In this document: piece after piece, positions 1 to 64,000 of the stretch | Numbering within the stretch: position 1 is the stretch's first letter | Layout: every line of letters begins with the position of its first letter | Assembly: GCF_000697965.2 (NCBI RefSeq) | Contig: NZ_CP015882.1 | Coordinates: 1,146,001 to 1,210,000 of the forward strand | Length of the DNA stretch: 64,000 nucleotides | Source of the DNA: Ensifer adhaerens | GTDB lineage: Bacteria; Pseudomonadota; Alphaproteobacteria; Rhizobiales; Rhizobiaceae | Reading direction: 5' to 3' | Position numbers and translations under genes: made by a program | The notes under the pieces: generated by a model | Database searches by the model: none | The model's input: the letters and a program-made list of their open reading frames with translations, nothing else | What the model was told of the DNA's origin: nothing

Positions 1-345
1 AATAAGAACGCCGGCATCAAGAAGTGGGTTGCGATCGGCCTCAATGACGAAGCGGTACTCGGCGCCGTGCGCGCAACCGAGACGGTCGGCATTGCTCCCG
101 ACAGCATGATCGGCGTCGGCATTGGCGGCGCGGACTCGGCGATCAACGAGTTCAAGAAGCCTGCAGCGACCGGCTTCTTCGGCACCGTCATCATCTCGCC
201 GAAGCGCCACGGCTACGAGACCGCACTCAACATGTATGAGTGGATCGCCAACGGCAAGGAACCGGAAAAGCTGACCCTGACCGCCGGCCAGCTTGCGCTG
301 CGCGACAACTACGAGGCCGTACGCAAGGATCTCGGCATCGAGTAA
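1..345 (+). CDS. araF: L-arabinose ABC transporter substrate-binding protein, C-terminal part
   Basis: This open frame enters the window from the left, so only the last 114 residues are visible. It is the C-terminal lobe of a periplasmic sugar-binding protein of the ribose/arabinose class (peripla_BP_4 type). The segments WVAIGLNDEAVLGAVRATE, ATGFFGTVIIS and the ending with LRDNYEAVRKDLG resemble E. coli AraF closely, which is why I choose arabinose over ribose or xylose. It would bind the sugar in the periplasm and hand it to the permease. The ATP-binding and permease genes follow in the same direction, as in araFGH. A 174-bp gap with two strong palindromes separates it from araG, a common place for mRNA processing that favours the abundant binding protein. 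The substrate is inferred from similarity. Confidence 0.85.
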   Translation, partial: NKNAGIKKWVAIGLNDEAVLGAVRATETVGIAPDSMIGVGIGGADSAINEFKKPAATGFFGTVIISPKRHGYETALNMYEWIANGKEPEKLTLTAGQLALRDNYEAVRKDLGIE

Positions 346-363
346 TCGCTGCTTGCGACACGA

Positions 364-409
364 GATCACGATTGTTTGGGTCGGACCGACCCAAACAATC
401 AACGTGATC
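364..409. repeat. Long intergenic hairpin after araF
   Basis: Positions 371-384 and 386-399 are perfect 14-bp inverted arms around a single base. The complementarity resumes as GATCACG (364-370) with CGTGATC (403-409) after a three-base bulge. In RNA this gives a stem of about 20 bp directly after the araF stop codon. There is no T-run, so I read it as an mRNA-stabilising or processing hairpin between a binding-protein gene and the rest of its operon. A protein-binding operator is possible too. Confidence 0.6.
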
Positions 410-422
410 GATTCTGGTAGTT

Positions 423-473
423 TAGAGCGGGATGCGGGCGGAAAACCGCGCACACTTTCCGCATCCCGCTCTA
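423..473. repeat. RIME-like rhizobial palindromic element
   Basis: Perfect 15-bp arms TAGAGCGGGATGCGG (423-437) and their complement (459-473) flank a loop that holds a second hairpin, GCGG-AAAA-CCGC (438-449). The pattern resembles the palindromes of the rhizobium-specific intergenic mosaic elements (RIME) known from Rhizobium and Sinorhizobium intergenic regions. The family name is from memory and has not been checked by alignment. Confidence 0.6.
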
Positions 474-519
474 TCGGCCCGGCGGCTCGGCTGCCTGGCG
501 TTCCGTATCGGAGCCGCAT

Positions 520-2034
520 ATGCAAGACTTCCTCGAATTCCAATCGATCTCCAAGGGCTATCCCGGCGTCCAGGCGCTGTCGGATGTCTCGTTTTCTGTG
601 CGCAAGGGCGCCGTCCATGGCCTCATGGGTGAGAACGGCGCGGGCAAGTCGACGCTTATCCGCCTGCTCTCGGGCGACCAGTCTGCCGATAACGGAGAGA
701 TCCGTATTGAAGGCGAAGCACAAGGCTATCGCTCCGTGCGCGATGCGTTTCGCGCCGGTGTTATCGTCATCCACCAGGAACTGCAGCTCGTTCCGGAACT
801 GACGGTCGCCGAAAACCTCTGGCTCGGCCACTTCCCCGGCAAGGGCGGGGTAATCGATCGGCGCCAGTTGCTTCGCGTCGTCGGCGAGAAGCTTGCGGAA
901 ATCGGCATTGACGTCGATCCGTCCGCCAAGATCGCCTCGCTCTCGATCGGCGAGCGCCAGATGGTCGAGATCGCCAAGGCCGTCATGCTTGATGCGCGCG
1001 TCATCGCGCTCGACGAGCCGACCTCGTCGCTGTCGTCCCGCGAAAGCGAAATCCTCTTTGCCCTGATCGAACGCCTGCGCTCGAATGGCACCGTGATCCT
1101 CTATGTCTCCCACCGGCTCGATGAGATCTTCCGGCTTTGCGACAGCCTGACTGTGCTGCGCGACGGCAAGCTTGCCGCCCATCATCCTGACATTTCCAAG
1201 GTCACGCGCGACCAGATCATCGCCGAGATGGTCGGACGCGAGATCTCCAACATCTGGGGCTGGCGGGGCCGCGATCTCGGCGCGGAACGTCTGCGCGTCG
1301 ACGCGATCTGCGGTCCGAAGCTGAAGACACCCTTGAGCTTCTCGGTCCGGCGCGGCGAGATCCTTGGCTTTTTCGGCCTGATCGGCGCTGGCCGCAGCGA
1401 GATGACCCGGCTGGTCTATGGCGCAGACAGACGCCACCAGGGAACCGTGACGATCGACGGCGCGATCGTGCGGGCCGACAACCCGCCACAATCGATCCGC
1501 GCCGGCATGGTCCTGTGCCCAGAGGACCGTAAGTTCGACGGCATCGTTCAGGGGCGCAGCATCGAAGAAAACATGGCGATTTCGTCGCGCCGGCACTTTT
1601 CGCCCTTCGGCATCCTGAACCGCAAGAAGGAAGCGGAACTGGCGGACCGCTTCATCGCCAAACTTCGGGTGCGCACGCCGTCCCGCAAGCAGGACATCAT
1701 CAATCTCTCCGGCGGCAACCAGCAGAAGGTCATCCTTGGCCGCTGGCTCTCCGAACAGGGCGTGAAGGTGCTGATCATCGATGAGCCGACGCGCGGCATC
1801 GATGTCGGCGCCAAGTCGGAGATCTACGAAATCCTCTACGAACTCGCTGGTCAGGGCATGGCGATCGTCGTCATCTCCAGCGAATTGCCCGAGGTGATGG
1901 GCATTACCGACCGAATCCTCGTCATGTGCCAGGGCCGGATCGCCGCCGATTTCGCGCGCACCGATTTCGACGAACGACGCATCCTCGCCGCCGCCCTTCC
2001 CGATGTTCCAACCGAGCAGGTTCAGCCGTCATGA
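520..2034 (+). CDS. araG: L-arabinose ABC transporter ATP-binding protein
   Basis: A 504-residue protein, the same length as E. coli AraG, with two ABC cassettes in tandem. The first has Walker A GENGAGKST, signature LSIGERQ and Walker B VIALDEPTSSL. The second has a degenerate Walker A (GLIGAGRSE), a good signature LSGGNQQKV and Walker B LIIDEPTRGIDVG. This asymmetry is normal for the monosaccharide (CUT2) family. The protein sits on the cytoplasmic face and powers sugar uptake through AraH. It follows araF and overlaps araH by 4 bp (ATGA), which points to translational coupling. Family assignment is firm; arabinose as substrate rests on the neighbours. Confidence 0.9.
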   Translation: MQDFLEFQSISKGYPGVQALSDVSFSVRKGAVHGLMGENGAGKSTLIRLLSGDQSADNGEIRIEGEAQGYRSVRDAFRAGVIVIHQELQLVPELTVAENLWLGHFPGKGGVIDRRQLLRVVGEKLAEIGIDVDPSAKIASLSIGERQMVEIAKAVMLDARVIALDEPTSSLSSRESEILFALIERLRSNGTVILYVSHRLDEIFRLCDSLTVLRDGKLAAHHPDISKVTRDQIIAEMVGREISNIWGWRGRDLGAERLRVDAICGPKLKTPLSFSVRRGEILGFFGLIGAGRSEMTRLVYGADRRHQGTVTIDGAIVRADNPPQSIRAGMVLCPEDRKFDGIVQGRSIEENMAISSRRHFSPFGILNRKKEAELADRFIAKLRVRTPSRKQDIINLSGGNQQKVILGRWLSEQGVKVLIIDEPTRGIDVGAKSEIYEILYELAGQGMAIVVISSELPEVMGITDRILVMCQGRIAADFARTDFDERRILAAALPDVPTEQVQPS

Positions 2035-2981
2035 CTTCCTTGAAAAAACTTCTTCTCGGCGAACAGGGTCTGGTCGTCATCTTCGCCGTCGCCTTCGCCA
2101 TCGTGGCGCTGACGGTTCCGAACTTTCTGACTGAGCGCAACATGCTCGGCCTGCTGCAGTCGGTCGTCACCATCGGCATCGTCGCCTGCACGATGATGTT
2201 CTGCCTGGCCTCGCGTGACTTCGACCTCTCGGTCGGCTCGACCGTCGCCTTCTCGGGCATGGCCGCCGTGATGGCATCGAACGCCTCGGGTTCGATCCTC
2301 GTCGGCCTGATTGCGGCACTCCTGTGCGGCGGCTTCGTCGGCCTCGTCAACGGCGTGGTGATTGCGCATTTCCGCATCAACGCGCTGATCACGACGCTTG
2401 CCACCATGCAGATCGTGCGCGGTTTCGCGCTGATTGCGTCTGACGGTCGCGCCGTCGGCATCAACGACCCGAGCTTCTATCAGTTGGCACTGTCGAAGTT
2501 CCTGGGCATCCCGACGCCAATCTGGGTGATGGGTTGCTTCTTCCTCGTCTTCGGTTTCGTGCTGAACCGCACTGTCTTCGGCAAGAACACGCTCGCGATC
2601 GGCGGCAACCCGGAAGCCTCACGCCTCGCCGGCGTCAATGTCTCCAACATGCGCATATGGATCTTCGCACTGCAGGGCCTCGTCTGCGCTGTTGCCGGCG
2701 TGCTGCTCGCCTCGCGCATCACGTCAGGCCAGCCGAATGCGGCAACCGGTCTCGAACTCTCGGTCATTTCTGCCTGTGTGCTCGGCGGCGTCTCGCTTGC
2801 CGGCGGCCGGGCGGCGATGACCGGCGTGATCGTCGGTGTTCTCATCATGGGCATTGCCGAAAACGTCATGAACCTGCTCAACATCCAGGCCTTCTACCAG
2901 TATGTCGTGCGCGGCCTGATCCTTCTGCTCGCGGTGCTGCTCGACAATCTGCGCTCGGCCGCCGCCGGTCGTCGCAGTTAG
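2031..2981 (+). CDS. araH: L-arabinose ABC transporter permease
   Basis: A 316-residue, strongly hydrophobic protein with about eight to ten membrane segments, of the branched/CUT2 permease family (BPD_transp_2). The stretch LASRDFDLSVGS near residue 60 is typical of sugar permeases of this class, as is the EASRLAGVNV segment after the middle of the protein. I start it at the ATG at 2031, which overlaps the araG stop codon as ATGA; a longer in-frame extension upstream lies inside araG and encodes arginine-rich sequence that does not look real. It forms the membrane channel for the AraF/AraG system. Confidence 0.88.
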   Translation: MTSLKKLLLGEQGLVVIFAVAFAIVALTVPNFLTERNMLGLLQSVVTIGIVACTMMFCLASRDFDLSVGSTVAFSGMAAVMASNASGSILVGLIAALLCGGFVGLVNGVVIAHFRINALITTLATMQIVRGFALIASDGRAVGINDPSFYQLALSKFLGIPTPIWVMGCFFLVFGFVLNRTVFGKNTLAIGGNPEASRLAGVNVSNMRIWIFALQGLVCAVAGVLLASRITSGQPNAATGLELSVISACVLGGVSLAGGRAAMTGVIVGVLIMGIAENVMNLLNIQAFYQYVVRGLILLLAVLLDNLRSAAAGRRS

Positions 2982-2984
2982 GGC

Positions 2985-3872
2985 ATGACGGAAGACATCG
3001 TCCTCCTCGAAAACGAAGAAGGGCTCACCGTCGAGGTGAGCCCGCTTGGCGGCGCGATCCTGTCGGCCCGCTGGCGCGGTATTCCTTTGCTGGCGCCGAC
3101 GTCGGCACCGGGGCTTGCCTCGCAAGTGTTCGGCGCCGAGGCCTGCTTTCCGCTGGTGCCCTTTGGCAACCGCATTGAGGCCAACGGCTTCCAATTTGAC
3201 GGTCGCGACTACAGGCTGGAAAGAAAAACCACCGATCCGCTCGTTTTGCACGGAGACGGCTGGCTTGGACGCTGGTCGATCCTGCAGCGCGATCGGCAAT
3301 CGCTCACCCTTCGCTTGGACCAGGAGGCAAGCGTTGCCACACCCTTTGCCTATGAAGCGATAGAGACGATCGCCATCGACGGACCGCGCCTGATCCTCTC
3401 GCTCTCCATCACCAACCGCGCCGACCAGGCCCTGCCATACGGACTGGGCTTCCATCCATTCTTTCCGCGCACGCCTGAAACGCGCCTCATCGCCCGTGCC
3501 GACCGATATTGGAGCGAACGGGAAGGTCATCTGCCAGACCGCCCCGGCCCCATCCCTCAGAACATGAACTTTGCATCCGGTTCCCCCTTGCCCCCGAACT
3601 GGCTGAACAATGCCTTCGACGGCTGGGATGGACGAGCCCGCATCGAATGGCCGGAAACGGGGCTTGCCGCTTCGCTCGAGGCCGATGGGCATTTTCGGTT
3701 CTTCGTTCTCTACTCGCCGTCGGCGACAAGCAGCTTCTTTTGCTTCGAGCCGATGAGCCATCGGCCGAACGCGCACCGCGATCAACGCGACGGCGGCCTC
3801 GTCCGCCTGCAGCCTCTCCAGACTGTGACCGGAGCGATCGCGCTCAGCGTCGAGGAACTGGCGAGCGGGTAA
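2985..3872 (+). CDS. Aldose 1-epimerase family protein
   Basis: A 295-residue protein of the galactose-mutarotase-like family. Typical features are GNRIEANGFQFDGRDY near residue 65, the histidine in LHGDGWLGRW (about residue 87) and GLGFHPFFPRT near residue 155, which carries the second conserved histidine. The enzyme would convert the alpha and beta anomers of an aldose in the cytoplasm. It starts 3 bp after the araH stop codon, so it is in the transporter operon and probably acts on the imported arabinose. The specific sugar is an inference from context. Confidence 0.85.
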   Translation: MTEDIVLLENEEGLTVEVSPLGGAILSARWRGIPLLAPTSAPGLASQVFGAEACFPLVPFGNRIEANGFQFDGRDYRLERKTTDPLVLHGDGWLGRWSILQRDRQSLTLRLDQEASVATPFAYEAIETIAIDGPRLILSLSITNRADQALPYGLGFHPFFPRTPETRLIARADRYWSEREGHLPDRPGPIPQNMNFASGSPLPPNWLNNAFDGWDGRARIEWPETGLAASLEADGHFRFFVLYSPSATSSFFCFEPMSHRPNAHRDQRDGGLVRLQPLQTVTGAIALSVEELASG

Positions 3873-4096
3873 CAGTTCGCAAAGAGCGGTTTCGCATCCA
3901 GCAATCGTTTACAAGTAACCCTGGGTGAAATTGCTTCAAGTGAAAATTATTGGTTGCTACCGCGGGCTCCCCGCGCCTGTGCGAACAGCCGGTGCCAGCG
4001 CGCCACAGGCGGGATAGCTGTGGATTGTGCAGGGCATTGGGGACGAAGGCGAAAGGATCAAAGGCTTCGCAAGATTGCTTATACCAATGATTCCGT

Positions 4097-4121
4097 GGAA
4101 CTTTTTTGAGCAGGCTCCGTT
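4097..4121 (+). promoter_or_regulatory. EcfG/RpoE2-type general stress promoter candidate
   Basis: GGAAC (4097-4101), a 16-bp spacer and CGTT (4118-4121) match the alphaproteobacterial EcfG (RpoE2) consensus GGAAC-N16/17-CGTT exactly. It lies 53 bp before the PRC-barrel gene on the same strand. About one such match is expected by chance in a window this size, so the position in front of a gene is the main support. The rest of the 3873-4174 gap shows no gene or clear terminator. Confidence 0.55.
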
Positions 4122-4174
4122 TAGAAGCCGCCACGACCGCCCCGGTCGGTGGCGAGACTGAACAGGAGATATGC

Positions 4175-4618
4175 ATGAATTATGTGACCGCCGCCGCGCT
4201 TTCCCTTGCCCTCGTTTCCAGCGCCGCCTTCGCGCAAGAACCCGCAGCAAACGGCGCAGATGCGATGCTGGTCGGCCCCGGCATCACGATGGGTACCGCC
4301 GCAACGATGCCGCTGAAATATGTGGAAATCAAAGACACCGATATCGTCAATTCACAGCTCATCGGCGTCGATATCTACAACAAGCAGAACGAGACGATCG
4401 GCGAGATTTCCGACGTCGTCATCGGCGACGGCAAGTCCGTCATCGGCATTGTCGCAAGCGTCGGCGGTTTCCTCGGCGTGGGCGAGAGCTATGTCGTCAT
4501 CGACCCGGCGTCAATTGCACTTGCCAACGACAACGGCACTTGGAAGGCCTATGTCGACACCAACAAGGATGACCTCTCCAAGGCACCAAAATTCGATTAC
4601 GGCAAGCTGAAGAAATAG
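4175..4618 (+). CDS. Secreted PRC-barrel domain protein
   Basis: A 147-residue protein. Residues 1-20 form a standard Sec signal peptide ending in SSAAFA, followed by a mature domain. From about residue 58 to 135 there is a PRC-barrel fold, recognised by LIGVDIYNKQNETIGEISDV, IGDGKSVIGIVASVGGFLGVG and YVVIDPASI. PRC barrels bind partner proteins or RNA, but the job of such small exported versions in rhizobia is not known. The chosen ATG (4175) has AGGAGAT 8 bp upstream; an ATG at 4171 is out of frame. The gene stands alone between an EcfG-like promoter and a terminator, which suggests a single-gene stress-induced unit. Confidence 0.85.
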   Translation: MNYVTAAALSLALVSSAAFAQEPAANGADAMLVGPGITMGTAATMPLKYVEIKDTDIVNSQLIGVDIYNKQNETIGEISDVVIGDGKSVIGIVASVGGFLGVGESYVVIDPASIALANDNGTWKAYVDTNKDDLSKAPKFDYGKLKK

Positions 4619-4635
4619 TGACCGGCCCTGCCGCG

Positions 4636-4665
4636 CGCGTTCGCTTCTACGGCGAACGCGTTTTC
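4636..4665 (+). terminator. Rho-independent terminator after the PRC-barrel gene
   Basis: Perfect 9-bp arms CGCGTTCGC (4636-4644) and GCGAACGCG (4652-4660) with a 7-base loop, followed at once by TTTTCGTCTT. It lies 17 bp after the stop codon of the PRC-barrel gene. Confidence 0.75.
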
Positions 4666-4939
4666 GTCTTCGGGCGCCTGCACATCCGCCACCGAATAAC
4701 CGCATTCAGATTGCGCGAAAGCATTCCATTTTCTGCGACAAATACCGCCAGGACTTAGTTTTCTATTCTCACAATGTGGACATTTCTGCACGAGCGTGCC
4801 AAAAGACAATCGGATTGCGACATGATGTCGTATTTGCGCAGGCCTTTCTGGTCGTGCGCTTCTCCGTTTCGCTGATCGTTTCATCAGCCTTTCAAACACA
4901 AAGGAGAGTGCCCCGCTTCCGGAGCCGGGCCCAGAACAT
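4666..4939. other. Intergenic region before the betaine-type transporter
   Basis: No gene is seen here. CGACAT-G-ATGTCG at 4818-4830 is a 6+1+6 palindrome about 110 bp before the transporter genes and could be an operator. A good Shine-Dalgarno AAGGAGAG lies at 4901-4908 but is 31 bp before the only convincing in-frame start. Confidence 0.4.
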
Positions 4940-6172
4940 ATGGCATTTCAAACTGAGAGCGACCGCTCGGCCGACGAGCAACCGGTCAAGATCAGTATCA
5001 AGAACGTTTTCAAGGTTTTTGGCGAGCGGCCGGACGAGGCGCTGAGCCTTCTTAAAGCCGGCAGCACGAAGGCGCAGATCCACGCCGAGACGGGTTGCAC
5101 CATCGGCGTCAACAACGCGACCTTCGACATTCGGGCCGGCGAGATCTTCGTGATCATGGGGCTTTCGGGTTCCGGCAAGTCGACGATGCTGCGCCTCCTC
5201 AACCGCCTGATCGAACCGACCTCCGGTTCCATCGAGATCGATGGCAAAGACGTAGCACGCTTGCCGCGCAGCGAACTGATCGCCTTGCGCCGCCGCGACA
5301 TAAGCATGGTCTTTCAGTCCTTCGCGCTGCTGCCGAACCGCAGCGTTATCGACAACGCGGCTTTCGGCCTCGAGGTCGCTGGCGTCGGCGAGGCCGAGCG
5401 CAAGGCCCGCGCCCGGACGGCTCTGCACGCTGTCGGGCTGGAAGGATACGACGACAGCCGTCCCGACCAGCTCTCCGGCGGCATGAAGCAGCGCGTCGGC
5501 CTTGCGCGAGCGCTCGCCGCCGAGCCCTCCGTGCTCCTCATGGACGAAGCCTTCTCTGCCCTTGACCCGCTGATCCGCACCGAGATGCAGGACGAACTTG
5601 TCCGCCTTCAGGCCGAACACAGTCGGACCATCGTGTTTGTCAGCCATGATCTCGACGAAGCCATGCGGATCGGCGACCGCATCTGCATCATGCAAAATGG
5701 TGAGGTCGTGCAGGTGGACACCCCGGACGAAATCGTATTGAAGCCCGCCAACGACTATGTGCGGTCGTTCTTCCGCAATGTCGATGTCTCTCAGGTCTTC
5801 CGCGCCGGCGACGTCGCCCGCAAGACGCAGGTGACGATCATCGAGCGACAGGGTGTTTCGGCCGCAGCTGCACTCGAGCGCATGGAACATTACGATCGCG
5901 AGGTCGCCATCATTCTCGGCCGCGACAAGACCTATCACGGCATGATCAGCCGGTCTTCGTTGATCGCAACCGCCCGCGACGGCGCCGCCGATCCCTATCG
6001 GCGCGCCTTCCTGCCGGATATCGAGCCGATCCCGGCGTCGGAAAGCTTGTCCAATGTGCTTGGGAAGGTGGCTGCAAGCGCGTTCCCAATGCCTGTCATC
6101 GACGAAGCCAACCGCTACCTCGGCTCGATCAGCAAATCCGCGCTACTCGAAACGCTCGATCGCACCGTCTGA
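4940..6172 (+). CDS. Quaternary-amine (betaine/proline/choline-type) ABC transporter ATP-binding protein
   Basis: A 410-residue ProV-type ATPase. It has Walker A GLSGSGKST (about residue 74), signature LSGGMKQR (about 178) and Walker B VLLMDEAFSALDPL. After the ATPase domain comes a regulatory tail from about residue 280 with two CBS-like repeats, as in E. coli ProV, where this region senses ionic strength. The protein would drive uptake of compatible solutes or choline. The permease and binding-protein genes follow in the same direction (V-W-X order). The related rhizobial HutXWV system takes histidine and betaines, so the exact substrate is open. The Shine-Dalgarno is unusually distant from the ATG. 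Confidence 0.85.
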   Translation: MAFQTESDRSADEQPVKISIKNVFKVFGERPDEALSLLKAGSTKAQIHAETGCTIGVNNATFDIRAGEIFVIMGLSGSGKSTMLRLLNRLIEPTSGSIEIDGKDVARLPRSELIALRRRDISMVFQSFALLPNRSVIDNAAFGLEVAGVGEAERKARARTALHAVGLEGYDDSRPDQLSGGMKQRVGLARALAAEPSVLLMDEAFSALDPLIRTEMQDELVRLQAEHSRTIVFVSHDLDEAMRIGDRICIMQNGEVVQVDTPDEIVLKPANDYVRSFFRNVDVSQVFRAGDVARKTQVTIIERQGVSAAAALERMEHYDREVAIILGRDKTYHGMISRSSLIATARDGAADPYRRAFLPDIEPIPASESLSNVLGKVAASAFPMPVIDEANRYLGSISKSALLETLDRTV

Positions 6173-6194
6173 TCCAGCCCTTCGGAGACAATCC

Positions 6195-7079
6195 ATGACT
6201 TTCGATATCGGTGACGGCGTCGACAGCGCCGTCAACTACATCCTCGACAATTTCGCACCGCTGCTCGATCTGATCGCTGCCGCCATCGGCACCGTGACCA
6301 ACAGCATCCAGGCGGCACTTCTCGCCGCCCCCTTGGCCCTCGGGCTCGCGATCTTCGTGCTTTTGTCGCTATGGCGCGTCGGCTTCGGCTTTGCGGTCTT
6401 TACCGCCCTTTCACTGATGCTGGTCGAACACATGGGCCTTTGGTCGGCGATGATGGAAACCCTGTCGCTCGTCATCGCATCGACGCTCGTTGCCATGCTC
6501 ATCGGCCTGCCGCTTGGCATCGCCATGGCGCGCAGCGATCGCGTCGCGGCATCCGTGCGGCCCATGCTGGACCTCATGCAAACCATGCCGGCCTTCGTCT
6601 ACCTCATCCCGGCGGCGATGTTCTTCGGCCTTGGCGCCGTGCCCGGGACGATCGCTACGGTGATCTTCTCGATGCCGCCGGTCGTGCGGCTCACCAATCT
6701 CGGCATCCGTCAGGTGCATGTGGAGTTCATCGAGGCCGGCAACGCCTTCGGCTGCACCGCCTGGCAGCTGCTCGTGAAGGTGCAACTGCCGAACGCCATG
6801 CCTTCGATCATGGCCGGCATCAACCAGACGATCATGCTTTCTCTCTCCATGGTGGTGATCGCCTCGATGATCGGTGCGGGCGGCATCGGCAACACGGTCC
6901 TGACCGGCATCCAGCGTCTCGACGTCGGAACCGGTTTCGAAGGCGGTCTCGCCGTCGTCATTCTCGCCGTCATTCTCGACCGGATCACCCAGAGCTTCGG
7001 CAAGGAGCGCGCCAGCCCGTGGCGCGTCCTGTTCCGCCGGCGACAGGAACAACCCCGGACCTCCCCCGTCACTGCCTGA
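6195..7079 (+). CDS. Quaternary-amine ABC transporter permease (ProW-type)
   Basis: A 294-residue integral membrane protein with about six to seven membrane spans and the BPD_transp_1 signature. The coupling-loop segment is EAGNAFGCTAWQLLVKVQLPNAMPSIMAGI (read in two parts, EAGNAFG and VQLPNAMPSI), which touches the ATPase. MLDLMQTMPAFVYLIPA is typical of ProW/OpuAB proteins. I start it at 6195, where ATG follows GGAGACAATCC; a longer frame upstream runs into the preceding gene. It makes the membrane channel of the three-gene transporter. Confidence 0.87.
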   Translation: MTFDIGDGVDSAVNYILDNFAPLLDLIAAAIGTVTNSIQAALLAAPLALGLAIFVLLSLWRVGFGFAVFTALSLMLVEHMGLWSAMMETLSLVIASTLVAMLIGLPLGIAMARSDRVAASVRPMLDLMQTMPAFVYLIPAAMFFGLGAVPGTIATVIFSMPPVVRLTNLGIRQVHVEFIEAGNAFGCTAWQLLVKVQLPNAMPSIMAGINQTIMLSLSMVVIASMIGAGGIGNTVLTGIQRLDVGTGFEGGLAVVILAVILDRITQSFGKERASPWRVLFRRRQEQPRTSPVTA

Positions 7080-7150
7080 CGCTGCGGACTTTCCCATCCA
7101 TCTGGCAGCGTTCGTGCTGCCGCTTGCAAACGTTCAAGAAAGGAACATCC

Positions 7151-8026
7151 ATGTTCAAGACCCTTGCGACCATCAGCCTTGCGGCCAGCATTGCCGCCGG
7201 TACGTTTGGCGCGGCTGCCGCAGAGGAAAAGCCACCCGTCAGGATCGGCTGGGCCGCCTGGTCGGACGCCGAGTTCGTCACCAAGCTCGCCGCAAAACTG
7301 ATCAAGGACGAGCTCGGCCAGGAGGTCGAACTGGTCCAAACGGACATCGCTCCGCTTTACCAGGGTGTCAGCCGCGGCGACCTCGATGCCATGATGATGG
7401 CTTGGCTGCCGGAAACCCACGCCGACTACTTCGCCAAGGTGAAGGGCAAGGTAACGACCCTCGGGACCGTTTACGACGGCGCCAGGCTCGGCTGGGTGGT
7501 TCCGAAATACATTCCCGAAGACGCCATCGCCTCGATCGACGACCTCAAGAAGCACGATGTGAAGGAGAAGCTCAAGGGCAGGATCGAGGGCATCGATCCC
7601 GGCGCGGGCCTTACGCGTCTGTCCGAGCAGACAGTCAAGAACTACGCGCTCGACGGATACAAGCTGCAGATCTCCAGTGAGGCCGGCATGCTGACGACCA
7701 TTGACCGGGCAATGCGCAAGAAGGATTGGTTTGTCGCCACGGCCTGGAGCCCGCATTGGATGTTCGGCAAGTACGAGCTTCGCTATATAGCGGATCCGAA
7801 GAACGCGCTCGGCAGGGCCGAACGTGTGGACGTGCTGGCACGCAAGGACATCGAAAAGGACAATCCGGAAGTCTCAGGCCTGCTGTCGCGCATGAAGCTG
7901 CCGATCGCCGATCTTGAAGCCGCGATGTTTAACGCCCAGCAGACCTCCTACGAAAAGGCTGTCGACCAGTACATCGCGGATCATCCCGACCAGATCAAAG
8001 CCTGGCTCGCCAAGGACGGTGGCTAA
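7151..8026 (+). CDS. Quaternary-amine ABC transporter substrate-binding protein (OpuAC/ProX family)
   Basis: A 291-residue periplasmic protein. Residues 1-25 are a signal peptide ending near GAAAAE. The mature part is an OpuAC domain: RIGWAAWSDAEFV, DAMMMAWLPETHADYF and FVATAWSPHWMFGKYEL contain the tryptophans that in this family build the aromatic cage around a quaternary ammonium group. The pattern WSPHWMF is close to the HutX/ChoX group. The start at 7151 has AGGAACATCC in front. It follows the permease by 71 bp. Glycine betaine, proline betaine, choline or histidine are all possible ligands. Confidence 0.85.
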   Translation: MFKTLATISLAASIAAGTFGAAAAEEKPPVRIGWAAWSDAEFVTKLAAKLIKDELGQEVELVQTDIAPLYQGVSRGDLDAMMMAWLPETHADYFAKVKGKVTTLGTVYDGARLGWVVPKYIPEDAIASIDDLKKHDVKEKLKGRIEGIDPGAGLTRLSEQTVKNYALDGYKLQISSEAGMLTTIDRAMRKKDWFVATAWSPHWMFGKYELRYIADPKNALGRAERVDVLARKDIEKDNPEVSGLLSRMKLPIADLEAAMFNAQQTSYEKAVDQYIADHPDQIKAWLAKDGG

Positions 8027-8052
8027 GCTCTGCCACTCGCGTCCACAACCGA

Positions 8053-8075
8053 CGCCCGCGATCTCGTTGCGGGCG
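8053..8075. repeat. Intergenic hairpin after the binding-protein gene
   Basis: CGCCCGC (8053-8059) and GCGGGCG (8069-8075) are a perfect 7-bp inverted repeat with a 9-base loop. No T-run follows, so it may slow or process the transcript between the transporter and the XRE gene; it is not a clear terminator. Confidence 0.4.
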
Positions 8076-8104
8076 TACCTCCCGACAGAAGGATCATCGA
8101 CATC

Positions 8105-8371
8105 ATGAACGACATGCTTGCACCCCGCGCCACGGCCGACGCCACCGACGACACGATCGGTGGCCGCATTTCGCTTGCCCGCGATGCCATCAAGCTTTCG
8201 ATCGAAGAGATATCCGCAATCGCGGGTGTTACCGAAGAGACCTGGATCAGCTGGGAAAATGACCGCGCAGAACCGAGGGCCAACCGCCTCGACATGATGG
8301 CCGGCATCCTGCAGGTCAACATCGCCTGGCTTCTCGATGGGCGCGGAACAGGACCAGTGGAGGCGAGGTAG
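8105..8371 (+). CDS. Small XRE-family DNA-binding protein
   Basis: An 88-residue protein made almost entirely of one Cro/CI-type helix-turn-helix: ISLARDAIKLSIEEISAIAG, then VTEETWISWENDRAEPRANRLDMMAGILQVNIAWLLDG (residues about 20-80, quoted in parts). The final INIAWLLDG-like helix is common to HTH_3 regulators. It lies 78 bp after the binding-protein gene in the same direction and is probably cotranscribed with it. It could regulate the transporter, but nothing in the sequence proves that. Downstream, up to the convergent nosX stop at 8525, I see no gene. Confidence 0.75.
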   Translation: MNDMLAPRATADATDDTIGGRISLARDAIKLSIEEISAIAGVTEETWISWENDRAEPRANRLDMMAGILQVNIAWLLDGRGTGPVEAR

Positions 8372-8524
8372 TCCGCAAGCACTGCCCCGTTCGGCGCGCT
8401 TAGGAAGAACACCAACACCGTCACAGGCGATCGTCGCTGCGGTCGCAGCCGCCTACCTTTCGCCGATCGGGGTCGAGACGGATCCGACCCTTCTCAAGCC
8501 CCCGATGACCCTTGGTCGCCCACC

Positions 8525-9436
8525 TTAAACGGAGGCGGCTTCCAGGCGGACGCCGTCAAAACGCGCGTTCATCGCAACGATCGATCCTGCATCCGGCATC
8601 AGGCATGCGGCCGTCGCCAGCGCGTCGGCGATGGCAGCGGATGGTGCCGACACCGAGACAGAGCGCCAGTTTGCGGGCGCGGGCATTCCGGTCAGGGGGT
8701 CGAGAATATGTCCGTCTCTGGCTGCTTGATCGAAGGTCGTGCCGAGAGGGGCGGAGGTGGCGACCGCTCGCTGGCGCAGCGGCAGGCGCTCGCCTGATTC
8801 CAGTCGGACGGGCCATCCGCCGCCGCCCGGTCGTCCCCCGAGCGCACGGAACTCGCCGGTATCGATCAGAATGTCCGTCAGTCCCTCACCTTCAAGCATT
8901 GCTGCTACGCGGTCGGCGACATACCCCTGGCCGATGCCGTTCAACGTCAGCGCCATGCCCGGATGCAACGTGATCGCTGCTGCATCGAGCTTGACCTTGC
9001 CCCAGCCGACGTTGCCACGCACGCGATCAACGTCCGCCGGGCCGGGTCGCGTGCCGTTTGCAGCCGATTGAGCCCAGAGCGTCCAGAGCGGCTGTACCGT
9101 CGGATCGAAGCGCCCGCCGCTTGCCAGGTGGACTGCGTTGGCCAGTGACAGACATTCCAAAAGCTCGAATGGCGGGTCTTGAAGATGACCGTCGCGGTTC
9201 AACCGGCAAAGCGCGCTGTTGGCACGGTAGAGGCTAAGGATGTTTTCCAGACGGTCGATCTCCGCCATGACCCTGGAGACGATCGTCCCGGCCTCGGGGT
9301 GCGCAATCCGGATCGAGGCACGCGCGCCAAGAGCCTGACCTGTCCAGAAGCGGGTTGCCGCGTTGGCGTGGGCGATGGCGGGCGCCGTTGCGAGAACTGC
9401 AGAAATTGCAATCAAGCGGCGTCGGGTCAGCAGCAT
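8525..9436 (-). CDS. nosX: FAD:protein FMN transferase NosX (ApbE family)
   Basis: A 303-residue exported ApbE-family protein. The N-terminus carries three arginines and a hydrophobic stretch ending near IAHA, which suits export. Family motifs are LNGIGQGYVADRV (about residue 168) and DTGEFRALGGRPGG (about 192), and TSAPLGTTFDQAARDGHILDP near the C-terminal third. NosX loads FMN covalently onto the periplasmic domain of NosR, which N2O reduction needs in vivo. It is the last gene of the minus-strand nos cluster, 4 bp after nosL. Its position after nosL is the standard order in rhizobia. Confidence 0.9.
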   Translation of the reverse strand: MLLTRRRLIAISAVLATAPAIAHANAATRFWTGQALGARASIRIAHPEAGTIVSRVMAEIDRLENILSLYRANSALCRLNRDGHLQDPPFELLECLSLANAVHLASGGRFDPTVQPLWTLWAQSAANGTRPGPADVDRVRGNVGWGKVKLDAAAITLHPGMALTLNGIGQGYVADRVAAMLEGEGLTDILIDTGEFRALGGRPGGGGWPVRLESGERLPLRQRAVATSAPLGTTFDQAARDGHILDPLTGMPAPANWRSVSVSAPSAAIADALATAACLMPDAGSIVAMNARFDGVRLEAASV

Positions 9437-9440
9437 GGGG

Positions 9441-10022
9441 TCAACCTCCGGCTGGATGGGGCAATGCGCGCAGACGGCCGAGATAGTCTTCGTCGTCCGC
9501 TCGCGGTTCCGAGCCGGTCTCCACCGGCGTCAAAACCATGGCATCGGTAATATCGGCGAGCGCAAGCACCTGGCCGCCCTCGGCAAGAACGAAGGCCGCA
9601 GCCTCGTCGCGGCTTGAAAACGGCACGGCTTCGGGCGCACCCATGCCGCCTCGCCGGGCAGAGCCGACCACGTAGAACGCCTTGTCGGCGGCGATCCAGT
9701 TGCCGTCACCGGGCTGGTCCCACGTTGCCCCCGCAGCCCCCATGTCATTGACATAGATGACGAGGATCGGCGCAATCTGCTCCGGCCCACGCGCATAGGC
9801 GATCGCATCGCGCACCTGACTGAAGAAGAGCGGCGCGGGGCTTCCTTCCAGAAAGATCTGGGCCTTCGGGCCGGGGTGCTCCAGAAGGTTCATCTGGCAG
9901 TAATGACCGAGGGTCTCGGGCGTCATGTCCTGCGGCACGATGCTTTGGGCTACGTCCTCCTTGCAGGCGGAAAGCAGCGCCAGAGCGGCCGCGAAGAGCA
10001 CGAAGCGAAGTCGGGTCCTCAT
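9441..10022 (-). CDS. nosL: Copper chaperone lipoprotein NosL
   Basis: A 193-residue protein with a lipoprotein signal whose lipobox ends in LLSAC (Cys at about residue 20). The motif YCQMNLLEHPGPKAQ carries the CxM copper-binding pair conserved in NosL. It would deliver Cu(I) in the periplasm for assembly of the copper-sulfur centre of NosZ, working with the NosDFY complex. Its start overlaps the end of nosY by 4 bp. Identification is supported by motif, length and operon position. Confidence 0.9.
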   Translation of the reverse strand: MRTRLRFVLFAAALALLSACKEDVAQSIVPQDMTPETLGHYCQMNLLEHPGPKAQIFLEGSPAPLFFSQVRDAIAYARGPEQIAPILVIYVNDMGAAGATWDQPGDGNWIAADKAFYVVGSARRGGMGAPEAVPFSSRDEAAAFVLAEGGQVLALADITDAMVLTPVETGSEPRADDEDYLGRLRALPHPAGG

Positions 10023-10840
10023 GGGGTCACCTTTCGGAAGGCTGCGGCGGCAAGGGCTATGGCGGCGAGTGGCCAGGCGAGAAGGGAGGCTGCCGATTGC
10101 CAGAGCGGGATCGTGCCGGCGGCGCCACCCAGTCCGCCTGCGGCAGAAACGGCCTGTGCGGCCGAGAGGTTAAAGACGCGAAAGGCGTCGGCAGGGTTGG
10201 CAAGCAGCGCAACGGGCAATGCGTGTGTGGTGAAGGCACCGCCTCCATCCGTCACGATCAACGCCAACAGGGCGAGGTCGTAGAGCACCACCGCCACCAG
10301 CCAGAGCGCGATGGCCAAGCCCGCCGCCCCCGACGGCCGTCGCGCCAAAGCCGAAAGCGCATAGCCGGTGCCAAGAAAGGTCGCACCCAGCAGCACCGAA
10401 GACCAGATCAGTCGCCATAGGGCGCCAAGCCCCGCGGTTGCTCCAGGATCGAACCAGACGGCTGCGAGCGCCGCCGCGCCGTAGCCAAGCGTCACGGCAA
10501 GACCGAGGATTGCGAGATGCGCCAGAAGTTTGCCGAGCAGAATCTGCAGGCGCGAGACGGGATAGGTGAGAAGCAGTGGCAGCGTGCCGCGTTCCACCTC
10601 GCCAGCCACCGCATCGAAACTCATCAGCAATGCCAAAAGCGGAACCAGATAGACCGCAAGCGAAGTGAGCGAGGCGACCGTTACGGAGAGCCGGTCGACG
10701 CCGACATCGCCCGTCGGGGCAGAGCCGGCGGCGGCCAGCACCAGGGCGAACAGCACCATCATGCCGGTGGCGATAGAGACCCAACGATTGCGCAAAGCGA
10801 TACGGAATTCGCTGACGGCGGTGGCAAGGATGCGGTTCAT
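10019..10840 (-). CDS. nosY: NosY, membrane component of the NosDFY ABC transporter
   Basis: A 273-residue protein with about six membrane segments, of the ABC-2 permease class. The N-terminus NRILATAVSEFRIALRNRWV and the FDAVAGEVERGTLPLLLTYPV segment are characteristic of NosY. With NosF it forms the transporter that binds NosD on the periplasmic side and supports maturation of the CuZ site of NosZ. It overlaps both nosF and nosL by 4 bp, so translation is probably coupled along the operon. Confidence 0.9.
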   Translation of the reverse strand: MNRILATAVSEFRIALRNRWVSIATGMMVLFALVLAAAGSAPTGDVGVDRLSVTVASLTSLAVYLVPLLALLMSFDAVAGEVERGTLPLLLTYPVSRLQILLGKLLAHLAILGLAVTLGYGAAALAAVWFDPGATAGLGALWRLIWSSVLLGATFLGTGYALSALARRPSGAAGLAIALWLVAVVLYDLALLALIVTDGGGAFTTHALPVALLANPADAFRVFNLSAAQAVSAAGGLGGAAGTIPLWQSAASLLAWPLAAIALAAAAFRKVTP

Positions 10841-11736
10841 TGCCCGTCCCTCCGGCTGAAGTGGCTGTAGATGTCCTCGAGGCTGGGCGGGATGACATCG
10901 AGATCGGCAATGGCGCTCCCAAGCGCCGCAATGCGGGCAAGGAGCGGCAGTTTTTCCGACTGCGAACCGCGAAGGCGCAAGAGACCGTCCTCCCCTTCCA
11001 CACCCTCGGGAAAGGTCGCTGCCAGCGCCGACGCATGACCCGGTGCGGGGCGAACGGAAAAGGCGACCGGAAGTGCCGCGCGGGTGCGAAGATCGGCAAG
11101 CGTACCTTCTGCCACCAGTTCCCCACCGGAAAGGATGAGGATGCTGTCGGTGCGGGCCTCCACCTCGGTCAATACGTGGGAGGAGAGCAGGATGGCGGTT
11201 CCTTCTGCGGCCAACCCGTCGAGCAGGTCATAGAAGTCCCGTCGCGACACCGGGTCGAGGCCCGAGGTCGGTTCGTCCAGCACCAGGAGACGGGGGCGGC
11301 CGATCAGCGTCTGGGCCAGACCCACCCGCTGGCGCATGCCCTTGGAATAGGTACCGATCCGACGCCGCGCCGCGTGGCCAAGTCCGACCCTCGCAAGAAG
11401 CTCCGTGGCCTGCTTCGGGTTTTCGCCACGCAGTGCGAGATAGTGGCGAAGCTGTTCTTCTCCCGTCAAAGCCGGGTGAAAGGCGACATTTTCCGGCAGA
11501 TACGCCACCTGGGTCCGCGCGGCGGGCGAACCGGGCGCCGAGCCGCAAACCGAAACCTCGCCGCTGTCGAAGGGGATGAGGCCAAGCACGATCTTCATCA
11601 TCGTCGACTTGCCGGCACCGTTATGGCCGAGCAGTGCCGCGCGCCGTCCCGGCTCCAGCGCAAGGGAAACGGACTTGAGCGCTTCCACCGATTGGAAGCG
11701 CTTAGTGAGCCTGGAGATTGTCAACGTCGGTGTCAT
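10837..11736 (-). CDS. nosF: NosF, ATPase of the NosDFY ABC transporter
   Basis: A 299-residue ABC ATPase: Walker A GHNGAGKST (about residue 38), signature YSKGMRQRVGLAQ and Walker B LLVLDEPTSGLDP. I start it at 11736, where ATG follows a GAAGGA ribosome-binding site. This overlaps the 3' end of nosD by 35 bp. A longer frame to 11784 begins inside nosD with unlikely sequence. It energises the NosY channel in CuZ-site assembly. Confidence 0.88.
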   Translation of the reverse strand: MTPTLTISRLTKRFQSVEALKSVSLALEPGRRAALLGHNGAGKSTMMKIVLGLIPFDSGEVSVCGSAPGSPAARTQVAYLPENVAFHPALTGEEQLRHYLALRGENPKQATELLARVGLGHAARRRIGTYSKGMRQRVGLAQTLIGRPRLLVLDEPTSGLDPVSRRDFYDLLDGLAAEGTAILLSSHVLTEVEARTDSILILSGGELVAEGTLADLRTRAALPVAFSVRPAPGHASALAATFPEGVEGEDGLLRLRGSQSEKLPLLARIAALGSAIADLDVIPPSLEDIYSHFSRRDGQ

Positions 11737-13030
11737 CGTAATTTCCTTCAGTCCAGCGCCCTGCGGCCTCGGCCTCATAGGCAAGGATTTCGAGCGGGAC
11801 AGGGATGGTCAGGGGGCGCATCAGCGGCGCGCTGTCGCGCACGCCTCCAGGCAGCGTGGCGGGAAAATCCCGCTGGCTCCAGCGAACGATCTGCACGGCC
11901 GGCGAGCCGGTGAGCAGGCTTGCCGCGGGCTGCGACCAGAGGATCTGGTCCATCAGGTCGTTGGGGCGGTAGAAACTGTCGGCAACGCCGTCGCCGTTGA
12001 GGTCGAAGGCCGGATGATCGGACCAGAAATTGCCCCGGCCTTCATGGCTCCATTCCATATTGCGGGTGCCGACGTATTTGACCTGCTCGCGGTTGGCGAT
12101 GAAGGCGTTGCCTGTCAGCACATTCTTTTCCGAACCGGCGGTGAAATGTATGCCAATGCCGCAGCTCTCGAAGCGATTTCCCCAGACCAGGTTCTTGTGG
12201 GCGTTGTAGATGAACAGGCATTTCTTCGTGCCCCCGCGCACCAGATTGCCTGACACGTCGGCATTGTTGGCATAGTTCAGCATCAGCCCATGCTCGCGGT
12301 CGCCGAGGCTGAGATTGTTCAGGATCTTCGCGCGGTTGGAGAACATGATCGCAAAGCCCAGATGGTTTCCGATCGAGATGTTGTCGGAAACCTCGGTGTT
12401 GCGGGTGTACATGAAGTGCACGGCAAAGCGCAGGTCGCGCATGATGTTGCGGCGATAGATGCTGTCGGCGCTGGCGTTTGAAAAGATGCCGTCGCGACCG
12501 TAGCGGATAATATTGTCTTGAAGCAGCGTACCGGGGCTGTTCCAGACATAGATGCCGTTACCGCGCTCGTTCATGCGGGCGCTGCGCGTGCCGATGATCT
12601 CGTTTCCGGAGACAATCGTGTCGCGGCCGCCATGGACGTCGATGCCGTGCATGTTGTCGGTGACGAGCAGCTTTTCGACACGGGCGCGATTGGCGCCTTG
12701 AACGATTTTGACCCCGGCGTCGAGATCCTGGTTGATGCGACCCGAACCGGTGACGGTGAACCCCGTCAAGGTGACGTCCGACGCGGCAATCGTCACCACG
12801 CTACCCTGCTTAAGCCCATTCACCACCGCTCCACGCGGACCGGTGATGGTCAGTGGTCGGTCGATGGTGACGGGGCCGTCATAGGCCCCGTCGGTCAACA
12901 CCAGCACATCGCCGGGTTGGGCCCCGGCGATGGCTGCGGCAAGACTGCCCGCACCCGGCACGACTGCGCGCTCCGCCGCTAAGAGCGGAGAGGCGAGAAG
13001 AAAGCCGATCAGGAGAACGGACAGCCGCAT
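11702..13030 (-). CDS. nosD: NosD, periplasmic copper-site maturation protein
   Basis: A 442-residue exported protein. Residues 1-18 are a signal peptide (LIGFLLASPLLAA). The rest is a right-handed parallel beta-helix of the carbohydrate-binding/NosD type, seen as many repeats of the kind GNHLGFAIMFSNRAKILNN and NNADVSGNLVRGG. NosD docks on NosFY and passes sulfur or copper species to NosZ. It lies 3 bp downstream of nosZ and overlaps nosF. All family features look intact. Confidence 0.92.
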   Translation of the reverse strand: MRLSVLLIGFLLASPLLAAERAVVPGAGSLAAAIAGAQPGDVLVLTDGAYDGPVTIDRPLTITGPRGAVVNGLKQGSVVTIAASDVTLTGFTVTGSGRINQDLDAGVKIVQGANRARVEKLLVTDNMHGIDVHGGRDTIVSGNEIIGTRSARMNERGNGIYVWNSPGTLLQDNIIRYGRDGIFSNASADSIYRRNIMRDLRFAVHFMYTRNTEVSDNISIGNHLGFAIMFSNRAKILNNLSLGDREHGLMLNYANNADVSGNLVRGGTKKCLFIYNAHKNLVWGNRFESCGIGIHFTAGSEKNVLTGNAFIANREQVKYVGTRNMEWSHEGRGNFWSDHPAFDLNGDGVADSFYRPNDLMDQILWSQPAASLLTGSPAVQIVRWSQRDFPATLPGGVRDSAPLMRPLTIPVPLEILAYEAEAAGRWTEGNYDDTDVDNLQAH

Positions 13031-13033
13031 CGA

Positions 13034-14962
13034 TCAGGCGCCCTTCGGTTCCACGAACATGCGGCCGCGCATTTCCATGTGCAGGGCATGGCAGAACCAT
13101 TGGCAATAGTACCAGTAGACGCCAGGATTGGCCGCAACGAAGGTAACGGAGCTCGTCTGTTGCGGGCCGACCTCCATCGCCACGCCGTGATTGCCCATGG
13201 TGAAGCCATGGGTAAGGTCATCGATCTCATCGAGATTGGTGACGATGACCGTGACTTCGTCGCCCTCCTTCACCGTAAAGCTCGGCTGGCTGAAGCTGGG
13301 TGCGACCGAGGTCATGTAGACGCGAACCTTGTTGCCGTCGCGGATCACGGCCTCGGTCCATTCGTCGATGTCGACCTCATCGGCCTCGGCCTGCTTGCGG
13401 GTTTCGGCCCACAGCGGATCCTTGCGATCCCAGACCGAGCGGATGTTCGGCAGGATCGAGGGGGAGACGGCGATGGCGTCATGCGGCTCGGCGAAGGTCG
13501 GGCCGTCATGGACCAGCACCATCTTGTCACCGGAAATGTCGATCAACTGATCGTTTTCCGGCTTCAGCGGGCCGACATTCAGGAACCGGTCCTTGGAGAA
13601 TTTGCACAGGCAAACGAGCCAGTCGTTGGCGGCGTCGAGCGTTTCGCCCATCACCGTCTTCAAGTGGCCGGGTTGATACTGAACGTCGAGCTTGTCCTTG
13701 ATCGGATTGATCTTCTCACCGGCGTAGGCGCGGATGGCCTCATCGATGTTCCACTTTACCACCTGGCTGTCGAGGAACAGCGACGTATAGGCGTTGCCGC
13801 GCCCGTCGAAGGCGGTGTGCAACGGGCCGAGGCCCAGTTCCGGTTCCGCAACCACCGCGCTGCGCGGCTCGGCATTGTCGTAAAACAGGGCATCGAACTT
13901 CGTCACGTCCAGCACGGTGACGGTTGGCGAAAGCTTGCCGGCAACGCACAGATGCTTCCTGTCCGGCGCCATGTTGCAGCCGTGCGGGTTGTTGGCGATC
14001 GGGATGTAGCGCGTGAAGAGCGACTTGGCCTCCTTGCGCCCGTCCACCACCTTGACGCCGTTGATCTCCTCATATTGGCCGGCCTTAATGGCCTTCTCGA
14101 TTTCGGCGATGTTGAAGACGACGATATGGTCCATCTCGGACTTGGTCATCTCCTCCAGCGTCATGCCCATTTCGGAGTTGTAGCTGGTGGAGAACGCCCA
14201 CTTGCCCTCGTAGTCGGCATCGCAATTGTCGAGGTTGCCCGAGACCTTCACCTGCCACGCCACTTCCCACTTGTCGGCATCGACGGCGGTGAAGATGTTC
14301 ACGTAGGTCGCCACGTCCGTCATCGTCGAGCCGTCGTTGACGAGCGGGGCCTCGTCCTCGCCGTTGCAGAACACATAGTTTGAACGCGGCCATTTCTGCG
14401 GACGCATGCCGTGGATGCCCTTGGCGTTGGGGATCTCCAGGATGGCGTCGGTCTTCATCACGTCGCAGCGCACGCGCGCCACGCGCGTATTGGCCTTGTC
14501 GTTCATGAACAGGTAGCGACCGTCATATTTACCGTCGGTGAAGGACATATGGACGTGATGCAGGTCGCCGTTGTCGTGGATTTTCTTGCCGTTGGCGGCA
14601 AGCTGCTTCTTCGTCTTTTCCGTCATCGTGCGCTGATGGATCCGGATCGATTCATTGGTCTGCCCCCAACCGGTGGCCGAGCAACGGTTGAACACCGGCA
14701 CGCGCATCAGTTCGCGCATCGAGGGAATGCCGAGAATGCGCATCTCGCCGGTCTGACCGGAGGACCAGAAGCCGTAGTAATCGTCGAGCTTGCCCGGTGC
14801 GACCGAGCCGTCGGCGCCCGTGGCCGCACGGGCCGGTGTCGCCAATCCTGCAGCGCCGAGGCTGAATGCGGCCGGCCCTACAGTGCCCGCCAGAATGGCG
14901 CTGCCTGCAGTCGCGCTGAAAAGTGCTCGCCGGCTTAGTCCCTTGTGTTCCTTAGATTCCAT
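13034..14962 (-). CDS. nosZ: Nitrous-oxide reductase NosZ (TAT-exported, clade I)
   Basis: A 642-residue enzyme that reduces N2O to N2 in the periplasm. The N-terminal [11 protein letters not shown] is a twin-arginine signal, the mark of clade I NosZ. The beta-propeller holds the CuZ histidines, visible in [37 protein letters not shown] and EPHDAI. The C-terminal cupredoxin domain binds CuA through [12 protein letters not shown] near residue 620. Length and motifs are complete, so the enzyme should be functional. It is the second gene of the nos operon, 36 bp after nosR, and so falls under the FNR-type box upstream of nosR. Confidence 0.96.
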
Positions 14963-14998
14963 AGATCTGGTTCCTTTTTGCTTGAACCTTGGCTTCGA

Positions 14999-17158
14999 TT
15001 AAACTTTGGCTGCGGGTTGATGGGTCGGCACGCCGCCCGGGCTTGCCGCAAGCTTCGCCCGCGACTTCATCTTCTTGATCACGACGGGGCAGACGGTTTC
15101 GGACTGGTAGAGCACCTGGCAGTGCAGGCAGTTGATGCACTCGTTCGGATTGATCTCGCCGGTCCGGTGGATCGCCTGCACCGGACATTGGTGGGCGCAG
15201 GTCTGGCAGGGGTTCCCGCATTCATGGTAGCGCTTGAGCCAGTCGAACATGCGTATGCGCGCAGGGATCGCAAGCGCCGCACCGAGCGGGCAGAGGTAGC
15301 GGCAATAGAACCTCTCGACGAAGAGCCCGGCGACGAGAAGTGCTGTGGCATAGGCCACGAACGGCCAGGCGCGGATGAACTTCAGGATGATCGCTGTCTT
15401 GAATGGCTCGATCTCGGCCAGATGCTCTGCCTGCTCGACGCTCATCAGGGAGACCCCGAAAAGGCCGAGGAAGATCATGTATTTGATCGGCCAGAGTCGC
15501 TCGTGCAGGCCCCATGGCAATGTCCATTGCGGGATACGCAGCTTGCGTGCGATCTGGTTGGTCAGCTCCTGCAGTGCGCCGAAGGGGCAGAGCCAGCCGC
15601 AATAGGCTCCTCGTCCCCAGAACAGGAGTGCCGCGGCAACGGCAAACCACAGGATGAAGGTGAGCGGATCGAGCAGGAAAGCCTGCCAGCTGAACCCGTT
15701 GACGAGACTGCCGAAGAGCGCCATCAGATTGACGACAGAAAGCTGCGCGTTGGCATACCAGCCAAGAAAGACCAGCGTTACCGTCAGGAAGATGATGCGA
15801 AAGATGTAGAACGCTCGCGCGTTCCTGACCGCATAGGTCTGGAAGAAGAACACGCCCGTCAGCACGACCAACATGGCGCCGAGCACGACGATCTTCAGCT
15901 TCGAGTCGTCCCAGATGCGTTTCCACAGGTCGGACTGTGCAGTCCCCTCGTCACGATCAGCAACGGCTGCAACGTCCTTCACCGGTGGTGGCGCGACAGC
16001 ACGCAGATACTTCTGCGGAAGCTGGTAACCCAGATCGAAGGTATGAAAGACTTTTTCGACCGGTCCAACCTCACGTTGGGCCAGGAGCTGTATGCGGAAA
16101 GGTTTTGTCGGGTCGAAGCCGAGGCCTGCTTTAATGCGGAACAGGTCCATCTCGTTGTATTCCGGCGCACCGGCAAGCGAGATTGCGCCCAGGCGACGGT
16201 GGTCGCGATCACGAAAGCGAACGGAAACATCGTCCTGGATCAGCACGATGCGATCAAAGATGCCGCCGCGCACATAGCCTGATCCCTTGAAGGAATAGAG
16301 CCCGCGTCCGACCACGGCGATCGCGTGTTCGCCTTCGCCAAGCCAAGCCTGAAGGTTTTTCTCTTCGGCTGCCCCGAGAAAGGCCTTGCCGATGGAAGGT
16401 ACCGAGACCAGTGCCGCCTGCATCTCGATGAATGTCGTTTCCGGCGCTTGCGCAATCGCGCGCTCGCGGGCGCGCTCATCGGGATGGCCGGCGAAAGCAG
16501 CATTGACCTGCGCAACGTCGAGCGACAGGCGGCGCAGCGTGCCGTCACCTTCTGCCTCGACCCAGTCGGCCGGCGCGGTAGCCGCGGGATCGATTTCGAA
16601 GCGCGGGCCGGCATTGTCCGCTTCCGGTGTCAATCCGCCAAGCCCGAGCGCGCGCGCAACCTTTAGCCCGGACCGGACGATCGAATCGTCGATGACCATG
16701 ACGGTCACCGTCGCGCCCGAGATGATATCGACTTCGTGGGTCGTGCCGCCGGATTTCGCCTCGGCGACGAGATCAAGGCCTGCGTAGCCGGCAACAAGCG
16801 CCTTCACCTTGGCGTCGGGAATGCCGATGAGGACGATGGGTTCCGAATGTTTCACCAGCCGGACGCCGACGATCTTCGCATCCTTGTCCACCGCCACGAG
16901 CGTATGGATGGGTTTGCCGGAATAGCCGGTCGTTCCGACGAAATCCGAGGTCACGAAAACCCACGCCACCGTCTGGCCGCCCTTCAGCACCGGGGCCGCC
17001 GCCACATCATCACGCACAGCGCCAAAACCGTCCGCTCCTGGCACAAGATCGGAGGCTGTGGTGGTCGGCAAAAACGCCTGCAGCACCGATGCCGCGCTGG
17101 CGGATATGGCACCGCAGAGGCTGAGGCAGAGGAAAAGGACAAGACGGAAGAGTTTCAT
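14999..17158 (-). CDS. nosR: NosR, membrane flavo-iron-sulfur protein of N2O reduction
   Basis: A 719-residue membrane protein. A signal peptide or first membrane segment (residues 1-22) precedes a periplasmic FMN-binding domain; the sequence GATVTVMVIDDSIV near residue 150 holds the flavin-linked threonine region. A block of membrane helices follows, with two CxxxCP motifs (CGWLCPFG and CRYLCPLG), and then a C-terminal pair of cytoplasmic [4Fe-4S] motifs, CQTCAHQCP and CINCLHCQ. NosR feeds electrons to NosZ and supports nos expression. I start it at 17158, where the signal peptide begins; a longer frame to 17437 runs through the promoter region and is rejected. Confidence 0.93.
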   Translation of the reverse strand: MKLFRLVLFLCLSLCGAISASAASVLQAFLPTTTASDLVPGADGFGAVRDDVAAAPVLKGGQTVAWVFVTSDFVGTTGYSGKPIHTLVAVDKDAKIVGVRLVKHSEPIVLIGIPDAKVKALVAGYAGLDLVAEAKSGGTTHEVDIISGATVTVMVIDDSIVRSGLKVARALGLGGLTPEADNAGPRFEIDPAATAPADWVEAEGDGTLRRLSLDVAQVNAAFAGHPDERARERAIAQAPETTFIEMQAALVSVPSIGKAFLGAAEEKNLQAWLGEGEHAIAVVGRGLYSFKGSGYVRGGIFDRIVLIQDDVSVRFRDRDHRRLGAISLAGAPEYNEMDLFRIKAGLGFDPTKPFRIQLLAQREVGPVEKVFHTFDLGYQLPQKYLRAVAPPPVKDVAAVADRDEGTAQSDLWKRIWDDSKLKIVVLGAMLVVLTGVFFFQTYAVRNARAFYIFRIIFLTVTLVFLGWYANAQLSVVNLMALFGSLVNGFSWQAFLLDPLTFILWFAVAAALLFWGRGAYCGWLCPFGALQELTNQIARKLRIPQWTLPWGLHERLWPIKYMIFLGLFGVSLMSVEQAEHLAEIEPFKTAIILKFIRAWPFVAYATALLVAGLFVERFYCRYLCPLGAALAIPARIRMFDWLKRYHECGNPCQTCAHQCPVQAIHRTGEINPNECINCLHCQVLYQSETVCPVVIKKMKSRAKLAASPGGVPTHQPAAKV

Positions 17159-17653
17159 TCCAGGGTGTTTTCCCGCAAATCGTTGCCGGAGCATTGAAAC
17201 TTTGGCGCGGGACATTCTTTGATCTAGCTCAAACAAAGACAGCTTCGTTGATTGCAATCCTTGATTGCCGCATGTCGTGCACGATTTGATGCTCAGATGG
17301 AGCTGGGGAATGGACTTCGCGTCAAGCCGGCGGCCGACCGGCGCAAGAACAATACCTTTGAAGTCGGATCGCCCGGCCCATGGCCTGCCCTCCCCGCAAT
17401 ACCTGCCAGGGGACGGCAGGCAGCCCGTCACCCACAACTACTGCGGGTCGTGCGAACAAGTTCCGCCCTGTGAGCTCGGCTCGCGAAGAGCAGATTATTC
17501 GCCGCCGTGCCTCGTGGGGGCATGGCGGCGCCAGCTCAAAACAGTGAAGGTGTGCCCGGCGCTAAGCGCCGGGTCGGATTGCGTGCAAAAAGATGTGTGA
17601 AGCTCCGCCTCCTCCCGTTGGGCAAAGCGATGCCGGAAAGACCTGTCAGGGCC
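17159..17653. other. Intergenic region between nosR and the RIC gene
   Basis: Apart from the FNR-type box, the region holds a perfect hairpin CCCGGCGC-TAA-GCGCCGGG at 17555-17573, about 80 bp after the stop of the RIC gene. It may act as its transcript end, although no clean T-run follows. No protein-coding gene is convincing here. Confidence 0.5.
17219..17232 (-). promoter_or_regulatory. FNR/FixK-type box upstream of nosR
   Basis: TTGATCTAGCTCAA matches the TTGAT-N4-ATCAA consensus of FNR/FixK/NnrR regulators at nine of ten conserved bases. Its centre is about 67 bp before the nosR start. With the usual 41.5-bp offset, transcription would begin near 17184 and leave a leader of about 26 bases. 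A weaker copy, TTGATTGCAATCCT, lies at 17248-17261. This predicts induction by low oxygen and/or NO. Confidence 0.75.
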
Positions 17654-18361
17654 TCACCCCGCAGAAAGCGCTGCTGGCGAGAGAGCGGAACCCTCAAATG
17701 CATCAATGCCAGCGAACCGCGGAAACAGAACGCTGTTTTCCAGATGCATATGTGTAACGAGATCGTCGCAGAATTTTTGAACCCCGACATAGAGCGCCGT
17801 CCAGGACCTGCAGGCCCCGTCCGGAAGCGTAAAACCATGCGTCAAATGCTCGATCACGGCGAGGCTCCGGCTCTCGCATGCATGATCGTCCCGCATGCCG
17901 GCAATCAGATGTCGGATGTCTGGATCGGGCTCATGGCGCATCATCGGAAAGAGCGCAAGCTCTTCCCGCGCCATGTGGGGAAGAAGGTGGTCCTTGAGCT
18001 CGGCCAGCGCGTCGGCAAGACCAAGTGGCGCGGAGCGATGAGCACCGTGGACGTGCTCCACCTTTTGGGCAAGCGGGATCAACCATTCCAGATCGGTGCG
18101 GTGGGTCTGGTGATAACGCTCCAGAATATGAGCGATAAGCTCGCCTGTAGCATCCGGAGCCTCGCGTCTTGCGGCAAGCTCCAACGCCTGAAGCCGATCG
18201 AGCAGATCAGCGGCCTCTATGCCGGCATCCGCGGCCGCTTGCGCAAGCGGTACATCGCCACCACAGCAAAATCCGATACCGTGCTGTCTGAAGAGTTCCG
18301 CGGCACCGGGAAGCTCGCACGCAATCACTCCGACGGCTGTGTCCAATGTGTATTCGGTCAA
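17654..18361 (-). CDS. Iron-sulfur cluster repair di-iron protein (RIC/DnrN/YtfE family)
   Basis: A 235-residue protein. The N-terminal DUF542/ScdA domain has the conserved HGIGFCCGG (about residues 27-35). A hemerythrin-like domain follows, with di-iron ligands in YHQTHRTDL, VEHVHGAH, LLPHMAREEL, MRDDHACES and THMHLENSVLFP. RIC proteins repair Fe-S centres damaged by NO and are often regulated with denitrification. I prefer the TTG start at 18361 because AAGGAGAG lies 6 bp upstream and the protein then begins like the family. An in-frame ATG at 18424 lacks a good ribosome-binding site. NnrR-like sites lie upstream. Confidence 0.9.
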   Translation of the reverse strand: MTEYTLDTAVGVIACELPGAAELFRQHGIGFCCGGDVPLAQAAADAGIEAADLLDRLQALELAARREAPDATGELIAHILERYHQTHRTDLEWLIPLAQKVEHVHGAHRSAPLGLADALAELKDHLLPHMAREELALFPMMRHEPDPDIRHLIAGMRDDHACESRSLAVIEHLTHGFTLPDGACRSWTALYVGVQKFCDDLVTHMHLENSVLFPRFAGIDAFEGSALSPAALSAG

Positions 18362-18470
18362 TGTGCTCTCCTTGGCGCCTAAAAGGTCATGATCCGCAAT
18401 CGATTTCAAAGCGGGGCGATCCATGATCGTTGTTCAAGGGAGAAGCTGGGGCAGTTCTTCCGATCGTTCT

Positions 18471-18484
18471 TTGTCGAAACGCAA
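18471..18484 (-). promoter_or_regulatory. NnrR-like box upstream of the RIC gene
   Basis: Read on the minus strand this is TTGCGTTTCGACAA, one base away from TTGCG-N4-CACAA, a form reported for NnrR sites. It is centred about 116 bp before the TTG start and 54 bp before the alternative ATG at 18424. NO-dependent induction of the RIC gene would fit its function. A TTG-N8-CAA pattern can arise by chance, so confidence is moderate. Confidence 0.45.
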
Positions 18485-18528
18485 CTTTATTCCGGAAGGA
18501 TCGCAATCGTTGAAGATCTGAATGACCG

Positions 18529-18858
18529 TTAAGAGCCCTTGCCGCTGGTGCCGTGGCGACGGCGCCAGTTCGCCAGGCGCTCGCGATCGAACGTGAAGAC
18601 TTCATCGATCACCGTACCATCGGAAGATACGGTTGCATTCCAGAGACGCCCGCCGCACCGAAGCGTCAACCGGAATGTGCCCAGGTGCTCCCCTTGACCG
18701 ATCTCAACCTGGCTCTTGACTTCTCCCCGGCCGAGGCGATTTCTAAGCTCAGTCGGGGGCAGACGCAGCGCCGACGACATGGTCGCCGCCGGCACGGAGA
18801 AATCGCCACTGGCGTCGCGCTCGACGCGCAAAACTCGTCGGTTTGTCAGTGTCAGCAT
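18529..18858 (-). CDS. Small protein of unknown function next to the RIC gene
   Basis: A 109-residue protein I do not recognise with confidence. It begins MLTLTNRRVLRVERDASGDFSV and has the hydrophilic middle LPPTELRNRLGRGEVKSQVEIGQGEHLG, then a beta-rich FRLTLRCGGRLWNATVSSDG ending in an arginine-rich tail. There is no signal peptide or membrane segment. It overlaps the 3' end of the preceding small gene by 7 bp and lies 167 bp before the RIC start. The tight overlap and the shared NnrR-like box upstream suggest a nitrogen-oxide-responsive operon. The name DUF6522 comes to mind but is unverified. Confidence 0.65.
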   Translation of the reverse strand: MLTLTNRRVLRVERDASGDFSVPAATMSSALRLPPTELRNRLGRGEVKSQVEIGQGEHLGTFRLTLRCGGRLWNATVSSDGTVIDEVFTFDRERLANWRRRHGTSGKGS

Positions 18859-19061
18859 AGAGCTTTTCTTTTGGATGATGTGTCGTCCCTCGCGCGCGGA
18901 TGAGGCCGCGTCAGACGGACCCGTGATGCCTCAAGGCGAACGCTAAGAAGATCGAGCAAAAAGCCGTCGTCAATGCCAGCAGCCGGGATGCTGGCAAACA
19001 GTTCAGCAACCTCAATCGTGCAATCGCATAACGTTGGATCCCTCTGTTCCATCTCGACCAT
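18852..19061 (-). CDS. Very small protein of unknown function, first gene behind a perfect NnrR-like box
   Basis: A 69-residue open frame. The acidic N-terminal half (MVEMEQRDPTLCDCTIEVAE) has a closely spaced cysteine pair, CDC; the C-terminal half is basic. GGAGGG lies 8 bp before the ATG, which is strong support for translation. The frame overlaps the next gene by 7 bp. A perfect TTGCG-N4-CGCAA site sits 73 bp upstream at the right distance for activation. No known domain is visible, and a short frame like this could still be spurious. Confidence 0.5.
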   Translation of the reverse strand: MVEMEQRDPTLCDCTIEVAELFASIPAAGIDDGFLLDLLSVRLEASRVRLTRPHPRARDDTSSKRKALC

Positions 19062-19134
19062 GATTTGAGCCCTCCAATGTGCTCGATCCGCGAAACCCGG
19101 CTGCTCCTTGCTAGATGTTTGGCGTCAGGCCTCG

Positions 19135-19148
19135 TTGCGCTAACGCAA
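19135..19148 (-). promoter_or_regulatory. Perfect palindromic NnrR/DNR-type box
   Basis: TTGCGCTAACGCAA is a perfect TTGCG-N4-CGCAA palindrome. Its centre is 80 bp before the 69-residue gene on the minus strand, so transcription would start near 19100 and leave a leader of about 40 bases. The site belongs to the CRP/FNR superfamily pattern used by NO-sensing regulators. The 19149-19316 region beyond it holds no visible gene. Confidence 0.6.
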
Positions 19149-19316
19149 GCTTTCGACGCGGTCGTTAAATTCCTCGCCATCATCGATATCCCGGTATCGC
19201 ATCGGATCAAGCACGTCGGCTACTGACTACTCGACTTAAGTATTCTGCCGCAAAGCCGATACCGATGCCGGCTCCGCGCGGAGCTTGCTTGGTCTCTTGG
19301 AATGGCGATCCGTCGT

Positions 19317-20633
19317 CTAAAAGCGCATAGACTTGAAACCTGCTCTGATCTCCTCGACGAAGATTTCGGGCTCCTCCCAGGCGGCGAAGTGCCCACCCTT
19401 TAAGGCGCGGTTGTAGTAGACGAGCTTTGGATAAGCCTTTGACAGCCATTGTCTCGGTGGCCGATAGACCTCGCCCGGAAAGACGGTGACGGCCACAGGA
19501 ACCTTGGCTGGCGTGAGCTTCGCGCCTGCCTTGACGTTCTCCCAATAGATACGTCCGCTTGAGGGCCCTGAGTTGGTCAGCCAATACAAGGTGATATTGT
19601 CGAGGATGGCGTCCTTGCCGAGCGCCTGTTCCGCATCGCCACGCGTGAACACCCAGTCGGCGATCTTGTCCAAGAGCCAGGCTGCAAGCCCCACCGGTGA
19701 ATCGGCAAGGCCGTAGCCGATCGTTTCCGGGCGCGTACTGAGGATCGAGGCGTAGCCGAAACCATTGTTCAGGAAGTCGCGAGCCTCGTCGAAAACCTTC
19801 TTTTCATCGGCAGACATGGTCTCGGGAGCTGGCCCGCCGTTCTTCAACGCCTTGGCAGCGTCCGCTGGAAGCGTCGTCGAACGCTCCACCCTGTTGACGT
19901 GGATGCCAAGCAGTCCGGCTGGCGCCTGACGCGCCAGGGCATCGCTGATGATCGCGCCCCAATCACCGCCTTGCGAGACATAGCTGTTATAGCCGAGCCG
20001 CTTCATGAGGGCGTCCCAGGCACGTGCGATCCGTTGCGCCTCCCAACCGGTCGTGTCTGGTTTTTGCGAAAAGCCGAAGCCTGGGATTGAAGGGATGACG
20101 AGATGGAAGGCGTCTTCGGCCTTACCGCCATGTGCAGTCGGATCCGTCAACGGATCAATGACGTCAAGCAGTTCAAAGATCGAACCCGGCCACCCGTGGG
20201 TCATAATCAGCGGAAGAGCGTTCTCATGGCGGGAGCGTACGTGGATGAAATGGATGTCGAGCCCGTCGATCTTCGTCAGGAATTGGGGAAACGCGTTCAA
20301 CTTGCGCTCTGCCCGGCGCCAATCATAGGAGGACTGCCAATACTGCGCGAGTTCACGAAGCTTTCGCTGCTGGACGCCCTGGGACCGATCCGCGACGGTC
20401 GCGCTGTCCGGCCAACGGGTTGCGACCAGGCGCCGTCTGAGGTCAATGAGGGCATTTTCAGGAATGTCGGCCTTGAATGGATGGATGGCATCGCCCGTCG
20501 CCGTCGCGTTCACGATGTCGGCTGCGATGCCGGTTCTGGGCAGCACCGCGGCGGCTACACCGATCGCAGCGCCCCGAAACAGAAACGAGCGTCGCGTGAG
20601 CGGCCCGTCACCAGCCTTGTTTTCCAGGTTCAT
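19317..20633 (-). CDS. Exported epoxide hydrolase-family alpha/beta hydrolase (EHN domain)
   Basis: A 438-residue protein with a twin-arginine-like leader (TRRSFLFRGAAIGVAAAVLP). It continues with an epoxide-hydrolase N-terminal domain (DIPENALIDLRRRLVATRWPD) and an alpha/beta-hydrolase core. Visible motifs are HGWPGS (oxyanion hole, about residue 150), SQGGDWG with the nucleophilic aspartate (about 225) and GGHFAAWEEP with the catalytic histidine near the end. It resembles the juvenile-hormone-type epoxide hydrolases of bacteria, whose natural substrates are mostly unknown. I start it at 20633 because AGGAG lies 10 bp upstream. It lies downstream of a VOC protein on the same strand. Confidence 0.87.
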   Translation of the reverse strand: MNLENKAGDGPLTRRSFLFRGAAIGVAAAVLPRTGIAADIVNATATGDAIHPFKADIPENALIDLRRRLVATRWPDSATVADRSQGVQQRKLRELAQYWQSSYDWRRAERKLNAFPQFLTKIDGLDIHFIHVRSRHENALPLIMTHGWPGSIFELLDVIDPLTDPTAHGGKAEDAFHLVIPSIPGFGFSQKPDTTGWEAQRIARAWDALMKRLGYNSYVSQGGDWGAIISDALARQAPAGLLGIHVNRVERSTTLPADAAKALKNGGPAPETMSADEKKVFDEARDFLNNGFGYASILSTRPETIGYGLADSPVGLAAWLLDKIADWVFTRGDAEQALGKDAILDNITLYWLTNSGPSSGRIYWENVKAGAKLTPAKVPVAVTVFPGEVYRPPRQWLSKAYPKLVYYNRALKGGHFAAWEEPEIFVEEIRAGFKSMRF

Positions 20634-20767
20634 TTCAAAAAACTCCTGTCCGCTAATCAAGAAGGCGCATTGGAGAGATCCGCGCAGAGCTCTTGTTCAA
20701 AAGATGCGCGGAAACAGGTCGAGCGGGGGGCTCGCCCCGCGCGACGGCCCCCGCACTCCATTGATCA

Positions 20768-21208
20768 TCAAACCTCGTCGGGGCCTTTGCGGTAGACGAG
20801 AAACTTGTTGCCTTCGGGATCTCGGAAATAGGCACAATAGGGGTCACCGCCGTCCGGGCCTCTCGGGCCGGGAGCACCCTCGTCGGAACCTCCTGCTTCC
20901 AATGCGGTGGCATGAGCCTGATCGACCTGGGCTCGAGAGCGCGCTTCAAAGGCGACCATGGTGCCATTGCCGGCAACCGCTGTCTCTCCGTTAAAGGGCT
21001 TCGTCACACCAAATTCGAGGGTACGGTGGCCGTAATAGACAGCGCGTCCGGGCTGGACGAGCACGCGGCTGATGCCGAAGACGGCAAGGAGCTTGTCATA
21101 ATAAGCCGCTGCGGCATCGAGGTCGTTCGTGCCGACGGTAGAGTGGCCGGCGAGCGCTCTTGTCTTTTCCGCGATCTCCTTGTGCGGGGAGGCCGTGATG
21201 TCGTTCAT
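20768..21208 (-). CDS. VOC (glyoxalase/bleomycin-resistance) family protein
   Basis: A 146-residue protein with one glyoxalase-like fold: HSTVGTNDLDAAAAYYDKLL at the start, FEARSRAQVDQAHATALEAGG in the middle and YCAYFRDPEGNKFLVYRKGP at the end. Metal ligands are probably the first histidine and a late acidic residue. The function cannot be read from the fold; members include thiol transferases, isomerases and resistance proteins. The start at 21208 has GAGGA 5 bp upstream. It is divergent from the alpha/beta hydrolase at 21498, and the 289-bp gap between them shows no further gene. Confidence 0.85.
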   Translation of the reverse strand: MNDITASPHKEIAEKTRALAGHSTVGTNDLDAAAAYYDKLLAVFGISRVLVQPGRAVYYGHRTLEFGVTKPFNGETAVAGNGTMVAFEARSRAQVDQAHATALEAGGSDEGAPGPRGPDGGDPYCAYFRDPEGNKFLVYRKGPDEV

Positions 21209-21497
21209 TTTCCTCAGTCCTTTCGTCGCGAGTGACGGTCTCGTCTCGCTGCTTCGTTCGGGATCGTCGCTAAACCCGCCGATACATGAATGACGGGAAT
21301 CTACGGATCGCACCTGCTGCCCGGTACTGAGCAAATCTGAGAGCCATCCTCTCGCTTGAATGCACTGGCGTCCACTCGAGAGCGAATTTGCCCGAGTTCA
21401 AGAGGGTGCCTCTCAAAAACTGCATCTGCCGACGGACTGCTCGATGCCCGATGCTCTGGTCACACTCACCATTCAGAGACCGGAAGGACTTAAAGAC

Positions 21498-22448
21498 ATG
21501 GCATCGCTCAAGACCGTCGTCGCAACAGCTTCTGCGATCATGGCATCGACCGCACCAGGACACGCGGGCCCAATCGGCTCCGCAACGGCCCTGAAAATCG
21601 ACTTCATTACGATCGACGAGAACATAACGCTCCGACGAATGGTTTCCCGTCAGGGCAATCCGAACGGCACGGTTCTCTTCCTGCACGGCTTTCCCGAGAC
21701 GCTGGGCGTCTGGACGAAGATCACGGAAACTATGGGCGCACAGTACGAAGTGCATGCGTTCGATTGGCCTGGCTATGGCCAGTCGTCGCGTCCTTCCCCG
21801 GAGCGGTTCTCCTATTCACCAAGAGACTACGCCAAGGTTCTCAAAGCCTATATCGACAGATCGGGCATCGACCGATCGAATTTGGTGATCTACGCCTCGG
21901 ACATCGGCAGCCTTCCCGCTCTGCTTCTTGCGCTGGAAGAACCGGCGGTCGCGAAGAAGATCATCGTCGGCGACTTTGCGCCGTTCAACCGGCCGCATTG
22001 GATGTACGAGAGCCTTCAAAATCTGAAGGCCGAACCGACGGCAACACCAACGCGCGCCTATATGAACAAGACAAGCGACGAGATCTTGGAGAACGTACAT
22101 CGGCGCGGCCTTGCACCGGAAAACCAGTTCGACTTGCCGTCCGAGGTGCTATCGGACATGAAGGAATCCTGGATGCGCGACGGTGTGACGACAGCCGACG
22201 CCTTCGCATTCTATTACGCCCACTTCACGCGGGATGAAGATTATCTTGAGGCCAATCTGTCTAGGCTCAAGACCCCGATCAAGGTGATCTGGGGCGAAAA
22301 GGACATCTACATCAAACCGGAGATGGGCAAGGAGTTCGCCAATCGAACCGGTTCGAAATTCGCCGTTCTAAAGGGTATTGGCCACTTCCCCCACCTTCAG
22401 GATCCGGCACGAACAGTCGACGAAGTTCGCCGAGCCTTCGCCGACTAG
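21498..22448 (+). CDS. Alpha/beta hydrolase, haloalkane dehalogenase/epoxide hydrolase type, probably exported
   Basis: A 316-residue protein. Residues 1-23 look like a signal peptide (VVATASAIMASTAPGHA). The core has FLHGFPET (about residue 60), YASDIGS with an aspartate nucleophile (about 136), and GHFPHLQDP with the catalytic histidine near residue 300. An aspartate nucleophile points to the dehalogenase/epoxide hydrolase branch. AAGGA lies 9 bp before the chosen ATG. Its stop codon overlaps that of the convergent LysR gene within a short palindrome (22447-22461). Confidence 0.83.
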   Translation: MASLKTVVATASAIMASTAPGHAGPIGSATALKIDFITIDENITLRRMVSRQGNPNGTVLFLHGFPETLGVWTKITETMGAQYEVHAFDWPGYGQSSRPSPERFSYSPRDYAKVLKAYIDRSGIDRSNLVIYASDIGSLPALLLALEEPAVAKKIIVGDFAPFNRPHWMYESLQNLKAEPTATPTRAYMNKTSDEILENVHRRGLAPENQFDLPSEVLSDMKESWMRDGVTTADAFAFYYAHFTRDEDYLEANLSRLKTPIKVIWGEKDIYIKPEMGKEFANRTGSKFAVLKGIGHFPHLQDPARTVDEVRRAFAD

Positions 22449-23353
22449 GCCTTTAAGGCCTCACTCCGCCCGAAGACAGTGCGAAGGCGAGGCAGGGCCC
22501 AGTCAATGAAGGAGCGCACCTTCAACGTGAGCATGCCCTGACCGGAATAGACGATGTGGATCGGTCTCGACGTGCCGTCGAAACCCTCCAGAACCGGCAC
22601 GAGGGCGCCTGACGCCAACTCGTCCGGGATCTGGTAATCGAACAAGCGGGCGATGCCGGCTCCGCCGACCGCCGCGGCCACGCAATTGGCCGCGGTATTC
22701 ACCTCAAGACGATTGCGGGGAACGGCCTCCATCGGGCGGCCGTCGACATCGAACGTCCAGAAGAACGTCCGCTTGTTGAAGAGTATTCCGTCATGGCCTT
22801 CGAGATCGCCCGGATGCGTCGGCACACCCCGGCGCTCAAGATATGCCGGGCTGGCGCAGGTCAGCAGGCGAAACTCTCCAGCCTTGACCGCATAGAGCGA
22901 ACTGTCCGCGAGGTCGCCGAGACGAATGGCGATATCGACCTGCTCTTCGACAAGATGGACCGTTCTGTCGAGCGAAAGGAGGTTCAACGATACCTCCGGG
23001 TGTGTCTCCATATAACCAAGGGCGATCGGCATGATGTAGCGGGCGCCGAACTCGACCGGCATGGTGATCGTCAGCGTGCCGCGCGGTGTCTGGTATTCGC
23101 CCGAGGCTCGCCGCTCCGCCTCCTCCAGATCGCCCATGATCTTTCGGGCCGCCTCGACATATTCCCGGCCCGCATCGGTGAGTTGAAGGTTGCGGCTGGT
23201 GCGCACGATGAGGCTCGCCCCCAGGTACCGTTCGAGTTCGGCAACCTTGCGACTGACACTTGGCAGCGGAGCATTCAATTTCCTGCTTCCTGCGGAGATG
23301 CTGCCGGCATCAACGACTGCGAGCAGCATTTTCATTGCTTCGAGGCGATCCAT
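22445..23353 (-). CDS. LysR-family transcriptional regulator
   Basis: A 302-residue LysR protein. The N-terminal helix-turn-helix runs from MDRLEAMKMLLAVVDAGSIS to about residue 60 (APLPSVSRKVAELERYLGASLIV in parts), followed by the co-inducer-binding domain. The sequence FDVDGRPMEAVPRNRLEVNTA is typical of the CrgA/YhjC-like subgroup. The ATG at 23353 follows GGGGG. It converges on the alpha/beta hydrolase gene and lies downstream of another LysR gene. Its targets are not evident. Confidence 0.88.
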   Translation of the reverse strand: MDRLEAMKMLLAVVDAGSISAGSRKLNAPLPSVSRKVAELERYLGASLIVRTSRNLQLTDAGREYVEAARKIMGDLEEAERRASGEYQTPRGTLTITMPVEFGARYIMPIALGYMETHPEVSLNLLSLDRTVHLVEEQVDIAIRLGDLADSSLYAVKAGEFRLLTCASPAYLERRGVPTHPGDLEGHDGILFNKRTFFWTFDVDGRPMEAVPRNRLEVNTAANCVAAAVGGAGIARLFDYQIPDELASGALVPVLEGFDGTSRPIHIVYSGQGMLTLKVRSFIDWALPRLRTVFGRSEALKA

Positions 23354-23434
23354 GATACCCCCGCCAACGTGACCGCTGATTGTTTCGCGCCGTGACGCCC
23401 CTTTCGCCCTGCCAAAAGACAAGACACTCATGCG

Positions 23435-24352
23435 TCACTTCACTTGCAATTGTTCCGAAAACCGACCGGAAAGTGCGCGCTGCCCTTGCTTCACGATCGT
23501 CTCGAGGAAATCGCCAACAACACGAATACGTTTGGTGTCGCGAACCCCTTCATGAACGACAAGCCAAATGGCTTCCTCCTGCCTGCAAAGGTCGGGTTTG
23601 ACCCGGACAAGCTCGTCCTCCGTGTCGGCAAGGATACACGGCAATACGCCGAGGCCGTTGCCCGCCTTCATCGCGAGCACCTGCGCCTGCATCGTATCGA
23701 CCGTCAGGTTGGCGATGCCGCTTTTGACCCACGAGCGCAGGGTCTTGGGCACGACAAGGAACGACAGGGGATCGCCCCAGGTAATCAGCCTATGGCCGGT
23801 GATCGGCAGTTTATTTTCCCGGACGGGGTGGCTCTCAAGATAGGCTTTCGAAGCGTAGAGACCGAACGCAATCGTTCCGATCCGACGCACCACATAGTTG
23901 CCCTGTTCAGGGCGGCAGAGCCGAAGGCCGATATCCGTCTCTCGCTGTGGAATCTGGGCGAAGGACGTGGCGTTGACCGAAACGCCCAACGAAAGATCGG
24001 GATAGGCTTCCTGCAAAGCAGGCAGGTTTGGCATCAGCAGGTGATGTGCGAGCGTGTCGACGGTGATAATCCTAACCGCCCCCGAGACGCGACCGTCCTG
24101 GCCGCAAAAGCTGCCTTCCAGTTCGCGCATGGCGGTTTCAATCGCCGTTGCTTTCTCGACCATCGCCCGCCCTGCGTCAGTGAGCTCGTAGCCGTCCGGC
24201 CGGCGCTCGAACAGGCGCGTCTTCAGTGCGTATTCCAGGGTCTCTATCCGTCGCGCCACCGTCGAAGCGCTCGCTTTCACTTCACGCGCAGCGCCGGTGA
24301 GGCCGCCCTGGCGTGTCACTGCAAGGAAGTAGCGGACATCGTTCCAGTTCAT
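23435..24352 (-). CDS. LysR-family transcriptional regulator, divergent from a DMT exporter
   Basis: A 305-residue LysR protein of the subgroup that starts MNWNDVRYFLAVTRQGGLTGAA (quoted start MNWNDVRYFLAV). The winged helix covers residues 1-60 and the effector domain residues 90-290. It is divergent from the DMT transporter gene at 24493 across a 140-bp gap. LysR genes commonly control the divergent neighbour, so this protein is the likely regulator of the exporter. That link is inferred from arrangement only. Confidence 0.88.
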   Translation of the reverse strand: MNWNDVRYFLAVTRQGGLTGAAREVKASASTVARRIETLEYALKTRLFERRPDGYELTDAGRAMVEKATAIETAMRELEGSFCGQDGRVSGAVRIITVDTLAHHLLMPNLPALQEAYPDLSLGVSVNATSFAQIPQRETDIGLRLCRPEQGNYVVRRIGTIAFGLYASKAYLESHPVRENKLPITGHRLITWGDPLSFLVVPKTLRSWVKSGIANLTVDTMQAQVLAMKAGNGLGVLPCILADTEDELVRVKPDLCRQEEAIWLVVHEGVRDTKRIRVVGDFLETIVKQGQRALSGRFSEQLQVK

Positions 24353-24492
24353 GTTTCTGTTTTTCGAAAACCCTCTTGCGAACTTATGCGTCGAAGCGCG
24401 CGAAGGGAAGGATTATCCCTTTAAGGATCGTGGAAACGGAGCTTGGCAACGAAAAATCGGCAAAGCTCGATCAAAACTCTGAGGCTATGCTC

Positions 24493-25467
24493 ATGATGAA
24501 CAGGCAGTTTTCGGTCGGCGTGTTTGCCGCGCTCTTTGCAGCCTTTGCCTTCTCCCTCAATTTCGTCGTGCCGTTCATAATCGGCGACTTCTCCACGTTC
24601 GACTTTGCTCTTATCCGGCATGTGGTCTCGGCGACGGTTGGGGTCTTCATTCTGTTTTCAGAACGCGAGACGGCATTGCGCCACCTGACGTTCCAAAACG
24701 CCATGGCTGCCACGGGATTGGCCTTCATCGGCTATGTCGGCTACTTCCTGACGGTAACGGGAGCGGCAATCTACGCCGGCCCGGTCATTGCGCCTGCCTT
24801 CCTTGGCCTGGTTCCGATTGTGCTTGCCGTCATTGGAAACCGGGGTCAGGCGTCACTGCCATGGCGCTTCTTGATGACACCGCTTGCACTGGTCGCGATC
24901 GGTCTCGTGCTGGTCAACGGCACGGCGTTCACCGCAGATAGTCTCGGTTCCGTTCGCTCGCTCTGGATTGGTATTCCGCTTGCTCTGGCCGCGGTCGGTC
25001 TATGGGTATGGTTCGCGATCGCCAATCAGGCAGCGCTCGCAATCCGCCCGGCGATGCCTTCGGGCATATGGTCCGCATTGATCCTGATCGGCGGTGGTCT
25101 CCAGATGCTGGTTTTCTACCCGGTCGGTGCGGCGATGGACCTTTTCCAGCTTCCGAAGCTCGGTTTCGGTTGGGAAGCCGCCGACTCCCTCTATCTATGG
25201 GGAACGTCGCTGGCACTGATGGCGACCGTGTGCGGGGTATGGGCTTGGAATGTCGCGTCGAGGACGCTTCCTGTTGCGCTCGCGGCACAGCTGATCGTGT
25301 CGGAAACGGCCTTCGGCGTAATTGGCGGACTTGTTGTCCATGCACGTTGGCCGACGATGATGGAGGCAGCCGGCGTCGCGGTGCTCATCGCTGGTGTCGT
25401 TCTTGCCATTCGCGTGTTCTACGGTCAGCAGGCCCAAATGAACGAGGCCATCGCGCAGCCATCCTGA
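24493..25467 (+). CDS. DMT-superfamily (EamA-like) transporter
   Basis: A 324-residue protein with about ten membrane segments in two repeats of five, the EamA/RhaT architecture. The first repeat starts with FSVGVFAALFAAFAFSLNFVVP, and the last helix ends in VLIAGVVLAIRVFYG. Such proteins export amino acids, sugars or metabolites; the substrate cannot be told. I choose the ATG at 24493 because GAGG lies 8 bp upstream; ATGs at 24487 and 24496 are also in frame. It is divergent from a LysR gene that may control it. Confidence 0.82.
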   Translation: MMNRQFSVGVFAALFAAFAFSLNFVVPFIIGDFSTFDFALIRHVVSATVGVFILFSERETALRHLTFQNAMAATGLAFIGYVGYFLTVTGAAIYAGPVIAPAFLGLVPIVLAVIGNRGQASLPWRFLMTPLALVAIGLVLVNGTAFTADSLGSVRSLWIGIPLALAAVGLWVWFAIANQAALAIRPAMPSGIWSALILIGGGLQMLVFYPVGAAMDLFQLPKLGFGWEAADSLYLWGTSLALMATVCGVWAWNVASRTLPVALAAQLIVSETAFGVIGGLVVHARWPTMMEAAGVAVLIAGVVLAIRVFYGQQAQMNEAIAQPS

Positions 25468-25550
25468 CGCTCGCGCGATGGGCTACCCCCCTGGTCATGG
25501 AGACCTCGGTCGGCCGCTTTTCTTTGATGCGCGTCCTCGCGCAAAACCGA

Positions 25551-25994
25551 TCAACCGGCCGCCGTATCTAACCAGATCGTTACAGGACCGTCATTGGCCA
25601 GTTCCACCCGCATGTCCGCGCCGAAGACGCCATTCGCAACAGCAACGCCAAGGGTCGAGACTTGTGCAGAGAAATGCTCATAGAGGCGTTTACCCTCCTG
25701 CGGCGGCGCGGCAGTAGAAAAGCCCGGCCGGTTGCCTTTCGTCTCTGCGGCCAGGGTAAACTGGCTGACGACGAGCGCTGAGCCGCCCACGTCGACCAGG
25801 GAACGGTTCATGCGATCCTGATCGTCCCTGAAGATGCGCAGGTTGACGATCTTGCGCGCCAGCCATTCGCTTTCCTTCTCGGTGTCGCCCTTCATCGCAC
25901 ACACGAGCACCAACAGGCCGCTGGCGATTTCTCCCGTGACCGCGCCGTCTACCGTGACACGCGCAGATGAAACGCGCTGGACAAGTGCTCTCAT
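25551..25994 (-). CDS. dtd: D-aminoacyl-tRNA deacylase
   Basis: A 147-residue protein with the full DTD family pattern: [17 protein letters not shown] at the start, [17 protein letters not shown] (about residues 78-94) and [11 protein letters not shown] near the C-terminus. The SQxTL and GPVT motifs line the active site and give chiral proofreading. It hydrolyses D-aminoacyl esters and glycine from mis-charged tRNA in the cytosol. A longer frame to 26279 runs into non-conserved sequence and is rejected. The gene is convergent with the DMT transporter. Confidence 0.95.
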
Positions 25995-26415
25995 GGCAAG
26001 GAATCTCCCTATGGCTTGCCGGCGTTTATCCACTCCGAGGCGATCGCAATCAAGCTCTATGCGACCCGACAGCAACCGTCTGGACGACGTCGTCAGACCT
26101 GGTCGAACGATGGGCAGACCTGGCCGGCGCTCGCTACCGTGCCTGAAGGGGGTAGCATTTTCACGCGGTGGAATGGCCGTGGACGACGGCGAGCTACCGC
26201 GTTTGATCGCGACCGTGTTGGGCTTGTCGGATCGTACGCAATGTTGAGGCAATCCGGGCGCTGTGATCTCGCCAATCAATGGAAGATTGGCGAAGGTCGG
26301 CGCATGAAGCCGCGCACTTCAAACAGGGAGCGAAACGGCCTTGAGCATTTGTGACAGCGACACGACGCAAAACGGCACTCCGCGCGCAGAAAGAGAAACC
26401 AAGCGAGGAAATGGA
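25995..26415. other. Intergenic region between dtd and the broken deacetylase
   Basis: Several short frames cross this 421-bp stretch on both strands, but none has a ribosome-binding site or protein-like composition. No hairpin with a T-run is visible. It must contain the dtd promoter and any promoter of the deacetylase. Confidence 0.4.
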
Positions 26416-27401
26416 ATGCGCACGAGGCTGGTGATGGCGGGTCTCGTGCTGCTGCTGACGCCGGCAGATCCGGCCCGGTCGCAGGCGATCGAACCCGTTT
26501 GCCCTTCTCCGCACGACAGAACGGTTGCCATCACGTTCGACGATCTCCCTTATGCCCGCGCAGGCGATGCGGGAGGGCAGGAACTCGCTGCGGTCGCGAG
26601 GGCCACGAACGAAGCCATCCTGGCCGGTCTCGCCGTTCGTAACGTTCCCGCTATCGGGTTTGTCGTCGATCGGCGTGTGCAGGCGCTGGGTGAGATCGGT
26701 CAGGCACTGTTGCAGCCGTGGAACACTGGCCAATTCGAGCTTGGCAATCACAGTGCGAACCACCCCGATAGCAATACCTTGGACGTCGATGCGTTTCGTC
26801 GCGAAGTGATTGACGGAGAGGCGACCATTCGGCCGATGGTGGAAAAGGCCGGCCGAACCCTTCGGTTCTTCCGGTTTCCCTACAATCACCTCGGAGACAC
26901 GGATCAACGTCGCGAGGCGTTCGAACGGGTACTTGGCGAACGCGGTTATCATCTCGCGGCATCCACCATCGATACGTCGGATTATGTGTTTGATGCTGCT
27001 ATGAACGGGCATTGGCGCGATCCGATACGGCGATGGCCCGCAGGATCGAAGACGCTTACATAGACTATAGCCGCGTCGAGATTGCGTATTATGCGGATCT
27101 GAACCGCAAGGTCCTCGGGTGCGAACCGCCCGGCATTCTCCTGCTTCATGCCAATCGCATCAATGCGGCCACCATCGATCGAATACTCGGGCTTTTCAGA
27201 AGTACGGGCTACCGCTTCGTCTCCCTGGAGGAGACGCAAGCCCCCCCGGCGTACAGGCAGCCGCCTCGATTTGCCACCAAGTTCGGACCAATGTGGGGGT
27301 ATCGCTGGGCAAGGGAGCGGGACCTCAAGGTGGATGGAAGCAAGGAGGAAGAGCCTCCGGCATGGGTGACCCAATACACCGGTCCCGACGCGCCGCTCTG
27401 A
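26416..27401 (+). pseudogene. Polysaccharide deacetylase, frameshifted
   Basis: A NodB-type deacetylase split by a frameshift. The first part begins at the ATG at 26416 (GAGGAA upstream) with a signal peptide and shows the metal-site motifs TFDDLPY (about residue 37) and NHSANHP (about 114), and RFFRFPYNH (about 155). Around 27010-27025, after DYVFDAAMN, the frame changes by -1; the natural continuation ARRIEDAYIDYSRVEIAYY, with LLLHANRINAATIDRIL and the rest, lies in the other frame and ends at 27401. The first frame runs on to a stop at 27063. A single-base loss explains it. The C-terminal catalytic histidine (LLHAN) lies after the break, so the product would be inactive unless this is a sequence error. 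Confidence 0.75.
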
Positions 27402-27540
27402 TCCGCATCCGTGGCCAAGATCGAGCTCCAGCAATCGCTTGGCCGCGACGGCATAACCCTGTGCTTCGCCGCAATGTTCTCGCAACGCGTGGCCCCAAGA
27501 CTCCTGAACAGTCGATTCGATATTTGAAGGAGTATGTCCC

Positions 27541-27951
27541 ATGCGTGCGTCGGTCTTCGGTAAGGTTCTCGCGCTGACCGCAGCTTTGGGCGCGACTGTG
27601 CCTGCAGCTCCAACCGTCCTTGCTGACGATTACGATGGAGGTTGGCGCCATTGTCGGGACCTTCACGGAAGAGACCGGTGGCGTTGTGAGGAGGCGCGGC
27701 GCGATCGGTGGCGCGAGCGCCAGGAAAAACAGGACAAGAAGGATATGAAGGCTGGTTTGGCCGCCGGCGCGATCGGTTTGGCCCTCGGTGCCATCATTAT
27801 CGGTGCGGCACAGGAGGCCGAGCGGAAGCGCGAGGTGGAAGCTTATCGGCGCAACGATCGCGATGCGCGGTGCCTTGCGCGCTACCGCTCCTATGACCCG
27901 CGCAGCGGAACATTCATTGGGCGTGACGGCCGGCGCTACGAATGCAGGTGA
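27541..27951 (+). CDS. BA14K-like secreted protein
   Basis: A 136-residue protein. It has a signal peptide (residues 1-28, ending TVLADD), a charged arginine-rich region with a cysteine pair, a glycine/alanine-rich hydrophobic segment near residues 62-80 (AAGAIGLALGAIIIGAA), and the C-terminal BA14K motif CLARYRSYDPRSGTFIG ending in YECR. BA14K proteins are common in Brucella and rhizobia, where they were first noted as immunoreactive proteins; their function is unknown. GAAGGAG lies 8 bp before the start. Confidence 0.82.
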   Translation: MRASVFGKVLALTAALGATVPAAPTVLADDYDGGWRHCRDLHGRDRWRCEEARRDRWRERQEKQDKKDMKAGLAAGAIGLALGAIIIGAAQEAERKREVEAYRRNDRDARCLARYRSYDPRSGTFIGRDGRRYECR

Positions 27952-28087
27952 AGGCTGCGCCTCCGGCCGAAAGTCGCCCACACAGGCGACCTTTCGCGCA
28001 GAAACCTTTACGGACGCCTGCTTCGGCCATAGATGTGCCGCAATGGTGGGTGCGCCCTGCGTGCCGATCGTAAGGCTGGAGGGAGTT

Positions 28088-28660
28088 TTGACGGATTTTA
28101 CCTGGTTGAATGAGCCTCGAAACTGGAACGTCGAAAATGGCGTGCTAACCCTCAAAACGGAGGCGAATACCGACTTCTGGCGGACAACCTTCTATGGCTT
28201 CAGGCGCCATTCCGGTCATGCCAGACTGCAGGCGGTGAGCGGAGATTTTACCGCATCGGTGGTCGTGCGCGGTGATTATCGCGAGCTCTACGATCAAGCC
28301 GGGCTGATGCTGATTATCGACGAAACACACTGGCTCAAGACCGGCATAGAGTTCACCGACGGCTTGATGCATTTCTCAGTTGTCGTCACGAACGGAACGT
28401 CGGACTGGTCCGTAATCCCGCTTGCGCAAGCGCAGCCGAACGCCGAAGTGCATATCCGGCTGACGCGGCACGAGGCAGCGCTCAGGGTCCAGTTTCACCT
28501 TGGCGATGGTCCGTGGCAGATGGCGCGGTTATGTCCATTCTCCGGTGAAGACGCACGGATCGGTGTCATGGCCTGCTCTCCTGAGCGCGAAGGTTTTACC
28601 GCGCAGTTCGAAGGATTTTGCCTGGGCGCTCCGATATCGCGCGACTTGCACGCCTCATAG
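28088..28660 (+). CDS. DUF1349 domain protein
   Basis: A 190-residue protein with a beta-sandwich of the DUF1349 (concanavalin-like) type: WLNEPRNWNVENGVLTLKT at the start, YDQAGLMLIIDETHWLKTGIE in the middle and ARIGVMACSPEREGFTAQFEGF near the end. Family members resemble a yeast regulator of K1 toxin and are otherwise uncharacterised. I prefer the TTG start at 28088 because GGAGG lies 5 bp upstream and the protein then begins at the domain edge; an in-frame ATG at 28043 would add 15 residues. No signal peptide is seen. Confidence 0.82.
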   Translation: MTDFTWLNEPRNWNVENGVLTLKTEANTDFWRTTFYGFRRHSGHARLQAVSGDFTASVVVRGDYRELYDQAGLMLIIDETHWLKTGIEFTDGLMHFSVVVTNGTSDWSVIPLAQAQPNAEVHIRLTRHEAALRVQFHLGDGPWQMARLCPFSGEDARIGVMACSPEREGFTAQFEGFCLGAPISRDLHAS

Positions 28661-28761
28661 GAGCCCTTGCTGCTAGCAGCGGCGATCCGCTCGCCTGGAT
28701 CGGGCATTGAAGGGACGTCCGACCCGTGGTCGGTATTCCTTCGCGCGCGCCTTGCCGCAGT

Positions 28762-28787
28762 GGAACTTCAAGAGCGCATCGGACGTT
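28762..28787 (+). promoter_or_regulatory. EcfG/RpoE2-type promoter candidate before the decarboxylase gene
   Basis: GGAAC (28762-28766), a 17-bp spacer and CGTT (28784-28787) fit the EcfG consensus. It lies 106 bp before the decarboxylase start on the same strand. As chance alone gives about one match per window, the support is positional. Confidence 0.4.
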
Positions 28788-28892
28788 CCGCAACCTTCTG
28801 CGGCTCACAGATCGCGTCTAACCAGAGCCGCCGTCACAACATCGTCACGAAACGCACGAACAACTCGCTTCGTGTAAATGGCGGAGGCACAG

Positions 28893-31250
28893 ATGGATTA
28901 CTTCAGACGCTTCACCTTTTTGTTCGCGACACCCGCCTTCGACAACGAGGATCTCGAGGGGGCCCGGTACAAGCAGATTGTCGAGGAGATCGAGCGGTCT
29001 GGTTTCGAGGTGGTCCGCGCACGGAGCCTTGAGGACGCGGAAATCGCCGTCCAGACGGACGCGGCCATCGGCTGCATGATGGTTGACTGGGGCAAGAAAG
29101 GCATGGAAGGCAAGACCGCCTCCCTCATCAATCTGATGCGCCGACGCGGTCTCGAATTCCCGATCATCCTTCTGATCCGGCGCAAGCGCTTTGAGGACGT
29201 ACCGGTCGAAGTGCTCGACTTCATCGACGGCTATGTCTTTCTATCCGAAGAGACGCCTGCCTTCATCGCGAAAAACCTCATCAGCCGCCTCAAGCAATAT
29301 GCCGAGACGATGAAGACGCCTTTCTTTGGCGCGCTGGTGGATTACGCCGAGGAAGGCAACCAGCTTTGGACCTGCCCCGGACACAACGGCGGCGTGTTCT
29401 ACAGCCGCAGCCCGGTCGGCCGCGTGTTCATGGAGCATCTGGGCGAAGCGGTCTTTCGCGATGATCTTGACAATTCCGTGCTCGATCTTGGCGATCTCCT
29501 GACCCATGAAGGGCCGGCGCTCGCCGCCCAGAAGGAAGCCGCCAAGATTTTTGGCGCGGAGAAGACCTACTTCGTCCTTAACGGCACCTCGACTTCCAAC
29601 AAAGTTGCGCTTTCCGCCCTGGTCACCGATGGCGACCTGGTGCTGTTTGACCGTAACAATCACAAGGCGGCCCATCACGGCGCGCTGATGATCTCCGGCG
29701 GCATCCCGGTCTATGTGCCGACGGCCAGAAATGCCCATGGGCTCATTGGCCCCATGGATTTAGGCGCGCTCAATGAGGAGGCGCTGCGCGAACGCATCCG
29801 CGCCCACCCGCTGGTCAAGGATCCGGATGCCTGGCAGAAACCGCGCCCGTTTCGGGTGGCAGTGGTGGAACAGTGCACCTATGACGGCACGATCCACAAT
29901 GCCGAGATGATCCTGAAAGCCATCGGCCATCTGTGCGATTACATCCTGTTCGACGAGGCCTGGGCGGGCTTCATGAAATTTCATCCGCTCTATGCCGGTC
30001 GTTTTGCCATGGGCCTTGCCGAACTCGGACCCGAGGCACCGGGTATCATCGCCACGCAATCCACGCACAAGCAGCTTGCGAGCTTTTCGCAGGCATCGCA
30101 GATCCACATGAAGGATCGGCACATTACCGGCCAGAAGCGCCGGGTCGAGCACCGACGCTTCAATGAGAGCTTCATGCAGCACGCTTCGACGTCGCCTTTT
30201 TATCCGCTCTTCGCATCCCTCGATGTCGGCGCGCAGATGATGAAGGGTCGTTCCGGCGAAGTGCTGTGGGACGATACGATCCGGCTCGGCATCGAGCTTC
30301 GCAAGAAAATCCGGGCGGTGCGTAGGGAGTTCGAGGAAAAGGAGCGTCGGCCCGAGCGCCGCTGGTTCTTCGAGCCCTTCGTGCCGGACCGCGTGGCCAT
30401 GCCGGACGTGGCAAGCCCCGGGGCGGTACACGACGTGCCATGGGAGAGCGTCGCCACCGATCAACTCGCCACCAATCCGGCCTTCTGGCACCTCACGCCG
30501 GGGGCTGCATGGCACGGCTTTCCCGACATGGCGCCAGGTTTCGCGATGACCGATCCCAACAAGCTCACGCTCCTCACGCCAGGTTTTGACAGGGCAACGG
30601 GCGCATATTCAGAGCACGGCATTCCCGCCCCGATCGTTGCGCAGTACTTGCGCGAGAACCGGATCGTCGCCGAGAAAAACGATCTCAACTCCCTGCTGTT
30701 TCTGCTCACGCCCGGCGTCGAGGCAAGCAAGGCGGGCACATTGATCAGCGGCCTCGTCGCATTCAAACGGCTTCATGACGACAACGCGCCTCTGGAAGAG
30801 GTCATCCCGGAGTTCTATCGCCGCCGCCCCGGCCGCTACGCGGGGGTGCGATTGCGTGATCTGTGCGGCGAGATGCATCGATTCTTCCGCGACGCCAATG
30901 TCAGCGCGCTGCAGGCCAAGCAGTTTTCTGAAGAGCATCTGCCGGATATCGCCCTTTCACCCCACGACGCGGCGCGCTGCCTTGTGCGCAACGACGTCGA
31001 CTTTCTGCCGATCGACGCTATTGCCGGGCGGATCGCAACGACACCTTTTGTCGTCTATCCGCCGGGGATCGCCACAATCGTGCCGGGCGAGCGACTGACC
31101 GAGCGCGCACAGCCGATGATCGACTATCTCAAGATGTTCGAAACCTGCTTCAACACTTTCCCCGGCTTCGACGTCGAGATCCAGGGCCTTTACCGCCAAA
31201 CCGACGCGTCGGGTCGCATACGACTTCATACCTACGTCGTCGCTGAATAG
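28893..31250 (+). CDS. Orn/Lys/Arg decarboxylase (PLP, bacterial inducible type)
   Basis: A 785-residue fold-type I PLP enzyme. An N-terminal CheY-like wing domain (residues 1-130) is followed by the catalytic domain with CPGHNGGVFYSRSPVG (about 150), FVLNGTSTSNKVAL (about 233), the aspartate in YILFDEAWAGFM (about 355) and the PLP lysine in TQSTHKQLASFSQASQIH (about 395), then the C-terminal domain. It decarboxylates a basic amino acid, making a polyamine or agmatine and consuming a proton, so it may serve acid or stress tolerance. Which amino acid is used cannot be told. GGAGG lies 5 bp before the chosen ATG. The GNAT gene follows 24 bp later. Confidence 0.9.
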   Translation: MDYFRRFTFLFATPAFDNEDLEGARYKQIVEEIERSGFEVVRARSLEDAEIAVQTDAAIGCMMVDWGKKGMEGKTASLINLMRRRGLEFPIILLIRRKRFEDVPVEVLDFIDGYVFLSEETPAFIAKNLISRLKQYAETMKTPFFGALVDYAEEGNQLWTCPGHNGGVFYSRSPVGRVFMEHLGEAVFRDDLDNSVLDLGDLLTHEGPALAAQKEAAKIFGAEKTYFVLNGTSTSNKVALSALVTDGDLVLFDRNNHKAAHHGALMISGGIPVYVPTARNAHGLIGPMDLGALNEEALRERIRAHPLVKDPDAWQKPRPFRVAVVEQCTYDGTIHNAEMILKAIGHLCDYILFDEAWAGFMKFHPLYAGRFAMGLAELGPEAPGIIATQSTHKQLASFSQASQIHMKDRHITGQKRRVEHRRFNESFMQHASTSPFYPLFASLDVGAQMMKGRSGEVLWDDTIRLGIELRKKIRAVRREFEEKERRPERRWFFEPFVPDRVAMPDVASPGAVHDVPWESVATDQLATNPAFWHLTPGAAWHGFPDMAPGFAMTDPNKLTLLTPGFDRATGAYSEHGIPAPIVAQYLRENRIVAEKNDLNSLLFLLTPGVEASKAGTLISGLVAFKRLHDDNAPLEEVIPEFYRRRPGRYAGVRLRDLCGEMHRFFRDANVSALQAKQFSEEHLPDIALSPHDAARCLVRNDVDFLPIDAIAGRIATTPFVVYPPGIATIVPGERLTERAQPMIDYLKMFETCFNTFPGFDVEIQGLYRQTDASGRIRLHTYVVAE

Positions 31251-31274
31251 AATATTGGAGTTTCGAGACCCCTC

Positions 31275-31835
31275 ATGCCGCAGGATGAAGCAATCATCAT
31301 TCGCCGGTCGCGGGAGAGCGACGTTGATGCCATGCTGGCCATCTATCGCCGCCACATCCGACGCGGCATAGAAGAGGGTGTCGAAGAGGGCGACGCACCA
31401 CAGCCGGACGACCTTCGCGAGCGGCGGAAGAACCTGAAAAGCCGCCGCTTGCCCCATCTCGTCGCGGTGAAGGAGGGCGTGGTGGTCGGATACGCCTATG
31501 TCGTGCTGTTTCGCAAGCGCCCCGCCTACCGTTACACGGTCAAGCACTCGATCTATGTTCACCACGAGCATCTCGGTCAAGGCGTCGGACGTCTGCTCAT
31601 GCGGGGCCTGATCGACGCCTGCGCCGCAGCCGGCTTTCACCAGATGATCGGCTACATCGACGCCGACAATGTCGCCTCCCTCACTTTGCACGAACGCTTC
31701 AACTTCGTACGCGTCGGCCTGCTTCCGGGTGTCGCTTATCGTTACGGGCGCTGGGCCGATAGCGTCATGGTCCAACGCTCGCTGGGTCCGGGCTCGACGA
31801 CGCCGCCACCGCCGCCGCCTCTCTCCACCCGATGA
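31275..31835 (+). CDS. GNAT N-acetyltransferase, phosphinothricin-acetyltransferase-like
   Basis: A 186-residue acetyltransferase with the acetyl-CoA loop HLGQGVGRLL (about residue 102) and the stretch MIGYIDADNVASLTLHERF. The latter, with the RYGRWADSVMVQR ending, is typical of the PAT/MddA subgroup that acetylates phosphinothricin, methionine sulfone or related compounds. A proline-rich tail (PPPPPPL) closes the protein. It starts 24 bp after the decarboxylase and is probably cotranscribed; it might acetylate the amine product, but that is a guess. It is the last core gene before the island. Confidence 0.87.
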   Translation: MPQDEAIIIRRSRESDVDAMLAIYRRHIRRGIEEGVEEGDAPQPDDLRERRKNLKSRRLPHLVAVKEGVVVGYAYVVLFRKRPAYRYTVKHSIYVHHEHLGQGVGRLLMRGLIDACAAAGFHQMIGYIDADNVASLTLHERFNFVRVGLLPGVAYRYGRWADSVMVQRSLGPGSTTPPPPPPLSTR

Positions 31836-31868
31836 GGGTCGCCCCTGTGTGCGCGCCGTTCAAACGTC

Positions 31869-31905
31869 AAAAAGCCCGCTGGATTTCTCCATGCGGGCTT
31901 TTTTT
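31869..31905. terminator. Bidirectional terminator at the island's left edge
   Basis: AAAAAGCCCGC (31869-31879) pairs with GCGGGCTTTTT around a 13-base loop and continues in a T-run on the plus strand. The A-run on the left gives a T-run on the minus strand. It ends the decarboxylase-GNAT transcript. In the uninterrupted chromosome it would lie a few bases after tRNA-fMet and end the rRNA operon as well. Confidence 0.88.
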
Positions 31906-31909
31906 GATT

Positions 31910-31922
31910 TGGTTGCGGGGGC
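31910..31922. other. Left attachment site (core repeat)
   Basis: TGGTTGCGGGGGC, identical to the tRNA-fMet 3' end at 61231-61243; identity ends on both sides of these 13 bp. It lies 4 bp after the bidirectional terminator. Confidence 0.75.
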
Positions 31923-31931
31923 CCGCAACCA
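31910..31931. repeat. 22-bp palindrome at the left attachment site
   Basis: TGGTTGCGGG (31910-31919), two bases, and CCCGCAACCA (31922-31931) are perfect 10-bp inverted arms. The island side therefore carries an inverted copy of the tRNA end. In the circular form this would be next to the recombinase gene and may be its binding site. Confidence 0.7.
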
Positions 31932-32289
31932 CCGATACCGACATGAGCTCAAAATAATCATCTAAAGGATTCAGGGTTCTTGGCCAGCGCCGGTGTTAAC
32001 TGACCCATCGGCGCTCTGGGAGGGCACAGTGGTATGGTGGCTCACGGTTGCTTTTGGCTAATAGGGACCGCTGCATTGACCACCCCCCAACGCAAGCGAT
32101 GGCCGCGCATACCGTTCTCTACACGAGCCCTTAGCAGTCCATGGTCGAGACATTCGATTTGTCGTCTTTATCAACGCTCAAAAGAGTTGACAAACATGCA
32201 GTTTTAACAAATTATCCCATACATGATCATTATGTTTCCATTAGTGGACTAAATGATCGCGATACCAACTTCACGTAAAGGCGAAGCAA
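31932..32289 (+). promoter_or_regulatory. Left-end intergenic region with a sigma70-like promoter
   Basis: No gene is convincing in this more AT-rich stretch. TTGACA (32187-32192), a 17-bp spacer and AATTAT (32210-32215) form a good vegetative promoter 75 bp before the first DUF6634 gene. Confidence 0.55.
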
Positions 32290-32721
32290 ATGGACCTTTT
32301 GAGGTTTGGAGAGAGTGATTTCAATTCATCGTATCTGGCCATACTCAGACACGGCCGGCGCGCCTGGGAGCTTTCGGAGGACTTATTTACGATCTGCGAA
32401 AATGAGCGTCTTCCCGGCATCGAGTCGCTTGAGGCTCCGATGTTCGAAAACTGGTTCATAGCGGAACGATCCGTGCCTATGCTGGTAGGAGAACTCAGGC
32501 AGCCAAAGGGTCTCTCATTCCAGCATGAATCCTGGGGCGCATTTGAATGCACTACACCACTACACTTGCTCTCGGTAAGGGGGAAATTGGCGCGGTCTGC
32601 GAACCATTGGTATCTGCTCGGGCGACCGGCGGCGGACGCAACCGAGTCCTTGAACCGATGGGATGTTCGCGCTGACGATTCGACGAGCACGCCGGCCGGC
32701 AAAAACACATCCCGGAGGTGA
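32290..32721 (+). CDS. DUF6634-like protein, long form
   Basis: A 143-residue soluble protein. Residues about 45-118 match the small DUF6634 family known from rhizobial accessory DNA: EAPMFENWFIAERSVPMLVGE, TTPLHLLSV and the closing ANHWYLLGRPAAD. It has an extra N-terminal stretch of about 40 residues and a polar C-terminal tail not found in its neighbour. Function is unknown. It follows a sigma70-like promoter, and a second family member lies 150 bp downstream on the same strand. The family name is from memory. Confidence 0.7.
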   Translation: MDLLRFGESDFNSSYLAILRHGRRAWELSEDLFTICENERLPGIESLEAPMFENWFIAERSVPMLVGELRQPKGLSFQHESWGAFECTTPLHLLSVRGKLARSANHWYLLGRPAADATESLNRWDVRADDSTSTPAGKNTSRR

Positions 32722-32874
32722 ATCAAAACACACGCCGGGAGGTGGTCACAAAGCAAAGCAACACCACATTAGCTCACGTGGTCGCCGATTCCTTCGCCAA
32801 GATGTCGGCGCAAAGGTTTGGGCCGCCGCTCACGCCCCTCCAATTTATGCCAATTCCAACTAGGATAGATCCTT

Positions 32875-33174
32875 ATGCCGCACACATTCACTGACGCCGA
32901 CACACTCGCCCGGCTCGCCCACGATATCCGGCAAGCCAGCTCTGAAAAGTTCACCCCTACGCTGCTGGCGAACGCGCCGATTCTTGATGAGTTTGCTCTG
33001 GTGTATTCCTCCGCGCTCGGACTATCAGGTATCGTCTCGGGACATCCGCGGATTTCGGATGGGCACCGCTGCGTCACGACTCAGGTTTTCTATCTCGATG
33101 TCGAACAGGGAGTGGCCCGCACAGTAAACCGCTGGTACCGCTTGGGACGTCCTCACGGGGCTGAAGGACAGTGA
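32875..33174 (+). CDS. DUF6634-like protein, short form
   Basis: A 99-residue protein, paralogous to the preceding gene. Matching blocks are LLANAPILDEFALVYSSALGL, SGHPRISDGHRCVTTQVFYLD and the C-terminal RTVNRWYRLGRPHGAEGQ, which pairs with ANHWYLLGRPAAD of the neighbour. Identity is low enough that this is not a recent duplication. There is no signal peptide, membrane segment or recognisable catalytic motif. The family recurs in rhizobial plasmids and islands; its role is unknown. Confidence 0.72.
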   Translation: MPHTFTDADTLARLAHDIRQASSEKFTPTLLANAPILDEFALVYSSALGLSGIVSGHPRISDGHRCVTTQVFYLDVEQGVARTVNRWYRLGRPHGAEGQ

Positions 33175-33301
33175 TCTGCGGGTCCCTCGTGGACATCATA
33201 GCCGCGCGCCTCGGGCAAGATGGGGAAACGAGTTGAGATGCAGGGCCAATCCAAATCCGCGGAATTTCTAAGATGGCGGAGTGTTGAAAACGAGGACTTG
33301 C

Positions 33302-33505
33302 ATGCCTTGCGGTGATAAGAACAAGCCGGCCAAAGTGGACCACGATCGCTCGTCCGGGGAGACTGCAGACAACAACGAAACGTTTGGCGAAGCGCTGTCA
33401 AAGGCGGGATTCAAGCCGGCCAAGGTCGGACGAAGAAAGATCGTGTCGCGGGGGAAACGCCGAGAGACGTTGAAGAAGCGGAATTCCGAGAACCCGGAGA
33501 AATAG
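33302..33505 (+). CDS. Small basic protein, unknown
   Basis: A 67-residue, lysine- and arginine-rich protein with a CG pair near the start (MPCGDKNKPAK), the segment TFGEALSKAGFKPAKVGRRK and a strongly basic end. GAGGA lies 5 bp before the ATG, which favours a real gene. It is convergent with the SMC-type gene at 33579. The charge suggests nucleic-acid binding, but there is no recognised domain. Confidence 0.5.
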   Translation: MPCGDKNKPAKVDHDRSSGETADNNETFGEALSKAGFKPAKVGRRKIVSRGKRRETLKKRNSENPEK

Positions 33506-33578
33506 ATGGAGACTTAATGACGTGTCCCTTCTAACCCGGCACCCCCGCATAAGACCCATGCCTACGACACAAGGGCGC

Positions 33579-36002
33579 CTACGCCGCAATAGCTCGATCA
33601 TTCTCGTAAAGCTTGGCATCCCAACGACACGTTGTCTGGCCCGTCGTGTTCCTGCCTAGTTCGATCACATTCAACCTGTCGCCAGGAAAAGCGGGGCTCA
33701 GTTCCAGGCACAAGTAGTCGAACAACGACCGTTCGTGCACAGCAAGGACGATCTGCCGATTCATCTGTTTCGAAAGCGTCCGGATCAGCGCCGCGAACTG
33801 GGCGATATGAACTTCGTCCATACTTTGGACCGGATCGTCGATGACGAGCCAGGGAAGCTGAGTCTCCACCGAAAGATGAAGCGCGAGAAAGAGCGTCAAG
33901 GCGGCCGTATTGAGATTGCCGGCACTGAGCATGGCGCGCGGGTTGCCGCCTTTGCCGCCGCGGCGATGGTGTGTTTCGAGAATGGCCTCGATATCACCGG
34001 TGGCGCCGTCGGGAATCGCGAAGGCAGGGATAAAGGGTTCCTCCGGCGCGAGGCGGACGAAAAGATCTCGCCATAGCGCGTTGAGCTCGTCGTTGAACAC
34101 CTTGCGAACCACTTTCCCTCTCGCTTCGCGTGTTTTACGGACGAGATCCTTTGCCGCATCGATAATGCCGTCGGCCTCCGATCGCTTTCCTCGAAGCTTG
34201 GTGACGTCCGTCATCAACTGTTTCCGCTCGTTGCGCAGTGCAGAAAGGGACTCGATCGCGGTCGAAAGAGAAGCGGCTTTGTTTAGAACGGTTCGGCGTT
34301 CACCAAGTCTCTCGTTTAAGACACCTTCCCTGTGGTCGATGGATGAACGCATCCGCCGAAGGAGCTCGCCGGTCGATTCGTGGGACTCCAACGGCACGGC
34401 GATACGATGCGCAAGCGCGATTGTATCCCTCCGAAGCACTTCCATGGATTGATCTGCGATCTGAACCGCGGTAGCGTTTTTGGCGCTATCCGTAGCCGCG
34501 CTTCTCAGATCGTCCCCTTTCTGCATATCGGCCGTGCCCGCATTCAACTGCAGCTCAAAATCGGTGAGATCGGCCAGCCGCATCTTTAAACCTGTGAGTT
34601 CCTCGTCCGGCAGGACATTGGTCCCGACCTCCGAAAGCCTACGCTCCAACTGTGCGATGGCAGCATTCGTATTGGTCTTATCCGACGATATAGACCGGAG
34701 CCGCCCCGCGTGTTCGAGCATGGTGCTGACTTTTGATGCGACATAAGCATTGAGCGGTGTTGCACTCACCTCGTTAAAGTTCCGATCGCATATCGGACAA
34801 TGATCGTCATGGATGTGCGTGCTGAGCTCGAAAAGCGTCCTTGCGAGCACCTCGTTGGTATCAGTCGCGTCGTTTAGCTGCTCATCGAGCCGCGCCATGC
34901 GTGTTCGAGCCTCAACGATCTCTCGGCCAGTCTCGGCTTTTACGCGAACCGCCTCTTCGTGCGAATTCAGAACACCTTCGATCCGCGCGATATCCACTCG
35001 TACGCGTGAAGTTATAGAAACTCTGCGCGATACAAATCCGCTTTCACTAGATACGGCGAGGTCTGCAAAAAGGCCTCCCGCCTGTTGTAGAAGCGCCTCT
35101 ACGTCCTGACCGCGCGTGCGAATCCAATCATCGAACGTTTTTCCGGCCTCATCAGCAACTGATTCAAGCAGAAGTCGCTCGCCCGCACCACTGGCGTTCG
35201 TTGCCCTGTTCCAGGTTTCCTCGAGGACGGCAACTTCTCGCCTCGAACGTTCGAGCGCCATGAGGCCGCTTTCCTCGACAGAAGACTGAAGGCGTGTGGG
35301 CAGTTCCAATATGTCGCCGAGTGTGGCCGCTAGCTCAGGATCAACACGCTTCAGGATTTCACGAACCTCTCCCTCAAGCGTTTCGACGGACGTCTTCAGA
35401 ACGATTTCTCGCTTCTCGAGTTCAGCAATCGCTTTCTCCTTCGCCGCGATCGCGGCACGTGTCTCATCGTACGATGGGACTGGAATCCGAAGGCGCGAGA
35501 TGTTGCCGGCCGAGTGAAGACCGGCGATGATTGCTTCCATGCGATCAAGGCCCAGCAACTCCTTCACGAAGCGGGTCAGAGGCGAATCCGTCTTTTTGTC
35601 GGAATGCTGGTAAATCTCGAGAAGGCGCCCTAGGGTCGATTGAGCAAGGTAGCAACGCTCGCTGAAAAAACTCCCTTGGAGAGGGCTTAGGATCGGAGTA
35701 CCAACAACACCGTCCGCCGTCACTCTCATATCCCCAATAATGCGTTCTCCAGACGCCGTCTCAACATCAACCCTGACTTGCCCAAAAGGCCTGTCCTTGT
35801 GCGGCAGATAAGCAAGGTAGTCGGGTTCTGCGCGCGATAGCGATGGCACGGCCCCAGTAAGGCCCATTTCGATCGCCGACAACAGGCTTGTCTTACCCGC
35901 TCCGTTGGGGCCGTGGATAAGCACAATCGGCGCGTCGAGCGAAACCAATGCCTCACCATCAACGCTTCGAAAATCCTTCATGTAGAGCGACTTCAATCGC
36001 AT
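33579..36002 (-). CDS. SMC/Rad50-like ATPase, probable LmuB of a Lamassu system
   Basis: An 807-residue protein built like Rad50/SMC. The N-terminal half-ATPase has Walker A HGPNGAGKTS (residues about 30-39). Long coiled coils follow and meet at a zinc hook, CPIC (about residues 402-405). Coiled coil then returns to the C-terminal half with signature LSAGNLNTAAL and Walker B LPWLVIDDPVQSMD. In Lamassu (DdmABC-type) systems the SMC protein senses phage or plasmid DNA ends and releases an effector. Here it is third in a tight operon, 3 bp after the small accessory gene. The order effector, small subunit, SMC equals ddmABC. Confidence 0.75.
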   Translation of the reverse strand: MRLKSLYMKDFRSVDGEALVSLDAPIVLIHGPNGAGKTSLLSAIEMGLTGAVPSLSRAEPDYLAYLPHKDRPFGQVRVDVETASGERIIGDMRVTADGVVGTPILSPLQGSFFSERCYLAQSTLGRLLEIYQHSDKKTDSPLTRFVKELLGLDRMEAIIAGLHSAGNISRLRIPVPSYDETRAAIAAKEKAIAELEKREIVLKTSVETLEGEVREILKRVDPELAATLGDILELPTRLQSSVEESGLMALERSRREVAVLEETWNRATNASGAGERLLLESVADEAGKTFDDWIRTRGQDVEALLQQAGGLFADLAVSSESGFVSRRVSITSRVRVDIARIEGVLNSHEEAVRVKAETGREIVEARTRMARLDEQLNDATDTNEVLARTLFELSTHIHDDHCPICDRNFNEVSATPLNAYVASKVSTMLEHAGRLRSISSDKTNTNAAIAQLERRLSEVGTNVLPDEELTGLKMRLADLTDFELQLNAGTADMQKGDDLRSAATDSAKNATAVQIADQSMEVLRRDTIALAHRIAVPLESHESTGELLRRMRSSIDHREGVLNERLGERRTVLNKAASLSTAIESLSALRNERKQLMTDVTKLRGKRSEADGIIDAAKDLVRKTREARGKVVRKVFNDELNALWRDLFVRLAPEEPFIPAFAIPDGATGDIEAILETHHRRGGKGGNPRAMLSAGNLNTAALTLFLALHLSVETQLPWLVIDDPVQSMDEVHIAQFAALIRTLSKQMNRQIVLAVHERSLFDYLCLELSPAFPGDRLNVIELGRNTTGQTTCRWDAKLYENDRAIAA

Positions 36003-36005
36003 CGT

Positions 36006-36653
36006 TCAGGCCTCCGCATCGCGGTCACTATGAATTTCGGATTCTATTTGTTCTTCATCCTCCGCCAGCTCTTCGCCAAGCCAGGAATCGTCTATCTCGT
36101 CGTCGTCATCTTCCTCTCCCAAGGCACGCTTGAGAGCCTCATGAAAGCGCGTTTGGACGGCGTCCTTGCCGAGATTAGAAGCTTCAAGAAGCTCTGCGGA
36201 CTGCTCGGTACTAGGAACGATATCATCATCGCCGACGCCGATGTCATAATCACTAAGCACGCCCGATGGGAGCTTCAGAGGAAGCAGGATCGATAGCTTA
36301 TCCAGAAGGTCCTTTGGGTCGGCTGCTTCCTCCACTGCGAGAATTCGCCCGACCTGTGAAAGCGCCTGCAAATTCCTCCCAACCGGGCGCGGGCCGACGA
36401 TGATCGAGGTCAGGGGCCGTTGCGAGCGCATCACATCGAGAGCACGGGCAATGCCCTCGATCTGCTGGACCACCTTTCTTTCGCCGTTCGCCGCCATGTC
36501 GCCGACGATCACCAGATCGGCGGAATGTCCAACCCCGACAAAAGCGCCGGCCACGTCGAAGACCAAACCCGCGATCTCCAACGGTGTGTCTAGGCGACGG
36601 TACCCCGCGTTCCCCAAAACTGCCGCAACTCTCTCCGCAGGAATTGCCGTCAT
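36006..36653 (-). CDS. Small accessory subunit, probable LmuC of a Lamassu system
   Basis: A 215-residue protein with no catalytic motif that I can see. The N-terminal two thirds look like an alpha/beta domain (LVFDVAGAFVGVG, DLVIVGDM, LTSIIVGPRPVG), and the last 40 residues are extremely acidic (EEDDDDEIDD and following). The gene overlaps the SIR2 gene by 4 bp (ATGA) and is 3 bp before the SMC gene. Size, position and lack of catalytic residues fit the LmuC/DdmB subunit that bridges SMC protein and effector. The assignment rests on context. Confidence 0.6.
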   Translation of the reverse strand: MTAIPAERVAAVLGNAGYRRLDTPLEIAGLVFDVAGAFVGVGHSADLVIVGDMAANGERKVVQQIEGIARALDVMRSQRPLTSIIVGPRPVGRNLQALSQVGRILAVEEAADPKDLLDKLSILLPLKLPSGVLSDYDIGVGDDDIVPSTEQSAELLEASNLGKDAVQTRFHEALKRALGEEDDDDEIDDSWLGEELAEDEEQIESEIHSDRDAEA

Positions 36654-38359
36654 AGGGCCACCTTGTTTCGAAAGCGTTCCAGAAGATCCTCTACCTCGGT
36701 GCCTTCTGCAAGCAGTTCCTCGACGCTCACCTCACGAACCGGGGCCAGTCCTGTTCGGCCCGGCGGACGTCGAGGTGATCGATGCATCGGGGCAGGATTG
36801 AACTGGCTGTGTACGACGACGGCATCATCATTGTCCGCCAGCAGGCCGTTAGTGGTCAAGCGAATGGCCGCGCGATGATCGCTTGCAAAAAAGATCTTCG
36901 CCGCGCCACTGCGTCCCACCAAGCCAAAGGCACCAGAGTCTACTGCAGAGGTATTTGGCCCTTCTGCGGCCCAGAGTCCTCTGTCCAAGCCCAGACCCAC
37001 TAGACTCAAAGCAACTGCGAACTCGGCCATTCCTCCACTCGTGAGGTTGGGATTCGCACTCATTAGTTCCAATGGCTCAGCGGACAACGGGCTATACAAG
37101 CCGTTTGCAGCGGTTGGCAGCGCTCCCTCTCTGAGCATTGTCATGGTCCGACCTATCATGGTGATCAGGCTCACGACGTCGTCCGCACTCGCAGTCACCT
37201 TGTCAGCCACAAGATTGCGACCGTGCTCAAGCCCTTCTGCTAGCTTCGCCCTATCAAATTCCTGTATCGCCGGGAATCCTTCACGCAATAGGCATGTCAG
37301 TTTTTGCGTGAGGACGAACAGGAGCAATGCCAAGAGAAGCGGCTTGGCGAAAGCCTGAACGAGCGCGTCGGCTCTGATCGCTGTGCGGGTTCCAGCATTG
37401 AATTCCTGATGATAGACATTCTGAAGCAAGCTTTCCTGATCCCCTCCAACAGCGTTTTCAGCGAAAGCATAAGCTGGCGGATGAGCCGGGAAGTGCCAAG
37501 GCATCTGAACCTGAGCACTGGCGAAGAGGCTCTGGATATTCGAGTCCTGCGCAGAAAGGCCGAGCATGAGGGTCGGTTTGGTAACGATTAAGTTGATGAG
37601 GGCGTTCGCCATAACTGGGTTGTTTGCGACCCAGCCATTGATCTGGTTTTGCCTCGCTACAAGCAGCGGACGAAACTTTGCTGGATCTTCTAAGGCTGAT
37701 CTGGCGCAGCCATGAAACTTGTAAAGATTAGTGCGCCTTCGTCCTGCCCTAGTATCGCCGGGGGCGATGGCGATGCGCTGAATTGGCTTTCCGCCACCTA
37801 GGATGCCTACAGCCTTCTCGACGAGCGAATCCCAGTTCGCCGACGGCATCTCGGACGCAACCCCTTCCATGGCGAGGGCCGCTAGGCAGAGATGTTCGGC
37901 GTCGGGCTCGATCGTAAGATCAGAGTAGACGGCAGCTCCATTCAAGACGTCCCAGAGGAGATAGTCTGCCTCCTCGCCCTCGACCGTCACTCCGAGCATG
38001 CGCGCGTAGTTGTTAACTAGGCGTCCGGCTAACGCTTCGAAGGCTGGCCACAGATCCGGACTGGTCGAGTAGTCGATTGTGTCACACTCCTCGGGACTCG
38101 GTGCTGCGTGACCGATGACGGAATCAAGAGCGGCGCGAAAACGACAATGCGGATCGTTTTGATCAATCCGCCCCTGAAGCGAAATAAGGATTCGCTTCGC
38201 CAGACTTTTCAGATCCGGCATCCGCTCTCGCGAGATGCCAGACCCCAACCAGAAGACATAGCGATCGTTGGCGACGCCTTCTGCCAGCTCCCTCTTCGGC
38301 CCGTCCAGCATAGCGAGGGTCTGGGAAATCGATATCGTCGCCGCAGGAGGAAGTGCCAT
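36650..38359 (-). CDS. SIR2-like NADase effector, probable LmuA of a Lamassu system
   Basis: A 569-residue protein with an N-terminal SIR2-like domain. VFWLGSGISRERMPDL (about residues 34-49) is the nucleotide-binding GxGxS turn. SANWDSLVEKA (about 172) stands for the TxNxD motif, and LYKFHGC (about 215) carries the catalytic histidine. In many defence systems such domains destroy NAD+ and stop the infected cell. The C-terminal half (residues 330-569) is unrecognised and may hold the interface to the other subunits. It is first of three tightly packed genes, consistent with the Lamassu-SIR2 subtype. GAGG lies 7 bp before the ATG. Confidence 0.75.
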   Translation of the reverse strand: MALPPAATISISQTLAMLDGPKRELAEGVANDRYVFWLGSGISRERMPDLKSLAKRILISLQGRIDQNDPHCRFRAALDSVIGHAAPSPEECDTIDYSTSPDLWPAFEALAGRLVNNYARMLGVTVEGEEADYLLWDVLNGAAVYSDLTIEPDAEHLCLAALAMEGVASEMPSANWDSLVEKAVGILGGGKPIQRIAIAPGDTRAGRRRTNLYKFHGCARSALEDPAKFRPLLVARQNQINGWVANNPVMANALINLIVTKPTLMLGLSAQDSNIQSLFASAQVQMPWHFPAHPPAYAFAENAVGGDQESLLQNVYHQEFNAGTRTAIRADALVQAFAKPLLLALLLFVLTQKLTCLLREGFPAIQEFDRAKLAEGLEHGRNLVADKVTASADDVVSLITMIGRTMTMLREGALPTAANGLYSPLSAEPLELMSANPNLTSGGMAEFAVALSLVGLGLDRGLWAAEGPNTSAVDSGAFGLVGRSGAAKIFFASDHRAAIRLTTNGLLADNDDAVVVHSQFNPAPMHRSPRRPPGRTGLAPVREVSVEELLAEGTEVEDLLERFRNKVAL

Positions 38360-38697
38360 TCAGCCTCAGGAACAATCGGAAGGTGTTGTAGACGAATTCT
38401 TTTACTCGCCAAAATCAGTCTGGTCCATGGCCGTCTGAGACTTACGCCTGGATGAGGTCCGTGAAAACCTGATCACGCCCGGGCAGCCCGCCACCAATCC
38501 TTGAGGCGACGACCTGCCGGACATTCGTGCTCTGGCACGAAAATCACTTGCGAGGTGTCCTTACCTTGGCAGTGTCGGAAACCCCTTGGGTAGTTGACTG
38601 ATCGCCACTTCCGGGTATGCGACGATAGGCACATCCTGTCGTCCTCTCGGTAGAACCGGGCGACTCAGGATAATCCCACCTTCACGTCAGTCCGAAG
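38360..38697 (-). promoter_or_regulatory. Promoter region of the Lamassu-like operon
   Basis: On the minus strand TTGGCG (38407-38412), a 16-bp spacer and TACAAC (38385-38390) make a plausible sigma70-type promoter about 30-50 bp before the SIR2 gene. The rest of the 338 bp separates it from the end of the unknown operon and shows no gene; no clear terminator was found. Confidence 0.4.
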
Positions 38698-38946
38698 TCA
38701 GGGAGTTCCTGGACCAGGCCACTCCCCGCTTTGACGCATATCTGAAGCCACCGTGAGTACACGCAGCGTGCACGCCCCAATGACACCGTCTACCCTTAGG
38801 CCCTTCCCCAGCACAGAAGAAGAGGCCCCTATCTGGTTTGCCCGACGTTGAAATGCTTTTGTTAGTCTTTTACCGTCGCTTGATTTCAGATAGTCATTAC
38901 CCGGATTCGCTGGTAGTCCGTAGCCTAGAGCGGCAAACTCGACCAA
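38698..38946 (-). CDS. Small protein resembling a peptidoglycan-binding domain
   Basis: An 82-residue protein. The pattern FAALGYGLPAN, then LTKAFQRRANQIG, then LRVDGVIGACTLRVL follows the PG_binding_1 fold (aLGY...AFQ...vDGviG..T), although the order of the pieces is somewhat unusual and the match is by eye. There is no signal peptide. It is the last gene of the unknown four-gene operon, 18 bp after the 992-residue gene. It could recognise cell-wall fragments or serve as a docking module. Confidence 0.55.
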   Translation of the reverse strand: MVEFAALGYGLPANPGNDYLKSSDGKRLTKAFQRRANQIGASSSVLGKGLRVDGVIGACTLRVLTVASDMRQSGEWPGPGTP

Positions 38947-38964
38947 TATAGATCGCTCGTTAGG

Positions 38965-41943
38965 CTATTGAGCCGCGTTATATGGAACACCGTCGCAGGT
39001 CGCAGTGGAAGGCACGTATGGGACTGGATTTCCGGGAGGCCGAACTTCCCAACTTGGCAGCTCCAGATCATCTGTGTCGATGCAAACTAGGTTGGTCGGC
39101 AGCTTGATCTGCCAAGGCGCTCCTTCAGCTACTCCCTCTTGATCGGGCGTATCCGAAATCGCACTGTCGATTGCCTTAATCTCATCTATGATAGATAAGT
39201 ATTGAGGGCTCCCTATTACAGGGGCATCACCGTCGGCCCACAGAATACCTGTTGTAATATAAAGGCTAACGTGATTCTCGTATCCTCTGCGAACGGGAAC
39301 GACTACCCGACTGTATCCGGCCCCAAGGAAGCGAGCAAATACCGGGTCAGAATTCCCCGCTGCAAGCTTTTCGGGCCACGTACTCTTGCGTCCCCAGAAA
39401 TATGGGTAAAAGGTGTATACGATATTTTCCCATTCAAATGAATGCTCAAAGAAACGGACAATTGGAGCTTCTTTCAATGCGGCACTGTTGTCGATAACCG
39501 GCACGTGATCGACCAGGTTGATCGAAGAGAAATTGTCAAAGTGTTGGTTGGTTAAAAGCTCTAACGCAGCCCGTTTCAGTTCTCCTTTCTCAATACTTCT
39601 ATACTCAATGTCGTTCCTAATAGATATATTCTGCTGTCCAAGTTTGGCCTCTGCAATTCTTCGATCAAAGTCCTCCTTAGCAAGTTTATATGATGTACTT
39701 ATAGCAGCATAGGCTTCAAGCTGCCACTTCGAAAGCGCCTCATCCGTACGTTGCAGAATCAACGATACGCCGCACATCCACTTAGTCGTGTTGTATCCCC
39801 AGCCCCGCAGCCGAATGTCCTTTCTAAGCGGCGGGTAAAAGAATTTCGTCGACGCCCAATACTCTGTGTCCCACATCGTACTTCCAATTGCGAAAGTTAG
39901 GAACGCTCCGTCGCCCCTAACATGTTGAAAGACGTAGGTCGCGTAGGCGTGAACCGCCTCATAGTCATCTGGAACAGTGAACTTACCGCTGTCCGGCCCG
40001 CCCCCCCCGGCTTGGTCCTCTGCTAACAGGGTGATCGGACCGCGAAACTGAAATGCTTTGGGTGGCTCGGGGATGTCAGCGTGATACTTTGCCGAAAGGC
40101 CTTTATAGTTATCTACAGTGATGTCTTCTGCGGTTATGTTTGGCTCCTCCGGTGGAATCATATTGCCCTGTTCTCTGGGGGCAGCCTGTTGACTGTATTG
40201 GTAGTATGCCGCAGGTTCTGGGACCCAGAACTCGATCATCAGGCGGCTTCCGTAATTTAGAACTTGGCACCAGTAATGCTTGTCAACATACCGGTATAGT
40301 CCAACAATCGACTTGTCACCGCTTGCGAAGGAATGCTTATTTGTTTCGGTCCGCTCGGAGATCATCACTACCGTCTGCTGTCTTCTCGTCTTCTTTTGAA
40401 TTCTCTCTATAGCTCGCGAGATAGTCTCTCTAACGTTTTTCTGTGAGACCTTGATTGACTGCTCAGCGGCTTGACTGTTGCTAGTCTTCGCGTTTGCTGA
40501 CATTGAAACCGCGCCATAGGACGCAGTTACATTGATACCGGCTTCCGATTGCTTTTCATCTTTCCTAATCGACTCAAGTTCCTGGGATAACTCGAAACGA
40601 TCGGTCGATTGGAGGTCTTTCTCGGACTCTGTTGTTTCTTCGGTTTCAAGTATTATCTGCTGCTCTGTGCGATCCAATAAAGTATGAATACGTTCCCTAG
40701 CCTCTCCGGCAAGAACATTCTCTATATGAGCAACCTCTCCAAGCGCATATTTCTGAAGTTGCTGCTTTACAATTTTCAAATCACCGATGCCTGCAGGTTG
40801 TATCGGATTTGGATGGGAGACATCCTGGAGAACGCTCGAAAGACCTGGCCCTGCCCCGAACGCTACTTGGACGCAAAGTTGCTCAGCCGTAGCCTGTATT
40901 TGCGGAATGGCTCCCCTCGCGATCGACTCAGCAACCTGTTCCAGCGCCCTATCAGCTTGAATCATCGCTGACGTGGAGAGTGGGGAAAGAAGCGTAGAGG
41001 TGACAGCTAACGCCGCATTGTCAAGTTGATTGGAAAGGGAAAAAATGCTGGCCGTGGCCAATACTCCTCCCGGTGACAAAGATGTGAGGAAGGCCTGCAA
41101 ATCCGGCATAGCTCCCAGGCGACCTATAGCCGCCGCATGGAGCACAAAGTCGTTAGTTGCATTAGGTGTGCGTACGACATCATTTTGGCCGTCTGAAGTA
41201 ACGACAGCAGCGGGATCGGGAGTAGTACCGATCTCATTTGCAGAGATTGATTGCGCTAGAAACCTCCTGCCGGCGCGCGCAAGAAGCGCAGTTTTTACGT
41301 CTTTAACTAAGGCATCGAATTTCGCCTCTTGGGCGGCCGTTTGAGCTTCAGTTTTTTGTTTCCGCCGGTCCTTCTGCGCCCAATCTATGAAGGATTTGAG
41401 ATCCGCAGGGATTACAATGTCAGCCCAAAAAACCCGTTCATCCGCGTTCGACTGGGTGGCCGAATGGTATTGCGCGATATGTAGAAGCCGAAGGATTGTA
41501 AAAAGGCTGTTGGCGTCGTCCGGGTTTCTGCCAGAAATCAGGCGCGCTGCTAAATGATCCCATACATGGATAGATATTTCCGGCCCCACCCCCCCTTGCG
41601 CGAATAAGTCCGCATACTTTCCCTTGATAAGGCTATTGATGCCTTCCAGATCACCCTCACGGATTGCATCTCCAATCAAGCGAGCAACGTCCGAGCTATC
41701 GGTGAAAGTCGCGAAGTTAGGTATGGTACCAACGTTGTTGGCACTTAAGAAAGAGTCCGCGACGCTAATCAACTGTGTTGATGAAGCGTTACCAGCCACG
41801 GCGGCTGAAAGATCGCTCCACAGTTGCGTCTGTTCTGGGGGGCGGTTGATAAAATAATATTTCAGCGCGTCAGCACTCGGTGGCCGACTGGCTCTGACCA
41901 GAGCAAACTTATTGACTATTCCACCCGGTGCTTCCGCAATCAT
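38965..41943 (-). CDS. Large protein of unknown function (992 residues)
   Basis: I cannot assign this protein to a named family. Residues 1-340 are mixed and mostly helical. Residues about 415-545 are highly charged and probably coiled coil, rich in Glu, Lys and Gln. They lead to SIVGLYRYVDKHYWCQVLNYG and RLMIEFWVPEPAAYY (about 555-580). A beta-rich part follows, then a helical hairpin (WQLEAYAAISTSYKLAKEDF, about 740). The C-terminal block has IVRFFEHSFEWENIVYTFYP, YFWGRKSTWPEKL and FARFLGAGYSRVVVPVRRG (about 830-880). The last blocks look strongly conserved, and I have an unverified impression of similar ends in large proteins of distant bacteria. No signal peptide or membrane span. Its DNA is more AT-rich than the nearby DISARM genes. 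Confidence 0.75.
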   Translation of the reverse strand: MIAEAPGGIVNKFALVRASRPPSADALKYYFINRPPEQTQLWSDLSAAVAGNASSTQLISVADSFLSANNVGTIPNFATFTDSSDVARLIGDAIREGDLEGINSLIKGKYADLFAQGGVGPEISIHVWDHLAARLISGRNPDDANSLFTILRLLHIAQYHSATQSNADERVFWADIVIPADLKSFIDWAQKDRRKQKTEAQTAAQEAKFDALVKDVKTALLARAGRRFLAQSISANEIGTTPDPAAVVTSDGQNDVVRTPNATNDFVLHAAAIGRLGAMPDLQAFLTSLSPGGVLATASIFSLSNQLDNAALAVTSTLLSPLSTSAMIQADRALEQVAESIARGAIPQIQATAEQLCVQVAFGAGPGLSSVLQDVSHPNPIQPAGIGDLKIVKQQLQKYALGEVAHIENVLAGEARERIHTLLDRTEQQIILETEETTESEKDLQSTDRFELSQELESIRKDEKQSEAGINVTASYGAVSMSANAKTSNSQAAEQSIKVSQKNVRETISRAIERIQKKTRRQQTVVMISERTETNKHSFASGDKSIVGLYRYVDKHYWCQVLNYGSRLMIEFWVPEPAAYYQYSQQAAPREQGNMIPPEEPNITAEDITVDNYKGLSAKYHADIPEPPKAFQFRGPITLLAEDQAGGGGPDSGKFTVPDDYEAVHAYATYVFQHVRGDGAFLTFAIGSTMWDTEYWASTKFFYPPLRKDIRLRGWGYNTTKWMCGVSLILQRTDEALSKWQLEAYAAISTSYKLAKEDFDRRIAEAKLGQQNISIRNDIEYRSIEKGELKRAALELLTNQHFDNFSSINLVDHVPVIDNSAALKEAPIVRFFEHSFEWENIVYTFYPYFWGRKSTWPEKLAAGNSDPVFARFLGAGYSRVVVPVRRGYENHVSLYITTGILWADGDAPVIGSPQYLSIIDEIKAIDSAISDTPDQEGVAEGAPWQIKLPTNLVCIDTDDLELPSWEVRPPGNPVPYVPSTATCDGVPYNAAQ

Positions 41944-41960
41944 TGCAACCTCCCTACAGG

Positions 41961-42353
41961 TTATTTTGTGAAAGCAGCGCGCAATTGATTGACCGCGTAT
42001 GGTAGGAACAACGCTGCGCCCGACAGAAAGTACCCTGAAAGGCTGGTGACAAAGTTTCCAACATCCGCCGGGGCAACGAAGGCTTTAAACAAGACCACGT
42101 TCCCAACAGCCCAAAAGAAAGCGGCCATTGCTACGCCGCCAATCAGCCCAATGACTCGACTGTAGCTAGTCTCGTCAGGAACTGTGGGCGGCGCATTCGT
42201 GTAGCCTTGGAGTGCTGCAGGCCTCGCTTCTTCAGTTTTTTCCTTAACAGCAGAGCGAATGTCAGTGTTATTAAGTACAACTGATAGAAGTTTGATAACA
42301 GCGAGGTTGTATATTGCAAGAATCGCATACATTAGAATGGCTTCCTGGGTCAT
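41961..42353 (-). CDS. Small membrane protein of the unknown operon
   Basis: A 130-residue protein with three likely membrane segments: residues about 6-27 (ILMYAILAIYNLAVIKLLSVV), 68-88 (GLIGGVAMAAFFWAVGNVVLF) and 103-121 (FVTSLSGYFLSGAALFLPYAV). A polar cytoplasmic or periplasmic loop joins the first two. It lies 14 bp after the caspase-like gene and 17 bp before the 992-residue gene, so it should be made with them. It could be a pore, an anchor or an effector target. No family is recognised. Confidence 0.7.
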   Translation of the reverse strand: MTQEAILMYAILAIYNLAVIKLLSVVLNNTDIRSAVKEKTEEARPAALQGYTNAPPTVPDETSYSRVIGLIGGVAMAAFFWAVGNVVLFKAFVAPADVGNFVTSLSGYFLSGAALFLPYAVNQLRAAFTK

Positions 42354-42367
42354 GGCGCGCCTCTGCC

Positions 42368-43414
42368 TTATGCGGGGTTGTACTGAAGATAGTTTAGTCC
42401 TTCTTTATCTGTGGGTATTCCAAAGACACTTCGATATGTTTGAACGACATCGCGAATTACACCGGGAACTTCCATGTCCACACCGTTATCTTGAAAGGTG
42501 GCATAAGTGCCAGGTCCCGCGGCATACGCTCGCCGACCAGTGGCGTCAGCTAAGCGTTGGGCGTAGGTGTCTGTGAGCTTATCCATTATAAAAGCTCGCA
42601 GTGATCCGACGTTGATCTCGAATGTTCCGGCTCGTTTGGTGGGCTTAGCCAGATTCGGAGCTATAAAGTTGATCGAGGACAGCTCATAATCTCGCGGAAT
42701 TATTCTCACGTATGACTCTGGATTGCTACTTGGCGTGATAGGCGGTTTCGCACGCCGTATGACTCGCATAAGTCGCATTACATCTTGATCGCTGTTGCAT
42801 CCCCAAATCCAACTGGCACCGCCATCTGCAAATGCTGTCTTCCAGTAGGCAAGCGCTTCCGCCGATTGGACTGTGGCGAGAAAATCCTGCTTTCGTGGAT
42901 CAAGGTCGGCGGGATCTCTTTTCTCGCCCGGCATTTGCTGAAGGGGGACAAGCCTTGCGTGTGGGCCATCGCCAACAACTCTTTGGTATGCCCATGTGTT
43001 TGTCAGTATTGGCCCATCCGCGTAGGCATGCGAAAAAAAACTGAACTCGACGATTTTGCCGTTGACAGCACTCACTTGCTTTAGCGTTTCAGAGTATATG
43101 TCCACTATGGAAATAATCTTGTCGAGTCGCTTAAACGGAACATGATCGCCGTTAGCAAGTCGTTTGTACTGGTCCGGTCGGATCGGCTCCCGCAGTGCTG
43201 AGGACGATCTCACAGGTGCCGAAGTATTGGGCTTGTATATAGCCCGCTTGATCAATCCGGCCCGCACATCAAAAGTAATCGCCATGAACTGACTCGAGCG
43301 AAACTTACGCGCAAGAAAGCGCTCTCGAGAAAGGCAACACCGATCCCAATGATTCTTCTTGTCCGGGCTGTATTCATGCCCAGCAATCAAGATGGCGACT
43401 AAGGTAGAAGCCAT
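42368..43414 (-). CDS. Unknown protein with a candidate caspase-like His/Cys pair
   Basis: A 348-residue protein, first gene of the operon. It starts with a strand (STLVAILIAGHEY). The segment VEFSFFSHAYADGPILTNT holds His129 and GASWIWGCNSDQDV holds Cys206, each at the end of a predicted hydrophobic strand. This is the layout of clan CD (caspase-like) hydrolases, where a histidine in an S-H-G-like turn and a cysteine after the next core strand form the active site. The resemblance is by eye; the family is not one I can name. I start it at 43414 after GGGGGGA; a GTG/ATG at 43447 would add 11 residues. Confidence 0.65.
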   Translation of the reverse strand: MASTLVAILIAGHEYSPDKKNHWDRCCLSRERFLARKFRSSQFMAITFDVRAGLIKRAIYKPNTSAPVRSSSALREPIRPDQYKRLANGDHVPFKRLDKIISIVDIYSETLKQVSAVNGKIVEFSFFSHAYADGPILTNTWAYQRVVGDGPHARLVPLQQMPGEKRDPADLDPRKQDFLATVQSAEALAYWKTAFADGGASWIWGCNSDQDVMRLMRVIRRAKPPITPSSNPESYVRIIPRDYELSSINFIAPNLAKPTKRAGTFEINVGSLRAFIMDKLTDTYAQRLADATGRRAYAAGPGTYATFQDNGVDMEVPGVIRDVVQTYRSVFGIPTDKEGLNYLQYNPA

Positions 43415-43963
43415 TTGAATTGTTCCCCCCAAGGTGAATTCAACCATAGGTCGGATTTTTTTTCAAGTACATTTTAGATTAGTGACCACAGTAAGCTGTT
43501 CGCCAACGCTGCGAGGATGCGGATCACTGCGTTTTCAAAATGATTGAAGATTCACACCTACGCGGCTGTAGGTTCCTACGACAACATCAACATCAGCGAC
43601 TTTGGTGATGGTCTCGTCTTCACACGAGGCCGACGAAATCCATGGCGAGCTTGATGGTTATGCGTTCTACTTGGTCGGCGACGAATTCATTGTTGCCATC
43701 GGTTCACAGCGCTGGGAAATCGAACTTGACCAAGCTCGCTCTTCAAAACCAAAAGCCAGGCATCTCGGCGGCCCGTCAAATCCGTCGCTCCTTCCTTTAT
43801 CGGTTGCGCCACCCAACTGCTGACAGTTCGTGCGCGCCGCATGCATGCCGAAATTTCACACGACTGGCCGCGCCGCTCGACCATGCCGGATAAAGAAGGC
43901 CGGGCGCAGCAAATGACTTCTGCTATTCCGTGCGTTTGGGAGGCTGGTCAGTATCACGGTCAC
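43415..43963. other. Intergenic region between the unknown operon and drmB, with a possible gene remnant
   Basis: The promoter of the unknown operon must lie here, but no clean -35/-10 pair stands out. On the plus strand, 43562-43823 can be read as protein-like sequence only by changing frame (an SYDNINISDFGDG part, then DEIHGELDGYAFYLVGDEF). It could be the remains of a small gene. No clear drmB-side terminator was found. Confidence 0.35.
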
Positions 43964-45871
43964 TCAGTCATTAGGAGTGAAGAAAGCCGCAGATCCTGCG
44001 ATGGTTTCGACCAATAGATTCCGGTCTAAATACACGTTGCGTTGTTCGCAACTCGTTTCGGCGATGAGCAGACAGCCGTGGCAGGCCGCGCCATGGAGCG
44101 CTCGGTCCTCTGATGCTTTGGTTGGGTCGTGATCAGCACAGATGGGGTCACCAGAACATAGCCCGAGACGGCTGAGAGCAGACGCCATGACGCCCGGGAA
44201 GCGGCGCGTGACCTCGACCAGACCGCCGAGCGTTCCCTGATTACCGGCGCTGGCGGTATAGATGAGGATACCGCATTCCTTCGGCTGGCCTGGTAGACCA
44301 GGAATTAGATAAAGGCGCTCTTTCAACGAGCTCGCGGGATAGCCGCAGTCGATCGCCACCTCGTTGATCAGAGCATGAGAAAGGCTATGCGCCATCGTGT
44401 ACTCGATGTGCTCTCCTTCCCACGCCATCTTGTCTGAAGCGCCACGGTCGCGACGCGATTTCTTCCAGGCTCTGAGACCGCCTTCCAAGACAGATCTACG
44501 CTCTCGAACCGCTGATCGCGATGCCCACGCCATTAGCGCAACAGGGTCGAAGCGTATGAAAAAGCCTTCACCGTACTGCTCGATCGCCGGCAACCATTCC
44601 GGAACCTCGCCTAGCGGCGCGCCGTTCACAGCGAGACCAACATCCTCCACCCCATCGTCAGCCAATGGGGCCGGTTCAAAGCGCGTGAAACCATAGAGGC
44701 AGGACACCTCCCGAAGCCGGTGGACCGCCACTAGGTCCTTGATCCCGGCAAGCATAGGTTCACGTTTCGGATCCCAGAGGTTTCGATCGAGCGTTTCGGC
44801 ATGGAGTCGGGCGTCGGGGCGGTTCTCGCCGATTAGCGCGCGCCCGCTCGCCAGCAATTGGAACTCAGCAATCCGAGGATTCATCTGGTCGGTCTGATCC
44901 GAATTCTTTCCGGCCGCTGTTCGAGCTTCTATTCGAGCGAAGACGTCGGTATCGGAGAATGGTCCTAGGTTCGCCGCGACAACTGGGTTGAACCGTTTCG
45001 CCATGGCGACCTCGATTGCGGACGAGCAGGTGCTCACGTTCGACCACACCACGTCGAGCGCCTTGTCGAGCGCGTCGTTCGCTTGGGGCAACGAGATCAC
45101 ACGTACGATCTGAGGAAAGTATGTGTTGGTTGCACTCCGGGTGAGGAGCCGGAGTGAAATGTCGCAGCCGTCCGGATCGTCCGGACCAATCCAAGGTCTC
45201 TTGCCGCTGCACGGCCCGAGCCGACCGGGTTGAAAAAGCTCCTCCAGCGAAAGCTGCGCGCCGCATTCACAGACGATGCGAGTGTCGCGGGGATCGGCGC
45301 TCGTACCGGAATCCTCGAGCCACATCGCCCTACGGCAGGCACCGCCTTCGCCCCGCGCCTCGCCAAAGCGCCCGGCATGCACGACGCGCCGCCACTCGAT
45401 ATCCTGCAAGTGCCCCTTCTCGCATCCGCAAACGAACCGGAGCGGCGAGGCGTGGCGCGTCTTACCGTCGTCGCCTTTCCAGTCGAGCCGCTTCGGTGCC
45501 TCCAGTTCACTGAAGCGGACGATGCGGCGTCGGTTGGGTGCATCGCCGGCGATGGAGTCGCAGGCGAACCACTCCGGAAACACCTTCGCCTTGATGGCCG
45601 GTGACGGTAAGCGCGGGTTTCCGGGATCAATCGGCGGAGTGCGGAAACTAAGCGGCTTTTCTGAGGAAATTCGCTTGTCATTGCCACCCGCAAGCCGGCG
45701 CTCCAGCAACTGCGCGAGCCGCGGTTCCTCGATTGGCTGGAATGCCTGGGGACCGAAGGATTCCCAATGGTCGAGTCCCATCACTAGGACGGAACGGTCG
45801 GGCAGATCCATCATCGCACCTGGCCCAAAAAGCCCGACCACTTGCCCCATGCGTATCTGGTCTTTTGCCAT
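43964..45871 (-). CDS. drmB: DISARM protein DrmB (DUF1998)
   Basis: A 635-residue protein with the DUF1998 domain of DrmB. The start IRMGQVVGLFGPGAMMDLPD is typical. The C-terminal half has HSLSHALINEVAIDCGYP (about residue 495) and several cysteines that probably bind zinc, including FVCGCEKGH, IVCECGAQL and ACHGCLLIAETSCEQ. DrmB forms the core DISARM complex with DrmA and binds DNA during restriction. It lies 8 bp after drmA. In most DISARM loci drmC follows; here the next gene belongs to the unknown operon, about 550 bp away. Confidence 0.9.
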   Translation of the reverse strand: MAKDQIRMGQVVGLFGPGAMMDLPDRSVLVMGLDHWESFGPQAFQPIEEPRLAQLLERRLAGGNDKRISSEKPLSFRTPPIDPGNPRLPSPAIKAKVFPEWFACDSIAGDAPNRRRIVRFSELEAPKRLDWKGDDGKTRHASPLRFVCGCEKGHLQDIEWRRVVHAGRFGEARGEGGACRRAMWLEDSGTSADPRDTRIVCECGAQLSLEELFQPGRLGPCSGKRPWIGPDDPDGCDISLRLLTRSATNTYFPQIVRVISLPQANDALDKALDVVWSNVSTCSSAIEVAMAKRFNPVVAANLGPFSDTDVFARIEARTAAGKNSDQTDQMNPRIAEFQLLASGRALIGENRPDARLHAETLDRNLWDPKREPMLAGIKDLVAVHRLREVSCLYGFTRFEPAPLADDGVEDVGLAVNGAPLGEVPEWLPAIEQYGEGFFIRFDPVALMAWASRSAVRERRSVLEGGLRAWKKSRRDRGASDKMAWEGEHIEYTMAHSLSHALINEVAIDCGYPASSLKERLYLIPGLPGQPKECGILIYTASAGNQGTLGGLVEVTRRFPGVMASALSRLGLCSGDPICADHDPTKASEDRALHGAACHGCLLIAETSCEQRNVYLDRNLLVETIAGSAAFFTPND

Positions 45872-45879
45872 AGAGGACC

Positions 45880-48800
45880 TCAGCTCAGCGTGTTACCGAA
45901 ATTGTCGATGATTTTCAGGACCGACGCATGTTCGACGTCGCGCATCGAACGACCCGCCTTAAAGGCTTTAAGGTCGGGATCGAGGCCCGCCAGCAGCGGA
46001 TCGAGCGGCTGGTGTAGTAGCGCCTGAGTGCCCGGATAGCCGTAGTAAAGTCTCTCAGCGTTTCCGCGACGGTCGTCGGCGATTCGTCGCCAGGTGGTGA
46101 GCAACTCCTCCACGATGGTCTTGAGTGCAGCATGTCCTCCGACAACTGATTCCGGGGGTGCACGGGAGAGGATCACGTCGACAATCTCCGGCACCAGCAC
46201 ATGGTCGGGCATCTCAACAGCGTTGCGCTCGTCGGTCAGCTCCGGATGCAGGTGCCGAACACAGGCCACGATGACGGCGGCCAGTGCTCGGTCGATCGCT
46301 CGTGCCGCCCAAGGCGTCACGCTGGTCGGTTCGACGACGCGGTAGAACGCTGCATGGAACTGGCGGAAGCGCTCGAAGTGTAGGCGATCGCGCGGCTTCT
46401 GTGCGTTGAGGAGTGTCACCACCAGTCCTGGCTTGTCTGGCAATCTCCCTACGCGGCTCGATGCCTGAATGTACTCCGAGGCCGACTTCGGCTGTCCCTG
46501 CATCAACATCAGCCCTAGGCGACCTATGTCGAGGCCGACGGAGATCATATTTGTGGCGAGCGCTACATCGACGCCCGCCTTGTCGGCGGCCACCACCGCA
46601 AGCGAGTCCTTCGCCGCGGCCACCTTGTCGGTGCTTTCGCGTGAGGTGAGTTCGAGCACGTCGCGCATGCGACGGCTCGCGAAGGGCTGATCGGGTGGGG
46701 CGACGCGCCGCCGCTTGTCTCCGTAGTCTGAGAGATAACTGCGCACCTCGTCTTCAACGATGCGTCGTGCGCCACCGAGTTCGCGCAGCGCGTTGAAATA
46801 GCCAAGCGCGGTCATATAGGGATCGGCGTCGTTGCCCTCGTCAGCCTCCTTCTGGGCGGCGGCGAGCAACGTGGTCAGCGTTCGCAGGAAGACGAGCTTT
46901 GGGCCCTTGCCCGGAGCGGCGAGTCCTAAGTACAGCCGCGCTGGACGTTGGGTCGGCGGTACGGTCTCTGCAAAGAAGCTGTCGCGTCGGTCTGGACCCG
47001 GTGGAGGAAAGATCTCGGTGGTCTTGCGGTCGAAGAGCGCCTTGATCTGTGCCGTGGCGCGCCGGACGGTCGCCGTGGAGGCGACTATCTTGGGTCGAAC
47101 ACGTAGGCCCATCATCGTTCGACTAGCAAGCCGATCGAGAGCAACTTCGTAGAGCGCCGCGACCGTACCGAGAGGTCCGCTGATCAGGTGCAGCTCGTCC
47201 TGGATAATCAAGTCCGGCGGGTCGAGTGCGAACCCGTTGCCTAGCGGCCTTCCGTCCCCCGCCTTATCGTTCGCGCCGTAAAAGCCCCATTCGTCCGTGC
47301 GGTTCACATGGCCGAAAAAGGCGCCCGCCTCGCCGAGCCAGGGAAGCCCAGCGAACTTGTCGACGGTGGCGATTATGAAGGCCGGGAGTCGACGGTAGAT
47401 CGCCTCGTCGACGGTAAGAATTGGCAGCGCCCGCCCGCCGGTGAAGTCGCAGTCCGCATTGGTACAGCGAATCTCCATGTTCTTCGGTGCAATGGCGTTA
47501 GGCGTGCAGGCAAAGCTGTCGGCTGTGAAGGGCTCCGCGCACCATGGGCAGGCCTTGATCGGCGCTGGCGCTTCCCGGCCTGAGGTCTTAAAGCGCTTGA
47601 CGCGGATGACCGCCGTGTCCGGATTGGGGTTGCCTTGGCCGCCGAGACGGTTCGGCGATGCGGCGGACCCGACCCAAAGGCCGATCTCGATCGGCCAGTC
47701 ACCCAGGAGACGCTGCGTGCCTTCCATCCAGGCAGTCTCGCCACGCATCAGTTCCAGCGCGCAGACAACGCCCGCCGCGCGCGACAACTGGTCGAGCGTG
47801 AGCAGACGCAGCGTATAGCGCATCAGCACCGAGACGCCCGCGCCAAGTTTCCCGCCCGCCGTCAGGCGGCGATGAGCAATTGTCCAGGCGGCGAGGCCGA
47901 GATAGGCTTCCGTCTTACCGCCGCCCGTCGGGAAGAACAGCAGGTCGACGATTTCCCGGTCCTCGTGCAGCTTGTCCTTCAGGCCGGGCAAGTTGAGCAG
48001 CACGAAGGCGAGTTGGAACGGCCGCCAAGTCGGCTGCTTCTGCGCCGCCGGATCGCCGTTGCGGCCCGCTGTGCGCTGCCGTGCCGCACGGGCGACGGCC
48101 TCATTCATCGCCTGGAAGGCCAGCCGCGCCCACTTGTCCTTCTTTAGGAGCGCGATGCCCGCCTCGATGCGTCTCTGTGCGCGGCGGGCAGCATCAAGCA
48201 GTCGGTCAGCAGTCCTACGCCGCGGCTCTCCGTCAATGTTTCGGATACCGCCCGCTTCGGTGTCGATCCAGCTTGCGTATTCGCGGGGAAGGCCCGAGAG
48301 CGCGGTTACCAGCGCATCCGGATCGCCTGCAGCGAGCGCCGCCAAATCGTCCATGCCAAACGATGCCCTGATCCGTTCGTTTGGCTCGACCCGTTCCACC
48401 TCTGCCATGGGCAAGAAGTCTGTATGCGCGGTACGCACTACGCCATCCTCGTCCGGTACCCAGCCTGCAGACGCGGCGTTGCCGACCGCGAACTCGGCCA
48501 CGTCGCGATAGTGGAGATCGGCGGTTGCTGCGTCCGGATCGTCGGAGCCGAATCCTGTCATATCCGTGCGAGGAAATAGGGGCAGGTGGCTGCGGACCTC
48601 CAACTTGACCTGAAAGGCAAAGGTCACGTCCGCAAAGCGGCGGCGCGCCGGGTCGCGGCGGTTGACGAGCATGATCGTGAGCGCCACGACGTCGGCGTTG
48701 CTGCCATCCGGCTGCTTGAGGCCGTAGGGCCGCGCGAATGCTTCGACGACCAGGCCGCCACCGGGGCGCTGTTTGCCAGCCGAACCCTCAAGCGTACGGA

Positions 48801-49332
48801 CGATGCGTTCCCCTGGATTCGGTACCGGAATTGTCACTCGGGCCATGCCAGGAATCCGCTGCCACGCAACGTTCCTGTGTTTCGGGTCGAATGCAGCCGC
48901 GTCATCAATGAAAACTTCCGGCGGCAGTGGCGGCTCGGTTACATAGTCGCCCCAGGTCGCGTTTACGTCGACTGTTTCTGCACGTGCATCGACCAGCACG
49001 GTCAGCCCGCACGCGGACGGTGCGAGCGGTCTCCTTGGGGCAGGATCGTCGGGCGCGGTATCGTCGGCTGCACGAGCATTTCCTGTCTCCGGATCTTCTT
49101 GCTCTTCCCCGTCGGTGACCATATCGCCGGTCTCCTCCGGCTGATCCACTTCATCAACGCCGTCCGTTGGAGCTGGCACCAGGAATCCTGTGAGGTACCA
49201 GCGCGACGGATTGGTATCGAGTTTCTCGCCCGCAATGTCTATGTCATGCAAGTCGGGTCCGATCAGATCGCGCCGAAGAGTTTCGACGAGACGACCGCGG
49301 ACGGCTGTTGGCGATTTCGGATCGATGCTCAT
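45880..49332 (-). CDS. drmA: DISARM helicase DrmA
   Basis: A 1150-residue superfamily 2 helicase-like protein. Walker A is in FFPTGGGKTEAYLGLAAW (about residue 460) and the DExH-type box in LIIQDELHLISGPLG (about 709). Motifs V/VI are in ATNMISVGLDIGRLGLML and YIQASSRVGRLPDKPG (about 970-1000). A cysteine cluster (CPWCAEPF, then CTNADCDF) suggests a zinc ribbon in the insertion. DrmA is the DNA-translocating core of DISARM. The ATG at 49332 follows GTGGGA. It is preceded by an unusual extra gene and followed by drmB at 8 bp. Confidence 0.92.
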   Translation of the reverse strand: MSIDPKSPTAVRGRLVETLRRDLIGPDLHDIDIAGEKLDTNPSRWYLTGFLVPAPTDGVDEVDQPEETGDMVTDGEEQEDPETGNARAADDTAPDDPAPRRPLAPSACGLTVLVDARAETVDVNATWGDYVTEPPLPPEVFIDDAAAFDPKHRNVAWQRIPGMARVTIPVPNPGERIVRTLEGSAGKQRPGGGLVVEAFARPYGLKQPDGSNADVVALTIMLVNRRDPARRRFADVTFAFQVKLEVRSHLPLFPRTDMTGFGSDDPDAATADLHYRDVAEFAVGNAASAGWVPDEDGVVRTAHTDFLPMAEVERVEPNERIRASFGMDDLAALAAGDPDALVTALSGLPREYASWIDTEAGGIRNIDGEPRRRTADRLLDAARRAQRRIEAGIALLKKDKWARLAFQAMNEAVARAARQRTAGRNGDPAAQKQPTWRPFQLAFVLLNLPGLKDKLHEDREIVDLLFFPTGGGKTEAYLGLAAWTIAHRRLTAGGKLGAGVSVLMRYTLRLLTLDQLSRAAGVVCALELMRGETAWMEGTQRLLGDWPIEIGLWVGSAASPNRLGGQGNPNPDTAVIRVKRFKTSGREAPAPIKACPWCAEPFTADSFACTPNAIAPKNMEIRCTNADCDFTGGRALPILTVDEAIYRRLPAFIIATVDKFAGLPWLGEAGAFFGHVNRTDEWGFYGANDKAGDGRPLGNGFALDPPDLIIQDELHLISGPLGTVAALYEVALDRLASRTMMGLRVRPKIVASTATVRRATAQIKALFDRKTTEIFPPPGPDRRDSFFAETVPPTQRPARLYLGLAAPGKGPKLVFLRTLTTLLAAAQKEADEGNDADPYMTALGYFNALRELGGARRIVEDEVRSYLSDYGDKRRRVAPPDQPFASRRMRDVLELTSRESTDKVAAAKDSLAVVAADKAGVDVALATNMISVGLDIGRLGLMLMQGQPKSASEYIQASSRVGRLPDKPGLVVTLLNAQKPRDRLHFERFRQFHAAFYRVVEPTSVTPWAARAIDRALAAVIVACVRHLHPELTDERNAVEMPDHVLVPEIVDVILSRAPPESVVGGHAALKTIVEELLTTWRRIADDRRGNAERLYYGYPGTQALLHQPLDPLLAGLDPDLKAFKAGRSMRDVEHASVLKIIDNFGNTLS

Positions 49333-49381
49333 AGTTCCCACTCACATTCGTCGGCGTCCCGCGACACCCGCTAACCCAGTC

Positions 49382-50188
49382 CTATACGTAGACGGCTTCC
49401 CGTCCTTCCTGATAGTCGCCCACCACCCAGATGAAACTCTGGATGTCGATCCTGTCACGCGGATGCATGTCCGCCAGTTCCCGCTCTGTCTTCCCGACGA
49501 GATCGAGCAGGCTCTCGTAGACCGGCAGGCAAAGCCGCGCTTCGTAAACGTCGGCGAAACGGTGGCCGACGCGGGTCGCGAAATCCTTGGTGGCTTCAGG
49601 CTTAAGGAACATGTGAGTGGCGGGTCGCCAGAGATATGGCAGGTAGGTCGCGACAGTCCATTTCGCGTTGTCGTGCGGCTTCAGCGCGTGCTCCATCGCA
49701 AGAAGGTGTGACTTGTTGCCATCCAGCGTGAAGCGAGCTGCAGCCTGGACGAAATCGTCGGCATGGGGACCACGCAGCACGTCCTGCAGCCGCGTCTTTT
49801 CGAAGGGCGAGAGCATGTTCGTGGCCCGGAACACTGCAAGCACCGCTTCGCCGAATCCTGTCCCATCGACCGCCTTTTCGAGCGGCGCTGTATCGTCGAG
49901 CTTAGCTTTTGCCGCAAGCTTGTAGTTGCGCTCCTGCGATGCATATCCGTCGGAATGGAAGCCCTTCGGAAAGAAGGTCAGGAAGCGCTTCCTGGCCCCG
50001 TCGAAGCCGAAATATTTCGGGTCGCTCTTCCCCGCGTCATCGTGCAACTGCCGCCAGACGTCGTCTGCGTCGTCTCCCTCGGCGCAGCGAACGCCATCGG
50101 CGAGACCGAAGTAGCGGTTATTCATCCGAACGAGGCGAAGCTCCTTCTTGCCGAGCTTGGCGGATCGGATCGTTTCGGCCTTGCTCAT
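49382..50188 (-). CDS. Unknown protein encoded inside the DISARM operon
   Basis: A 268-residue protein with no domain that I recognise. Notable stretches are RFLTFFPKGFHSDGYASQER (about 75-95), FRATNMLSPFEKTRLQDVLR (about 125-145), AKWTVATYLPYLWRPATHMF (about 180-200) and the end RIDIQSFIWVVGDYQEG. No HKD motif is present, so it is not a DrmC phospholipase. The start at 50188 is chosen because codon third positions turn GC-rich exactly there and GGAG lies 9 bp upstream; a frame to 50281 is less likely. Its place between drmMI and drmA, in the same direction, suggests a DISARM-associated role. Confidence 0.75.
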   Translation of the reverse strand: MSKAETIRSAKLGKKELRLVRMNNRYFGLADGVRCAEGDDADDVWRQLHDDAGKSDPKYFGFDGARKRFLTFFPKGFHSDGYASQERNYKLAAKAKLDDTAPLEKAVDGTGFGEAVLAVFRATNMLSPFEKTRLQDVLRGPHADDFVQAAARFTLDGNKSHLLAMEHALKPHDNAKWTVATYLPYLWRPATHMFLKPEATKDFATRVGHRFADVYEARLCLPVYESLLDLVGKTERELADMHPRDRIDIQSFIWVVGDYQEGREAVYV

Positions 50189-50302
50189 TCTGGCGTCTCC
50201 AGGTTCGAAACGCTTGTCAGCCTTGCTGCCATGCGCTCCTCGATGTGTAAGCGCATGCTGCCATCGTACTTGGCCATCCATGCCGTATGAAAAACAATGA
50301 TA

Positions 50303-53300
50303 TCAGGCATCGTTCTCCTCCCCGCCGTCTACCTCGTCATCTTCTCCTTCATCCACCGGAACCATCCCTGCCGCGCGCTCAGCAGCAGAGCGTTCAGCGT
50401 TCAGCGCAAGGAGGCGGGCAAAGACTTCGTCCTTGAACTCTTCAGGCCAGTCGAGACGGGTCTTGGGCGTTTTGCCTTCATCGGCGTCCTGCTCGATGAA
50501 CTCAGGCAATACGCGGTTTGCTAGATCATCCCAGCCATAGGCGCGCAGCACTTCGACATCCATCTCGTGATGCAGTGCACGCAGACGCGCGATGTCAGCG
50601 GCGTTTTCACCGCGGGCATGAAAGCGGTTGTAAGTCTTGGTTAGGCCTTCACTGCGGGCAATCATCAACTGGGTGCGGAAGGCGTGATAGTTCGCGGCGG
50701 CCGCTTCGAGGATAGGAGTGGTTTCGAAAGAGGAAGGGAGTGGAAAAGACGAAAAGCACTTTCTTGGCGTGTACGTAGGGCGATCTTCTAATGTCGAACC
50801 GAAGAAGCGCGCCCATCCTTCGTGCAGCCTTGACTGTAGGAGGGCAAAAACGCTCGGGGAGCAGTAGGCAAAAACGATAAGGCGCTGATCAAAAACCGCA
50901 GTTCTCGGGATCAACGTTAATGCGTGATGAGCACTCACCTGTGACAGTGCGATAACGTGAGGAAGGTTTGCAACAGCCTTATAGAGACCCGGCTGCCGAT
51001 CCCCGAAACGCCACCATCGTTCGCGGCGTGCCTTGCGGGCGTCCTTATCTCTTTGTGGCTTGACTAATCTTTCAACGATGCCCATCAGGTCGGGCCATCC
51101 ACTCCGAGCCTCAACTTCGGTCATTTCGTCGAAATCGATTACATATCGCCGATGGCTGCTTTTCGGATCGTTGTTGACGTCTTCGCCACCGATGTATGGA
51201 AAAATGCGCTCCGCATTTCTGGGATCGTTCGCGATCAGCGTCCGCATCGTCTCGAGGCTTTCTGCCTCACCCCTCGTAGCGGCAACATCATCGAAGGTGA
51301 ATCCTACGCCGAGAACAATGGAGCCCTGAAAGGCCCTTCCCGAATTGGCTGCCAGCGCGTTCGGCGAGGTGTCAAGATCGCCCTCCACCAGATAGGCCGA
51401 GATGCGGCGCACTTGTTTTGAATCGAGCACCGGCGAGACCGCACTACCCTTCATTGCATGAACGACGGAAACAACAACTGCTGCCTCGCCCGGCCACTTT
51501 AGCCGTCGGGTGGCCCGGAAAATCGCGCCTCCATCAGCAATGATTTTTGTTAGACCTGACGCGCGAGTATCGCCCTGGCCTATGGTATTGGTGGCAATGA
51601 GTCCGAAAGCCCCGCCCTGGCGCAACAGGTGGAATGAGCGTAGGAAGAAATGCGCCACTAGGTCGGCATTGCCATGCGACCCTTCATGCATGGCCTGCAG
51701 CCAGGATAGATAGTGGTCACGATTTCCGGCAATGATAGTATTCTTGCCGGCGAAGGGCGGATTGCCGACGATGGCGTCGTAACCGGGATTGCCGGCGCGT
51801 GCCCTAGGATCAAACACCTCGGGGAACTCCACCTCCCAGTGGAACGGCTGCAGTGCGCCCTTACCGGTGGTGAGGCTGCGTGAACGAGCCACGATGCGGT
51901 CGAACCAGTCCGACGCCGTGATATTGGTCTGGACGATCTTCTGGAAATCCACCAGCGCGGCTATGCGAGGCTTCGACTTGCCTGCCGAGAAGAACGCGGC
52001 GAGCACGCCATCGCCGACAAGCCTCGCCATGTCGAGCCGCGCGTCTACGATGCGCAATCGCTCGCCGAGTTCTGCGGCAGTCGCCGATTCCGCCCGCTTC
52101 TGAATTTCGAGACGCAGCCGCTCAGCTTCCTGCAAATGGTCGGACACGAGTTTTCCGACGAAGGTCGGTTGCTTCGTGGTGTCCCAGTGCGTCGCTGCGA
52201 TCTGGTCCTTGGTCAGGCCCACGAGACTGTCGCCGCATTTCAGTGCGTGATCGACGAACGTGAACTCGTGGTCGCGTGCGAGCGTGGCGAGCCACAGCGA
52301 CAGCTTGGCGAGGTCGACCGCTCGCGGGTTCCTATCGACGCCGTAGAGGCAACGCTGTGCGACCAGCCGCCGGGCATGCAGCGGCTCGTCTTCGTCCGGC
52401 GGTATGGTGGGGCGAGTCTGCGGCCAGCGCGCCCAAGCCAGCACCAGCCGGTCGCCGAGCGCCCGGCAGGCCTCCACCAGGAATGCGCCCGAGCCCATGG
52501 CCGGGTCGCAGACTTTGAGCGAAAGTACATCCTCCGGCTTGGCATCCGGACCAATGCGCTCGAAGGCGGGTTCCAACGCGTGTTGCACGATGGGGGCAGT
52601 GAGCGAGCGCGGTGTGTAATGGCTGCCTGTTCGCCTGCGCTCGTCGGTCGGCTGCAGGAGTGGCATTCCGGGAGCGGCGATGGCAGCGCCCGGCGAGGCG
52701 CGTTCATCGACGATAGGCGTCAGTGCCACGACGAGCTCCTCGATCGTGCCGGCCTCCTTCAGAGCCGCGGCGACCTTGTCCGTCACCTTGCCCCGGTCAG
52801 CTTCCTTATTAAGAAATTTCGTCCGCTCGTTTGGCTTCTCCGCGAGCAGCTTGTTCAGGTTCACGAAGACAGGAGTCTTGTCGTTCTTGCCCGCGCGGAT
52901 AGCCAACGCAGGTCCGTCCATTGTTTCCACCGTGAAGCCCATCACGGTCTCGTAGACGCTGCCGATCTGCTCCACGTCGAGCGTGCGGTAAGATAGCTTG
53001 TCTCCTCCAAGCACCAGCAGGCGGTCGAGTACCTTCGTCACGCACTCGTCCGATACCTCGGCGGGCCTCGGCGAGTCCCCGGTTTCGTCCTGGCCCTGCA
53101 GGAAGGGAAAGGCGCCGGGGTCGAACAACTTGCCGCCGCGCCCGCGAATCCAGTCCCGGGAGGGGTCCCCCTGATGAACGAGGCGGAACAGCGTAAGTAG
53201 TCGCGACCAGGCGCCACGGCGCAGGTGCATGGTCAGCTCGTGCCGAGCACGATCCTCCACTAGCCGCGCATGCAACGTCCGCACGCCGTAGCCCTGGTCG

Positions 53301-54199
53301 TAGAGCCGTCGCGCCTCGGCGTCTGTGCGCGAGGGAATGAGTTCGCGATCCTCGGCGTATAGCAGGAACACCAGGCGCAGTAGAACGGTCAGCAGGCCGT
53401 CATAGACGTGCTCGGACCGTTCGCGGGCGAGCCGTTCTATGCGCGCGCGGTCGGCGTCGTGCAGGCCGCGCATCAGCTCGTGCAGCGCGCCGAGCACCTG
53501 AGCCGCAAGCTTGGTCGACACCTCCGCCTGCTCGTCGCGGCTCTTCTGGAGCAGCGCTGGCAGGCGGCGTTCCGGTGCATCATTGTGCAACCGGAAAGAG
53601 GAGAGGAGTAACTTCAGGCCGCCAAGCATGGGCCGGCCGCCGACCTCGCCGAGCGAGCGTAGCGGGAATCGCAACCAGCCGCTGGTCTCGCCGCGCGGGG
53701 CATGGATCAGGCGCAGTTCGCTGTCGGTCACAAGGATTCCCGTGCGGACCCCTCGGTCTTTGCACAAGCGCTCCAGCCGCTGATGCGGCGTCGCCTCCCA
53801 GCCCTCCAGCGCACCGCGTCCGTCCGGGTCGACGCCTGCCGCCTCGACACGCACTAGCATCTGCCAGCCGCCTTTGGGATCGGCGACTGCCCAGTGTGGC
53901 GCGATTTCGATATCGCTTTCTTCAATGCGCAGAACCAGATCGTCGGGGATTGGCGCGCCGCCGGGACTGCCCGCCACGCGACTCGGCCGCCAGCCGAGAA
54001 TGTCGGCGAAGAAGGTCCAAGCATCGAGAAGCGCCGGTCCGGGGTCTTTAAGCGACAAATGCGACTTGATCGCCTCAGTATCAGAGCGCGTCTGCTGCTC
54101 AGGAACAAGCTCATAGGCCTTCAGCACCACCGGGGCCACGACGAGCCCGACCGGCTGGACGTGACCGAGCCATTCCTCGTTCGGATCGAATGCTGCCAT
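50303..54199 (-). CDS. drmMI: DISARM adenine methyltransferase DrmMI
   Basis: A 1298-residue protein of the BREX/DISARM class 1 type (Eco57I-like). The SAM-binding motif is DPAMGSGAFLVEACR (about residue 565) and the catalytic motif NPPFAGKN (about 811), the NPPF type of N6-adenine methyltransferases. Long N- and C-terminal regions flank the catalytic core. It methylates host DNA so that DISARM spares it. The ATG at 54199 comes 2 bp after the drmD stop codon; a TTG at 54205 would overlap it. The methyltransferase type defines the locus as class 1. Confidence 0.92.
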   Translation of the reverse strand: MAAFDPNEEWLGHVQPVGLVVAPVVLKAYELVPEQQTRSDTEAIKSHLSLKDPGPALLDAWTFFADILGWRPSRVAGSPGGAPIPDDLVLRIEESDIEIAPHWAVADPKGGWQMLVRVEAAGVDPDGRGALEGWEATPHQRLERLCKDRGVRTGILVTDSELRLIHAPRGETSGWLRFPLRSLGEVGGRPMLGGLKLLLSSFRLHNDAPERRLPALLQKSRDEQAEVSTKLAAQVLGALHELMRGLHDADRARIERLARERSEHVYDGLLTVLLRLVFLLYAEDRELIPSRTDAEARRLYDQGYGVRTLHARLVEDRARHELTMHLRRGAWSRLLTLFRLVHQGDPSRDWIRGRGGKLFDPGAFPFLQGQDETGDSPRPAEVSDECVTKVLDRLLVLGGDKLSYRTLDVEQIGSVYETVMGFTVETMDGPALAIRAGKNDKTPVFVNLNKLLAEKPNERTKFLNKEADRGKVTDKVAAALKEAGTIEELVVALTPIVDERASPGAAIAAPGMPLLQPTDERRRTGSHYTPRSLTAPIVQHALEPAFERIGPDAKPEDVLSLKVCDPAMGSGAFLVEACRALGDRLVLAWARWPQTRPTIPPDEDEPLHARRLVAQRCLYGVDRNPRAVDLAKLSLWLATLARDHEFTFVDHALKCGDSLVGLTKDQIAATHWDTTKQPTFVGKLVSDHLQEAERLRLEIQKRAESATAAELGERLRIVDARLDMARLVGDGVLAAFFSAGKSKPRIAALVDFQKIVQTNITASDWFDRIVARSRSLTTGKGALQPFHWEVEFPEVFDPRARAGNPGYDAIVGNPPFAGKNTIIAGNRDHYLSWLQAMHEGSHGNADLVAHFFLRSFHLLRQGGAFGLIATNTIGQGDTRASGLTKIIADGGAIFRATRRLKWPGEAAVVVSVVHAMKGSAVSPVLDSKQVRRISAYLVEGDLDTSPNALAANSGRAFQGSIVLGVGFTFDDVAATRGEAESLETMRTLIANDPRNAERIFPYIGGEDVNNDPKSSHRRYVIDFDEMTEVEARSGWPDLMGIVERLVKPQRDKDARKARRERWWRFGDRQPGLYKAVANLPHVIALSQVSAHHALTLIPRTAVFDQRLIVFAYCSPSVFALLQSRLHEGWARFFGSTLEDRPTYTPRKCFSSFPLPSSFETTPILEAAAANYHAFRTQLMIARSEGLTKTYNRFHARGENAADIARLRALHHEMDVEVLRAYGWDDLANRVLPEFIEQDADEGKTPKTRLDWPEEFKDEVFARLLALNAERSAAERAAGMVPVDEGEDDEVDGGEENDA

Positions 54200-54201
54200 G
54201 C

Positions 54202-57200
54202 TCAATTCCCCTCCGGCCAGAGGTAAACGAGTCCTATCGTCTCCAGCCGATCCGCGACCACGCTGTAGGACTCACGTACGCGACGAGGGCCCGTATCGAT
54301 GTCGCTCGTGAGGCGGTCGAGCTTCGCCTTCCAGTGCCGTCTGTCGCGCCGTCGCTGCTCGACCTCCTCTACGATCTCAGGCAGGAAGCTCATCTGCTTG
54401 TCGTCCGGCTCGGCGTCGGCCTTGGCGATGCGCGCGCGCTGGTCTTCCAGCAGGCGCTTCAGCGAGGTCGCCTCCGCCTCGGCAATCCTGGCTAGATCCT
54501 TCGCCGCCTCGGCTTTGGCCTCCTCGGCGCGGGCGCGCAGCTCCGGTTCCAGGTCAGCAGCATCCTGGGCGGCGTACTTGCGTATGCGATCAACGATCTG
54601 GGGTGCGGGCACGCGAGCAGCCCGGAACGCTTCCTCGAGCTGAACAAGTGTCGCTGCCTCACGCGTCGGACCGAAAGGCTTCAGCGGTTTGCTGCCCCGC
54701 CCAGCTTCCGTCCATGCCGCTGTCACCAGGATGATCTCCTCGTGGAGGCGCGCAGCCCCCGGCCCGTAGAGCGCCAGCCGGCCGATCAACACGACCCGAG
54801 GCTGGGCGCCGGGACCAATCACCACGCTCGCTCGTGACAAGCCAGATGCGAATCCTTGCGCCAGGAAGCGCGCCAGTAGCCGCCGGACGAGCCTATGCTC
54901 AAGGTGCACCTGAACCACGCCCTCGGCATCAACGCCGGCCGGGGTGATGGCAGGCTTGAAGCTAAAGGAGCGAACCGGGGCATCACGGCGCCAGTCCTTC
55001 AGGGTCTCACCACGTTTGCGGCGGCGAATGCGCAGGTCGTCCAATGCTTCCGCCCAGCCCGCCGTCTGGAAAGCGGGCTCCGACGGGTCAAGACGGAAGG
55101 TCAAGGTCTCTCCAACCGCGCCGTCACGGTGAGCGTCTAGCGAGGAACCCGTGCGCGTGAGGGCAACCGACATCACCGCCTTGAGGTCGTTCGGATCAAC
55201 ACCGACGCGCGCACGCGAATCCTCCAGCGCGGACCGGAGGTCGTCGAGCTCCTTGGCCTGGCGGGCACGGCGCGCCACGGTCGTATCGTCCATCTCCTCG
55301 ACGGCCGTCTGGGTTTGCTCGTCGGGTGTCTCGCCGTCGCCGGTGATCTCACGGGCGAGCCCCTTGGCGCCGTGGATGCCATCCTGCATGAGCCGCCGGT
55401 TGATACGCTCCGCAATGACCTGGCCAGCGGATCCTAGCTCGTCGTGGATCTTCTCTGTCTTGCGAACCAGCGCCTGCAGAACGACGTCCTCCTCACGCTG
55501 CTCGTAGACGAAATATCGGCAGTGCACGACCGGAGAAGGCTGCAGCTTGCGGTCGATACGGCCATTGCGCTGCTCAAGCCGCGCAGGATTCCAAGGCAGA
55601 TCGACGTGGACTAGGTCGTGGCAACGCATCTGCAGATTGATGCCCTCGCGCGCGGCATCGGTGCAGATAAGGATTCGCAGCGGGTCTTCCGTCGGATCGG
55701 CGTTGAATTGGCGCTTCAGCTCCTCGCGCCTATCCGTCGAAGTTGCGCCGGTGAAGCACGCAATGCGATCGTCCGGCAAGAGATCGTCGAGCGCCTCTTG
55801 GAGACGCTTCTCCAGCCAGCGCCGGGTATCTTCGTACTCGGTGAAGAGGATAAGACGGCGCTCGTTCCAGCGACCGCCGGAAGCCATGTTCTCGCGAATC
55901 CACTGGGCAAGGCGAATGACACGTGCATCCGGCTCCTGCGCATGCCGGCGGGCTATCTTCAGCATATCGTCGACCATGGCGAGGTCGGAGACAGCGGCTG
56001 TGGCCATCCCCGCTGCTTCGGCCGCTGCGTTCTCGTCCTGATCGAGCAGCAATTCCGCGGCAGCCTCGTCCTGCGGCTCTTCCTCCATTTCGGCAGCCTG
56101 CCCAAGCGCGCTTGCCACGAAACTTGCCGTTTCTCCTTCAGCCGCCCTCATCAGTCCTTTGCGGTGCACCTCCAACGTCCGCGCGAAGGCTGCGATGGAG
56201 GACAGGAGCCGCTGCTGCAGACCGACCAGCGTCAGCCGCACGTATCCGGCCTGCCGGGGCGGCAGTCCCTCCGCCTTCGCCCGGACCACGTCGGCATAGG
56301 CACGCAGCATAGAGGCAAGCACGAGTTCGGGCGCGCTCTGCGGCAGATCGGCGATCCGGATGGGCTCAACCTTGCGGAGCGGGAAGCGCTCGCCGAAATG
56401 GCGCAGGTCCGACTTCAGCCGTCGAACCATGACCGGATCCAGATCCTTCGGCCGGACCGGCACACCACGGGTGAAACGCTGTGGATCCAGAATTTCAAGC
56501 AGTGCCGAGAAGGAGTTCGAATGCCCGTTGTGCGGGGTGGCCGACAGGAACAGGCGGTGTTCGAACCGATCTGCAAGACCGCGCACGACGCGCGTGAACT
56601 GGCTTTCGACCGCATACTTCATGCCGCTAGCCGGCGCCGCATGATGCGCCTCGTCGAGAATGAGTAGCGAGCGCGGACGGAAGTCGCCGAGCAGGTCGCG
56701 AAGGCCGGCGACATAGGTCTCATCCGTCAACAGCGAATGCGAGAGGATGAACCGCGAGCCCGACGACCAGGGTGCGGCACCGTATCCTTGTTCCCGCCGC
56801 AGCACGTTCAAATATTCGCGGTCGATGATGGTAAACGACAGGCCGAACTTAGTCTCTAACTCATCCTGCCATTGGCGCACCGTGCCAGCAGGTGCGGCAA
56901 CCAGAACAAAATCGATGCGGTGACGAAGCAGCAATTCGCGGAGGACGAGGCCGGCTTCGATCGTCTTGCCCGCACCGACGTCGTCGGCAATCAGGAGGTT
57001 CACGCGGGGGAGTTTTAACGCTTTGCGCAGGGGCAGAAGCTGGAAGGCATCCAGATGGATTCCGGCACGGAAAGGCGCCTGAAACAAATCACGATCAGAC
57101 GACGTTGCAGTGTTCCATCGGAGCGTCTTGAGATAAGCGGAAAAGGTCGCCGGGTCGTCGGTGCCTTGCTTGGCAATCTGTCCCCAGCCTTCGTCGGCAA

Positions 57201-57369
57201 GCACCTCGGCATCAAGTTCGGCGTCCCAGAGAACTTCAACCGTCTCGCCCGCAGCATCATCGTCGATGCAGGCCAGTCGAACGACCGGAAAGTTAGTGCT
57301 CGGTGGTGCACTCTCCACCAGCCAGCGGCGCGCACGAACGCGCACAAACTGTCCAACTGATGGCGCCAT
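54202..57369 (-). CDS. drmD: DISARM SNF2-like helicase DrmD
   Basis: A 1055-residue SNF2/RapA-type ATPase. Walker A is in LIADDVGAGKTIEAGLVLRE (about residue 131), the DEAH box in LLILDEAHHAAPASG (about 238). Motif Ia/III residues lie in FLSATPHNGHSNSF, and the second RecA domain carries LILICTDAAREGINLQ-like sequence (ILICTDAAREGINLQM) and RLEQRNGRIDRKLQ. A coiled coil near residues 960-1010 precedes the C-terminus. DrmD is specific to class 1 DISARM. It is the first gene of the operon; a G-run directly before the ATG serves as ribosome-binding site. Confidence 0.92.
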   Translation of the reverse strand: MAPSVGQFVRVRARRWLVESAPPSTNFPVVRLACIDDDAAGETVEVLWDAELDAEVLADEGWGQIAKQGTDDPATFSAYLKTLRWNTATSSDRDLFQAPFRAGIHLDAFQLLPLRKALKLPRVNLLIADDVGAGKTIEAGLVLRELLLRHRIDFVLVAAPAGTVRQWQDELETKFGLSFTIIDREYLNVLRREQGYGAAPWSSGSRFILSHSLLTDETYVAGLRDLLGDFRPRSLLILDEAHHAAPASGMKYAVESQFTRVVRGLADRFEHRLFLSATPHNGHSNSFSALLEILDPQRFTRGVPVRPKDLDPVMVRRLKSDLRHFGERFPLRKVEPIRIADLPQSAPELVLASMLRAYADVVRAKAEGLPPRQAGYVRLTLVGLQQRLLSSIAAFARTLEVHRKGLMRAAEGETASFVASALGQAAEMEEEPQDEAAAELLLDQDENAAAEAAGMATAAVSDLAMVDDMLKIARRHAQEPDARVIRLAQWIRENMASGGRWNERRLILFTEYEDTRRWLEKRLQEALDDLLPDDRIACFTGATSTDRREELKRQFNADPTEDPLRILICTDAAREGINLQMRCHDLVHVDLPWNPARLEQRNGRIDRKLQPSPVVHCRYFVYEQREEDVVLQALVRKTEKIHDELGSAGQVIAERINRRLMQDGIHGAKGLAREITGDGETPDEQTQTAVEEMDDTTVARRARQAKELDDLRSALEDSRARVGVDPNDLKAVMSVALTRTGSSLDAHRDGAVGETLTFRLDPSEPAFQTAGWAEALDDLRIRRRKRGETLKDWRRDAPVRSFSFKPAITPAGVDAEGVVQVHLEHRLVRRLLARFLAQGFASGLSRASVVIGPGAQPRVVLIGRLALYGPGAARLHEEIILVTAAWTEAGRGSKPLKPFGPTREAATLVQLEEAFRAARVPAPQIVDRIRKYAAQDAADLEPELRARAEEAKAEAAKDLARIAEAEATSLKRLLEDQRARIAKADAEPDDKQMSFLPEIVEEVEQRRRDRRHWKAKLDRLTSDIDTGPRRVRESYSVVADRLETIGLVYLWPEGN

Positions 57370-57467
57370 AATCCCCCCCCCGCAGTCACCACCCAGGTGT
57401 GCCCGCCAAAATTTGCATGGTTACCCGACTCTTAGTAGCCGCGTAATCTTAAATGGCCAATTAAAAT

Positions 57468-58060
57468 TCAATCGAGAGTCGTGGCTGCGAACTGCAAGGC
57501 ACCTCCTCCAGTCCGGATTCCAGCTCCACGGACGTGACCCTCTCGCTGCCATTGATCCGGCGGCCCACGGAGCTTTGGAAGTGGAAGGCGATCCCTGCCC
57601 GGACATGATCGGCTCTGACAAGCCTGGGAGCGGTCTCGATGACGGTGACACTGCACCCTCTCCCGACAGCCGTCGCCGCGACCTCGAGCCCGATCAGCCC
57701 GGCTCAGATGATCACCACGCGCGCCTCGCTTCATAACAGCCGCGAGAGGGCGTCGCAGTCGACGGCGGAGCGCAGGGTCACAACCCCGCCAAGCTGGGCC
57801 GCATCGCGCGTCCGAGCCTCCGATCCAGTGAGTGGGTCAGTAGCAGCTTCTCGTAGGGAACCGACGTTCCGGTGCTTAGCTCCACAGTGCGTCGGGCACG
57901 GTCGATCGTGTGGCATTCTCGAAGTACTCGGCCGGTATGACCACCAATCGAAGCCCCTCGGTGCTGCCCTACCGATCATGATGACCAACACCATTCCTTC
58001 GGTCTGCTCCAGTCCCGCGCTGAGAAGCCTTTCTCGCCTGGTGTCGGCTAGGTCGTACAT
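57468..58060 (-). pseudogene. Remnant of an FAD-dependent ferredoxin reductase
   Basis: Read on the minus strand, the sequence contains fragments of a rhodocoxin/ferredoxin reductase in changing frames. GSEARTRDAAQLGGVVTLRS and DALSRLL resemble the ATGARPR...LR segment. Then comes VVII, a stop, AGLIGLEVAATAV and GCSVTVIETAPRL, the second Rossmann motif with an in-frame stop inside it. The end of the family (helices and FMN/FAD contacts) is missing. It is clearly non-functional and unrelated to defence, so it is probably DNA carried in with an earlier insertion. The rest of 57370-58123 shows nothing else. Confidence 0.65.
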
Positions 58061-58123
58061 TTGAGCGGGATCCGGAAGGGATCGGGCATGGAGATGGTCT
58101 CGGCGTGAATCCTCCGAGGAGCG

Positions 58124-58372
58124 CTATCCTGTTTTCGAAAGAGCAACACCTGGCCCACGCTCGGCCGTGGAGGGGATGAAGACCACCGACCTACGCTCAA
58201 GCGCCGCACGCACTTTCTCGACAGCGTCGACGGTGACGGTTTCGTCAGCGGCCTCGACCCTAATGACAATTTGTCGGCTGACGCCGGCTTCTTGGGCTAG
58301 TTCATCCTGGCTCGCTCCCGCAAGTGCTCGAGCCGCTTTGATCAATCTCATCAGGGAAGGAATTGTGTCCAT
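58124..58372 (-). CDS. XRE-family regulator upstream of DISARM
   Basis: An 82-residue protein with a Cro/CI-type helix-turn-helix. LIKAARALAGASQDELAQEA (about residues 10-29) is the first part, VSRQIVIRVEAADETVTVDAV the recognition part, and a final strand RRSVVFIPSTAE follows. This small type is common as a regulator in rhizobial and mobile DNA. It lies on the same strand as DISARM, about 750 bp upstream of drmD with a dead gene between, and is divergent from the recombinases. Either could be its target. Confidence 0.75.
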   Translation of the reverse strand: MDTIPSLMRLIKAARALAGASQDELAQEAGVSRQIVIRVEAADETVTVDAVEKVRAALERRSVVFIPSTAERGPGVALSKTG

Positions 58373-58911
58373 AACCAGAGCAAAATCGAATCCTTAGGTC
58401 GTTGTCAACAATACGCGAGAAAACAGGACTCGTTTCCGAATCCACTGCAATCATAACTTGCGTGCAACCCGCAAATGATCACAGAGAAAGCATTCCGCTC
58501 ATCACATAAGCTTTCTGAGCGGAATCACAATTCGAGATAGATGCATCGACTCGTTAGTACTGTCATAATTGCAAGAAAGTCCCGATCCGCGGCGATCACA
58601 GAAACGTGAACGGAAGAACCGACGCTTTATCGCACCGCAACAAAGGATTAAGTTCTGAACAATCAAGTTAGTCAAAGTATCTATTTTTCATCCATATTAG
58701 CAAATATCGTAGGATTCAATCCTTTTCAGCGGAAATTTGGGGAAAGAACTCGACAGCGAATCCTTTTTATACTTATTGACATTTATACCTATTGCATATA
58801 AATTTATATGCTGCATAGCACAACGTTTATATGCTTGAAATATAGTTAAATCACGGCTAAACGTCCCATCCTCCTCGTTGACTACCGAGGGACTGGAAGC
58901 GGAGGTTTGCC
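58373..58911. other. AT-rich control region upstream of the recombinases
   Basis: There is no gene in these 539 bp. ATTCCGCTCA (58492-58501) and TGAGCGGAAT (58516-58525) are perfect 10-bp inverted arms with a 14-base loop. Further right, the DNA becomes very AT-rich with a promoter and a palindrome (see 58779-58834). Confidence 0.55.
58779..58834 (+). promoter_or_regulatory. Recombinase promoter with operator-like palindrome
   Basis: TTGAC of a -35 element (TTGACA, near 58776-58781) is followed after about 15 bp by TATAAA. The latter is inside GCATATAAATTTATATGC (58794-58811), a perfect 18-bp palindrome. A third half-site, TTTATATGC, recurs at 58826-58834. A repressor bound here would block transcription of the recombinase genes that start about 100 bp later. 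The protein that binds is unknown; the XRE protein at 58124 or the small recombinase are candidates. Confidence 0.55.
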
Positions 58912-59457
58912 GTGATGGACGGAACCGACAACAACAACCACGCGTCTGCTGCCACAGGAATCTGTAAGCCGACGCCAGCGGCAATCTACAGCAGCGCACA
59001 ATCGCAGGCCGCTATTAATCACCAGATAGGCATATGCCGAGCGTTTGCTGAGGCTAAGGGGTGGTCTGTAATAGATTGCTTCGTTGACGACGGGTACTCG
59101 GGACTATCTATCTCCCGACCAGGGCTGGACGCCATGCTGTCCGCGGCCACGCGAACCCCTCCCCCCTTTCAAATAATCATAATGGCCGACGAAGCTAGAC
59201 TCTGTCGGGACATTGAGAAGTTCAACTCGCCTTTCGAGCGGTTTGCTGAACGCGGCATCGAACTTTGGACCGTTGATGGACAGGTTATACGTCGTCCTCT
59301 GGGCTTGGCACCTGTATGCGACGATACCGATCGAAGGAGTAGATCCGGGATCCGTCGAAATATCGATCGGGTCAAAGAAGTAAAACTAACGCTGGCCCGC
59401 CTAATAGGGAGGCAAATCGCTCGCGAATTGAACGAACGCTCGGACCGAAATCCGTAG
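58912..59457 (+). CDS. Degenerate small serine recombinase
   Basis: A 181-residue protein with only the N-terminal resolvase domain. CFVDDGYSGLSISRPGLDAML (about residues 56-76, quoted in part as DDGYSGLSISRPGLD) is a clear recombinase motif. The catalytic start, normally Y-A-R-x-S-S, reads AAIYSSAQSQ, so the active-site arginine appears deleted. The DRLSRD motif reads EARLCRD. The recombinase/zinc-ribbon C-terminal domains are absent. It is probably inactive as a recombinase but could still bind DNA or partner protein. GGAGG lies 6 bp before GTG (58912) and 9 bp before ATG (58915). It is 116 bp before the full recombinase. Confidence 0.65.
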   Translation: MMDGTDNNNHASAATGICKPTPAAIYSSAQSQAAINHQIGICRAFAEAKGWSVIDCFVDDGYSGLSISRPGLDAMLSAATRTPPPFQIIIMADEARLCRDIEKFNSPFERFAERGIELWTVDGQVIRRPLGLAPVCDDTDRRSRSGIRRNIDRVKEVKLTLARLIGRQIARELNERSDRNP

Positions 59458-59573
59458 TGTCATGCGCCAGCCGAAGCTCACACTCGAGCTTAGCAGAACC
59501 AACCACAGCAACGGTACGGCCGACAATCTTCCCGCCGCTTTGGCAGGTGGTGGGCACCAGAAGGAGAAATCTG

Positions 59574-61306
<1,733 letters not shown>

Positions 61307-61313
61307 CCAAGCG

Positions 61314-61395
61314 TAAATCCCGATGGGATTTATCGCGGTAACGTAAATCCCGAAGGGATTTATGGTCTGTGCCGAGCAAATTGCGAAGCGATTTG
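61314..61395. repeat. Three tandem mini-hairpins in the 5S-tRNA spacer
   Basis: TAAATCCC-GAT-GGGATTTA (61314-61332), TAAATCCC-GAA-GGGATTTA (61344-61362, exactly 30 bp further) and CAAATTGC-GAA-GCGATTTG (61377-61395, one G-U pair) are 8-bp stems with three-base loops. They lie between tRNA-fMet and the 5S terminator and would be transcribed with the operon. They may guide RNase processing of the precursor. Confidence 0.65.
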
Positions 61396-61430
61396 TCTCG
61401 TGTAAGGGACGCACTGATGACTTCGGTCTA

Positions 61431-61461
61431 GCAAAACAAAAGGGCCGCTTGGTGGCGGCCC
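61431..61461 (-). terminator. Terminator-like hairpin after 5S rRNA
   Basis: On the minus strand GGGCCGC (61455-61461) pairs with GCGGCCC (61442-61448) around a 6-base loop, followed by TTTTGTTTTG. It lies about 70 bp after 5S and before the tRNA, so tRNA-fMet needs read-through or its own promoter. Confidence 0.7.
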
Positions 61462-61530
61462 GTGTTTCGGCTGGGCCGAGGCATGAAGAGAAGGTGATCT
61501 TTGTTTTCCGGATTTTATCTTGCGCTTTGC

Positions 61531-61649
61531 AGACCTGGCAGCGACCTACTCTCCCGCGTCTTAAGACGAAGTACCATCGGCGCTGGGGCGTTTCACGGCC
61601 GTGTTCGGAATGGGAACGGGTGCAGCCACCCCGCCAGAACCACCAGGTC
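61531..61649 (-). rRNA. rrf: 5S ribosomal RNA
   Basis: On the minus strand it starts GACCTGGTGG and contains the universal 5S segment CCCATTCCGAACACGG, then CGGGAGAGTAGGTCGC, and ends CTGCCAGGTCT. The 5' and 3' ends pair, as expected. The length of about 118 bases is normal. It lies between 23S rRNA and the tRNA-fMet spacer. Confidence 0.93.
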
Positions 61650-61789
61650 GGCAAAGCGCAAGATTTGCGTCTAGCGGACGCAAACCGGATGAGAAGCTGG
61701 TGAGGTCGGCGTAAACCGCTTGCGGTTTATCGCCTTCACTCGTTTTGTTTTGAACACGTCGCTCATCTGGATGATGAGCATGAGCAATG

Positions 61790-64000
<2,211 letters not shown>

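What the first reader, a model, noticed from the sequence alone, without database searches (positions are those of the whole stretch)
38698..43414. Unrecognised four-gene operon with a caspase-like candidate
Four minus-strand genes packed with 14-18-bp gaps: a 348-residue protein with a possible His129/Cys206 pair, a three-span membrane protein, a 992-residue coiled-coil protein with a highly distinctive C-terminus, and a peptidoglycan-binding-like protein. The set sits between two known defence systems and differs in base composition. A protease, a membrane protein and a large sensor- or toxin-like partner recall abortive-infection layouts, but none of the known ones is matched.
Basis: inference. 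Interest (0 to 1): 0.82.

Follow-up and report, generated by a model that had tools for sequence, protein, structure and literature searches.

The report
Carrier protein with swappable enzyme partner
A predatory soil bacterium carries a gene cassette that pairs a large, widespread, undescribed protein with a caspase-like protease; in other microbes the same large protein is paired with other toxin-like enzymes, which points to a modular weapon or cell-death system.

Summary
The ORFs are real, but there are three genes, not four. The 82-aa 'peptidoglycan-binding-like' ORF is the 3' end of the large gene, cut off by one in-frame stop. The 348-aa protein does have a caspase-like (clan CD) predicted fold: all 50 rows shown are clan CD by title or recall, and His129/Cys206 are kept in 18 of 18 family sequences, itself included.

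The main finding is the 992-aa protein. It has no match in Pfam, NCBIfam, PADLOC or PHROGs, yet 304 stretches of public genomes encode relatives, in bacteria and archaea. Beside it, usually directly downstream, lies one gene of changing kind: patatin, arginine deiminase, Het-C, M23 peptidase, or this caspase-like family among others. On a tree of its core, partner type changes at least 26 times among 65 labelled loci. It has a conserved amphipathic beta-hairpin and no obvious signal peptide.

My reading: a constant, probably membrane-inserting protein with an exchangeable enzyme. Whether it attacks other cells or kills its own infected cell is open; most neighbours tested at other loci are not defence genes. 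Host: Ensifer adhaerens Casida A, a predatory strain.

The parts
42368..43414 (-). Caspase-like (clan CD) protein, 348 aa; the variable 'enzyme' partner of this cassette. His129 codon 43028-43030, Cys206 codon 42797-42799
   Evidence: ORF; AlphaFold2 pLDDT 89.8; fold matches; H129 and C206 in 18 of 18
41961..42353 (-). Membrane protein, 130 aa, no recognised family; candidate immunity or membrane partner specific to this cassette
   Evidence: ORF; no family; two hydrophobic segments in a crude scan; no phmmer match in the other fetched loci
38965..41943 (-). Large constant component, 992 aa: helical N-terminal domain, long beta strands 383-407 and 549-575, jelly-roll 628-733, C-terminal alpha/beta part
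   Evidence: 57 proteins, itself included; 304 genomic stretches; model pLDDT 78.5; no whole-fold match found
40477..40548 (-). Family-wide amphipathic beta-hairpin of the large protein (residues 466-489), putative membrane-inserting element
   Evidence: alternation score 0.63, maximum 0.55 in 500 column shuffles; column hydrophobicity
38698..38964 (-). 3' end of the large gene beyond the in-frame stop; equals the C-terminal domain of intact rhizobial/Acidovorax relatives
   Evidence: same frame, no further stop until 38698; homology

Best explanation
This is one example of a widespread two-component cassette. A large constant protein (called A1 here) is paired with a partner, often an enzyme, that is swapped between lineages; here it is a clan CD cysteine protease. 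Shown by computation: the pairing, the repeated partner exchange, the predicted protease fold and conserved dyad, the absence of an obvious signal peptide, and a conserved amphipathic beta-hairpin in A1. Inferred: A1 assembles on a membrane, inserts that hairpin as part of a beta-barrel, and so damages the membrane or lets the co-encoded enzyme reach its target. Most likely the target is another cell, with release by lysis or another non-classical route, as in binary and polymorphic toxins. The 130-aa membrane protein may be an immunity factor (inference only). In this strain A1 lacks the C-terminal domain because of the in-frame stop, so it ends near where the tail-less members of the family end.
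For: 304 stretches of public genomes encode A1 relatives; the 87 tree rows span 12 named bacterial and archaeal phyla. Same-strand gene within 130 bp downstream in 63 of 76 loci, against 17 of 68 upstream and 208 of 461 control pairs. Partner Pfam families among 55 scanned: patatin 10, PAD 6, Het-C 4, and single muramidase, M23, PhoD, Rv2525c-like glycoside hydrolase, amine oxidase and PT-TG. Partner type changes at least 26 times on the A1 core tree (200 shuffles of the labels: mean 46.8, minimum 42), and caspase versus other at least 8 times. Caspase-like partner beside A1 in 9 other loci. Clan CD fold. Amphipathic hairpin. No hydrophobic N-terminal segment by a simple hydropathy threshold in any of 51 A1 proteins. 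Two of three viral contigs carry A1 within a few kb of holin and endolysin or tail-lysozyme genes. The host genome has no match to the T6SS sheath VipB or to the gp19/eCIS tube, so A1 here would have to work without them.
Against: No experiment. A1 has no fold match to a known pore-former among the rows seen, and the hairpin region is low-confidence in the model (block means 37-42). No docking domain is shared across the partner groups. At least 27 of 55 partners have no Pfam family, so 'enzyme' is unproven for about half. No secretion signal is known and no immunity gene recurs. This locus lies in a defence island. The stop codon may mean that this copy is decaying. The Foldseek match of the protease has low TM-scores (0.26).
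Confidence: 0.5

Rival explanations
1. Intracellular defence (abortive infection): A1 senses infection or membrane damage, and the partner enzyme kills the cell from within; the caspase-like protease, patatin, PAD or Het-C are interchangeable suicide effectors.
For: No obvious signal peptide on A1; neighbours are DISARM and SIR2/SMC genes in this window; patatin partners weakly match CBASS-type phospholipase effector models, 7 of 55; carried on plasmids (13 records) and by three viral contigs; in 1 of 16 genus genomes.
Against: At other loci at most 8 of 90 tested neighbours match PADLOC models, and neighbours are mixed housekeeping genes. Cell-wall hydrolase partners (muramidase, M23, Rv2525c-like) make little sense inside the cell. 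No nucleotide-binding or known sensor domain in A1.
Confidence: 0.25
2. Cargo of a contractile injection system (eCIS or T6SS): A1 is a loading or shell protein and the enzyme is the payload.
For: gp19-type tube genes in 18 of 46 A1-bearing genomes against 17 of 299 evenly drawn Pseudomonadota; Het-C and caspase-like domains are reported in PVC-linked toxins (PMC3482391, passages).
Against: The comparison is not matched for taxonomy. The host genome has no VipB match (E. coli control rang) and no gp19 match (no control rang there, but the same query found 17 of 299 genomes, G000 among the misses). No injection-machine family is among the 25 of 104 families shown for 90 neighbours.
Confidence: 0.08
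3. Decaying remnant: horizontally acquired, low-G+C, with the large gene interrupted, and no present function.
For: In-frame stop that cuts off the C-terminal domain; lower G+C than its near surroundings; patchy distribution, 3 of 301 relatives for A1 and 1 of 397 for the protease, the host included.
Against: The rest of A1, the protease and the membrane gene are open frames, and A1 and the protease keep the invariant residues of their alignments. 13 of 23 relatives in alignment A1 naturally lack the tail.
Confidence: 0.15

Closest known systems
Clan CD cysteine peptidases (caspase, legumain, C11 clostripain/iotapain, GPI8, MALT1)
   Same: Predicted fold; His and Cys just after the two core strands; 'SHG' in 6 of 18 members and Gly before the Cys in 18 of 18
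   Different: 5-15% identity in the structural rows, no sequence-family match; Gly after the His in only 6 of 18; conserved RDPxDxDxRxxDF insertion between His and Cys; activity untested
Polymorphic toxin systems (Zhang et al. 2012, PMC3482391, passages seen)
   Same: Constant part plus exchangeable toxic enzyme; overlapping enzyme kinds (Het-C, caspase-like in the passages seen; PT-TG by Pfam name and recall)
   Different: Enzyme is a separate gene, not a C-terminal domain; no known trafficking domain, no obvious signal peptide, no recurrent immunity gene
Binary pore-forming/enzymatic toxins and beta-barrel pore-formers (recalled, in kind only)
   Same: Amphipathic beta-hairpin between two long strands; separate enzyme gene next door
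   Different: No fold match found; no obvious signal peptide; one carrier family serves many partner families
Lamassu/CBASS-type defence operons (recalled, with PADLOC rows)
   Same: Operon with effector; patatin effectors also in CBASS; this locus is in a defence island
   Different: No PADLOC match for any of the four ORFs; no sensor ATPase or nucleotidyltransferase recognised in the cassette

Membership tests
Clan CD peptidase (features from PMC4357240, passages) | Caspase/haemoglobinase fold | tested here: met
Clan CD peptidase | His and Cys at the C-terminal ends of core strands 3 and 4 | tested here: met
   His129 follows strand 119-127, Cys206 follows strand 195-203; 18 of 18 conserved (two pairs of these rows are near-identical); superposition of the dyad itself was not seen
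Clan CD peptidase | Glycine adjacent to the catalytic histidine | tested here: inconclusive
   Residue after His: Ala 9, Gly 6, Ser 3 of 18
Clan CD peptidase | Peptidase activity with strict P1 preference | not testable with these tools
   needs assay
Polymorphic toxin system | Exchangeable toxic enzymes next to a constant component | tested here: met
   toxicity itself not tested
Polymorphic toxin system | Toxin fused as C-terminal domain to a trafficking protein with known export signal | tested here: not met
   separate genes; no signal-like segment by a hydropathy threshold in 51 of 51 A1; no Pfam domain at its cut-off in A1 or five relatives
Polymorphic toxin system | Cognate immunity gene | tested here: inconclusive
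   130-aa membrane protein has no match in the other fetched loci
Known anti-phage defence system | Match to a described component | tested here: not met
   none of the four ORFs matches PADLOC at E 0.1
Known anti-phage defence system | Homologues cluster with defence genes | tested here: not met
   at most 8 of 90 neighbours at 1e-10; this window's copy does lie among defence genes
Beta-barrel pore-forming toxin | Amphipathic membrane-inserting hairpin | tested here: inconclusive
   the amphipathic pattern is there; membrane insertion is not shown
Beta-barrel pore-forming toxin | Fold of a known pore-former | tested here: inconclusive
   none recognised among the 50 rows shown; mainly the jelly-roll part was matched
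T6SS/eCIS effector | Contractile machine in the host | tested here: not met
   no VipB (E. coli control rang) and no gp19 match in the host genome

The most novel reading that the evidence does not exclude
A1 defines a previously undescribed family of autonomous protein-translocating pores, shared by bacteria and archaea, that delivers whatever enzyme is encoded next to it. The Ensifer version delivers a caspase-like protease into prey bacteria during predation.
Probability: 0.15. Interest if true: 0.93.

Novelty: new variant of a known kind. Interest (0 to 1): 0.72.

Why it matters
A large protein family, encoded by 304 matched stretches in a collection of one genome per species and without a match in the family libraries scanned, appears to be the constant half of a modular enzyme-delivery or cell-death cassette. 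[quoted passage not shown]

Tried and rejected
Rejected: the 82-aa ORF as an independent peptidoglycan-binding gene; dependence on T6SS or eCIS in this host; a suspected eCIS gene inside L021, which turned out to be a coordinate coincidence on reading its ORFs. Led nowhere: sequence search of solved structures for A1 and the protease (chance rows only); fold search for A1, where the rows are unrelated beta-sandwiches, mainly on the jelly-roll at 628-733, no row reaches Foldseek E 0.001 and I recognised no known pore-former, which is not proof of absence; a docking domain common to the partners: 8 of 496 profile pairs exceed 80% probability, and they link only a few groups with one another; A1 in annotated phages, no match; caspase family in viral contigs, 72 pattern matches, none confirmed. 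A further protein search with the 12-row caspase alignment added two members only. Literature: searches returned no paper; some searches returned 13, 14, 15, 12, 4 and 18 papers, of which 10, 10, 10, 10, 4 and 6 were listed; none listed is recognisable from title or start of abstract as describing this pairing. Preprints and most subscription journals are not held.

Rows left out or hand-picked: partner container A5 has 55 proteins (8 of the 59 candidates left out, 4 loci added, 2 replaced by a neighbouring ORF); neighbour container A6 has 90 of the 119 candidates; PF06841 was sought in the genomes of 46 of the 80 genomic loci. ORFs in the fetched loci come from a simple longest-ORF caller, so some neighbours may be wrong: 4 loci (L005, L036, L037, L043) had no A1 ORF called and 9 more had no adjacent partner by the rule used; L036 and L037 were recovered. 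Tree labels accept a partner within 2.5 kb on either strand, and the caspase label and the rare labels were set by hand. Two of the 13 types (c7 and X12) may be remote relatives, which would lower the 26 changes slightly.

Full report
What is there. On the minus strand lie ORFs of 348 aa (42368-43414), 130 aa (41961-42353), 992 aa (38965-41943) and 82 aa (38698-38946). None matches a Pfam, NCBIfam, PADLOC or PHROG family at a meaningful level. The 2-kb windows that cover the block have G+C 0.50-0.53, below those on either side, though the far right end of the window is as low. The genome searched as G000 has 7,267,502 bases in 3 contigs, the size given for Ensifer adhaerens Casida A in PMC5701487 (whole text read). 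The stretch is 100% identical to plasmid unnamedB of strain Casida A-T305. Casida A is described there as a facultative predator of Micrococcus luteus.

Three genes, not four. The 82-aa ORF begins 18 bp after the stop of the 992-aa ORF, in the same frame, with no other stop between. In 10 of the 23 relatives of alignment A1 the corresponding sequence is the C-terminal domain of the large protein, and the tail alone finds the large ORFs of L001, L002 and L003 among the fetched loci. The other 13 relatives have no tail. So one in-frame stop cuts a tail off in this strain lineage; intact copies exist elsewhere. Whether the stop is read through or the gene is decaying cannot be told.

The large protein is the constant part. 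A protein search gave 57 proteins, itself included (only the 7,999 best candidates were scored). A genome scan matched 378 stretches, of which 304 encode a relative; the best 80 were kept as loci. With the window and other fetched loci, 87 core sequences span 12 named phyla, including haloarchaea and a methanogen. In the host's surroundings it is rare: 3 of 301 relatives, host included, and 1 of 16 genomes of the genus; the protease was found in 1 of 397, the host.

Partners. A same-strand gene lies within 130 bp downstream of A1 in 63 of 76 loci, against 17 of 68 upstream and 208 of 461 other adjacent pairs. Of 55 partners scanned with Pfam, 10 are patatins, 6 protein-arginine deiminases, 4 Het-C, 2 VWA7_N, and single members are muramidase, M23 peptidase, PhoD, Rv2525c-like glycoside hydrolase, amine oxidase and PT-TG; at least 27 have no family at E 0.001. 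Profile comparison of 32 groups (31 of partners, one of another neighbour) found no docking domain shared across them; 8 of 496 pairs exceed 80% probability. The caspase-like family is next to A1 in L003 (Acidovorax), L025 (Bacillus), L036 and L037 (Pseudoxanthomonas), L052 and L069 (Bacteroidota), L054 (Chloroflexota), L057 (Verrucomicrobiota) and L084 (Tsukamurella plasmid): six phyla. These were found through A1, so they do not show how often the protease occurs without it; in the plasmid collection both protease hits, one of them this strain, lie beside A1. On a FastTree tree of the core, 65 labelled loci of 13 partner types need at least 26 changes; 200 shuffles of the labels need 46.8 on average, minimum 42. 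Partner type is thus inherited for a while and often exchanged. For example, the Bacillus protease cassette sits inside a PAD clade, and the Anaerolineaceae protease cassette is sister to a Neobacillus Het-C cassette. Support was mixed (43 of 84 inner branches starred), and labels allow a partner within 2.5 kb on either strand.

Mechanistic hints in A1. The model (pLDDT 78.5, pTM 0.65) shows a helical N-terminal domain, two long strands (383-407, 549-575) that bracket a poorly predicted insertion, a jelly-roll (628-733) and a C-terminal alpha/beta part. Mainly the jelly-roll resembles known folds, and only as a common beta-sandwich. Inside the insertion, residues 466-489 (block pLDDT 37-42) alternate across 51 homologues between columns that are hydrophobic (alanine counted) in 56-100% of rows and columns that are so in 0-22%, with one exception at 48%. 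Scored as a hairpin this gives 0.63, against a maximum of 0.55 in 500 shuffles of the columns. Shuffling columns ignores ordinary beta structure, so this shows an amphipathic hairpin, not membrane insertion. By a simple hydropathy threshold none of 51 A1 proteins and 6 of 55 partners has a signal-like N-terminal segment, against 25 of 90 other neighbours.

Context. Two of three viral contigs with A1 carry it within a few kb of holin and endolysin or tail-lysozyme genes; the third carries a patatin gene upstream, by eye. At other loci the next neighbours are mixed housekeeping genes (25 of 104 families shown), and at most 8 of 90 match a defence model at 1e-10. The position of this copy in a defence island is therefore not typical. 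Tube genes of contractile systems occur in 18 of 46 A1 genomes and in 17 of 299 evenly drawn Pseudomonadota, a comparison not matched for taxonomy. The host itself has no VipB and no gp19 match.

Conclusion. The abortive-infection reading is possible but not favoured. The larger finding is the constant protein with exchangeable partners, for which I saw no description in the listings. Toxin-type action on other cells is my first choice (about 0.5), self-killing defence second (0.25).

Noticed in passing
33579-38359: Three-gene minus-strand set: SIR2_2 protein, 215-aa protein without family, and SMC-like ATPase with best PADLOC match LmuB; looks like a Lamassu-like system with a SIR2 effector (recalled).
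   Followed up: partly
43964-57369: DISARM-like cluster: DrmB by NCBIfam and PADLOC, a DrmA-like helicase by eye, two further large ORFs not scanned, and a 299-aa ORF at 49382-50281 with no PADLOC match.
   Followed up: partly
L045, L049, L051, L053, L055, L058: A1 appears split into two adjacent genes: an N-terminal piece of 346-417 aa and a C-terminal piece of 594-642 aa.
   Followed up: no
L069:10819-13149: Tandem caspase-like protein of 776 aa whose first unit seems to lack the His motif while the second keeps it, like a pseudoenzyme-enzyme pair.
   Followed up: no
L086, L087: A1 cassettes on viral contigs close to holin and endolysin or tail-lysozyme genes, a usual place for cargo genes.
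   Followed up: partly
A1-bearing genomes behind: gp19/eCIS tube genes in 18 of 46 A1 genomes against 17 of 299 Pseudomonadota; unmatched comparison, and physical linkage was not tested systematically.
   Followed up: partly
61231-61308: Single tRNA-Met(CAT) gene found in the window.
   Followed up: no
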